Part shown: piece after piece, positions 1-33,118 of the stretch | How the letters are laid out: every line of letters starts with the position of its first letter | Numbering within the stretch: the stretch's first letter is position 1 | NCBI GenBank assembly: GCA_002786715.1 | Contig: PCTW01000094.1 | Coordinates: 9,563 to 42,680, forward strand | Length of the DNA: 33,118 nucleotides | Origin: Bdellovibrio sp. CG22_combo_CG10-13_8_21_14_all_39_27 | GTDB taxonomy: Bacteria; Bdellovibrionota; Bacteriovoracia; Bacteriovoracales; Bacteriovoracaceae | Direction of reading: 5' to 3' | Notes under the pieces: generated by a model | The model's input: only the letters and a program-made list of their open reading frames with translations | What the model was told of the DNA's origin: nothing | Database searches by the model: none | Program-made: the position numbers and the translations under genes

Positions 1-1
1 C

Positions 2-649
2 TTATCAGAATCAGGGGTCAAAAAGATTATGCAGGCAGATGATCTTTCACTTTCAAGACTTCAGGAGATAACCCAATACTTAGAAATTAATATAGTAGAC
101 TTAATGGCCCACATAAGTGATCCCAAAATTTTAGATGGACGCTTCAGCCCAGAGATAGAACAGTTTTTTGTCAAATTTCCAGAGGCATTTGATTTCTATT
201 GGAAGCTCGTCGTTGAGAGAACTCCTTTAAATAAAATTCAAAAAGCTTGGAACTTAAACGATGCTGAATTATACAGATGGCTCAGAGAATTAGATCAGCT
301 CAATCTCATACAATGGCAAAAAGGTGACAATATTAAGCTACCCGCTCGTCAAATGACTCGTTGGGTGGGAAGAGGACCACTAACGGAAAAAATTCAACGC
401 CAATGGGCCCATGATTTAGTTGATGATAGCTATGTCCAAAACACGACGGGTGCATCGACATATCGACTTCGATATCTGAAAATATCACAGAGAACAAAAG
501 CAGAGTTGCAAAAAGCGATTGAAGAGTTGGAATTAGAGTTTCTGCAACGTTCTGCTCGTGAACAATCTTTGAGTGATGAAGAGTTAATCGATGTCAGACT
601 TTTTTTAACTGAAGCCGCAGGCAGCTTTGTCAAAAGGAAATTAAAATGA
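2..649 (+). CDS. XRE-family HTH transcriptional regulator, 5' truncated by window edge
   Basis: The frame is open from base 2, so the gene begins outside the window; 215 residues are visible. The first visible residues (SESGVKKI, then LSRLQEI and LEINIVDLM) match the second half of a lambda-repressor/XRE helix-turn-helix: recognition helix followed by the last two helices. The first ATG at 29 lies inside this domain and is not the real start. The rest is helical with a second winged-helix-like stretch (WNLNDAELYRWLRELDQL), an architecture common in regulators of predatory deltaproteobacteria (family knowledge, not verified). The stop overlaps the purT start in ATGA, so the two genes are translationally coupled. 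I infer that it is co-expressed with purT and may regulate it. Target and effector are unknown. Confidence 0.75.
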   Translation, partial: LSESGVKKIMQADDLSLSRLQEITQYLEINIVDLMAHISDPKILDGRFSPEIEQFFVKFPEAFDFYWKLVVERTPLNKIQKAWNLNDAELYRWLRELDQLNLIQWQKGDNIKLPARQMTRWVGRGPLTEKIQRQWAHDLVDDSYVQNTTGASTYRLRYLKISQRTKAELQKAIEELELEFLQRSAREQSLSDEELIDVRLFLTEAAGSFVKRKLK

Positions 650-1818
650 ATTATAAAAAAATTATGATATTAGGTTCTGGAGAGCTTGGTAGAGAACTTT
701 GTATTTCACTTAAAAGACTTGGTTGTCATGTGATAGCTGTTGATAATTACGAAAAAGCTCCTGCTATGCAATTAGCAGATCAATATGAAGTTATCAATAT
801 GCTTGATGGGAACAAGCTTGAATTAATCATAAAGAAACACAACCCAGATTTGATTGTCCCTGAAATAGAGGCGATTAGAACAGAAAAATTAATTGAACTC
901 GAAATGCAAGGACATAACATTATCCCCAATGCTCAGGCTGTCTATTTAACCATGAATCGTATTGCCATTAGAGAAAAAGCGGCAAAAGAATGTCAACTTT
1001 TAACAGCGCGCTATGCCTATGCTGAAAATCTTGAAGAACTAAAAAAACATATTCTAAATATTGTAGGAATCCCGTGCGTGGTAAAACCCATTATGAGCTC
1101 CTCTGGTAAGGGCCAATCAACAGTTAAGAATGAAACTGAAATTGAGAAAGTTTGGGAATATGCATGCCAAAATATGCGTGGAGATCAAAAGAAAGTCATT
1201 GCTGAAGAATTTATCCCATTTGATTATGAAATTACCCTTCTTACAATCAGACAAAAGTATGGGCCAACCCTCTTTTGTCCACCTATTGGACATAGACAAG
1301 AATCGGGTGACTATCGAGAATCATGGCAACCAGCAAATATGAGTGAAAAAGCATTTCAATCAGCTTGCCATATGGCCCAGAAAATAACAGATGCGCTTGG
1401 TGGTGTTGGACTCTTTGGAGTGGAGTTTTTTGTCAAAGGTGACGTCGTCATTTTTAGTGAATTGTCTCCCCGACCCCATGATACTGGAATGGTCACTTTG
1501 ATGGGACAAAATCTTTCTGAGTTTGATCTCCATGCGAGAGCGATTCTTGAATTACCAATACCTGAAATAACACTCACCTATCCTGCCTCTGCATCAGCCG
1601 TAATCTTGGCCGATCGCGATGCCGATACTTTTTCATACTCAGGATTAGAAGATGCCTTAAAAGAAAAAAACTCAGATCTTCGTTTGTTTTCAAAGCCCAA
1701 AACAAGAAGAAATCGTCGCATGGGGGTTGCACTTGCGTGTGGGCAAAGTATAGCAGAGGCCATTGAATTTGCAAAAAAATCGGCCAGTTCTGTAAAAATA
1801 AATTATGGCGAAACTTGA
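646..1818 (+). CDS. purT: Formate-dependent phosphoribosylglycinamide formyltransferase (GAR transformylase 2)
   Basis: PurT is an ATP-grasp enzyme that makes formyl-GAR from GAR, formate and ATP in purine synthesis, without folate. At 390 residues it matches the family length (E. coli about 392). Visible are the N-terminal nucleotide-fold motif GSGELGRE (about 10-17), the ATP-grasp loop SSSGKGQS (about 150), and the metal/ATP-binding segment EFFVKG...FSELSPRPHDTGMVT (about 260-285), which is very characteristic of PurT rather than PurK or carbamoyl-phosphate synthetase. The start overlaps the upstream regulator stop (ATGA). The last 16 bp overlap the 3' end of a convergent gene, so no terminator separates them. 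Cytoplasmic enzyme; the identification is firm. Confidence 0.95.
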   Translation: MNYKKIMILGSGELGRELCISLKRLGCHVIAVDNYEKAPAMQLADQYEVINMLDGNKLELIIKKHNPDLIVPEIEAIRTEKLIELEMQGHNIIPNAQAVYLTMNRIAIREKAAKECQLLTARYAYAENLEELKKHILNIVGIPCVVKPIMSSSGKGQSTVKNETEIEKVWEYACQNMRGDQKKVIAEEFIPFDYEITLLTIRQKYGPTLFCPPIGHRQESGDYRESWQPANMSEKAFQSACHMAQKITDALGGVGLFGVEFFVKGDVVIFSELSPRPHDTGMVTLMGQNLSEFDLHARAILELPIPEITLTYPASASAVILADRDADTFSYSGLEDALKEKNSDLRLFSKPKTRRNRRMGVALACGQSIAEAIEFAKKSASSVKINYGET

Positions 1819-2540
1819 AAGTGACGACTTTGTTCTGGCAAAGGTCGCAACATTCCATCCAATAAATGATGATAAATACTTTCAAGGTTTAATGCTAAAT
1901 CAGAGTCTTCACTTTTAAGAAATGTACTTGCAGGAGTCATCGACCGATCAAATTCTTCAATAGAAACTTGATTCATCCCTCGATCAACTGAGTCTACTAT
2001 TTTTTCGATACGCAACAATTCAAGGGCCGTTTCGTTTAGTCTTCCGCGCTTATCAATGAAACCGTACTTTTTAAAAAAATTGATCCCAATCTCAGAGTCT
2101 TTATGATTTAGCACTTTGATTATTTCTTGCATTTCAATTTTCGCTTCATCACTCAAGGTGTGTTTGCCCCTGCCATAATACTGATAGAGAGCTTCTAATA
2201 GTGGTCTCCCTTTATATTGGGCGATATCGAGATTTAACTTTGCTTCATCATGAATGTTTAAAAATTGATCTAAGATTTTATGATCAATATGAGTAAATTG
2301 ATCTGGAAATTCTTCGAGAAGGTGATGCCCCATAATGATCAAACGACGTCGATGCAAATAAGTGTGTTGGTAGAAGTCATTTATATTTTTAACATATCGA
2401 TACTTTGCACTAAAAAAGGGAGCGATAAGATCATCACAAGTTCCTGCACTGAAAGCTGGATGACGCCCACTCATTGGAATCGAAGTGCAACTGGCGGCAA
2501 TACTGATAAGTAAAGTTGCCTTTAATAACCTAGGAGTCAT
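1803..2540 (-). CDS. Putative lipoprotein with HD-domain-like motif
   Basis: 245 residues. The N-terminus (KATLLISIAASC) reads as a lipoprotein signal with Cys18 as the probable lipidation site. Further in there is a His at about 63, then FLNIHDEAK with the His-Asp pair at 97-98, then Asp residues near 183-186 (IVDSVDRG). That spacing resembles an HD-type metal phosphohydrolase fold, but HD domains are normally cytoplasmic, so an exported one would be unusual. The start is supported by AAGGAG ten bases before ATG. It sits 8 bp downstream of the metalloprotease lipoprotein gene, so the two are probably one transcript. Its 3' end overlaps purT by 16 bp tail to tail. Function not recognised; the HD call is tentative. 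Confidence 0.6.
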   Translation of the reverse strand: MTPRLLKATLLISIAASCTSIPMSGRHPAFSAGTCDDLIAPFFSAKYRYVKNINDFYQHTYLHRRRLIIMGHHLLEEFPDQFTHIDHKILDQFLNIHDEAKLNLDIAQYKGRPLLEALYQYYGRGKHTLSDEAKIEMQEIIKVLNHKDSEIGINFFKKYGFIDKRGRLNETALELLRIEKIVDSVDRGMNQVSIEEFDRSMTPASTFLKSEDSDLALNLESIYHHLLDGMLRPLPEQSRHFQVSP

Positions 2541-2548
2541 GACGCTCC

Positions 2549-4633
2549 TTATTCATGCTCACCAAATGAGTGATTATAAAGTTTCTCCTTTTTAAAACCA
2601 TCGACCAGAGATTTCTGGGCCTCAGAAATCTCTGATGCAGCCGATGAAATCATTGTTTGAGCAATATTTCCCTTTCCAATTTTTTGAGCGTAAGCGATAA
2701 ATTCATCAGAAGAAGAAAAAACATCTCCACTATCAAGACGCTTCGCCATGGTCACAATTTCTTTTGAATTTCCACCAAACATATCTATCAAATCTATATG
2801 ATGGGCAGAATTCAGGTTAATTCTCTTTTTACCTTTCCCACCTAAACGACTTGTATATGAAACGAGAACAGAGGGAGCTGTGTCCATTTTTTCCACAACT
2901 CTTTCGATTTCTCTATTAGTTATCATGTCATTTAGGGTGAGCTGAATTTGTTGGAGATTCCTTTTGATATTGGCCGGATCGGAAAAGAGATTAGCGAAAG
3001 TACGATCGCTAGAAGACTTCAAACTCATGAAAGCTCCTTTAGAAACCTTCATAACTTGGTAAGCAACCATCATCTTTTGACTGTCATCAAGGAAGCTGCT
3101 CTCTCCAAGCAATGACTTTAAAAGACGTCCTAACGTTGTAGCATCAGATTGCATAATCCCTTTAACGAGATTTCTGTAGCCTAATAGAAATATCCTTTCG
3201 ATTTCAGCTTTTCTTTCGTCACTTGCAACACTTCTGCCCATTCCAGAGTCTTTAACCCATTTGCTCCAGACCTTATTCCATTCTTGTGTCGCTGATACAT
3301 ACTTGTTCATCCACGGAGTTTTTTTCTTTTGGAAATTAATTCCTAAACTTTTTTCATAATAGGAAGAATCAACCATGGCCCCTGAGTAGAGAAGATTATA
3401 AATCATAGTAGCGACAAAGCCTTCTTTTGATTCAAGTCTTTGCCATGGATCTGATTGGCAATTATCTTTGAGAAGATTTGTCGATACTCTATTTCCACTT
3501 CCATAAAAGCGATCTGAGAAATCTTCCCAATCAAAAGTTGAGAGCCACTTATTAATATCGACATTCTCACCATTCATCATACGATTCACCATTTCTTCTG
3601 GGCTCAGTCCTCTTCCACCAACTTCGTTTGAATCCATTCCTGAAATAATTCTTAAGGTACATTTTTTAAAATCATAGAGATTGTAGAGATAAACATTTCT
3701 TCTGATATAACCTTGACGGTTAATCAGAAACTCGATTTCTTTTGCCACTTTACCCGTGAAGCGGCCAAAGAATTGCCGTCGTTCACTTTCAGACATATTA
3801 ATCAACTGAGAAGCAGTAGTACCATAGAGTGCCTCAAAAGCTTCTGCGAGTCCCTCTCCAAAAGCGAGATCTGGGTTTGAAACAATCATGGTATCGTGGC
3901 CATTCTCCGTTGAATTACTTTCTACATTGTGGCGATCTCTGGCCGAAGAAGAGATCACTTCATTGTGCCAAATATGAGTGAACTCATGAACGATGACATC
4001 TTGAAGAATATTTTTTTCTGGATCACGAATCAAATCATCCATTGAAAAAAGTTGATGATCAAAGAGAAACATAATGCCGGAACGATCAAGAGACTTTGGA
4101 GAGAATTTAACGTCAAACTTAAACTTGTTTCCGTCGTAATCTACAAAGCTAATGTTTCCTTGATAAGGACCTTTTTGTTTGAATAGTTCGTGAACAACGG
4201 CCGCTGGCCCAACTTTTTGATCTGCGAGGAGTGAATTTTCCTTTCTCAAAGTCATATAAGGCACAAAGGGATTTACTCTATACGGATGACCAGACTTTAA
4301 TTGACGTGCATATGAAAGAAGTCTTAATGATCTTTGTAGTCCCGGATGTTCAAAAAATACATTTATCCTATTCTCTAAAAGTGAATATTGATTTGATTCA
4401 AGAATAGAATAATTGATACTTTTTTTGCCAAGTACGGCCATCGAAAAAATTGCACCAACCCCAAGGTTTAATTTAGCTGGCACAGGTTTAACTGCATTGA
4501 TTTCATCAAAACGTTGATAGCTCTTCACTTCAAGATTTGAAGACATAAGTTTTTCTAATTGTTTTGGAATTTGGTCTTCACAACTTGTTAACGCGAAAAC
4601 CGAAAGAAGGCAAAAAACAGTCGAAAATTTCAT
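2549..4633 (-). CDS. Putative zinc-metalloprotease lipoprotein (HEXXH)
   Basis: 694 residues, starting with a lipoprotein signal ending in ALTSC (Cys18), so it is expected on the periplasmic or outer face of the envelope. Residues 216-220 are HEFTH inside a helix, followed about 40 residues later by FGEGLAEAFEAL with Glu260/Glu264 as a candidate third ligand, the pattern of a gluzincin-type zinc peptidase. The long C-terminal half (about 300-694) carries no motif I know and is rich in helices. A GAGG motif precedes the ATG by about ten bases. The HD-like lipoprotein follows in the same transcript. Substrate unknown; given the likely predatory lineage, an envelope-remodelling or prey-degrading role is possible, but this is a guess. 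Confidence 0.7.
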   Translation of the reverse strand: MKFSTVFCLLSVFALTSCEDQIPKQLEKLMSSNLEVKSYQRFDEINAVKPVPAKLNLGVGAIFSMAVLGKKSINYSILESNQYSLLENRINVFFEHPGLQRSLRLLSYARQLKSGHPYRVNPFVPYMTLRKENSLLADQKVGPAAVVHELFKQKGPYQGNISFVDYDGNKFKFDVKFSPKSLDRSGIMFLFDHQLFSMDDLIRDPEKNILQDVIVHEFTHIWHNEVISSSARDRHNVESNSTENGHDTMIVSNPDLAFGEGLAEAFEALYGTTASQLINMSESERRQFFGRFTGKVAKEIEFLINRQGYIRRNVYLYNLYDFKKCTLRIISGMDSNEVGGRGLSPEEMVNRMMNGENVDINKWLSTFDWEDFSDRFYGSGNRVSTNLLKDNCQSDPWQRLESKEGFVATMIYNLLYSGAMVDSSYYEKSLGINFQKKKTPWMNKYVSATQEWNKVWSKWVKDSGMGRSVASDERKAEIERIFLLGYRNLVKGIMQSDATTLGRLLKSLLGESSFLDDSQKMMVAYQVMKVSKGAFMSLKSSSDRTFANLFSDPANIKRNLQQIQLTLNDMITNREIERVVEKMDTAPSVLVSYTSRLGGKGKKRINLNSAHHIDLIDMFGGNSKEIVTMAKRLDSGDVFSSSDEFIAYAQKIGKGNIAQTMISSAASEISEAQKSLVDGFKKEKLYNHSFGEHE

Positions 4634-4755
4634 TGGGGGTAATCCTCTAGATTATTAAAATGAAGGTAAAAACCAAACTCATTTTATTTTATCTCGAGAG
4701 GCGATTTTGTTGTAGGAGACAAAGTTTTCCGCTTAGTAGTTGAGTATTTTGCTTC

Positions 4756-5499
4756 TTACTCGTTTTCGACATGATCTTGGTGTTGGTCATCGTGAATCTT
4801 TTTCTCTACGGCGACTCTAATTGTGCCTACATCTGCTTTAGTGTAGGCATTATAGGGATCATCAATAAGATCTTTTTCCCCCATTATTTTTATCCAAACT
4901 TCTCTATTCTCACTGATATTCCATTGAATGAAGTCTTTGGTTTTTTTTACAGGTGCCCCAAGTTGGGCCAAAGTTTGGGCCGCTGATATGGCCCTGTCGA
5001 AGGCACCAGCTCCGCCTTTGAACTCAAACGACATATGTTGTAAAAACTCTTTGCCATCTTCTCCTACAAAATATTGAGCGTGAAAATAGCGAGTACCTGG
5101 CAAATTGCGCTTCGTTCGAACGATCATCATGTCACCAGTATAAGGATTGGAATCCCGAGCAAGCTCTGGTGAAAGCTGGTTATTATCTAATTCTCTCACC
5201 AGATCTTGTGACTCTTTTTCTAAGGGCAAAGAGTCTTTCAAGATTTGGGTCATTAGACCTAGAGATTCCTCTTCTTTGTTTTGAGCGACAAAAAAGTTAT
5301 TCGCATTTGAACTATGAGATTCACTATCCGAACTTTTTGAAAGATCTATTTTTTGATCATTAGATTGCTCCGATGGGGAATTCGGTTGCTCACTTTCTAA
5401 CGTGACCTCTAGAGGCAACTGATCTTTTTTGAGATATGACCATACTCCGAAGATGAGGATGGCCAAGACAATAAATTTAACCGATTTAGAATTTTTCAC
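4756..5499 (-). CDS. Membrane-anchored periplasmic protein of unknown function
   Basis: 247 residues read from a GTG start that overlaps the end of the upstream M23-like gene by 14 bp, which suggests translational coupling. Residues about 8-23 (KFIVLAILIFGVWSYL) form one hydrophobic anchor. A Ser/Glu/Gln-rich low-complexity linker (about 35-75) follows, and then a compact domain (about 85-235) with the segment TRYFHAQYFVGEDGKEF. No family recognised. Topology implies a cytoplasmic N-terminus of a few residues and a periplasmic body. The pairing with an SH3/M23-type cell-wall protein makes an envelope role likely, as a partner or regulator of that protein; this is inference from context only. 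Confidence 0.6.
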   Translation of the reverse strand: MKNSKSVKFIVLAILIFGVWSYLKKDQLPLEVTLESEQPNSPSEQSNDQKIDLSKSSDSESHSSNANNFFVAQNKEEESLGLMTQILKDSLPLEKESQDLVRELDNNQLSPELARDSNPYTGDMMIVRTKRNLPGTRYFHAQYFVGEDGKEFLQHMSFEFKGGAGAFDRAISAAQTLAQLGAPVKKTKDFIQWNISENREVWIKIMGEKDLIDDPYNAYTKADVGTIRVAVEKKIHDDQHQDHVENE

Positions 5500-7150
5500 T
5501 TTCCCATTTTAACAGATATTGGGTTGGATTCAATAAATCACTTCTACGTTGAAACCCAGAACCGCCAGTTGTTAGTGCTCCACGGGCCGTCCCTTTAAAG
5601 AGTTCAAAGTGAAGCATTGGACGACAACAGTTGGAGTTAACCTTCCCCATGTACCCGATCCGTTCACTCATCTTAACTTTACGTCCTTTTGACATACCTG
5701 AAACCGACTTATTATCTAATTCACCATATCTCACTAGAAAGCCTCCACTATGAACGACTTCGAGAGCATATGTTCCTTGATAGAAATAATATCGATCTCT
5801 CACTACAGTACCAGGAGCTACTGACTTAATAGGTTCTTCTACAAAACGGTAAAGATCACAAGCAGCATGTTTTCTAGCACCACCACTTCTTCCAGCTCCA
5901 AAGGCACGCGCACCTGAAGTATAAGCATGGGTAGGCTTTTTAACCGTTGGAAATTCGCAACAGTTAGGATCATTCAAATCCTTAATGTCTAGCTTTGAAA
6001 TGGTAACTTCATTTTTGCTTTCAATGTATTTACAGTCAGATTCTGCCTTAATAAACAATTCCGCAATCCAACCTTCCTTTTGATCCGTTTCTTCTCTTTC
6101 AGGGAACTGTACCTTTACAAATTCATATCTTTCGCCGTTGATCAACTTCACTTTGTTTTCAGCATTAAAACTCTGAAAGACTTTAACTGGTTCGCCAAGT
6201 TGAGTTTTAAAAAGAACACGATCAAGCTCACTATTTCTAACATTAAGGCTTTCACCGCTTATGCATACAACTTTCTTTAACCCTCCAACAATTGCTTTTA
6301 GGGGATTAGCTACTTTTTCGTCAAAAGTATTTTTAGCAACTTCAAGTGCTGTTTCTTCTTTAATTTCTTCATCTTCAATTTTTTCTTTAACTTCAACTTC
6401 ATCAGAAGCTTGAATCAATTCACTTTCATTACCGATAAGATGAACCAATAAAGCTTCACGCTTAAAGGCTGGAATCTTATCTGCCATTTCTGTCTTTGGA
6501 ATACTTGAAATTGATTTAAAGATTTCAGTCTCTTCAGCAGATACGCCGACGAGAGCTGCTGGTCTGTAGAGATCGTGCACTCGATAAACTTTGAATACAA
6601 CATAATCTCTTTTTTGATCTAAACGATCGCAGGTTAATTTATAATACTGAGACTCAGAAATGAGGGCCCACTTCGTATTAATTAAATCTTTAAAGACTTC
6701 GTCTTGATTAATTTCAGGAGCTCCAAGTCCCAATTCAAAAACAAAGTCTTCAGCGGGGAGCAATGATTGATTATAGAGATAACCTTTATCACCTCTTTGA
6801 GAAAACCAACGATGGACTGGAGTTGGGTTACCTTCATTATTTCCAACAACTTGAATACTTTGAAAATCATCCTTATCATATTTAGTTTCTACTAATTTAA
6901 CGAGTGAACCTGTTGGAAGATTAGACTGACGTACGCCTGCATAATTACGAATATTCTCAGTTAATTGCTTATTGCCACCAGTATACGAACTTACCCTGAA
7001 AGGAGATTGTGACGTTGTCGTTATTTTACAATCTTGAGCAGAGATAAGCCCTTCTTGATTGTCCCAAAAATAAAGAGGTAAATTTTCTTCTGCATAAGAA
7101 ACATTTAAAAATAATAGGGTAAGCATAATGCTTGTCACGTAATTTCGCAT
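5486..7150 (-). CDS. Secreted SH3 / M23-like (LytM) protein, probably catalytically inactive
   Basis: 554 residues. A signal peptide (MRNYVTSIMLTLLFLNVSYA) directs export. A bacterial SH3-like segment (about 290-370, with SLNVRNS and later GWIAELFI) precedes a LytM/M23 peptidase-like domain (about 425-545). The zinc ligands are present: HAACD gives His428 and Asp432, and His514 sits in MLHFELF. The usual HxH motif, however, reads Met-Leu-His: residue 512, normally the catalytic histidine, is methionine (codon at 5615-5617). In the family such changes go with degenerate LytM regulators (EnvC/NlpD type) that activate other murein hydrolases. I therefore infer a regulatory or binding role rather than hydrolysis. 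The gene is followed at once by a membrane-anchored partner (14-bp overlap). Confidence 0.8.
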   Translation of the reverse strand: MRNYVTSIMLTLLFLNVSYAEENLPLYFWDNQEGLISAQDCKITTTSQSPFRVSSYTGGNKQLTENIRNYAGVRQSNLPTGSLVKLVETKYDKDDFQSIQVVGNNEGNPTPVHRWFSQRGDKGYLYNQSLLPAEDFVFELGLGAPEINQDEVFKDLINTKWALISESQYYKLTCDRLDQKRDYVVFKVYRVHDLYRPAALVGVSAEETEIFKSISSIPKTEMADKIPAFKREALLVHLIGNESELIQASDEVEVKEKIEDEEIKEETALEVAKNTFDEKVANPLKAIVGGLKKVVCISGESLNVRNSELDRVLFKTQLGEPVKVFQSFNAENKVKLINGERYEFVKVQFPEREETDQKEGWIAELFIKAESDCKYIESKNEVTISKLDIKDLNDPNCCEFPTVKKPTHAYTSGARAFGAGRSGGARKHAACDLYRFVEEPIKSVAPGTVVRDRYYFYQGTYALEVVHSGGFLVRYGELDNKSVSGMSKGRKVKMSERIGYMGKVNSNCCRPMLHFELFKGTARGALTTGGSGFQRRSDLLNPTQYLLKWESEKF

Positions 7151-7298
7151 AATTAGATACCTTATTTAGGGTTCATCACAAGCAGACTACCAAATAAGTT
7201 TAGGCCTATGGGTAATCTTGTAAAATCTCCACTCAAAGGTGTTTAAACTTTAGACACTTCAGCAAACTTTGCCTCAATTTCAAGAGATCAAGATCAGT

Positions 7299-7312
7299 TT
7301 TGATAGATCAAA
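7299..7312. promoter_or_regulatory. Palindrome in the divergent intergenic region (candidate operator)
   Basis: TTTGAT-AG-ATCAAA is a 6+6 bp palindrome about 48 bp before the ATG at 7360 and in the 209-bp gap between two divergent genes (M23-like on the minus strand, secreted protein on the plus strand). It could bind a dimeric regulator. AT-rich palindromes of this size also arise by chance, so support is weak. The rest of the gap (7151-7298) shows no convincing promoter hexamers to me. Confidence 0.25.
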
Positions 7313-7359
7313 CTAAGAGTTCGATAAGTGTGAATGCAAACACTGAATCGAGGTTTCTT

Positions 7360-8181
7360 ATGAAGTATTGGATGCTTTTATCACTTATGCTCGCGGCTCC
7401 CTGTTTTGCAGGATTCGAGCGTAGTCAAATTACAAATTTTTCAGGTCAATACATTTTAGACCGCGGAACCGGCCACGCCGATATATGGCACCTACCAGGA
7501 GAAGTGCCTTTTAATGATGTTCAATTTGAAATCTATAAAGAAGAAGCCTCGTTACGCTTAGTTCATCCCAATGGAGAACAAGTATTCGAAGAAATTCCAG
7601 AATTTATATTAGGAGTAGAAAAACTTGTAATAAACTCTATTAATCATTCTACATCGTCAATTATCGTAAAAAGCTCAGTGGAATCGCTTGAAGGTTTTAA
7701 TCCCACAAACCACCTCTTAGTCGAGCAAGCAAAGCTCGATTGTCAAAAAGATTCTCAATTGAGCTCTGAGTGGAGAAAAGTACTTGATGCTTGTACTACT
7801 GATGGCAAAGTTTCTTTCTCTCATATGCTTATTCAAGAGACCACGAGAAGCCAATCTCCCCTTGCTTCCTTTTTAAGGGCAATCTTAGGCAAGGCCAATT
7901 CATTAGCAACTAACGATACTGAACTCGATAACTTTTTGCTCTCAGTTAGTCGAAACAAATTTAAGATCGACGTCAAAGCACATCTCGATATCAAAGTGAG
8001 CCTAACTGTAAATGGGGATATTGAATACTTGCCTCATGGTGAAAAAAATGTCGTCAAAATCAAAATTGATAAGGCAAAAGCGGGATTTTTTAATATCACC
8101 GATAAGGTATTCACCGCACTCGAGCAAAGACAAAGTAACCGAATGACTGTCCAGAGACCCTATGTTTACTTAAATTTCTAA
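7360..8181 (+). CDS. Secreted protein of unknown function
   Basis: 273 residues from the ATG at 7360, chosen over an upstream TTG at 7300 because GAGG lies about seven bases before it and because the protein then starts with a clean signal peptide (MKYWMLLSLMLAAPCFA, cleavage before GFERS). The mature part has two cysteines in a CQKD...LDACTTDGK segment (about 130-150) that could form a disulphide, then a beta-rich C-terminal half (KIDVKAHLDIKVSL and similar). I recognise no family. It is expected in the periplasm or outside the cell. It is preceded by a palindromic intergenic region and followed by the HEPN-like gene after 95 bp in the same direction. Confidence 0.6.
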   Translation: MKYWMLLSLMLAAPCFAGFERSQITNFSGQYILDRGTGHADIWHLPGEVPFNDVQFEIYKEEASLRLVHPNGEQVFEEIPEFILGVEKLVINSINHSTSSIIVKSSVESLEGFNPTNHLLVEQAKLDCQKDSQLSSEWRKVLDACTTDGKVSFSHMLIQETTRSQSPLASFLRAILGKANSLATNDTELDNFLLSVSRNKFKIDVKAHLDIKVSLTVNGDIEYLPHGEKNVVKIKIDKAKAGFFNITDKVFTALEQRQSNRMTVQRPYVYLNF

Positions 8182-8276
8182 AACAAGTTAAGTACTCGAA
8201 ACTAAATGTAATTACCAATTAGATTTATCTCTCTCTTGAGATCATCCGATAGAGATAGTCAAAGAATCGAGGTCTC

Positions 8277-9560
8277 ATGGAATCACTTTATCACTTTTAT
8301 TTAACTTTTAATCCTTATCTCAATCAGAATGAAGAACAAGGCTATACTCAGGCCCATGAGTTTTATGATTTGATGAAAGAATTGGTATCCATTGATCCAA
8401 CCGCAACTTGTTATTGGGGCAAAATGATTAATAAAGATAGGGACGCTTCTATCGATATTGGTGCCTTTCAGGAAATTTTAAACAACAATAATCAAAATCA
8501 TTTTTCAACTCACCTCTTTATTACAGATTTTCAAAATCTTTGGGTGGGAAAAGTAAAAGCAGTGACTCAACTAATCCCTAAAAATGCTAATACACTCTCC
8601 TTCTACAAAGATAAGAAAGTTGAAGTGTGGTTTGAAATTTCAGATTTTATACTCCTTGAGCATGGCCATATTGAAACAGCAAAACGCATCAGCGACCTCA
8701 AAATGGATAACTCCTACTCAGCTCTTCAAATTCAAGGATTGTCTCCTTTCACCACTTCAGTAAAATATCCCTGTATTATCGAAGATCAACAACTCGAACA
8801 GTATTTTGACGAATTCGACCAAAATGAAATAAGTCATCTCGTCTTAAAAGAGAATCCAGCTATTTTAAAATCTAATGCTCATCAAGTTCTCAAACTCATT
8901 CACAACTTTGTCCTTCCGGAAGAGATTTATGCAAAAATTCCTCATGCTGCAAAATTAGAAATTGAAACAGCTGAAATTGATATGCTTGAGCAAAGACATC
9001 ATAATATTCATAAGATTGCATTTTCTTATTTAAGAGCTCTTGAAGTGATAATGAATGATCTCATCATTCATCATATAAAGCGCAAAGGACAAGCCGAAGA
9101 TTTTTATGTAGATACCAGCTCTGCACCTCCAAAGATTTTTCTTCAACCGAGTAAAGACTATTTTGTAACCTTAAAAGAATATAACAAGAATTTTTCAATT
9201 AATACTCTTCTACATTTTGTCGACTATGCTAACAATCAATCTCACTTAGGATTCAAGAAATCTTTTTCAGAGCAAAAAGAATTTATTCGTTTTATCTTAA
9301 AGGATTTTACTGATGCAGTTAAAAATAATCATTTGATTGAAATAAGAAATGCTCTGGCCCATGGAGAAAACGAAAAAGTATCCCACAAAGACGCCATTGC
9401 AGTACGAAATATTATCTTAGGTTGTGGCACTCAAGGACTCATTTCAACTTGCTATGCTCTATTCTATAAAGAAAAGTTTCAACACTTTTATGAAGTTAGC
9501 GATTTTCATTCAAATCAATCTAAAGATAATAAGAAAGGGAAGCTTAAACTTGTGGGTTAA
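8277..9560 (+). CDS. Unknown protein with C-terminal HEPN-like domain (RNALAH)
   Basis: 427 residues, cytoplasmic by composition, with GAGG placed seven bases before ATG. The C-terminal third (about 250-400) is all-helical and contains EIRNALAHGE at 355-364: Arg357 and His362 form an R-X4-H motif preceded by a helix (FTDAVKNNHLIEI) and followed by another (HKDAIAVRNIILG). This is the signature of HEPN domains, many of which are metal-independent RNases in toxin and defence systems. The N-terminal part (about 1-230) is not recognised. No antitoxin-like partner is adjacent; the next gene, overlapping by 11 bp, encodes a secreted DUF547 protein. The HEPN assignment is by motif and helix pattern only. 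Confidence 0.55.
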   Translation: MESLYHFYLTFNPYLNQNEEQGYTQAHEFYDLMKELVSIDPTATCYWGKMINKDRDASIDIGAFQEILNNNNQNHFSTHLFITDFQNLWVGKVKAVTQLIPKNANTLSFYKDKKVEVWFEISDFILLEHGHIETAKRISDLKMDNSYSALQIQGLSPFTTSVKYPCIIEDQQLEQYFDEFDQNEISHLVLKENPAILKSNAHQVLKLIHNFVLPEEIYAKIPHAAKLEIETAEIDMLEQRHHNIHKIAFSYLRALEVIMNDLIIHHIKRKGQAEDFYVDTSSAPPKIFLQPSKDYFVTLKEYNKNFSINTLLHFVDYANNQSHLGFKKSFSEQKEFIRFILKDFTDAVKNNHLIEIRNALAHGENEKVSHKDAIAVRNIILGCGTQGLISTCYALFYKEKFQHFYEVSDFHSNQSKDNKKGKLKLVG

Positions 9561-10287
9561 ATTACTAGTCAGTGTTTTAGTCATTTCTCAATCTTGGGCC
9601 TTTGATACTCAGTTTCAAGAATATGATAAGCTGTTATCTCTAGTCGTGACTGAGAATAATTCAAGTAGCGTTGTCGATTACTCATTACTTAAACAAAATA
9701 ATGAATTGCTTAAAAAAATTGTTTCTAGCTTCGAATCACTGGATGAAAATACATATAAAGCAATGAATGAGAATCAAAAACTAGCTTTTTTGATAAATGC
9801 CTACAATGTCTATACATTAAAGCTCATTACAGATAATTATCCAATCAAATCAATAAAGGATGCTGGTTCACTTTTTTCAAGTCCCTGGAAAAAGAAAATT
9901 TTCAAACTGTTTAGCACTAACGTAAGCCTGGATATGATCGAGCACGAAATGATTCGCAAAAATTTCCAAGAGCCTCGCATTCATTTTGCAGTTAACTGCG
10001 CTTCTATTGGCTGTCCTGCTCTCTCTGCCGAAGCCTTTAAGGCAACAAAAATAGAGCAGCAACTTTCAAGAGCTGCAACAAAATTCCTTAGCGATCAAGC
10101 ACGAAACCGCTTTGATTCGGTTTCAAATACTTTTTATGTTTCACCCATTTTTAAATGGTACAGAGAAGATTTTGAAAAAAGTTCTGGAAGCCTTGAGAAT
10201 TTTTTAAAATCGTATTTTCCAAATTATAAAGATCAAAAAGCTGAGATTGAGTTTAACGATTATGATTGGAACTTAAACAAGAAATAA
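9550..10287 (+). CDS. Secreted DUF547 domain protein
   Basis: 245 residues from a TTG at 9550. This start is preferred because AAAGGGAAG lies seven bases before it and because the product then begins with a signal peptide (about MWVKLLVSVLVISQSWA, cleavage before FDTQ). The DUF547 pattern is clear: VDYSLLKQN near the start, then KLAFLINAYNVYTLKLI, then RIHFAVNCASIGCPALSAEAF with two conserved cysteines, and FKWYREDF near the end. DUF547 proteins are exported and of unknown biochemical function, although the fold has been compared with cysteine-protease-like folds. The gene overlaps the previous one by 11 bp and ends just before a hairpin terminator. Confidence 0.8.
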   Translation: MWVKLLVSVLVISQSWAFDTQFQEYDKLLSLVVTENNSSSVVDYSLLKQNNELLKKIVSSFESLDENTYKAMNENQKLAFLINAYNVYTLKLITDNYPIKSIKDAGSLFSSPWKKKIFKLFSTNVSLDMIEHEMIRKNFQEPRIHFAVNCASIGCPALSAEAFKATKIEQQLSRAATKFLSDQARNRFDSVSNTFYVSPIFKWYREDFEKSSGSLENFLKSYFPNYKDQKAEIEFNDYDWNLNKK

Positions 10288-10290
10288 AAA

Positions 10291-10317
10291 GGCCCCTCAT
10301 TCGAGGGGCCGGTCTTT
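10291..10317 (+). terminator. Hairpin terminator after the DUF547 gene
   Basis: An 8-bp perfect GC-rich stem (GGCCCCTC / GAGGGGCC, 10291-10298 with 10303-10310) with a four-base loop ATTC begins three bases after the stop codon. It is preceded by an A run and followed by GGTCTTTA, which is only weakly T-rich. The stem also works for transcripts from the other strand (the A run becomes a T run), so it may be bidirectional and also serve the decayed minus-strand gene next to it. Confidence 0.7.
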
Positions 10318-10340
10318 AATGGATAAAGGTTATTAATTAA

Positions 10341-10646
10341 TTACAGCTTTTTTATTTTTACACCGTAATTACAAGTAAATTTCTTTTGAGTGGCCTTTAG
10401 TGCTAACGTTCCAGCTTCTACCAAATTTCTCCCGCATTCGCCAACAGAATATCCCTCAGCTAAACTGCCATAGCGATCAGGACACGCTGCAATGCAGAAG
10501 TTCTGAGGAACTTCAGAAGTAACTTTCTCACATTTAACCGTTTTTACTCCGTAATTACAACTATAAGCAAACTAAACTTCTCTTTTTGCATTAACGTCAG
10601 CTTCAACTTCAAGCATTCCAGAATCAAGTACTAGATAATGAATGCT
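10341..10646 (-). pseudogene. Decayed cysteine-rich repeat protein (in-frame stop, no start)
   Basis: On the minus strand a 102-codon open stretch is interrupted by TAG at 10572-10574. Its two halves are copies of one unit: LDSGMLEVEADVNAKREV-stop-FAYSCNYGVKTVKC and LVEAGTLALKATQKKFTCNYGVKIKKL. A cysteine-rich stretch (CIAACPDRYGSLAEGYS) lies between them. There is no credible start codon; the frame opens after a TAA only four bases past the stop of the acyltransferase gene. I read this as the 3' remnant of a secreted repeat protein that has lost its 5' part and acquired a nonsense mutation. It fills the otherwise empty space between the DUF547 and acyltransferase genes. Confidence 0.65.
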
Positions 10647-10650
10647 TTAT

Positions 10651-11304
10651 TCAAAAATAGGCTTCAGAGACTGCTTTTTCGTGATCTTCCATTTGATGGG
10701 CCAATTCAGACTGTACCCTTGAAAACTCATTTTCATTAAGATCCTTAGCAATTTGAATTGGACTTCCGTAACTTACAATAATTTTACTGAAAGGTTTTGG
10801 AAGACGAAATTTATCCCACGAGTTAAAAACCCATTGGGATTGCGCCTTTGCATGATAAGGAACGATGGGTATTCCCGACTTGCTGGCCATGTCCACGATA
10901 CCTGGCTTAACCATGTGTGCAGGACCTTTGGGGCCATCAACAGTAATAGCTCCTGGAAGTCCGGTGGACAAAACCTCAATCATATCATTTTTGGCCTCTT
11001 TACCGCCTTTATCGACATTGCCCTTGCGGGAACTACCTCGAAAAGGAGTGTGCCCCATACGAACCATCACCCGTGCCAGAATCTCTGCATCCTTTGAGCG
11101 AGAGACAATTACCACATGCGGAGTTTTTCTTTGGGCAAGTATTCCTGCAAAAAGATTCTGATGCCAAATAGAGAGTAAATAGCTGCCATTAGGGCCAAGT
11201 TCCTTGGCCTCTTCGAGATGGTCTGTGTTGATATAAGTAAAGCGATAACTCTTATAGAAAAGACAAACGATACCTTGGGCAATCCAACTTAAAATATTGA
11301 TCAT
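10651..11304 (-). CDS. DUF374 lysophospholipid acyltransferase-like protein
   Basis: 217 residues with one N-terminal hydrophobic stretch (about 3-17). It shows the DUF374 branch of the LPLAT superfamily: SIWHQNLF (about 46-53) replaces the HX4D motif of PlsC, followed by VSRSKDAE, FRGSSRKG and TVDGPKGPAHMVKPG (about 120-135), then KSGIPIVPYHA. Members acylate lipids such as the lipid A precursor or lyso-phospholipids at the inner membrane; the exact substrate cannot be read from sequence. The ribosome binding site is weak. It is not clearly in an operon: the GspE-type gene ends 37 bp upstream on the same strand, and the decayed repeat gene lies directly downstream. Confidence 0.85.
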   Translation of the reverse strand: MINILSWIAQGIVCLFYKSYRFTYINTDHLEEAKELGPNGSYLLSIWHQNLFAGILAQRKTPHVVIVSRSKDAEILARVMVRMGHTPFRGSSRKGNVDKGGKEAKNDMIEVLSTGLPGAITVDGPKGPAHMVKPGIVDMASKSGIPIVPYHAKAQSQWVFNSWDKFRLPKPFSKIIVSYGSPIQIAKDLNENEFSRVQSELAHQMEDHEKAVSEAYF

Positions 11305-11341
11305 GAGTTATTATACAAGAAGAAAAAGGGTTGAGATATCT

Positions 11342-13135
11342 TTAATAGGCAACTTCGAGTACTTCTTCCAGAGATGTTTCCCCTTCAATCACTCTCTGTG
11401 CACAATTGACTCGAAAGGGGACAAAAAGCCCTCGCGATTTTTCTTTAAGCTCACTCATCTCTATTTTCTGATGAATAATTTTTTTCATATCATCGGTGAA
11501 TTCAACTAATTCATAGACACAAAGACGCCCAACATAACCCGTATTTTTACATTCATTACAGCCCGCAGGTTTGTAAATAAACTCAGGTGCCTTTAATTTA
11601 TTCCCATCTAAAAGGATATTCCACTTGTCCTTAGGAGTTGGAATTTTCTCTTTGCAATTGGGACACAACCTTCTAACCAGTCGTTGTGCGAGAATGCCTT
11701 TCAATGAAGAGTTAATTAAAAATGAAGGAAGTCCTAAATCAATTAAGCGTTGAATGGTCGCTAGTGCACCGTTGGTGTGAACAGTTGAGAAAACGAGGTG
11801 ACCCGTGAGCGAAGCTTGAATTGCTGATTCGGCGGTTTCATAGTCTCTAATCTCCCCCACCATGATGATGTCGGGGTCTTGTCTCAAAAAAGATCTGATG
11901 GATTCAGCAAATGTTAATCCTATTTGTGGATTTACTTGAATTTGGTTTATGCTATCAATATTCATTTCGATTGGATCTTCCACTGAGCAAACGTTCACAT
12001 CCTCAGTCGCGACAATATTCAATGATGTATAAAGAGTCGTTGTTTTTCCAGAGCCAGTAGGACCAGTCACGAGAACTAAGCCTTGGCTTGAATGAATCAT
12101 CGAATTCCACATTTCAACATCGGGAGCATTAAAGCCTATAAAATCTAAATTTTGTCCTGCAACAGTTTGGTCAAAAATTCTCATAACGATTTTTTCGCCA
12201 TGATAAGTAGGAACTGAGGAAACTCTCATCTCAATTTTTTTACCATTATCAAGAAAGCGTTTGATTCTTCCATCTTGTGGTTTTCTTTTTTCATCAAGCT
12301 TCATTTCTGACAGGATTTTGATACGACTAATAACGCTTAACATGGCCTCAGGATCGATTTTGTAAACAACTTTGAGCTTACCATCGACTCTAAAGCGGAT
12401 TTGTCCCATCCCCTTTTTAGGTTCCATGTGAATATCAGATGCTCTTTCTGTATAGGCGAAATTAATCAACCAGTCGACGATCTTAACCACCGAACTATCT
12501 TGATCACCCCAGCGTTTCTGTTTTCCAATCTCAATTAATTTATCGAGATCTTCAATTTTTCCATCGCGCAAAAGTTTTTGCTCATGCTTTGATCTTTCGG
12601 CAATGGTAGCCCCTTGCATCGAGCTTAACGTTTTCTGAACGACAAAAATCTCATCTAAAACTAATTTAATTTGAGTTGGACTCGCAAACTTAATAATAAT
12701 ATCTTTCTTAATGATATTTTTAATTTCATCGACCCAAGAATGATCTCTTGGTTGAGCAGAAGCGAAGACGACAGATGTCTCGTCTACAAAAATGGGAAGT
12801 ATTTGTAAGCGTGAGGCATAAGCATAAGGAATGACTTTTACGATAGATTCAATATTCATGCTCATAGAATCAATTTTGATATACGGAATTTCAATTTTGT
12901 TTGCTAAGAACTCGGTCAACTCGTCGATACTTATCATTCGTCCTGCGCGTCTTCGATCGGGCACTCCGTGTTGCGAAATGATGGACAGTGGATGATTGCG
13001 ATTTATTTTATTTTCTGTAAAGATCTTCTGGGCCGAAACCTCATCAATTAATGAGTCATTAACCATATAGCCCAACACTTCTTTTAGTGTTAATTTAGGA
13101 CCCATTAATATCTGTTTTTTTAAGGCTTGACCCAT
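11342..13135 (-). CDS. GspE/PilB-family pilus or type II secretion assembly ATPase
   Basis: 597 residues. An N-terminal MshEN-type domain (about 15-165) precedes the ATPase core: ERASDIHMEP at about 230-239, Walker A GPTGSGKTT at 358-366, an Asp box and Walker B (QDPDIIMVGEIRD) near 420-432, and a His box (STVHTNGA) after it. Near the C-terminus CPNCKE and CNECKNTG provide the four-cysteine zinc site that marks the GspE/PilB subgroup and is absent from PilT. The protein powers pilin assembly at the inner membrane. No other pilus or Gsp genes are adjacent, so it is a lone copy and I do not assign pilB or gspE. The start has no strong ribosome binding site; a TATACT at 13168-13173 (minus strand) is a possible -10 element. 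Confidence 0.9.
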   Translation of the reverse strand: MGQALKKQILMGPKLTLKEVLGYMVNDSLIDEVSAQKIFTENKINRNHPLSIISQHGVPDRRRAGRMISIDELTEFLANKIEIPYIKIDSMSMNIESIVKVIPYAYASRLQILPIFVDETSVVFASAQPRDHSWVDEIKNIIKKDIIIKFASPTQIKLVLDEIFVVQKTLSSMQGATIAERSKHEQKLLRDGKIEDLDKLIEIGKQKRWGDQDSSVVKIVDWLINFAYTERASDIHMEPKKGMGQIRFRVDGKLKVVYKIDPEAMLSVISRIKILSEMKLDEKRKPQDGRIKRFLDNGKKIEMRVSSVPTYHGEKIVMRIFDQTVAGQNLDFIGFNAPDVEMWNSMIHSSQGLVLVTGPTGSGKTTTLYTSLNIVATEDVNVCSVEDPIEMNIDSINQIQVNPQIGLTFAESIRSFLRQDPDIIMVGEIRDYETAESAIQASLTGHLVFSTVHTNGALATIQRLIDLGLPSFLINSSLKGILAQRLVRRLCPNCKEKIPTPKDKWNILLDGNKLKAPEFIYKPAGCNECKNTGYVGRLCVYELVEFTDDMKKIIHQKIEMSELKEKSRGLFVPFRVNCAQRVIEGETSLEEVLEVAY

Positions 13136-13214
13136 ACTAACTTATCGGTAGCCGACAAATAAGCTTGAGTATAAAAGACAACTAAATTATCATTAAAAAT
13201 CGATAAGATAGCGA

Positions 13215-13460
13215 CTATTCTTTGGTTTTAAGCTCAGCCTCATTCTCTGCAATGAACTCGAGAATATCGTCACGCTTATCGAGCAGCTTTTCCCATTGTT
13301 CTTTATAGAGAGTCACAGGAAATCTTCCCATCCCATACACAGAGACAGCGCCCTTGGCACTTACTTTAAAAGTTATATCGCGAGATTTCTTTTTATCTGC
13401 TTTGAGCTTTTCATTCTCAGCTTTTAATCTCTCAATTTCCTTGGCCAGATCTTCACTCAT
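13215..13460 (-). CDS. Small coiled-coil protein of unknown function
   Basis: 81 residues with a good AAGGAG five bases before ATG. The first third is a charged heptad-like helix (LAKEIERLKAENEKLKAD), then comes a short beta-rich segment with VSVYGMGRFPVTLYKEQW (about 40-57), and an acidic helical end. The middle segment, especially YGMGRFPVTLY, looks strongly conserved in small bacterial proteins I have seen, but no function is known to me. It lies 13 bp downstream of the first PAP2 gene on the same strand and so is probably co-transcribed with the PAP2 pair. Confidence 0.65.
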   Translation of the reverse strand: MSEDLAKEIERLKAENEKLKADKKKSRDITFKVSAKGAVSVYGMGRFPVTLYKEQWEKLLDKRDDILEFIAENEAELKTKE

Positions 13461-13473
13461 ATTAACTCCTTGA

Positions 13474-14382
13474 TTAAAAACTACGACTTGTTATCAACCC
13501 ATACGTTCTATCATCTTTGCCAGATCCATAATAGAGAGGTTGAAGATTCCAACTCGAAACTTCATTCGATTTTTCACTTCCGACTTTAGTGGCCGCACGT
13601 CCAGCAACATAGCCAATAGCAATCCCCAAAGGATAATCACTCACCCAATGAACACCAATATTGACCATTTGAAATGAAACTAAGGCCAAAGCAGTATAAG
13701 CAATCGGTCTGATGATGTGGCGATATTCTGGATAATTTGTATCAATGACAGTCATGGTGGATGTAATGGCCATCAAATGCCCTGAAGGAACGGCATCGTG
13801 AGCAGAAATGTCCTTATCATAATCCTTAGAAAAAGGTTTCCACTTTCCTCTGTAGACAGTGGTTCGATTAGGATCTTCTCTTCCGGTTGCGCGCTTAATA
13901 AGTTGGGTTGGCAAAGAACCAGAGAGAAGCGCTGTTAAAATTTGAGTTCCGGTCTTTTGCGCTTTGATATCGTGATTCATGCTCCCATTAATATAAAATG
14001 AGGAAGCGACAAAAAATTGGGTCCATCCATTTCCGAGATAATAAATAGTAGAACCGACATCAGAAGGTCCTTGGAGAATATTCGTATCAAAAAGTGTAAT
14101 ATAGGACTTTGTATGATCATCGTTGCCCAAACCAAGTGAACGTCCCCACTTTTTTGCGTGGGTATAAATTTTCTCATCATAAATGTAAAAGAATACCGAT
14201 GAAGCAATAATTGCGGCCCAAGTTTTTAAAGTTTCGGGTTTTGTATTAAAGGAATCTTGCCAAGTTATTTTGAGAGTCTCTGGAATATCAGTCACAATAT
14301 GGCCGAGAGAATGACCTTTAAACTCTTCTGCAAAGGCGATGGAATTTAAGCACAAAAATATTATTATTATATACTTAATCAA
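13474..14382 (-). CDS. PAP2-family phosphatase-like protein with two altered signature arginines
   Basis: 302 residues from a TTG that overlaps the upstream PAP2 stop as TTGA; GGGAG lies eight bases before it. A signal-like N-terminus (IIIIFLCLNSIAFAEE) and several hydrophobic segments place it in the envelope. PAP2 motif 2 PSGH (199-202) and the His245/Asp249 of motif 3 are intact, but motif 1 (normally KX6RP) reads K163...D170-P (KRATGREDP) and the arginine of SRX5H is Met239. Both lost arginines normally bind the substrate phosphate. It could be an inactive or re-purposed homologue of lipid phosphatases or LPS-modifying enzymes. It is coupled to the normal PAP2 gene upstream by a 4-bp overlap. 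Confidence 0.85.
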   Translation of the reverse strand: MIKYIIIIFLCLNSIAFAEEFKGHSLGHIVTDIPETLKITWQDSFNTKPETLKTWAAIIASSVFFYIYDEKIYTHAKKWGRSLGLGNDDHTKSYITLFDTNILQGPSDVGSTIYYLGNGWTQFFVASSFYINGSMNHDIKAQKTGTQILTALLSGSLPTQLIKRATGREDPNRTTVYRGKWKPFSKDYDKDISAHDAVPSGHLMAITSTMTVIDTNYPEYRHIIRPIAYTALALVSFQMVNIGVHWVSDYPLGIAIGYVAGRAATKVGSEKSNEVSSWNLQPLYYGSGKDDRTYGLITSRSF

Positions 14383-15131
14383 AATGAATATCTCCCTGAA
14401 GCGAAAAAACCATTATGCGAAATAGGAATCATTGAAAAAGTAATATTCTTATTCTCACTACTCTTGTCGTAGAGTGAATTTATCCCCAGACCGAATGCTG
14501 TCCCGACCGTTGCTCCTGCGAGAACATCTTGCAAGTAATGCGAATCAGAATTCATTCTTTGGACACCAACCAAAGCTGCGAGGGCATAAGCAGGAATTCC
14601 ATAATAAAGAGGATGTCTTGCTCCCACTACTGATGCAAAAGCAAAGGCCGTGGTTGTATGACCAGAAGGAAACGAGTTTCTGTTTGGTCCATTAGGTCTT
14701 TTCTCTCTAATGGTGTATTTAAGTATCGTAGTAACTAGCGCGGCATAAGTTGTTGCCTTAAACATCACTTCTGCATTTTCGTAGTAGCGTTTTTGATCAT
14801 CACTGTCTTTCTCTCCAAAATAACCCAAGCCGAGCATTGATAAAAAATAGATTCCATTTGGGACATCTCTTCCTGCAAGTTCAATTGGCTCATCGGCATC
14901 GCCGAGGCGATTAGACTTCGTCATCGTTTTACGCAAAGGATAAACAATAGAATCTCTTAAAAAATAATTAGTGATAAAAGTAGTCGAAGCCCCGACAATA
15001 AAAACATTGCGTGCGGATTCTTGTGTCATTGGACTTGAAATTTCTCTACCAAAATCGTTAATGTTCCAAGCATTGGCACAAAAGGAAACACTCATCATGG
15101 CAAAAAATATGATTCTTCTCAAAATATACAT
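14379..15131 (-). CDS. PAP2-family membrane or exported phosphatase
   Basis: 250 residues from the ATG at 15131; an in-frame TTG at 15152 would add seven basic residues, but the ATG gives a cleaner signal peptide (MYILRRIIFFAMMSVSFCANAW). All three PAP2 motifs are complete: K...REKRP for motif 1 (LKYTIREKRP), FPSGHTT for motif 2, and QRMNSDSHYLQD for motif 3 (R-X5-H-X3-D). Such proteins remove phosphate from lipids such as undecaprenyl pyrophosphate, phosphatidate or lipid A; the substrate is not predictable. The stop overlaps the TTG of the next PAP2 gene. It is divergent from the third PAP2 gene, with 42 bp between starts. Confidence 0.88.
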   Translation of the reverse strand: MYILRRIIFFAMMSVSFCANAWNINDFGREISSPMTQESARNVFIVGASTTFITNYFLRDSIVYPLRKTMTKSNRLGDADEPIELAGRDVPNGIYFLSMLGLGYFGEKDSDDQKRYYENAEVMFKATTYAALVTTILKYTIREKRPNGPNRNSFPSGHTTTAFAFASVVGARHPLYYGIPAYALAALVGVQRMNSDSHYLQDVLAGATVGTAFGLGINSLYDKSSENKNITFSMIPISHNGFFASGRYSF

Positions 15132-15173
15132 TTTAATTATTATTCTCTTCAATCACAATAAAAGCTAGTATGA

Positions 15174-15846
15174 ATGAATATGAAAAACAGACTTTCAGTT
15201 AAATCTTTCACTAATCTTTTTGCATCTCGTAAAATCCGACTTCTCACATTTGCCTTTTCTTTTTTCTTTTTTGCACTTTTTATTGAACTTACTTGGGAAT
15301 TATGGGAACAGGACCATAAACTTTTCTTGATCGATCAATCTATTATTGGATTTGTGGCAAACCATAGAATATAGAATAATGAAGTTTAATGGCTCGGCCC
15401 TCGATATCACCGCCATGGGCTCTCCTACGCTTTGTTTGCTAATATCTGCAATTACCGTAGCTCTTTTATGGATCAATCAAAGAAAAAGGGAGTTGGTTTA
15501 TTTTATCACTGTATCACTCGGGGCAGGAATTTGGTCAGTTATTATTAAAAATATTATAGAGAGAGCAAGACCTCAAGGAATTCCCGTCCTCATCCATGTC
15601 GAGGGCTTTTCATATCCTAGTGGTCACACTCTAGCAGCAACTTCAATTTATCTCTCATTGGCCTTTATTCTAAATAAAAACTTCAAATTCAAATATAGCT
15701 GTCCTTTTTTCTTTTCCCTTTCAGTTATCTTGTTCAGCTTAGTTGGATTCTCTCGTATATATTTAGGTGTCCACTACCCTAGCGATGCCCTTAGTGGTGT
15801 TTTTTTTGGTTCAGCTTGGGCCATTTTTCTGGCTTCATTTTTATAA
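15174..15846 (+). pseudogene. Frameshifted PAP2-family membrane phosphatase
   Basis: Two overlapping frames make up one PAP2 protein. Frame one (from ATG 15174) encodes a basic start and a transmembrane segment (FAFSFFFFALFIEL), then LFLIDQSIIGFVANHRI, and stops at 15374. The second frame carries EYRIMKFNGSALDITAMGS onward to 15846 with complete motifs: KNIIERARP, PSGHT and SRIYLGVHYPSD. A one-base shift within about 15346-15374 would join them into a roughly 220-residue protein of normal PAP2 form. There is no long homopolymer or obvious slippery site there. It is either a recent inactivating mutation or a sequencing error; the downstream motifs show little decay. Confidence 0.75.
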
Positions 15847-15882
15847 AGAATAATCTTATCAAAATATTTATCCAGACTTCGA

Positions 15883-16698
15883 TTATATCCAAAGTTTAGG
15901 ATCTAAACGAAAATATTCTTTATAGAGCTCATAGAGATCAGGATGATCATCACTAAAAATGTGAGAATTTTGAAAAAACTCTTCGACAGTGACAGCAAAG
16001 AACTCTGCTTCATTTTTAGTTCCATAAAAATCAATATCTGAATGTCTATGATGCAGGGCCTTGTTTCGTAAATCAAGATAATGCTTCGACATAACCATCT
16101 GCCAAATTTTATATGAACTGCCTTTATTCAAAATGGGAGTACCGTCCATTCCACCATCGCGACCATCAAGTTGATGAGCAAATTCGTGAAAGAGAACATT
16201 AGATCCTCTCTTCCAATGAGTAAGATCATAAAGCGTAGTATCCCATGCAATAATAACTGGGCCGTGCTTCCAAGATTCGCCAAGTCGAGGATTCTCTGGG
16301 GCTTTCATGTTTTGTAGGGAAATTTTTTTATTTTTCTCATCGAAAGTACTTTCGGAGATATAAATCGTTGTTAAATCTGGATAAATCTCCTTCTCATCAG
16401 TATTTAATATAAGAAGACAGGCATGGGCAGCTATGAGCACTTTCATAAATGGTTCGATTTTAAAATCTTCAATACTCAAAAAAATTTTATATTCTAAAAA
16501 ATAGAGAATTAAGTATTTAAGCTTTTCTTGTTGGCGACTTTCAAGAAATGAATAAGGATAGAAATGTTCAATGAGTATTTTTTCATACTCAAGCGGCAAA
16601 GTCCTTCTCTGTAGATGATAGGCCCGCCATTTTTCACGCAAAATAAACTGATAAAGTAGTCCAAAGGATATGAATCCTATGACGATATAAGTGATCAT
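15883..16698 (-). CDS. mtfA: MtfA-type zinc-dependent peptidase
   Basis: 271 residues with an N-terminal membrane anchor (about 3-19), which classical E. coli MtfA lacks. The core is typical of the MtfA/M90 family: EPFMKVLIAAHACLL (about 82-96), then PVIIAWD (about 147-153), the zinc motif HEFAHQLDGRDG with His171/Glu172/His175, and the third ligand Glu232 in NEAEFFAVTVEEFF. In E. coli, MtfA acts on the Mlc repressor and links to sugar-PTS control; whether that holds here is unknown because no Mlc or PTS gene is in view. The start overlaps the stop of the PhoD-like gene by 4 bp (ATGA), so the two are coupled. Confidence 0.88.
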   Translation of the reverse strand: MITYIVIGFISFGLLYQFILREKWRAYHLQRRTLPLEYEKILIEHFYPYSFLESRQQEKLKYLILYFLEYKIFLSIEDFKIEPFMKVLIAAHACLLILNTDEKEIYPDLTTIYISESTFDEKNKKISLQNMKAPENPRLGESWKHGPVIIAWDTTLYDLTHWKRGSNVLFHEFAHQLDGRDGGMDGTPILNKGSSYKIWQMVMSKHYLDLRNKALHHRHSDIDFYGTKNEAEFFAVTVEEFFQNSHIFSDDHPDLYELYKEYFRLDPKLWI

Positions 16699-18158
16699 AA
16701 GCTCAACTCTAGTTTTTCAAATCTTTCCCCAGAGCTCCCTAGAAAATAACTCACATCAAGGCCTTTCCCATCAGTTTCAATTGAACAAAAATTATGTTTT
16801 TGATGATCCGCTTGAATAGCTTGAGACCACTTACTCAACATTTTGACTTGATAATCTCCCCTCGAATGAAGATCAGGTAGTGTCTTCTCGCCTTCTCTCA
16901 AATGTCTTTCAATTAGATTTTCCCAATTAAAATTTTGAAGACTTAATCCCTTCATCGGCCAAAAGAATCCACTGCAAATGATGGAGTAGACTTTAAAGTC
17001 GGTTTCATTTTGATGGGTAAGCTCAGCAGCGAGAGAAACATGAACATCACCAGAGATAAAAACCACTTTGCGAATTTTGTTCTGGCGAATATGTTCTAAA
17101 ATTTCAAGACGCTGTTCTGGAAATCCTGCCCATTTGTCCTCTGGAGCGCCCGGTAAAAGAGAAATATCTTGAGCATCAGGAAAAAAGGGTACTGAACTGA
17201 CGATAAACTTTACTTTGCCTTGATTATTCGAATCTATCAGCCACTTTTTTAATTCTCTCAATTGGGTTGGCGCCAACATTTGAGGGATCTGTGAACTTGG
17301 GTAACGCTCGACTCGACAATCCATCACAAAAAGAGAAGCAGGTCCTTGATCAAAATGATAATAGAGTTTTCGATCTTCCTCTTTCTTATCAGGATGAACA
17401 TCATTGAGTTGTTTTAATTCATTTTTGAGATTTTCCGAATTTTCAATAACGCCCGAAAGTGCAGCTTGGTAAGTAGTATATGCTTTGAGTCCGTTAGCAA
17501 ATGGGATTTGATTCTCAGCTCTTAAGGCCATGTCCATCTTCCAATCGTTTCTGATCTCGTGGTCATCCATCGCCATAAAGAAGGGATAACGAGAGGCAAG
17601 CTTGGAAAAAAATGGCGTCGTGTAAGCCTTATGATAATGCCACTGAAAATCTTCATAAGTCAGAGCTGGCCCAAATGGTAAAACGGACCAGTGTGGATGA
17701 TCAGCGTAGACTTGATCTCCGCTCATGATAAAAAAATCAGGATCAAGAATCTTTTGATCAATCAACTTTGAAATCGTTTTAAATGAATCATCACTGGATC
17801 CAAAACGAAAGCTCAACCATCGAAGGATTTGAGATGTAAGTGTGGGGTGATGACGACAAGATCCCGTGATAAAGGAGCACTTGCTATGAGGATCACTATT
17901 AAATGTACGAGCTTGTCCGGTAGCGACGATTTTAGTCTCTTTGAGAATCTCATATTGATAGAGGGTGTTCGCTTCAAGATTTGAGAACTCAAAAAGAAGG
18001 ATGTTATCAATTTGAGTGTCTGAAGTTTTAGTTTTTGCTGAAATAACTTTTTGGTCTTGCTTCAATCGACAAGTGATCTCTCCAGCGCTTCGATACCACA
18101 GGCGTAAAGAGTTCCTTGTTGTATGGGCCACCATTGGGCCAATTGTTTTGATGCTCAT
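16695..18158 (-). CDS. PhoD-family alkaline phosphatase / phosphodiesterase
   Basis: 487 residues. The order of motifs is that of the PhoD-like metallophosphatases: a fibronectin-like N-terminal part starting GPMVAHTTRNSLRLWYR, then GSCRHHP (about 98-104), MSGDQVYADHPHW (about 143-155), MAMDDHEIRNDW (about 195-206) and FISGDVHVSLAAEL near 365-378, which together supply the metal ligands. No signal peptide or Tat motif is visible, so unlike secreted PhoD it is likely cytoplasmic. Substrate is unknown: phosphodiester or phosphoanhydride. The ribosome binding site GGAG is very close to the ATG. The mtfA-type gene follows with a 4-bp overlap. Confidence 0.88.
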   Translation of the reverse strand: MSIKTIGPMVAHTTRNSLRLWYRSAGEITCRLKQDQKVISAKTKTSDTQIDNILLFEFSNLEANTLYQYEILKETKIVATGQARTFNSDPHSKCSFITGSCRHHPTLTSQILRWLSFRFGSSDDSFKTISKLIDQKILDPDFFIMSGDQVYADHPHWSVLPFGPALTYEDFQWHYHKAYTTPFFSKLASRYPFFMAMDDHEIRNDWKMDMALRAENQIPFANGLKAYTTYQAALSGVIENSENLKNELKQLNDVHPDKKEEDRKLYYHFDQGPASLFVMDCRVERYPSSQIPQMLAPTQLRELKKWLIDSNNQGKVKFIVSSVPFFPDAQDISLLPGAPEDKWAGFPEQRLEILEHIRQNKIRKVVFISGDVHVSLAAELTHQNETDFKVYSIICSGFFWPMKGLSLQNFNWENLIERHLREGEKTLPDLHSRGDYQVKMLSKWSQAIQADHQKHNFCSIETDGKGLDVSYFLGSSGERFEKLELSL

Positions 18159-18221
18159 CTCTCCACTTCACAAATACTTATCCTCCATGAACAGGGCGGC
18201 TCAAGTCGCCCACTCTAAAAT

Positions 18222-18251
18222 AAAAAAACCCACCTTTAGGTGGGTTTTTTT
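18222..18251. terminator. Strong bidirectional intrinsic terminator
   Basis: A6-7 CCCACC TTTA GGTGGG T7: a 6-bp GC stem extended by seven A-T pairs, loop TTTA, T run on both strands. It lies upstream of the PhoD-like gene and downstream of the toxin-antitoxin genes. It insulates the PhoD/mtfA transcript from transcription arriving from the right on the minus strand. Confidence 0.9.
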
Positions 18252-18303
18252 ATTTTGGAGGTTTCTTTAGAAATTCCATATTATTGATAAGTTAAATGCT
18301 ATT

Positions 18304-18322
18304 CTTAGCATTACTTAGCATT
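18304..18322. repeat. Short direct and inverted repeats in the gene-free stretch 18252-18416
   Basis: CTTAGCATT occurs twice in a row (18304-18312, 18314-18322), and AATGCT at 18295-18300 is inverted relative to AGCATT at 18307-18312. Further along, TTTTTAC-G-GTAAAAA (18354-18368) is a perfect palindrome. The stretch contains no gene. It is on the chromosome side of the toxin-antitoxin pair and integrase, so integrase arm sites or an attachment junction could lie here. No core repeat partner is available in the window, so this is unproven. Confidence 0.3.
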
Positions 18323-18416
18323 GATAAAAAAGTTGGCCTGATTGAAGCGACGATTTTTACGGTAAAAACAACCCCCTGAACATGTGAGGGAGTGAGAAGC
18401 AAGAAAGACTTTTAAA

Positions 18417-18767
18417 TTAAGAGGCTTTGTCATCAGAAATGAGATCAAAAACAGTCTCAGGGTCTTTTTCAATCATGCTCAAGAGTCTACAAGCAGGTGC
18501 TGGCATTACTCTTAAACCTTGTTCCCAATGCTGTACAGCTGAAGTCGTTACTCCAAAGATGGATGCAAAAACTGCTTGGCTTAATCCTAGGCTGGCTCTG
18601 ATTTTTTTTATTTTGGCCTTTGAATACATCGGGGGTTCTGCAATTTTGGTTGCAAAGTGCGACTTCAATTGTCGTTCTCCACGTACGTGTTCAAGAATCT
18701 CATTAGCAGATTTTAGAAGTAACTCTTCAAAGTTGTCTTCGTTTACAATTTCTTTTTTGGTTGCCAT
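18417..18767 (-). CDS. HigA/XRE-type antitoxin
   Basis: 116 residues. The C-terminal half is a canonical XRE helix-turn-helix: SKAKIKKIRASLGLSQAVFASIFGV (about 49-73), then TTSAVQHWEQGLRVMPAPA (about 74-92) and a final helix LSMIEKDPETVFDLI. This is the form of antitoxins that follow their toxin in HigBA-type loci. AGGAG lies about ten bases before the ATG. The start is 25 bp inside the toxin gene, so translation is coupled. It is expected to neutralise the toxin and to repress the shared promoter through the operator palindrome upstream of the toxin gene. Confidence 0.85.
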   Translation of the reverse strand: MATKKEIVNEDNFEELLLKSANEILEHVRGERQLKSHFATKIAEPPMYSKAKIKKIRASLGLSQAVFASIFGVTTSAVQHWEQGLRVMPAPACRLLSMIEKDPETVFDLISDDKAS

Positions 18768-19108
18768 GCTTTCAGCTCCTGTCCAATGTTTTTCAGTACC
18801 TGTTTTGCTGCATCGGAAATATTTCCAAGACTCGACTTACTGTACACAATCGCCAAATAAACAATCTCGCGTTGTGGCCAATCCAAGTAGATGACTCTCA
18901 CGCCACCACTTTTACCGATACTCTGATCTTTAAGTGAAACTCTCACTTTCGTGAATCCACCAGTTCCCTGAATCATGTCTCTTGCTGTGACGGGAAGTTC
19001 TAAATCCCTCAAAACCTCTTGTTCAATGTCTCGTAGCAATTCATCTGAGTTCGCAAAGGCCCTTAACTGCTTTTCAAACTGATCCGTAAGAATAAATTCT
19101 CTTCCCAT
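18743..19108 (-). CDS. RelE/HigB-type toxin
   Basis: 121 residues from the ATG at 19108, chosen because AAGGAGAG sits just before it; an upstream ATG would put the start inside the promoter. It shows the RelE/ParE-like layout: N-terminal helices (TDQFEKQLRAFANSDELLRD), a beta core with KVRVSLKDQSIGKSGGVRVIYLDW (about 66-89) and a final strand IVYLAIVYSKSS, then a C-terminal helical tail. RelE-type toxins cut mRNA on the ribosome; the catalytic residues cannot be assigned with certainty. The gene order toxin then antitoxin is that of HigBA. Next to the integrase it could stabilise the mobile element. Confidence 0.8.
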   Translation of the reverse strand: MGREFILTDQFEKQLRAFANSDELLRDIEQEVLRDLELPVTARDMIQGTGGFTKVRVSLKDQSIGKSGGVRVIYLDWPQREIVYLAIVYSKSSLGNISDAAKQVLKNIGQELKAWQPKKKL

Positions 19109-19126
19109 CTCTCTCCTTGAAAGACA

Positions 19127-19160
19127 CCTACATTGTAGCACGTACCACGATGTAGGACAA
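19127..19160 (-). promoter_or_regulatory. Toxin-antitoxin promoter embedded in an operator palindrome
   Basis: Reading the minus strand, TTGTCC (19155-19160) and TACAAT (19132-19137) are separated by exactly 17 bp, a good sigma70 promoter ending about 24 bp before the toxin ATG. A 10-bp inverted repeat with one mismatch (CCTACATTGT at 19127-19136 and ACGATGTAGG at 19147-19156, 10 bp between) covers the -10 and touches the -35. This is the expected design for autorepression by the antitoxin or the toxin-antitoxin complex. Confidence 0.7.
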
Positions 19161-19197
19161 TCCTTTTATTCATAAGTAATAACAAGGCTTTAAGAAC

Positions 19198-20343
19198 CTA
19201 TCTTCGGGCAGTAAGGCTAAAGACATTGTCCCCAAAATTTATATCCTCTGGAACAAAGTGAAGGCAGTCCGTAGCCCCCTTCGTATCAACACCAGCAAGC
19301 CGTAAATAAATGTCCATCGTTGCAGATTTTTTCCAACCACCAATTTTCATTACGATTGGTGCGGAAACCCCGTTGGCCAGCATTTGCGTAGCAAAGCAAG
19401 CTCTTAGAGCATGGAACTTAATCGGCTTTACCTTAATAGCTCGAAGAAATGCCTTTAGTGGCACGGCCTGATCTCCATTATCCCAATCTTTACTTCTTGG
19501 AAGAACAAAACCTGAATTAACAAGATTCATATTTTGCTTTAAATCCAGAATAAGATTGCGAAGACTACTATTGATAGGAACAGTACGCCAGTATCTACCT
19601 TTGGTTGGGCCAACTATCTTCACATTTGAATCATAAGAACGATCAACTAGAATCAAATTCTTCTCCAAATCAACTTGTTCCCATGTTAAAGCATGAAGCT
19701 CACCACTTCGCATTCCTGTCAAAATCGCAAATGCCCATATTGGATACCAATGATGACTCAGAGCTTTGGCAGCCGCTAGGAACTTTCTTATTTCTTCAAG
19801 TGAAAAAATATCTGGAGCTTTTTCTTCCCCCTTATCAATCATCAGTCCCTCAAGAGGCGAAACATTTGGTCCAACTATATAGTTGAACTCCATCCCCCAA
19901 GAATACACCTTGTTAATGATGTTTTTAACTTTGATTTGATAAGTGCGAGACAAACCATTTTTCTCCATAAGTAGAAGAAGTGCTCGTCCGTCAGCTCTAG
20001 TTATTTCAGATGCAGGCCTATCATTCCAAGGCTTCGTCCATTTCTGTATGATACTTAAGTATCCCTCGGCTGATCGCTCTGTGATTCGACCTAAATATCC
20101 AGCATAAACCTCTTTTTTCCAGAGATGGAGAACGTCGTACCATGATAAACCTAGGCCATCAAATCGTTGAGCCTCTTTCGATAACTGACCTATTAGCCTT
20201 TTTTCTTCTCGTCTTGCTTCTGCTTCTGTCGTTATGCGGAACACTGTCTTTTGAAATCGTTTACTTTTGTTATTCACACTTCGTATGTGAATGTAAACTT
20301 TCCAAAATTCTTGTCCGTTCTCTAGGTACTTCGATATTGCCAT
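19198..20343 (-). CDS. Tyrosine recombinase / integrase
   Basis: 381 residues. An N-terminal arm-binding region (about 1-60), a core-binding SAM-like domain (about 65-155) and a catalytic domain (about 180-355) are visible. Catalytic residues: Arg212 in LTGMRSGEL, a candidate Lys248 in PTKGR, His311 and Arg314 in HALRACFATQ, Trp337 in GGW (the position more often His) and Tyr346 in MDIYLR. All required residues are present, so it is probably active. It would excise and integrate the conjugative element. AAGGAG precedes the ATG by seven bases, and the excisionase-like gene ends 2 bp upstream, so they are co-transcribed. Confidence 0.93.
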   Translation of the reverse strand: MAISKYLENGQEFWKVYIHIRSVNNKSKRFQKTVFRITTEAEARREEKRLIGQLSKEAQRFDGLGLSWYDVLHLWKKEVYAGYLGRITERSAEGYLSIIQKWTKPWNDRPASEITRADGRALLLLMEKNGLSRTYQIKVKNIINKVYSWGMEFNYIVGPNVSPLEGLMIDKGEEKAPDIFSLEEIRKFLAAAKALSHHWYPIWAFAILTGMRSGELHALTWEQVDLEKNLILVDRSYDSNVKIVGPTKGRYWRTVPINSSLRNLILDLKQNMNLVNSGFVLPRSKDWDNGDQAVPLKAFLRAIKVKPIKFHALRACFATQMLANGVSAPIVMKIGGWKKSATMDIYLRLAGVDTKGATDCLHFVPEDINFGDNVFSLTARR

Positions 20344-20345
20344 GA

Positions 20346-20615
20346 TTAATCTCCTTTAAATTGGGAAGTCTCAATCAAGTAGTCCAGCTCATCTTTTTTG
20401 AAGTAAAGTCTATTGCTGAATTTTCTGGCACGAAGTCGCTTACGAGAAACTAAAGTGTGAACAGCGTTTATACTTCTACGCAAATAAATAGCAGTTTCTT
20501 TCGTCGTCAACCATATTAAATTATCAAAGATCAATTTCGAAAAATGAATTTTCTTTTCGATATCAAGATTATAATCATATTTATCTACTTTGTAACTATT
20601 GTTTTCAACCTGCAT
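20346..20615 (-). CDS. Excisionase-like HTH (MerR/AlpA-type) protein
   Basis: 89 residues. The C-terminal half (about 32-84) is a small winged helix of the excisionase/MerR type: WLTTKETAIYLRRSINAVHTLVSRKRLRARKFSNRLYFKKDELDYLI, seen here as two short helices, a basic recognition region and the closing YFKKDEL strand and helix. Such proteins bind near the attachment site and steer the integrase to excision. AGGAGAG precedes the ATG. It lies between the SSB gene (9 bp upstream) and the integrase gene (2 bp downstream), fitting a recombination directionality factor. It might instead be a simple regulator. Confidence 0.75.
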   Translation of the reverse strand: MQVENNSYKVDKYDYNLDIEKKIHFSKLIFDNLIWLTTKETAIYLRRSINAVHTLVSRKRLRARKFSNRLYFKKDELDYLIETSQFKGD

Positions 20616-20624
20616 TTATCTCTC

Positions 20625-20930
20625 CTAAATATTAGTAAATCCAACGAGACGAGCATTCAGTTCTTTGTATTTTTTGGTTTCACCAGTCTCCGTTTCAAAA
20701 CTCCTTTCGACTTCACGACCCTGCACAAAAATCTCGTTCCCCTTATCGAGCTGAACTGAGCAAAGCTCTGCTTGTCTGCCCCAAACCACAACTTTTTTCC
20801 AAATAGGAGGAATCTCTTTTCCTTGATAGACGGCCACAGAAAAATTACATACAGGTTCCCGTTTTGGGGTATAACGAAGCTCTGGTTTTTGTCCAAGTCT
20901 TCCCACAAATGTCTCATATATAGTTTCCAT
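20625..20930 (-). CDS. ssb: Single-stranded DNA-binding protein, short form
   Basis: 101 residues, only the OB fold: FVGRLGQKPELRYTPKREPVCNFSVAV near the start, then WKKVVVWGRQAELCSVQLDKGNEIFVQGREVER, and ELNARLVGF at the end. These are the normal SSB strand motifs. There is no glycine-rich linker and no acidic C-terminal tip, which in chromosomal SSB (about 170 residues) recruits partner proteins. Mobile elements often carry their own SSB to protect the transferred strand. AAGGAG lies nine bases before ATG. It is placed between the small basic protein and the excisionase-like gene in the DNA-processing end of the element. Confidence 0.88.
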   Translation of the reverse strand: METIYETFVGRLGQKPELRYTPKREPVCNFSVAVYQGKEIPPIWKKVVVWGRQAELCSVQLDKGNEIFVQGREVERSFETETGETKKYKELNARLVGFTNI

Positions 20931-20951
20931 AAAATCAATCTCCTTTCTAAA

Positions 20952-21350
20952 TTAAGAAATCTTTAACTGACGTACCAAAAATTCTCCGAGATTAAGATTC
21001 TCTCCAGACTTTTCATTATGTTTCTCAAGGAGCATCAAGACTTTATCCATTTCTCCTAGTGTAGATTCTTGAATCCTTTCTAAATCTTTAGACGTAATCT
21101 TCATTAATGCATAATCAACTAAATCTTTAAAAACCACTTCCCTTCCAATTTTTTTTTGATTAACCTCATTAATCAGCTTGACCACTAATTCATGTTTTTT
21201 TGTCTCTAATGAATAATCTATAAAAAACTTCTTCTGATCCTTAATTGTGACCTTCTCCTTAATTCTTTTTCGCCCTCTTCTCTTTTTCTCAGTATCCTCA
21301 ATCTTTTTTACAACTTCTCCTTTTACAATACTAACTTCTTCTACTTTCAT
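20952..21350 (-). CDS. Small basic protein, candidate relaxosome accessory
   Basis: 132 residues, not recognised. Residues about 21-30 are very basic (EKKRRGRKRIKEK, with an AT-hook-like RGRKR core). The rest is helical and charged: VTIKDQKKFFIDYSLETKKHELVVKLINEV, a lysine-rich centre and a C-terminal helix ending GEFLVRQLKIS. The middle segment (GREVVFKDLVDYAL) is reminiscent of DNA-binding accessory proteins that help relaxases. It is the first gene after the large inverted repeat, with AAGGAG ten bases before ATG, and is followed by ssb. A role in binding the repeat is inferred from composition and position only. Confidence 0.5.
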   Translation of the reverse strand: MKVEEVSIVKGEVVKKIEDTEKKRRGRKRIKEKVTIKDQKKFFIDYSLETKKHELVVKLINEVNQKKIGREVVFKDLVDYALMKITSKDLERIQESTLGEMDKVLMLLEKHNEKSGENLNLGEFLVRQLKIS

Positions 21351-21386
21351 ACTTTACTAACTCCTTTTTCTTAATCTATTTTCCAT

Positions 21387-21521
21387 CGCCCCTGCCAATA
21401 TTTCCTTCTTCAGGTAATTGTGATTGACCTTTTGACCCTATCCATTCCACTTGTGGGAGGGGGAGGGTCAAAAGTCACGAGCGTAATTACCTGATAGTAA
21501 ATAGGAATATCGGCAGGGGCG
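21387..21521. repeat. 135-bp nested inverted repeat, candidate origin of transfer
   Basis: Three arm pairs nest around one centre. Outer: CGCCCCTGCC (21387-21396) with GGCAGGGGCG (21512-21521), continued imperfectly inward by AATATTTCC / GGAATAT. Middle: CAGGTAATT (21411-21419) with AATTACCTG (21484-21492). Inner: GACCTTTTGACCCT (21426-21439) with AGGGTCAAAAGTC (21464-21476), one base bulged. At the tip lies CCAC-TT-GTGG (21447-21456). It occupies the gap between the relaxase candidate and the small basic protein gene, where oriT sites lie. It could alternatively be a replication origin or an unusual regulatory RNA element; there is no T run to make it a terminator. Confidence 0.6.
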
Positions 21522-21560
21522 AATTTTTGAGGATTGAATGGGAAAGTTTTGGGAAAAAAT

Positions 21561-22265
21561 CTATTCACCAAAAATCTCTTTAAAACTCTTCTCCTGACCT
21601 TTAAAATAACAATATGATTCAATATACGAGAATTTGTCAGGAGTTAACTCAAGTGCATGCATTATTATAATCTTGCTTTGCACATCAGAGTTCATTTCAC
21701 CTAAAAACCTCGCATAACTCCAAAACAGCCCCTTTTTATGTGTAACAAAAACACAATAATCAAAAGTCTTGCTCCTTGAGTACCTTGAATACTTGGTCTT
21801 AACTCGATTACTTGCTTTTTGAGTTAATTCAACTTCAATTGCCAGTTCATACTCTCTACCTCCTTTAATCCCCGTCAGTAATGCATCTGGTTCGATTTCA
21901 TTTTCAATAATTTCATGAAACATTCTTCCATTTGTAAATCTTTCAAATTGAAGAAATGACCTAAGAACAGTGCCAACGATAATGTCATGGTTTAAAGATT
22001 CGTCACTTATTTCATAGGTTTTATCAAACGTAGTAAACTTGATTCCATGATTAGTTAGAAAGATGTGCTTCTTCTTTCTGCCAAGATTCTCCGACTTTAA
22101 AAGTCCAAGCTCTTCAAGTTTTTTTACTTTTTTTCTCAAATTTGAGTATTCTATTTTGAAACTGCAAAGTTCAGATAAAGAATTAAAATCCACAACCTTC
22201 CATTTACCAATCGTATTGATTATATCCATGTAAGGGCCATGCGGAACAAATTGAGAAGATTTCAA
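21561..22265 (-). CDS. Candidate MOBC-type (PD-(D/E)XK-like) relaxase / replication-relaxation protein
   Basis: 234 residues. The first 75 form a winged helix (VVDFNSLSELCSFKIEYSNL, KKLEELGLLKS, KKKHIFLTNHG). After it comes a nuclease-like pattern: His93 (LNHDIIVG), Glu125-Pro-Asp127 (IEPDALLTG), then Glu144 and Glu146 with Lys150 (AIEVELTQK), and a basic helix SNRVKTKYSRYSRS leading to FDYCVFVTHKKG. Winged helix plus PD-(D/E)XK is the layout of MobC of plasmid CloDF13 (MOBC family, about 240 residues) and of the Replic_Relax family. No HUH or tyrosine-relaxase motif is seen in any gene here. The overlap of 4 bp with the coupling-protein gene repeats the mobB-mobC order. Assignment is by pattern, not by a search. 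Confidence 0.6.
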   Translation of the reverse strand: MKSSQFVPHGPYMDIINTIGKWKVVDFNSLSELCSFKIEYSNLRKKVKKLEELGLLKSENLGRKKKHIFLTNHGIKFTTFDKTYEISDESLNHDIIVGTVLRSFLQFERFTNGRMFHEIIENEIEPDALLTGIKGGREYELAIEVELTQKASNRVKTKYSRYSRSKTFDYCVFVTHKKGLFWSYARFLGEMNSDVQSKIIIMHALELTPDKFSYIESYCYFKGQEKSFKEIFGE

Positions 22266-23761
22266 AGGGCATCTCCTTTTGTTTTTATATTCACCATTTT
22301 TTTAACATCCTTAGGGATTTGAATCTTATCGAGAAGACCTTCTTTTTCAAAAAAGCGAACATTACTTTCTGTTACTTCTGGATCAATATGCTTGATATTA
22401 ACTAGGTCAATTCTTGTCGGACCATGTCTTAATAAAATGCATTGTCCAGAGTTTAGATTTTTAATAAGGTTGGCATGAACAACTAACTCTTCAACCTTCC
22501 TTTGGCTTCCTTGCCCCTGCTCTTCCCCATCTTTTACTCTTACAGTATTCTTCTTACCTTCGAGAGTTCCAATCGCGTCAGAAAATAAATTGGCCCCCTT
22601 CTCCATTCTCTGCTTAAGAATAAACCAATTTGAACTGTTCTCTAAAATTTGCTCGCAAAGGTCAGGGTTCACTTTATTAATATCGCTAGGTGACTGAAAA
22701 GCAAAAGTTAGCTCCATTTTGACACCACGGCATTTATTTAATAGTTCAATAAATTCATCCGTAATGAATGCAGAGAGTTCATCAATATAGACGCCTACAG
22801 GCGTTAATGATTTTTCGAGCTCAATTGTAATTTCGCTGTACTTTTTATAAACTGCGTATGAAAGATCACCCAGAATAATTTTACCTAAGGCCCTTGCAAT
22901 TTTTGGATACCCAAGTACTGGCATTCCTATATAGACGCACTTTCCATTATTCCAAATGTCTCCGATGGACTGACCTGTACTCGTTAATTTGTCACCAAAA
23001 TCTGAATGTATTATGTTTTCGAGTCGGGCAATGAGTCCATCAACATCCTTTCTTGCAAACTGTTGTTCTTTATTTTTAGGATCGCATAGCTCTTTTACTT
23101 TATAGAGGATAGAGCCAAAATGAATGCTCTCACCCATTTCCAAAATAGTTGTTATGGAAGTTTTTAAGGCGCGATAGCATAAAGTTTCATAATGCTCTTC
23201 AGACCAGTCAAAAGAGTAATGGATTCGATCTGCTATATGAGTCGCACTACCGTCTTTAGCAGGGTTTAAATCGATGGCCCCATATCCAAAATAATGCTCT
23301 GAAAAAATACTAAATTCACGTGCCGTTAGCCGACAAAGATTAATAAACTGATGTAGCGATTTGTTATCTCCCTTCGGATCAAGATAGATTATAGGCTTGC
23401 CTTTTCTCATGTCATCATACATAAGTACATCGAGAAGCACTGTTTTTCCAAAGCCTGAAGCTCCAATGATCGCACTATGTTTTTTTCGTTCAAAATCTTG
23501 AAGCAACAAATCTTTCTTCTGTGTTAATGAATATCCAAGCGCATTCTCATCTAAAGTGGACCTTTTGTTCTTCAAATCACCTCGCTCAATCTTTTTAATT
23601 TCACCCTTAGATTCTCTTTTGAACACATATCTATTGAGTCCCCACATGATGCCAAGTCCCAAAAACTCAAATCCCTTCATTATTGCAATAGAGAGAAGAT
23701 CAATAACGGGCACAATAAATTCACCCAGTCCCGAATCAGACGACTTACTTTTGGAAGCCAT
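22262..23761 (-). CDS. Type IV coupling protein (VirD4/TraD/TraG-type ATPase)
   Basis: 499 residues from ATG 23761, which has GAAGGAG seven bases before it; the longer reading frame would overlap the upstream gene by 65 bp. A hydrophobic N-terminal region (about 15-45) anchors it. Walker A is GASGFGKT (100-107), the following strand IIYLDPKGDN fits VirD4-type proteins, and Walker B is VGVYIDELSAF (about 309-319), then FAFQSPSDI, a glutamine-containing motif. The hexamer moves the relaxase-DNA complex to the secretion channel. It is shorter than F TraD and lacks a long C-terminal tail. It overlaps the relaxase candidate by 4 bp and the upstream gene by 17 bp. Confidence 0.88.
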   Translation of the reverse strand: MASKSKSSDSGLGEFIVPVIDLLSIAIMKGFEFLGLGIMWGLNRYVFKRESKGEIKKIERGDLKNKRSTLDENALGYSLTQKKDLLLQDFERKKHSAIIGASGFGKTVLLDVLMYDDMRKGKPIIYLDPKGDNKSLHQFINLCRLTAREFSIFSEHYFGYGAIDLNPAKDGSATHIADRIHYSFDWSEEHYETLCYRALKTSITTILEMGESIHFGSILYKVKELCDPKNKEQQFARKDVDGLIARLENIIHSDFGDKLTSTGQSIGDIWNNGKCVYIGMPVLGYPKIARALGKIILGDLSYAVYKKYSEITIELEKSLTPVGVYIDELSAFITDEFIELLNKCRGVKMELTFAFQSPSDINKVNPDLCEQILENSSNWFILKQRMEKGANLFSDAIGTLEGKKNTVRVKDGEEQGQGSQRKVEELVVHANLIKNLNSGQCILLRHGPTRIDLVNIKHIDPEVTESNVRFFEKEGLLDKIQIPKDVKKMVNIKTKGDAL

Positions 23762-24278
23762 TCTTCTCTCCTTCAAATTGTTGATCATAAGCATGTTCAA
23801 AAACTTCAAAAGCAGGAATATAGAAAGTCTTGTTGCCTTTTTTGACGTATCTCTCTTTTGATTGATACTTAATTAAAAACTGCTGATTAACCTTGCCTCT
23901 TAGTTCTTCAGGTAACTTTGTCACTGGAACGGGATAAGCTGCTTTCTTTTCTAAAAGAGCATCAATTTTGATATCTCCAAGCCCTAGCTCGATTTCGTTA
24001 GGGTTAACTTTCTCTTCGTCCCTTAACATATTCTTAAGCTTGTAATTTCTTGGATCATCTTCATAGAGCGCATATCCAGCGATTGCCGCGATTCCTGCAC
24101 CAATGATTCCAAAGACCGCAGCATTAGCACCTCGACTTTCATTATCTGGCGAGAGCAAGATACCCGCAGTTGCTCCAATCATTCCCCCTGATAAAGAGCT
24201 ATAGATAATCGTTTTTTTTAGGCTTGAGCATCTACAAAGCGATACCATCAAGAATACGGACATTATTATTTTATTCAT
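23745..24278 (-). CDS. Glycine-zipper envelope protein (possible VirB7-like lipoprotein)
   Basis: 177 residues. A signal-like N-terminus (KIIMSVFLMVSLCRCSS) has cysteines at 15 and 17, neither in a perfect lipobox. Residues about 30-70 are a glycine-zipper pattern with two membrane-compatible stretches (GGMIGATAGILL, GIIGAGIAAIAGYAL). The remainder is soluble and charged, ending with TFYIPAFEVFEHAYDQQF. Glycine-zipper proteins often span or pack in the outer membrane. Its place between VirB10-like and VirD4-like genes suits an outer-membrane core component. It overlaps the VirB10-like gene by 8 bp and the coupling protein gene by 17 bp. No precise family recognised. Confidence 0.6.
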   Translation of the reverse strand: MNKIIMSVFLMVSLCRCSSLKKTIIYSSLSGGMIGATAGILLSPDNESRGANAAVFGIIGAGIAAIAGYALYEDDPRNYKLKNMLRDEEKVNPNEIELGLGDIKIDALLEKKAAYPVPVTKLPEELRGKVNQQFLIKYQSKERYVKKGNKTFYIPAFEVFEHAYDQQFEGEKNGFQK

Positions 24279-25068
24279 CTTGTGACCTCTTACTAAGTTT
24301 CAAATTCTTGTTAAAAAAGATTAAAACCTCTTTGCCAGAATTGACGTATGCAATGGTTAAGTTCTTCTCACCCGACTCTTCAATCGTCTCTTTGACATTA
24401 TTGGCAGTATTCATAATTCCACCCATCACCTTGTTTTTAGCGTTGTTCCTAGAGACTTCTCCAAAAGGTGTCTGTATTCGATCCTTTGCCACTTCGAGAA
24501 CACCTTGAAGAAATGCAGAGAGTGAAGAAGTCAAAAAGGCCTTCTCTTCTCCTGAATAAAAATAGTCGGCAATAACTCCTTCCGCTCCGTCCATGTCCCA
24601 GATATCAATGTCAACTTCATATTCTTCGTCATTTAAGACCAGTAAATTACAATGAGCTGGTACTCGTTTTTGAAAGCTGTATCCTAGACACCTTATTTCG
24701 GCTCCCTCTAAAAGATCATCATCATTTCCAAGTCGTACAATGAATTTTGACGGTTTAACATTCATTGCTAAAATGGAATTTAAGACGATTCCCTTTACTC
24801 TCTTTAGAGCAACAACTTTTTCATTCTTCTTGCGTAAAATGACGTTCTTCTCTTGTCGCTCTAGAATCTCAAAGAGTTTATTGTCCTCGGAAATAAGTTG
24901 CCCTAAGAGTATTTCCTGCTGACTTGTCCTTCTTTGGAGCGACCTTTTTGAAACTGAACCTACTGAAGCTTTAGACGAATGTTCATAGTCATAGAGCTCT
25001 TGACTATCTAACTCAATAAATCCTGCTATTGCTAAGTAAGGAATCATGAAGAGAACAAGTATTTTCAT
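24271..25068 (-). CDS. VirB10/TraB/TrbI-like T4SS core protein, short form
   Basis: 265 residues. The region about 95-215 resembles the C-terminal beta-barrel of VirB10: VKGIVLNSILAMNVKPSKFIVRL, a CLGYSFQKRVPAHCNLLVL pair of strands with two cysteines, VDIDIWDMDGAEGVIADYF, then SSLSAFLQGVLEVA for the helical segment that in VirB10 crosses the outer membrane. Unlike normal VirB10 (about 380-480 residues) there is no cytoplasmic tail, inner-membrane helix or proline-rich linker: the N-terminus is a cleavable-looking signal (MKILVLFMIPYLAIAG). It follows the VirB9-like gene (4-bp overlap) in the expected 8-9-10 order. Confidence 0.72.
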   Translation of the reverse strand: MKILVLFMIPYLAIAGFIELDSQELYDYEHSSKASVGSVSKRSLQRRTSQQEILLGQLISEDNKLFEILERQEKNVILRKKNEKVVALKRVKGIVLNSILAMNVKPSKFIVRLGNDDDLLEGAEIRCLGYSFQKRVPAHCNLLVLNDEEYEVDIDIWDMDGAEGVIADYFYSGEEKAFLTSSLSAFLQGVLEVAKDRIQTPFGEVSRNNAKNKVMGGIMNTANNVKETIEESGEKNLTIAYVNSGKEVLIFFNKNLKLSKRSQDE

Positions 25069-25547
25069 AAAGCTCTCCCATTCAGATAGATCAGCTTTTC
25101 ATTAACATAAACAGGAGGGCCCTTTGAGATATAACTCTTATCTTTAACAATGAGTTCGTTAACTTTGATTGCTCTTTTTGTTTTATTCACAAAAAAGAGA
25201 GACATTGGACATTCAAAGAGCTGGTAGTCCGATGTTTCTTTTATCAAGGAAAAGTAGGAACATTTCTTAGCATCATGTATTTCAATATCCTTATCTGAAA
25301 ACTCTTCATTGTAGGTTACGTTGAAATGAAACTTCTCATTTTTTAAAAAGGTTATAAAATTTCGACTGAATCCCTTTCTCTTCGGTTCAAAGACAAGACT
25401 TTGCCCCTTATTGAGTTCATAAATTTTAAAATCTCCCTCTTGGCCTCCAACGTAGTCATTAATTCGATCTGAAAACGTAATCGAGGTTAAATGCGCCATA
25501 GAGAGGAACACGGTAAAAATTTGATTCTTAAAGATAAAGTAAGTCAT
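25065..25547 (-). CDS. Putative VirB9/TraK-like T4SS component
   Basis: 160 residues with an excellent ribosome binding site (AAGGAGGTGA) and a hydrophobic, signal-like start (FTVFLSMAHLTSITFS). The mature part is beta-rich: DFKIYELNKGQSLVFEPKRKG, FITFLKNEKFHFNVTY, then a cysteine pair region CSYFSL...FECPMSLFF and a C-terminal VNEKLIYLNGRAL. The pattern of a ligand-like segment followed by NFITFLKNEKFHF is like the N-terminal half of VirB9/TraK (TNLxVxTxxxxYxF). It is much shorter than VirB9 (about 270-300). Placement between VirB8-like and VirB10-like genes, with 4-bp overlaps on both sides, supports the call; sequence alone would not. Confidence 0.55.
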   Translation of the reverse strand: MTYFIFKNQIFTVFLSMAHLTSITFSDRINDYVGGQEGDFKIYELNKGQSLVFEPKRKGFSRNFITFLKNEKFHFNVTYNEEFSDKDIEIHDAKKCSYFSLIKETSDYQLFECPMSLFFVNKTKRAIKVNELIVKDKSYISKGPPVYVNEKLIYLNGRAL

Positions 25548-25999
25548 TTGTCACCTCCTTCGACGATTCTCCACTGATAAGGGGAGACGATTTTTTGTCC
25601 TCTTACATCAAAGATTCGATGCAAATGATCAAACTTGGAATTCTTCTCTAATGTCACGGCATAGCTTCTATATCCCTTAGAGTCTTTTGCAATAACATCG
25701 CAGTGAAGCCCGTTAACCATTTTGACAAGAGTAATATCCTCAACTTCAAAGTGTGTTGCTTTTAAGTCATCAAGAACTTTTTGATGGACAAGTTTCTTTG
25801 TAGAATTATTCTCAAAAATGCTCTTCATTCCAAAATAGCAGGCCTCAAAACTTGAAAAGCTTTCATCGCTTTGTTTTAAATTTATGTAAGTTCCGATTCC
25901 TAGTAGGATTAGATTGAGAAAGACGCTCACTACTGCGACGATCATTAGTGGTTTTTTCAGATCTTTTATCGACTTTTCCAGACTTTGATATTTTTGCAT
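25544..25999 (-). CDS. Putative VirB8/TraE-like inner-membrane T4SS protein
   Basis: 151 residues. A short cytoplasmic N-terminus, one transmembrane helix (about 18-38, MIVAVVSVFLNLILLGIGTYI) and a periplasmic domain of about 110 residues give the TraE/VirB8 layout; TraE is about 190 residues. GAGAG lies six bases before the ATG. The start lies 137 bp inside the VirB6-like gene, an unusually long overlap, in a different frame. The periplasmic domain includes DITLVKMVNGLHCDVIAKD and a final YQWRIVEGG strand. Family membership is inferred from topology and from its place before the VirB9-like gene. Confidence 0.55.
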   Translation of the reverse strand: MQKYQSLEKSIKDLKKPLMIVAVVSVFLNLILLGIGTYINLKQSDESFSSFEACYFGMKSIFENNSTKKLVHQKVLDDLKATHFEVEDITLVKMVNGLHCDVIAKDSKGYRSYAVTLEKNSKFDHLHRIFDVRGQKIVSPYQWRIVEGGDK

Positions 26000-27194
26000 T
26001 TGAATCTCTCTCTATTGAATTTTGGTTATTTGATGTTGGGCCTAACCTAAAACGGATATCCCTTACTTTTGTTCCATTAGATGAAATGATGGACGATGCC
26101 CCCAAATCCTTTTGAACACTATTAATGAATTTACTCACATGCTCCATATCAGTGACTCTCTCCCCATGTATTGGATTCACCTCTCTTATGCTTCTAGACT
26201 TATTTGATCCCGAACCTTTAAACTTAGAAACGACTGTCCCTGAAGCTTTTGATGCTAATTTATAGCTTCCACCTAATACTTCTCTGGCCAATTTCATTCT
26301 AGGACTCAATGGCCCTCCTGATAAAACGGAGACTGCTGAACGAATGCCATTTTTCGGTAGATTCATGACATAATTGGCACCCATTGAAGCGATGATTCCC
26401 CCAGCAGAAGAAGCACCAGAGCCAGATAAAATCATGGTTCCAATTAAGGGAGTGAAGGCAATAAATATCGTCATAATAAAAAGCAGCGATGTTCCCAACA
26501 TTGAGCCACCAATAATCTGTCCAGAGACATAACCCTTATTGATCTCAGTTCCGATCATGGAAATGATAAAAACCAAAATATGGGGAACAATTAAGCACCA
26601 AACATAACTAAGAGTAGCTCCACGAAGCACACTGCCCATTGCTGGAAACATATAAAGCAGACAGGGAATCCCAATCAATCCGTAACCTAAATAATAGACA
26701 AGCGAGTAAACTACTTTAAGGATTATAAAACAGAGCTTTGTGATGAAATATATGGTGACAGTAAAGGCGTCGTTCACAAAAGAATCAAATAAATGATACT
26801 TTAAAAAAGCGAAGGTTCCAGTCAGGGTATTTCTGTCTTTATAAAACTTCCTAAATTGATCTTCATACTTAATCTTATCCCAATGATTGACCCCATCAAA
26901 CATATCCATCAACAGAATATTACCTTGCTTCTGAGAAGATAAGATTTCATCGGCCACTTCCATCGAAGTCTCAATCGACTGATGATAAAAAGTTGTAACA
27001 CTCGTTAAGATTAGGATTGAAATAAAAGCTCGTTTTACCAAAGCAAAAGGCTCTAGCTGATCAAGATACTCAATTAAAATGGCCAGAATAAAGACGCTTG
27101 GAAGAAGGGCCAAGAAAAATGATCTGTATTCTTCTACTAATTGTCCTAAATCAATGCTTTCAATTAATAATAGCTCTCTAAGTACTGAGGTCAT
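25863..27194 (-). CDS. VirB6/TrbL-like polytopic T4SS membrane protein
   Basis: 443 residues. Several transmembrane segments are visible: about 28-45, 56-68, 145-165 (FTVTIYFITKLCFIILKVVYSLVYYLGYG), 175-190 (GIPCLLYMF), 200-220 (CLIVPHILVFIISMIG) and 235-260 (LLFIMTIFIAFTPLIGTMIL). A glycine/serine-rich loop (SGSGASSAGGII) and a long basic, hydrophilic C-terminal tail (about 290-443) follow. This is the form of VirB6/TrbL proteins that make the inner-membrane channel. GAGGGAAG precedes the ATG. It overlaps the VirB5-position gene by 4 bp; its tail region overlaps the VirB8-like gene by 137 bp. Confidence 0.75.
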   Translation of the reverse strand: MTSVLRELLLIESIDLGQLVEEYRSFFLALLPSVFILAILIEYLDQLEPFALVKRAFISILILTSVTTFYHQSIETSMEVADEILSSQKQGNILLMDMFDGVNHWDKIKYEDQFRKFYKDRNTLTGTFAFLKYHLFDSFVNDAFTVTIYFITKLCFIILKVVYSLVYYLGYGLIGIPCLLYMFPAMGSVLRGATLSYVWCLIVPHILVFIISMIGTEINKGYVSGQIIGGSMLGTSLLFIMTIFIAFTPLIGTMILSGSGASSAGGIIASMGANYVMNLPKNGIRSAVSVLSGGPLSPRMKLAREVLGGSYKLASKASGTVVSKFKGSGSNKSRSIREVNPIHGERVTDMEHVSKFINSVQKDLGASSIISSNGTKVRDIRFRLGPTSNNQNSIERDSNAKISKSGKVDKRSEKTTNDRRSSERLSQSNPTRNRNLHKFKTKR

Positions 27195-27883
27195 AGGCTT
27201 CCCTCGTGATTTGAAAGCGGATCAATTGATTGATTAATGCCAATCCAGTCGCGATAAAACTCTTCACGCCTAAGGTCTTCAAGTCCTTCACTTCTTTTCA
27301 GTGATAAATCAACTCTTTGATAATCAAGGTTATCTCTTCTCATTTTTGTAAGGATTTTACTTGAAAGGGCCGTATTCATTGCCGTATTCTGGACATGCTT
27401 ACTCATACTCCCTTCACTGGCACTCATGATCTCTTGATTATGGGCCTCCTCCTCATCCTTTAATGAATTTGAAACCTTCTCCCAATGACGATCCACAAAG
27501 TCTTGTGCTTCAAAAACGTCTCTGGCCATAAAATCAATATTTGCTTTTAACCCCTTAAGATTAAGTTTTAATCTCAGCATCATTTGATTGATTTCTTTTA
27601 GTCCATGCGGCCTCATTTTCTTGGCCTCAACAATATCTAAAACGTGTTGTTCGATCCTTCGAGCAATAAAATAGCGTCTCATCGCGATAAAGTTGTATTT
27701 ATCGATTTGATCACTGGTCTTTTTTGCCACCTCCAATATTTTGAGCGAATTTGAAACAGTTGACGAAGTATTAGATACCAACATCAAAAGGGCCGCAGTA
27801 TCAGAGTCAGGTAAAAATAAGCTTGATGCTCTAGCTCCAAATGTGAGAATCATTATTATTAAAACTAATTGTATCTTGTGCAT
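27191..27883 (-). CDS. Exported helical protein in VirB5 position
   Basis: 230 residues from ATG 27883, chosen because it gives a signal peptide (MHKIQLVLIIMILTFGARAS); the longer reading frame lies deeper in the VirB4 gene. The mature protein is almost entirely helical and rich in charged residues (ARRIEQHVLDIVEAKK, MMLRLKLNLKGLKANIDFMARDVFEAQDFVDRHW, SKILTKMRRDNLDYQRVDLSL). VirB5/TraC-type pilus-tip or adhesin proteins are secreted helical bundles of this size and sit between VirB4 and VirB6, as here. No signature residue proves it. It overlaps the VirB4 3' end by 53 bp and the VirB6-like gene by 4 bp. Confidence 0.6.
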   Translation of the reverse strand: MHKIQLVLIIMILTFGARASSLFLPDSDTAALLMLVSNTSSTVSNSLKILEVAKKTSDQIDKYNFIAMRRYFIARRIEQHVLDIVEAKKMRPHGLKEINQMMLRLKLNLKGLKANIDFMARDVFEAQDFVDRHWEKVSNSLKDEEEAHNQEIMSASEGSMSKHVQNTAMNTALSSKILTKMRRDNLDYQRVDLSLKRSEGLEDLRREEFYRDWIGINQSIDPLSNHEGSL

Positions 27884-29804
27884 ATTTAAGCCCCACAAAG
27901 GCATCGATGGCCTTTTTATTGTTTTCAAAAAAATCAGTATTTTTAGCTAAAAACCGATCTAGTCGTACTGACTCACCGGCTTCGGTGTGAAAAAGTTCGT
28001 GCTCTAAAGGTGTCAGATAGTTTCGAATGACCTTTCTAAATTTGTTATCAGTCGTCTTCAAATAACAATCACTAAAGATACCTTTTTCAAAATCAAGAGA
28101 GTTCACTTTATCGATGTCGTCTTGGGTTAGTTCTCCTCCGACATCAAGCTCTTGAGGAAAATAAACTTTAAAGTTACTGGTATTAGTAATTGCGAGAGAA
28201 AGATCTCCCTTTTTTCCCTTAAAGTCCTTAATCCCTTGAGTAAGTGCAATGGGGAAGGCTCCGCTCTTTCTAAAAGTTCTGAAACATTTTTCGACATAAG
28301 AGGAGTGTTCCTCTAAAAAATTCCAGCACTCATCAAATACAAGAATTTTTTCCTTTTCAGGAATATTCTTAAAATATTCCAAAAGATAGATGATGAGTGG
28401 AGAAATAATGCTTTTTGGATAACTTTCAATATCTACATAGAGAATTGGGAAAAACTCTAAAGGTTTATCTGTGACAAACTCTTTAATGTCTTCGAAGTAG
28501 TATCGAATTCCTTCGAAAAAATTATCAAGATAATTGAGAAAATCAATAAAGTTTCGCTCATTTGCTTTTTCCAGATAGTTCTTTATGTGAAAAAACAGCT
28601 CTCCTCGTTTTAATTTATCGAACTTATCCTTATCTGCGACTGATAAGATGATTTCTCGAAGATAGTGGGGATCATCAAACTGCATGAAGTTGATTCCAGA
28701 ATTGAGAACGTTCCCACCATGGTATTGAGTCAGCCTTTTAAATGATCCTCCCAAATCTAAAATAACTGTGGGGTGATCTATGATGAGATGATGAACCAAT
28801 TTGTTCACAAAAACTGATTTTCCGGCACCAGTGGTTCCAGTCACAAGCATGTTTCTATTTTTGATCTCTTTACAGAAGGGGTTGAAAAAGATTTCATTAT
28901 CGTTTTGATCGTGTAGCCTTACTCCCCGATCCATAAGAAATGATCGTCTTAGAGGCAGTAGATAGCGAAGATGTGACGTTTTATCTGTGTGTGTCCTTAC
29001 TCCAAGTGACGGCCTCACTCCTGGGATGAGTTCATTGAAAACAAAGGCCAGTCCAGATTTTCCTCTTTTCGGGTCATGCCCTTCAAGAAAGAGCTTTATT
29101 CCTTTTGATGCCATGGAACCTTGGAGAATCATTGCGAGTTCATTGACTTCAAAAGTTGAGTCACCTCTTAAAATAAAAAATAGTTCTATCTCAAAAATGG
29201 CCTCTTGCCCGTAGGCGAGATCATCAAGTAGTTCCTCTGCTTGTCGATATGCCCCCTCACTTACAACATCTCTTTTATTTTTACTAAAGCTGGTCAAATG
29301 GCGATCTCTAACCTTTTCAAGTTGCTTGACTGATTTTTCTTTAGAAACTTTCTTAACCTTTAAGACATAGTCCAGATCAAGAGGAATAAGGGATTCATCA
29401 ATTGATTTCTCTGAAAATTCTCTCACAGAGAAGACTTTGAGGTATTTACCGTTTATCAAAAGGTAATCATTAAAAATGCCAACATCAGAAATAATTTCAT
29501 TTGATTTGAAAAACTCTAGTAAATGATCTTTACACGGAAAAAATTCTATTCCTCTCAACTCAGGAATTGTTTGTTTATTGGTTTCAACAAAGTTTCTATT
29601 ATCGATTCGGTAAAACTTAAAATAGTGATCATCTGAGAGATAATTTAAGCTTCCTGAAATACCCTCAAAGAATCGCTCGCGCTCAAAGGGAGAATACTGC
29701 TCAAAATCGGGAGAAATCAACTCATAAAAGTATGCTACGTTACCATCGAGTGCTATAAGTTTATGATCATCTATTTCAACGATGGGAAAAGTTGCGCTAT
29801 TCAT
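27831..29804 (-). CDS. VirB4/TraC-family conjugation ATPase
   Basis: 657 residues. An N-terminal domain without motifs (about 1-290) contains the FEIELFFILRGDS and FVFNELIPGVRPSLGVRT segments typical of TraC/VirB4. The ATPase core has Walker A GTTGAGKS (323-330) followed by NKLVHHLIIDHPTVILDLGGSFKRL, Walker B KILVFDECWNFL (about 490-501), then FRTFRKSGAFPIALTQG, the arginine/Gln motif region. It energises pilus assembly and DNA transfer at the inner membrane. Somewhat short against TraC/VirB4 (about 790-870). AGGA lies about seven bases before ATG. It overlaps the VirB3-like gene by 8 bp. Confidence 0.92.
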   Translation of the reverse strand: MNSATFPIVEIDDHKLIALDGNVAYFYELISPDFEQYSPFERERFFEGISGSLNYLSDDHYFKFYRIDNRNFVETNKQTIPELRGIEFFPCKDHLLEFFKSNEIISDVGIFNDYLLINGKYLKVFSVREFSEKSIDESLIPLDLDYVLKVKKVSKEKSVKQLEKVRDRHLTSFSKNKRDVVSEGAYRQAEELLDDLAYGQEAIFEIELFFILRGDSTFEVNELAMILQGSMASKGIKLFLEGHDPKRGKSGLAFVFNELIPGVRPSLGVRTHTDKTSHLRYLLPLRRSFLMDRGVRLHDQNDNEIFFNPFCKEIKNRNMLVTGTTGAGKSVFVNKLVHHLIIDHPTVILDLGGSFKRLTQYHGGNVLNSGINFMQFDDPHYLREIILSVADKDKFDKLKRGELFFHIKNYLEKANERNFIDFLNYLDNFFEGIRYYFEDIKEFVTDKPLEFFPILYVDIESYPKSIISPLIIYLLEYFKNIPEKEKILVFDECWNFLEEHSSYVEKCFRTFRKSGAFPIALTQGIKDFKGKKGDLSLAITNTSNFKVYFPQELDVGGELTQDDIDKVNSLDFEKGIFSDCYLKTTDNKFRKVIRNYLTPLEHELFHTEAGESVRLDRFLAKNTDFFENNKKAIDAFVGLKYAQDTISFNNNDSHIWS

Positions 29805-30063
29805 GTAGATGTCCTAGTTTGTAGCTCCAGATAAGCATTTGTTTTCCTCTTAGTCCCAAAAAGAACCCCTTAGGGAACTTGTTTTCAATCAGTTTCAAAA
29901 TGAAATAGAGGAACGCATTAATGGCAAGAGATAAAATCCCCGAAACTTTCATCCATGAAAGGATCAAGTAGCTCCCACCAAGGATTACGAGATCAAATCT
30001 TGTAAAATTTCCTAAAATGGTTGCTCTTGATTTTAGTAATGTTGGAAAGGTTGCTTTATTCAT
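29797..30063 (-). CDS. VirB3/TraL-like T4SS protein
   Basis: 88 residues from ATG 30063 (a GTG lies directly before it). It starts with a short hydrophilic segment with FPTLLKSRATILGNFTRFDLVILGG, then one or two hydrophobic stretches (about 28-55, YLILSWMKVSGILSLAINAFLYFIL) and a basic C-terminus with KGFFLGLRGKQMLIWSYKLG. TraL/VirB3 proteins are about 90-110 residues, lie between pilin and VirB4 genes and bind VirB4. Both position and size fit exactly. AGAGGAAG precedes the start closely. The gene overlaps VirB4 by 8 bp. Confidence 0.8.
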   Translation of the reverse strand: MNKATFPTLLKSRATILGNFTRFDLVILGGSYLILSWMKVSGILSLAINAFLYFILKLIENKFPKGFFLGLRGKQMLIWSYKLGHLHE

Positions 30064-30072
30064 CACTTCCTC

Positions 30073-30381
30073 TTAGCTAAAACTCTGAATGATGTTGTTA
30101 ATAATTTCTAAACCAGTCGCCGAAAAAACGGTCAAAGCAAGAACATTGCCAACCTTCTTCTGGTATTCTTCTTGCTTAAAGTACGAGAGAATTACATACA
30201 GAATGAACGATGCTCCTGCCACGGCAGCAGATAAAGGGATCAGATAGGTAGTAGTGATGGTCTCAAAGCCATTTTTAAGCTTATTGAAGGCCAGAGCATT
30301 GGGAGAACTAATGATCGCGACATAAAGCGAAGTGAAGATTCCCCAAACCACGATTACAAAATCAAGAAAGACTCTTTTCAT
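30073..30381 (-). CDS. VirB2/TrbC-like conjugative pilin
   Basis: 102 residues. An N-terminal signal-type helix (FLDFVIVVWGIFTSLYVAIISSPNALAF) is followed by a short hydrophilic loop, then one hydrophobic segment YLIPLSAAVAGASFILYVILSYF (about 46-68), a basic loop KQEEYQKKVG and a second hydrophobic segment NVLALTVFSATGLEIINNII. This small two-helix hairpin after a signal is the VirB2/TrbC pilin layout. AGAGG lies about six bases before the ATG. It is first in the pilin-VirB3-VirB4 order, 9 bp before the VirB3-like gene. Confidence 0.75.
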   Translation of the reverse strand: MKRVFLDFVIVVWGIFTSLYVAIISSPNALAFNKLKNGFETITTTYLIPLSAAVAGASFILYVILSYFKQEEYQKKVGNVLALTVFSATGLEIINNIIQSFS

Positions 30382-30391
30382 ATTTACCTCT

Positions 30392-32263
30392 TTAGTTAAA
30401 ATGATTATTAATGGTTGAGCTTACAGTGACTGAGAAATCTAACTGATAGGAACGATTCTCTCCACGCTTAATAGCATTCCAATTGACTTGATGTTGCCAG
30501 CTTGCAAAGTCTCTTGATTCTACCGACACTGGCCACCCATTTTGTCCGGCCAGATTGACCGTTCCCGGAATACAGGAATACCAATCTCGCCCCGTCCAGT
30601 TAGAAAGCTTAATGCCAGAAAAGTTCGTGCCTTTTACAGCTTGTAACTTGAGAAAAATGACGTTCTCATCAAATTCCTTTAATTCTTTAATCTGATTAAT
30701 ATTATCGATCTCAATATGAAGATTCTCACCGACCCAAAAACTTTGCGCTTTCTTCTCTTTGATTAAATCGACAAGATTGAATTCATCTTGATTTATAAGA
30801 AGTTTAATTCTCGATACTTCTCCATTGAAATCCTTTGAAAAGGTGAATGCACTATCGATCGGTTCAAAGAAGCTAAACTCATGGTAACAAGTAAATTCCC
30901 GTGGACGACAATTACCGGAACATCCGCCAGCTCCACTTATTTGATCACTCCATCGTTTATTGATTTCACCCCACAACTTTTTAGGTTGGAGCTGAAATTC
31001 GATTTTTGAGTTGGGTGAAACGTTGCCCAAAGCATAAATTCTCTCACCATCTCCTGAAGATATGGCCTCTCCAAGCGACATGACTTTCTCATTGTCCTGA
31101 TTAGCCAGAACATTGCCTGTTAAGTAAGAAAGCGAAATGACATCTTTTGGTGTGTATTTGTGATCGAGATAATGCTGAATAAGTTTATTAGTAAAAATAT
31201 ACCACTTACCTTTTTTATCAAGCTCTCGAACTTCTGAGAGATAAGTAAACTCGGGAAGGTTTGATTCAAACTGTTCAATCTTTTCAAGTTTATTGTCAAC
31301 AATCGTTACTTTCTTGGGAAAAAGATTCTCTAAGATTTCACTAAAGCTTGCCGAACCTCCATTAACCCCAACATAGGCGACTCTCGATTCCAAGGGTGTA
31401 TTGTAGATGACTGGAATTGCCTTTGATTTAACATTTGAGAGCAAAGCTTGATAAGTTGTCTCTAACTCTGGAATATCAAAGTCAGCAAGCTCCGAAATGA
31501 TGAATTCACCTCGTTTGAGATAGTTTTCAAGAAGCAGGCTCTTTGGAACATTTGACAGTTGAACTTCAAATGTTTCGTTAACTCCTGCTTGAAAATTTCG
31601 CTCGATTATTTCTGACTTTAATAACTCATAGGACTCTCTTTCATAATCATAGTAATAAAAATTAAGTTTAAGATTCTTAATTTCTCTAAAACCAGAATTG
31701 GCCTTCAAACGAACTGAATTCTCTAGGGTTATTGAAATATCTTTAATTTCATCTAATTCAGAGTTATAAGATTTTCTAAAACTTAAAACCTGTTCTGAAT
31801 AAAACCTTGGATCAACTTCAGGAAAACTAACCCATGAAAGATCATGCTCAGATACTTCCCCCCAACTATGAGTTGAGAACTTACCAATATTGGCAGCATT
31901 TTTAAAACTCTCGTTTCTAATAAAGATATCCCCGACTCTATACTTAAAATCAGGATTATCTTGATGAACTTTGGTATCAATTAAAAACTCTTGATCCTCT
32001 TCACTTGTGCTTTGACCATAGAGAACCTTGATTTGATAGTTTTGAATAAAGCGAACTCGAACATCTGGAAGGTCAGAAATATGTGGATTCCTCCCCATTC
32101 TTTCTTCTTCATTGTCGCTCATCTGATCCCCGTCGGTATCAGTTCCAAGTCTTGATGAAATCCTTAAGTCTCTCTTATCTTCTTGAGTCGCCTCCCCATC
32201 GTTGCCCTTAAATGAGCAACTAAAAATTGTACCTAACAGCATTAACAAAATTATATTTTTCAC
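30392..32263 (-). CDS. Large lipoprotein with calcium-binding (TSP3-type) motif, T4SS operon
   Basis: 623 residues from a GTG at 32263, chosen because AAGGGAG lies seven bases before it and because the product then begins with a lipoprotein signal (MKNIILLMLLGTIFSC, Cys16). Residues about 40-55 (TDTDGDQMSDNEEER) form an Asp-rich calcium-binding loop of the thrombospondin type 3/dockerin kind, followed by NPHISDLP. The long remainder is beta-rich, with a cysteine cluster CSGNCRPREFTCYHE (about 468-482). Not recognised as a known Tra protein. It lies 10 bp before the pilin gene and is the largest protein after VirB4, so a surface-exposed conjugation factor, for example an adhesin, is plausible. 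That role is inferred. Confidence 0.65.
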   Translation of the reverse strand: MKNIILLMLLGTIFSCSFKGNDGEATQEDKRDLRISSRLGTDTDGDQMSDNEEERMGRNPHISDLPDVRVRFIQNYQIKVLYGQSTSEEDQEFLIDTKVHQDNPDFKYRVGDIFIRNESFKNAANIGKFSTHSWGEVSEHDLSWVSFPEVDPRFYSEQVLSFRKSYNSELDEIKDISITLENSVRLKANSGFREIKNLKLNFYYYDYERESYELLKSEIIERNFQAGVNETFEVQLSNVPKSLLLENYLKRGEFIISELADFDIPELETTYQALLSNVKSKAIPVIYNTPLESRVAYVGVNGGSASFSEILENLFPKKVTIVDNKLEKIEQFESNLPEFTYLSEVRELDKKGKWYIFTNKLIQHYLDHKYTPKDVISLSYLTGNVLANQDNEKVMSLGEAISSGDGERIYALGNVSPNSKIEFQLQPKKLWGEINKRWSDQISGAGGCSGNCRPREFTCYHEFSFFEPIDSAFTFSKDFNGEVSRIKLLINQDEFNLVDLIKEKKAQSFWVGENLHIEIDNINQIKELKEFDENVIFLKLQAVKGTNFSGIKLSNWTGRDWYSCIPGTVNLAGQNGWPVSVESRDFASWQHQVNWNAIKRGENRSYQLDFSVTVSSTINNHFN

Positions 32264-32276
32264 ATTTTCTCCCTTA

Positions 32277-32474
32277 TTATCTTGCCAACATAAATTCTGG
32301 ATCATTAACAATTCCTAAATAATCCTCGTCCATAATAATTCTTCTTCTTAAAGGGTCAGTCGTTGTCATCGACTCAATCGCTGTTGCTAATTGATTGACC
32401 TTGCCATTTTTTCGTCTCTCATTCTTTGTAATGAGATTAATAAATTTAATAAGCTCTTGTTTTAGTGTTTTCAT
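32277..32474 (-). CDS. Small protein of unknown function, T4SS operon
   Basis: 65 residues with a strong ribosome binding site (GGAGGAG, four bases before ATG). The start lies 29 bp within the preceding 59-residue frame and the stop lies 13 bp before the GTG of the large lipoprotein, so it is embedded in the operon. Composition is helical and basic: LKQELIKFINLITKNERRKNGK, then AIESMTTTDPLRRRIIMDEDYLG. No signal peptide and no family recognised. A regulatory or assembly role is possible but unsupported. Confidence 0.6.
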   Translation of the reverse strand: MKTLKQELIKFINLITKNERRKNGKVNQLATAIESMTTTDPLRRRIIMDEDYLGIVNDPEFMLAR

Positions 32475-32625
32475 GTGTCTCCTCCATTACCTTTCTTTTA
32501 ACTATGATTCCTTCAATGACCTTTGCTTGATTAATCAACTCGCTATTGAAGATGATTTCTTCATGTGAAAGTTCACCAAGCAGAGACCTAAACATTTCCT
32601 GAATAGTTTTGAGATTCATCTCCAT
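32446..32625 (-). CDS. Small helical protein (59 residues), T4SS operon
   Basis: A 59-codon frame on the minus strand starting at ATG 32625 with AAGGGAG nine bases before it. The sequence MEMNLKTIQEMFRSLLGE, SHEEIIFNSEL and INQAKVIEGIIVKRK is an amphipathic, charged helix pair, unlike noise. It overlaps the upstream 168-residue gene by 38 bp and the downstream 65-residue gene by 29 bp. Coding status is supported by the ribosome binding site and composition only. It may be a small regulator or partner. Confidence 0.45.
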   Translation of the reverse strand: MEMNLKTIQEMFRSLLGELSHEEIIFNSELINQAKVIEGIIVKRKVMEETHENTKTRAY

Positions 32626-33094
32626 TAAATTGTTCTCCCTTCATAATTCCGTTTAAGTACATGCAATCGAGTTCATCTCGATGTTCAAAATAAAGACGTT
32701 TGACCTCGAATAGTCTTCTCTCTTCACTTAAGATGATTCGAAAGCTAAAAAGAAGATCAACTAAAAGCGTGGTGTATTTACCGATGAAAGCCGTTGGACT
32801 CTTTGAACGAGAAGCAGCGAAGCCAATTTCTAGATAAAGATCAGATAGTCCTAAGAACGACATATCGTCTTCTGAGCCACGCTCTCCCATAATCAGCATC
32901 CAAGCGTGATCAAACCCTGATGTTTCATCTGTGGTCTGAGAATAGAATTGCAGACGATCAAAGATTGAAATGAACCCGTCTTGAATTCTAAAGATTTCCA
33001 ATTCCTTTCTGAGCATAGAAGACACAACAATTCTTAAGTCATTTTCACTTAAGACAAACGGATGCCCTTCTTGCACTTTCGCAAGCGTATTCAT
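32588..33094 (-). CDS. Unknown protein at the head of the visible T4SS operon
   Basis: 168 residues with CAGGGAG seven bases before the ATG; the start is 24 bp from the window edge. The product looks cytoplasmic and helical: EGHPFVLSENDLRIVVSSMLRKELEIF, then ISIFDRLQFYSQTTDETSGFDHAWMLIMGERG, and a C-terminal helical part LLVDLLFSFRIILSEERRLFEVKRLYFEHRDEL. No signal, no membrane segment, no recognised domain. It lies upstream of two small genes and the lipoprotein in what appears to be one transcript with the secretion genes. Confidence 0.6.
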   Translation of the reverse strand: MNTLAKVQEGHPFVLSENDLRIVVSSMLRKELEIFRIQDGFISIFDRLQFYSQTTDETSGFDHAWMLIMGERGSEDDMSFLGLSDLYLEIGFAASRSKSPTAFIGKYTTLLVDLLFSFRIILSEERRLFEVKRLYFEHRDELDCMYLNGIMKGEQFNGDESQNYSGNV

Positions 33095-33118
33095 TAATAC
33101 TCCCTGTGTAAGGAGCAG

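Follow-up and report, generated by a model that had tools for sequence, protein, structure and literature searches.

The stretch of DNA analysed here, referred to as the window, is 33,118 nt long and carries a run of genes on its minus strand. In their order these encode a VirB4/TraC-type ATPase (27831–29804; PF19044, 3.4e-15; TIGR02746, 9.4e-25), several unassigned proteins, a TrbI-like channel protein (24271–25068; PF03743, 2.7e-11), a TraG/TraD-type coupling protein (22262–23809; PF12696, 9.5e-10; TIGR03743, 2.8e-38) and a protein of 234 aa (21561–22265). The coupling protein gene leads directly into the gene for the 234-aa protein with a 4 nt overlap, and beyond the latter lies a large nested inverted repeat. 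Further along the same strand are the genes for a 132-aa basic protein (20952–21350), a single-strand binding protein (SSB; 20625–20930; PF00436, 3.2e-20), an excisionase-like HTH_17 protein (20346–20615; PF12728, 1.8e-8) and a tyrosine integrase (19198–20343; PF00589, 8.7e-20). Relatives carry the same gene block.

The earlier note had placed a small basic protein and an SSB beside the repeat, and both are present. The 132-aa protein has a KKRxGR stretch and a helical domain and is a possible relaxosome accessory. Its basic N-terminal stretch, KKRRGRKR, which precedes the helical domain, is disordered and AT-hook-like, and no fold match to the protein was found in the PDB. Attachment sites of the window element were looked for and not found; the contig ends at the end of the window and the right end of the element is therefore not seen. 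Between the integrase and the chromosomal genes, at 18417–19141, is a RelE-like toxin and MqsA/HTH antitoxin-like pair, and similar small pairs are carried by the elements of relatives. At the left edge of this element region a second strong hairpin (18213–18260), with a perfect 22 bp stem (AAAATAAAAAAACCCACC...GGTGGGTTTTTTTATTTT), is a bidirectional terminator of the ordinary kind.

The nested inverted repeat and the 234-aa protein

The inverted repeat spans 137 bp (21386–21522, not assigned to a strand) and is made up of three arm pairs with a common centre near 21452–21454. The outer pair (21386–21402 and 21506–21522) is 17 nt with 94% paired match, the middle pair (21410–21419 and 21485–21494) is 10 nt with 100%, and the inner pair (21429–21450 and 21453–21474) is 22 nt with 82%. 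It lies 39 bp downstream of the 234-aa gene, within a 210 bp intergenic gap (21351–21560) between the open reading frames of the 234-aa and 132-aa proteins. The arrangement of arms around a shared centre in a gene-free gap of this length, as first described from the letters of the sequence, is thus borne out. Folding of the strand gives one nested stem, with an MFE of −70.1 (z −9.0) under RNA parameters and −37.2 (z −9.1) under DNA parameters. None of 200 shuffles matched this stability, and the 135 nt hairpin fold is the most stable among 2199 sliding 135 nt windows across the 33 kb; symmetry far beyond chance was rightly claimed. The claim that there is no T run stands for one strand only. 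In the direction of the flanking genes, on the minus strand, no T run is found and no terminator is called, whereas on the plus strand TTTTT follows the right arm at 21525–21529.

On its own the 234-aa protein matches no NCBIfam family and, at a significant level, no Pfam family, Replic_Relax (PF13814) included. Replic_Relax does match 9 of 32 relatives of the protein, the best at 1.5e-6. A profile of the family aligned by hhalign with TraX of pTEF1, a plasmid typed as MOBC, at an E-value of 2.4e-6 over 194 columns, and with a CloDF13-type MobC at 2.1e-7. The residues that are invariant in the family include H93, D94, D127, E144, E146 and K150. In the aligned core PDA...EVELTQK of the 234-aa protein corresponds to AD...FEIELTMK in TraX and PDA...FEVERTVK in MobC, so that the acidic and lysine motif residues of the three coincide.

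The AlphaFold model of the protein (pLDDT 90.9) begins with a winged helix, after which comes a PD-(D/E)XK-like nuclease. Residues 1–82 of the model match MarR-type winged helices (Z about 12), PaqCI aligns to residues 90–222 (Z 10.7), and the top Foldseek matches are to FokI. No MOBC relaxase is among the solved structures matching the model, which has no bearing on membership. A winged helix and a PD-(D/E)XK domain make up the build of MOBC relaxases, of which TraX is the studied case (PMC12857230, PMC5714925); TraX has an N-terminal winged helix, its activity as a relaxase is proven, and its active site resembles that of restriction enzymes (PMC12857230). On the strength of the family-profile matches, the predicted nuclease fold and this reviewed build, the 234-aa protein is therefore treated as a divergent MOBC-type relaxase, and the relaxase candidate proposed beside the hairpin gains an assignment. 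None of the classical relaxase families PF03432, PF08751 and PF07514 occurs in the window's genome. Of 8 genomes tested, 3 have PF03432, on contigs that do not carry the elements described here.

Conservation of the hairpin with the relaxase gene

No relative was confirmed when genome contigs were searched with only the 234-aa protein, and the contig search for the loci of relatives was done with an alignment of the coupling protein. A strong hairpin follows closely on the stop codon in almost all homologues of the 234-aa protein, down to identities of about 25%. Among the family loci with enough downstream sequence the hairpin is present in 57 of 59, giving 51 distinct copies in the Bacteriovoracales; the two loci that lack it are a copy that is broken and an intact but divergent homologue (L065). 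The signature described below was later found within 120 nt of the relaxase stop codon in all of 20 further loci (judged by the lengths of their contigs, 16 of them new and 4 on contigs already used), where 0.02 would be expected from shuffles. Locus L089, which has a related coupling protein without such a relaxase, is also without a hairpin. The relaxase family is present in 79 of 129 genomes of the order Bacteriovoracales, and the covariance model finds hairpins in 25 of 59 relatives. The hairpin thus co-occurs with the relaxase gene across an order of bacteria.

In the whole genome from which the window comes, the relaxase family is represented at least six times and every copy has its own hairpin, so that several such elements coexist there. 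The hairpin repeat of the window is single in this genome at the DNA level. The loci L160:3968–4868 and L014:7194–8408 each have a pair of hairpins of this type within 1.3 kb of one another, and no relaxase gene close by.

Covariation among relatives had been set beforehand as a refuting test, and the arms proved to be both conserved and compensating. When 45 hairpins are aligned over their apical part, 95.9% of the cells are paired, and slid controls reach a pairing of at most 48%. There are 184 double-changed cells in this alignment versus 68 in shuffles. Outer arms of 50 nt pair with their own partner at −49.8 kcal/mol, versus −30.1 when matched with those from elsewhere; in 31 of 43 cases no arm from another locus pairs better than the own one. 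The ends of the outer stem fall into classes, CGCCCCTGCC versus GCCCGCTAA-like, as in L018–L027 versus L034–L047. These classes may be related to relaxase groups and could set specificity.

At the apex of the hairpin is a conserved signature. The apical stem starts TGAC[CT] and ends GTCA in all 51 copies, and [ACT]AC follows exactly 10 nt past TGAC[CT] in 50 of the 51. The apical loop and the right side are of variable length among copies. In the window this apical core reads TGACC-N10-CAC-A...GGGTCA on the minus strand (21433–21470), as identified by the signature alignment and by the covariance model R1, which matches at 21411–21492. A distance that is fixed on one strand only suggests that the signature may be read by a protein. 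The half of the signature with this fixed spacing, at 21450–21466 on the minus strand, is therefore the best candidate for the nic region, in view of the 50 of 51 copies and of the enterococcal hairpins considered below.

The hairpin also occurs in small elements. In G016 a 5.2 kb element between 20 bp repeats of a tRNA-Glu end contains an integrase, xis, two toxin-antitoxin-like genes, a relaxase relative, the hairpin and two further genes, and has no coupling protein. An 8.5 kb element at tRNA-Met in G036 has the same mobility parts; in both, integrase, xis, relaxase and hairpin are the only ones recognised. Of the hairpins that at first seemed to lack a relaxase, about half turned out to adjoin a more divergent one. 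A 6.2 kb element in G012, between 26 bp repeats at tRNA-Glu, has an integrase and a hairpin, and no relaxase was found in it by profile or by a Pfam scan of its main genes. The signature of its hairpin is altered, with CTCG for CACG. G015 and G017 also have relaxase-less elements, whose far ends were not located. A hairpin in a relaxase-less element is what would be expected if an oriT were acted on in trans.

The hairpin as a probable origin of transfer and its known counterparts

Taken together, these comparisons indicate that the hairpin is very probably the oriT of an integrative conjugative element in the Bacteriovoracales, nicked by the adjacent MOBC-type relaxase. The relaxase neighbour, the order-wide co-occurrence, the covarying arms and an apical signature common with enterococcal hairpins all support the interpretation as an oriT put forward in the earlier note. 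Counting against it are the absence of an iteron array like that of pAD1, the absence of the hairpin from CloDF13-type plasmids, the E-value of 0.06 for R1 in pTEF1, the intact L065 locus without a hairpin and the altered signature in G012. The support is strong and comparative but is not proof, cruciform formation and transfer themselves being putative. After excision, the relaxase, probably helped by the 132-aa basic protein and the SSB, would bind the hairpin region, with the hairpin perhaps extruded as a cruciform. The nick it makes would be in one strand, with the apical core TGAC[CT]-N10-[ACT]AC or its close surroundings as the most likely place. The adjacent TraD-type coupling protein would then receive the strand and deliver it to the type IV secretion channel.

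It is improbable that the hairpin acts instead as an RNA element, an attenuator or processing structure in a transcript from the transfer genes that controls the 132-aa, SSB, xis and int genes. Its position would fit such a role, always upstream of the integrase-side genes and in the same direction, also in relaxase-less elements, and G-U pairs are slightly more frequent than A-C mismatches (45 vs 28, p 0.06). However, G-U makes up only about 2% of aligned arm positions, a search of Rfam with the hairpin matched no family, no terminator is called, and the enterococcal counterpart lies in a plasmid oriT region, between the coupling protein and relaxase genes, without an integrase. Hairpins act as single-strand origins in rolling-circle plasmids. 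With an SSB gene nearby and a Pfam family named Replication-relaxation, the repeat could be seen as a replication or single-strand (lagging-strand) origin of the excised element, with the 234-aa protein as a replication initiator. This is very improbable, since the gene adjoins that of the coupling protein as in MOBC transfer modules, the signature is common to enterococcal oriT regions, and the relative TraX is the proven relaxase with a restriction-enzyme-like active site (PMC12857230). An additional replication role, beside transfer, is possible.

Long inverted repeats are also common in transposable-element relics (MITE), attachment sites and terminators, yet it is scarcely conceivable that this repeat is one of them. 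A MITE or dispersed repeat is rejected by the single copy at the DNA level, and the other hairpins found by the model in the window's genome all adjoin relaxase-family genes. An attachment site is contradicted by the attachment repeats of relatives, which are at tRNA 3' ends, away from the hairpin; a terminator is rejected, as none is called there.

Of the relaxases, the MOBC type is one of the least understood: a covalent DNA intermediate has never been observed, and the route of the strand to the channel is open (PMC12857230). Read as an oriT, the hairpin has a signature common across phyla, which confines the likely nic region to about 20 bases. The model of sequence and structure is a way to find oriTs of the MOBC type, including relaxase-less hitchhikers that gene-based scans miss, and it has exposed a wealth of conjugative and mobilizable elements in the Bacteriovoracales. 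Among the papers searched there was none on MOBC in the Bdellovibrionota and, on relaxases in Bacteriovorax, only one apparently unrelated review. A wider proposal is offered tentatively, as one that may well turn out otherwise: MOBC-type relaxases of the Bacillota and the Bdellovibrionota might share one old oriT code, the apex TGACY-N10-HAC of a long DNA hairpin that a restriction-enzyme-like relaxase would read as a folded structure, on which a network of conjugative, mobilizable and oriT-only elements of predatory bacteria would be built.

Integrative and mobilizable elements with a MOBC relaxase are known (PMC5704250), and relaxase-less elements with an oriT resembling that of a helper are described as oriT mimicry in work cited in PMC11389934. 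The small elements resemble these in being tRNA-integrated and in carrying an integrase and the hairpin, with or without a relaxase. They differ in that the site is a MOBC-type hairpin in the Bdellovibrionota, where mobilisation in trans is putative.

The CloDF13-type mobB-mobC system is similar in that the relaxase gene is overlapped by the coupling protein gene and in that MobC matches the 234-aa family profile and has the same acidic and lysine motif. A search of CloDF13-type plasmids with R1 gave no match, and no comparable signature-bearing hairpin was found in them. Because these MOBC plasmids lack it, the hairpin is not general to MOBC. A signature-like string is present in CloDF13 itself, which may be chance.

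A likeness in structure exists to the sex-pheromone plasmids of Enterococcus, such as pAM373 and the pAD1-like pTEF1. The oriT of pAD1/pAM373 is reportedly a ~140 bp inverted repeat with short direct repeats (Francia and Clewell 2002). In seven enterococcal MOBC plasmids (pTEF1, pAM373 and five others with a TraX relative) the strongest hairpin is a nested one of ~140 nt upstream of the TraX gene, and between it and the coupling protein gene where the latter is annotated. The inverted repeat is 142 bp in pTEF1 and 137 bp in the window, both near the genes for a coupling protein and a MOBC relaxase, the relaxase gene following the coupling protein gene. All seven have the apical signature TGACC-N10-AACG...GGTCA, with the same spacing as the hairpins of the Bacteriovoracales. 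Although R1 was built from Bdellovibrionota hairpins only, its best match in five enterococcal MOBC plasmids is the oriT-region hairpin (E 2.6e-8 to 0.0065); in pTEF1 this hairpin is the best match of 10 kb but a weak one (E 0.06). The relaxases are also alike in having a winged helix and a PD-(D/E)XK domain, which for the window protein is model-based.

There are differences from the pAD1 type. The window hairpin is downstream of the relaxase gene, whereas the enterococcal one is between the relaxase and coupling protein genes. The relaxase is only about 16% identical to TraX, and the system is a chromosomal element in a Gram-negative phylum. TraX binds five direct repeats ~70–120 bp from nic (PMC12857230), and short direct repeats are visible beside the hairpin in pTEF1. 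No short direct-repeat (iteron) array like this binding site is present at 21200–21800, so the window site is a variant and not a pAD1-type oriT. Unlike pAD1 in its position and in having no repeat array, and not common to CloDF13-type plasmids, the site is strongly supported by these sequence comparisons as a putative variant of the MOBC-type oriT.

Follow-up and report, generated by a model that had tools for sequence, protein, structure and literature searches.

A predicted integrative conjugative element with a compact, VirB11-less T4SS in a Bacteriovoracaceae-like genome

Conjugation in predatory bacteria has barely been described so far; for Bacteriovorax As-1, one report deems conjugation plausible, with tra/mob genes not found (PMC12642874). 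A stretch of 33,118 nucleotides of contig PCTW01000094.1 from Bdellovibrio sp. CG22_combo_CG10-13_8_21_14_all_39_27 (hereinafter, the window) raises the question of what a compact cluster of T4SS genes with short core proteins does in a host that, as the first-pass annotation had suspected, belongs to a Bacteriovoracaceae-like, predatory-type lineage. That annotation read the cluster as a compact conjugation system, which is borne out by Pfam matches for VirD4, VirB10 and VirB4 and by a gene block that is collinear in all 29 complete loci among the 56 homologous loci examined and hence is not a chance assembly; its ORFs are present as described (657, 160, 265 and 515 aa for VirB4, VirB9, VirB10 and VirD4, respectively), but the accompanying integrase, excisionase, relaxase and probable oriT had gone unrecognized. 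An integrative conjugative element (ICE) with a MOBC-type relaxase, a hairpin oriT and a minimal VirB11-less channel appears to be the best explanation of the region, with a probability that we put at roughly 80%.

The element and its secretion genes

Judging by its gene content, the region represents most of an ICE, truncated by the contig end: integrase, excisionase, relaxase, T4CP and T4SS occur together in a single element (Table 1), with Pfam domains for integrase, Xis, SSB, T4CP, TrbI and VirB4. The contig stops at the right end of the window and the far end of the element was therefore taken from the homologues. The T4SS genes run on the minus strand in the order pilin-B3-B4-B5-B6-B8-B9-B10-lipoprotein-VirD4. 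The host genome holds at least four copies of such T4SS elements, and VirB4 matches are patchy, being found in 27 of 59 genomes, a count that includes more distant F-like ones. Inspection of 12 regions, with left ends partly covered, revealed no att direct repeats of 14 bp or longer that convincingly bound an element. No VirB4 relative was found in viral contigs and, among 533 plasmid records with VirB4-like matches (nearly all TraC among the matches listed), none covered 80% of the query. A search of open-licence papers found no description of this element.

Table 1. Features of the predicted element and the gene pair adjoining its integrase in the window
Feature	Position	Strand	Basis and remarks
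RelE/antitoxin-like pair adjoining integrase (cargo or neighbor)	18417..19141	-	Pfam RelE 8.2e-6, slightly below cut-off
Tyrosine integrase	19198..20343	-	Pfam Phage_integrase 8.7e-20
Excisionase-like HTH_17	20346..20615	-	Pfam 1.8e-8
Single-strand DNA-binding protein	20625..20930	-	Pfam SSB 3.2e-20; 26/29 loci
o132, small basic protein, candidate relaxosome accessory factor	20952..21350	-	29/29 loci; no informative Pfam match
Predicted oriT, nested inverted repeats; conserved core hairpin 21413-21490	21386..21522	-	Covariation, DNA fold, relaxase linkage
Direct-repeat region of predicted oriT	21523..21560	-	Family 11-bp phased repeats; weak in window copy
o234, predicted MOBC-type relaxase (winged helix + PD-(D/E)XK nuclease), gene after VirD4	21561..22265	-	Fold; PF13814 in relatives
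VirD4/TraD coupling protein, 515 aa	22262..23809	-	Pfam TraG-D_C 9.5e-10; SXT TraD 2.8e-38
Glycine-zipper lipoprotein, candidate at VirB7/TraV position	23745..24278	-	Lipobox-like N-terminus; 29/29 loci
VirB10, short, 265 aa, signal-peptide-like N-terminal segment	24271..25068	-	Pfam TrbI 2.7e-11
VirB9, short, 160 aa	25065..25547	-	Profile match TrwF 1.5e-4; CagX 0.036, sub-threshold
VirB8	25544..25999	-	Model pLDDT 85.5; structurally closest to VirB8 proteins, Z 8.6 (VIA-align); position
VirB6-like polytopic membrane protein	25863..27194	-	Position, hydrophobicity; 29/29 loci
VirB5-position exported helical protein	27191..27928	-	Position; 29/29 loci
VirB4 ATPase, short type, 657 aa	27831..29804	-	Pfam TraG P-loop 3.4e-15; PDB profile match TrwK 2.3e-7
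VirB3-like	29797..30066	-	Position, size; 29/29 loci
VirB2-like pilin	30073..30381	-	Position, two hydrophobic segments; close relatives' homologues 50-91% identical
o639 lipoprotein, opens conserved block; candidate surface/mating protein	30392..32311	-	28/29 complete loci; no informative Pfam match
o65, small conserved ORF	32277..32474	-	92% in C81
o168, conserved element gene upstream of tra operon	32588..33094	-	Homologues C81 87.5%, C42; contig end just beyond

The identities of B3, B5, B6 and the pilin are positional, that is, assigned from gene order together with membrane topology or hydrophobicity; among the window ORFs, B3, B5, B6 and B8 received no Pfam call. For VirB8, Foldseek alone gave no match at E<=0.001, and a PDB search with VirB10 returned only a weak TraB match (0.12). 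No VirB1-like hydrolase was found. VirB11, also noted as missing in the first-pass annotation, was not detected in the element within the window nor, with the R388 protein as query, in any of the 29 complete loci; the same query recovers the C21 control at 3.7e-12. PF00437 does match in this genome, but the proteins concerned are different ATPases, including one outside the element at positions 11357-12502 of the window. The short core proteins are a fixed, family-wide trait, with VirB9 of 156-165 aa and VirB10 of 246-270 aa in all complete loci. In a rule-of-thumb test, the hydrophobic core of VirB10 begins no later than residue 6 in 40 of 45 proteins, and an AXA-like site is present in 41 of the 45; in seven reference VirB10s, the core begins at residue 9-41. 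We infer that a signal-peptide-like segment replaces the otherwise typical cytoplasmic tail and inner-membrane anchor of VirB10, which would then be exported.

A predicted MOBC-type relaxase and its oriT

The o234 gene is predicted to encode a MOBC-type relaxase. In the structural model (pLDDT 90.3), residues 90-222 superimpose on PaqCI (Z 10.8, rmsd 3.0, 128 aligned), with FokI also matched, and residues 3-81 on a MarR-type fold (Z 12.0), that is, the PD-(D/E)XK nuclease with an N-terminal winged helix that defines the MOBC fold. Seven residues, H93, D94, D127, E144, E146, K150 and R154, are invariant in the family. PF13814, given as the MobC relaxase family in PMC5357655, is hit at E<=1 by 8 of the 20 family members, the strongest match reaching 3.1e-6; the window protein itself is not among them, and a relative in the L260 locus exceeds the gathering score. 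As for canonical HUH relaxases, PF03432 has no match in the host genome, and phmmer searches with TraI, TrwC, NikB, PcfG and a Bacteroides relaxase yielded none in the 29 loci. Like TraX of pAD1 and MobC of CloDF13, o234 combines a winged helix with PD-(D/E)XK, lies beside a VirD4 T4CP and is accompanied by direct repeats apart from the presumed nic region; unlike these, it is a prediction at the edge of PF13814 and is paired with a new MPF variant. The compact order T4CP-relaxase-Xis-integrase resembles streptococcal IME class 8 (VirD4-MobC-Xis-integrase), which, according to PMC5357655, has a serine integrase and no T4SS, as opposed to the tyrosine integrase, full T4SS, SSB and o132 found here.

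The hairpin behind o234 is predicted to be the oriT, the start point of transfer. Its core was found in 41 of 42 regions, with a DNA fold z of -6.6. In the covariation alignment (32 of the 41 cores, with 9 near-copies left out), 97.7% of the cells are paired compared to 71.0% after shuffling, covariation is 0.680 versus 0.185, and double changes occur at 9 of the 12 pairs. The adjoining repeats are phased by 11 bp across the family (autocorrelation at lag 11, z 12.8 in 37 loci), the best lag in the window copy being 15. A model of the hairpin yields 75 matches distributed over 25 of the 59 genomes, and 50 of these matches are directly preceded by a relaxase gene, against an expectation of 0.016; conversely, 55 of 105 relaxase-like matches come without a hairpin match. 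The region has the following marks of an oriT: an inverted repeat and candidate relaxase-binding repeats by a relaxase gene, retained in putatively mobilizable elements. The hairpin persists in elements without a T4SS: of 16 further matches inspected outside this set of 50, 8, spread over 7 cassettes, lie ahead of xis-int without any transfer gene. Such cassettes may be oriT-only hitchers, comparable to SGI1/MGI-type islands, which have an oriT resembling that of the helper and an integrase without transfer genes (PMC6414798, PMC11389934) but rely on another helper system and differ in relaxase class as well as in the phylum of the host.

If the hairpin served the xis-int operon as its recombination site or as a regulatory region, its position ahead of o132-ssb-xis-int (ICEs) and of xis-int (orphan cassettes) would be explained, but we regard this as unlikely given the linkage to relaxase genes and the failure to find bounding repeats; in particular, the hairpin is not the att site of the tyrosine integrase because in L259, L260 and L261 it lies behind a relaxase gene whose next neighbor is a serine recombinase. 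Still less probable is an RNA structure (attenuator, terminator or small RNA): the hairpin does lie between co-oriented genes and folds strongly, but 3 G.U cells among ~375 paired cells are few for an RNA helix evolving at such speed, Rfam yields no match, and the hairpin is kept where the upstream transfer genes are lost. It seems similarly improbable that the T4SS delivers effector proteins for predation and lies near the integrase by chance. This reading would suit a predatory-type host, and MOBless T4SS often export proteins according to PMC3158045, yet a relaxase-like gene, an oriT-like hairpin, Xis and integrase share the block, and multiple patchy copies are unlike a core predation machine.

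Relationship to known MPF types

The T4SS is a variant of known conjugation machinery, new in form. VirB4 forms a separate clade (support 100/100) on a long stem outside TraC, in a tree that sampled MPF types other than G, C and FA, and takes no firm place within a sampled clade; AU tests (p 0.451 and 0.45 for the two groupings) do not distinguish nesting within TraC from separation. The F-like character proposed in the first-pass annotation is preserved in part. The closest profiles for VirB4 and T4CP are TraC-F-type and SXT TraD, but signature genes of MPF_F were not found and the gene order is that of VirB2-B10. The lack of VirB11, put forward as a mark of a new type, is real but, according to PMC12857230, normal in F systems.

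An ordinary, merely divergent MPF_F system would be consistent with the matches of all 22 VirB4s to TraC-F-type (best 2e-40), with the T4CP affinity and with the shared absence of VirB11. Against it stand scores well below the NCBIfam cut-offs (86.6 versus 567 for VirB4; far under for TraD), the long stem of the VirB4 clade and the absence of Pfam matches to TraU/TraW/TraN/TraH/TraF among ORFs of the window element and flanking ORFs of C81 and G012. Single-sequence phmmer likewise found no F markers in the 29 loci, although its sensitivity is limited, given that the C21 TraU control was missed. An MPF_F call takes at least 5 of the type-specific TraLEKVCWUNHD set, as described in PMC3158045, and the element falls short of this set. 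Compared with F, R27, SXT/R391 and IncA/C, it has no detected TraW/U/N/H/F/TrbC, a VirB4 of about 620-660 aa (851-875 in four TraC references), a VirB10 of 246-270 aa (versus 429-475) and a MOBC-type rather than MOBF/MOBH relaxase. We therefore consider divergent MPF_F a minority explanation, on balance doubtful. The resemblance to MPF_T (R388/VirB) consists in the order B2-B3-B4-B5-B6-B8-B9-B10, with VirB8 recognized by fold, VirB9 by its profile match to TrwF, and B3 and B6 by position, whereas the VirB11 ATPase that MPF_T requires is missing from the 29 loci, VirB1 is undetected, VirB4 is distant and VirB9 has about 160 aa versus 266 in TrwF. A separate MPF type is possible. The broader scheme is tentative, at slightly less than even odds: a distinct MPF class limited to Bacteriovoracales, with an exported VirB10 that no longer bridges the membranes, MOBC relaxases that serve other T4SS types too, and one hairpin oriT shared across a layered ecology of self-transmissible ICEs, VirD4 + relaxase elements, relaxase-only elements and oriT-only hitchers.

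Proposed mechanism and implications

From the computed gene content, synteny, relaxase fold, and hairpin covariation and linkage, we propose a model of transfer. The integrase and excisionase would release the element; the winged helix of o234 would bind the 11-bp phased repeats that follow the o234 gene, and the PD-(D/E)XK domain of o234 would nick at or near the adjoining hairpin, with o132 and SSB assisting. VirD4 would deliver the strand into a minimal channel of the cell envelope that dispenses with VirB11 and draws its power from VirB4. In this channel, B3/B4/B6/B8 would form the inner membrane part, B5 and the pilin the stalk or pilus, and the short B9/B10 with the glycine-zipper lipoprotein the outer-membrane core.

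Standard family searches largely miss this T4SS: neither PF03135 nor PF03432 has a match in the host genome, which carries four or more elements of this kind. If the present interpretation is correct, the covarying hairpin would make it possible to search sequences for MOBC oriTs and for hitchhiking islands devoid of transfer genes, and the short VirB10 would probe whether a working Gram-negative T4SS depends on a single protein bridging the two membranes.

An integrative element with a predicted MOBC-type relaxase

All minus-strand genes named in the first-pass annotation are present, with lengths exactly as stated there, and VirD4, VirB10 and VirB4 of the window are recognised by Pfam. Beyond the left boundary drawn in that annotation, the same strand encodes a predicted MOBC-type relaxase (o234) directly after VirD4, a small basic protein (o132), SSB, an HTH_17 excisionase-like protein and a tyrosine integrase, so that the finding comprises most of an integrative element. 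A RelE/antitoxin-like pair immediately adjoins the integrase. The window covers positions 9563-42680 of a 42680-base contig from a 4.08-Mb draft genome (97 contigs) and thus ends where the contig ends.

The window o234 shows no match at E<=1 to PF13814 (Replic_Relax), the profile recognised by CONJscan as MobC, according to PMC5357655; 8 of 20 family members match it at this threshold (best 3.1e-6), and a relative in locus L260 exceeds the gathering score. In the o234 model (pLDDT 90.3; top Foldseek match FokI), residues 3-81 form a MarR-like winged helix (Z 12.0) and residues 90-222 a nuclease domain that was aligned on PaqCI with Z 10.8. A PD-(D/E)XK fold characterises MOBC relaxases, according to PMC12857230 and PMC5714925. 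Residues H93, D94, D127, E144, E146, K150 and R154 are invariant in all 20 family members, and no HUH relaxase was found in the genome containing the window or in the 29 complete loci described below.

Coordinates of the features discussed
Feature	Location	Strand
RelE/antitoxin-like pair	window 18417-19141	
Nested inverted repeats, o234-o132 gap	window 21351-21560	
VirB9	window 25065-25547	
RCC1/PKD/RHS-repeat surface protein, 3348 aa	L034:2575-12621 (contig C81)	minus
Expanded F-type-like T4SS locus, own genome	C21:215001-252000 (L175, L176)	
Another compact T4SS	G034:C91 near 120-130 kb (L068)	

A family of compact secretion systems

The window VirB4 was matched in 27 of the 59 genomes searched, a count that includes the own genome and also takes in F-like VirB4s of greater length and distance. 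A second copy of the element (VirB4, 68%) is located on contig C81 of the same genome, and the synteny of the whole block extends to this copy and six more loci in five other genomes. A profile scan of named genomes, which is not independent of the 59-genome set because several genomes are common to both, yielded 76 loci, of which 56 (L085-L139 and L148) were analysed, the 20 more distant ones being left out. All but four of the 56 record names are Bacteriovoracaceae, Bacteriovorax, Halobacteriovorax, Bdellovibrionales or Oligoflexia-type labels, the others being 'bacterium' (L095), 'Proteobacteria' (L109 and L119) and 'Paceibacterota' (L133, a 4.5-kb contig). The initial suggestion of a possible predatory lineage derives from how the nearest genomes are named rather than from the window's own record.

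Every gene from B3 to the integrase is present in 29 of the 56 loci and collinear in all 29; among these, o639, the lipoprotein gene that opens the conserved block, occurs in 28, SSB in 26 and xis in 29. VirB9 spans 156-165 residues, VirB10 246-270, and VirB4 has a median of 625.5 (the minimum of 179 is one split gene). The short core proteins noted at the outset recur across the family, and their shortness is a family trait rather than decay. VirB11, reported as lacking, was likewise not found in any of the 29 complete loci.

Between the window and C81 elements, B3, B4 and VirD4 are 68-70% identical, and the pilin, B5, B6 and B9 89-93%, a mosaic that suggests recombination between resident elements. 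A large surface protein is also encoded on C81, near the tra operon of this sister element. On contig C10 of genome G012 (L035, L036), ORFs between the left integrase and the tra operon resemble, by eye, McrBC and N6-methylase/helicase defence cargo.

The gene order, B2-B3-B4-B5-B6-B8-B9-B10, is that of a VirB system, combined with an F-like ATPase. All 22 VirB4s examined match the NCBIfam TraC-F-type family (best 2e-40), with the window protein far below the family cut-off, and the nearest family of the window VirD4 is SXT TraD. The F-like assignment made initially therefore holds for these two proteins, but not for the VirB-type gene order or for TraU, TraW, TraN, TraH and TraF, none of which was matched in the element ORFs scanned. 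An F-type system is detectable where present, given that the own genome contains a separate, expanded F-type-like locus on contig C21, where TraU, a VirB11/T2SSE-like ATPase and long, TraB- and TraC-length proteins occur together with a relaxase similar to o234. When 41 VirB4 sequences were placed in a tree, the 24 element sequences formed a single clade (100/100) on a long stem, separate from TraC, R388, R64, pBF9343, pCF10 and the relatives' F-like VirB4s. With eight reference proteins in the tree and MPF_G, C and FA outside the sample, the AU test does not discriminate between deep groupings (element, F-like and TraC together, p 0.451; F-like and TraC without the element, p 0.45). Another compact T4SS, in genome G034, has an 804-aa VirB4 and an FtsK-type coupling ATPase, accompanied by a relaxase like o234 and by a protein similar to serine recombinases.

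VirB8 received no Pfam call, and its model (pLDDT 85.5) retrieved nothing at E<=0.001 by Foldseek alone; its best structural alignments, which cover 94 residues with Z 8.6, are to VirB8 proteins. VirB9 matches the TrwF profile (1.5e-4); it begins at the first predicted strand in all 22 aligned homologues, without a clear classical signal peptide. VirB10 retains the TrbI domain. By rule-of-thumb tests, its hydrophobic core starts at or before residue 6 in 40 of 45 proteins, versus residues 9-41 in seven reference VirB10s, and an AXA-like site is present in 41 of 45. The N-terminus thus looks like a signal peptide, and VirB10 is predicted to lack an inner-membrane anchor. Such a loss would be notable because VirB10 is the only known subunit linking the inner and outer complexes, as stated in the review PMC12857230.

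A predicted oriT hairpin and its distribution

The gap between o234 and o132 contains nested inverted repeats, and a core hairpin around TGAC...GTCA is found in 41 of 42 regions (the exception is L130). At variable stem positions beside the core, pairing with the own arm is 83-100%, versus 34-71% across loci. For 32 of the 41 cores, 97.7% of cells are paired versus 71.0% after shuffling, and in 9 of 12 pairs both partners have changed. Covariation in these cores scores 0.680 (0.185 shuffled, <=0.187 slid). RNAalifold recovered the same stem from 16 gaps, with 10 of 14 pairs compensated, and the single DNA strand folds with z -6.6. Only three paired cells in the 32 cores are G.U, which fits selection on the hairpin as DNA rather than RNA. 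Upstream, on the relaxase side, self-similarity peaks at lags 11 (z 12.8) and 22 (z 9.0) in 37 loci, values that are inflated by the relatedness of the loci and to which the window copy contributes a weak signal. The pAD1 TraX binding site consists of five direct repeats apart from nic, according to PMC12857230.

A covariance model of the core detected six places in the own genome, all adjoining o234-like genes; the seventh such gene, on C21, lacks the hairpin. One of the six (C72) is accompanied by VirD4, relaxase, Xis and integrase, with VirB genes absent from the stretch, and another contig (C71) carries relaxase, Xis and integrase. Across the 59 genomes, the model identified 75 distinct places, spread over 25 genomes. 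For 50 of them, the gene immediately upstream on the same strand is relaxase-like (median distance 95 bp; 0.016 expected by random placement). Sixteen of the remaining 25, in 14 regions, were inspected, several of the other nine being at contig ends. Eight of the 16 lie ahead of xis and integrase, in seven cassettes for which the fetched sequence contains no recognised relaxase or T4SS gene; another lies downstream of a diverged relaxase, and no partner was recognised for seven. Serine recombinases follow three (L259, L260, L261) of a further 14 hairpins linked to a relaxase, an arrangement which argues that the hairpin is not part of the tyrosine integrase system. An orphan hairpin of genome G015 is closely similar to that of an ICE in the same genome, a likeness of the kind known between mobilisable elements and their helpers, according to PMC6414798.

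We read the window element as a conjugative element in which a reduced T4SS without VirB11 is joined by a MOBC-type relaxase and by what is probably an oriT common to layered hitchhikers; the mechanistic steps of its transfer are inferred.
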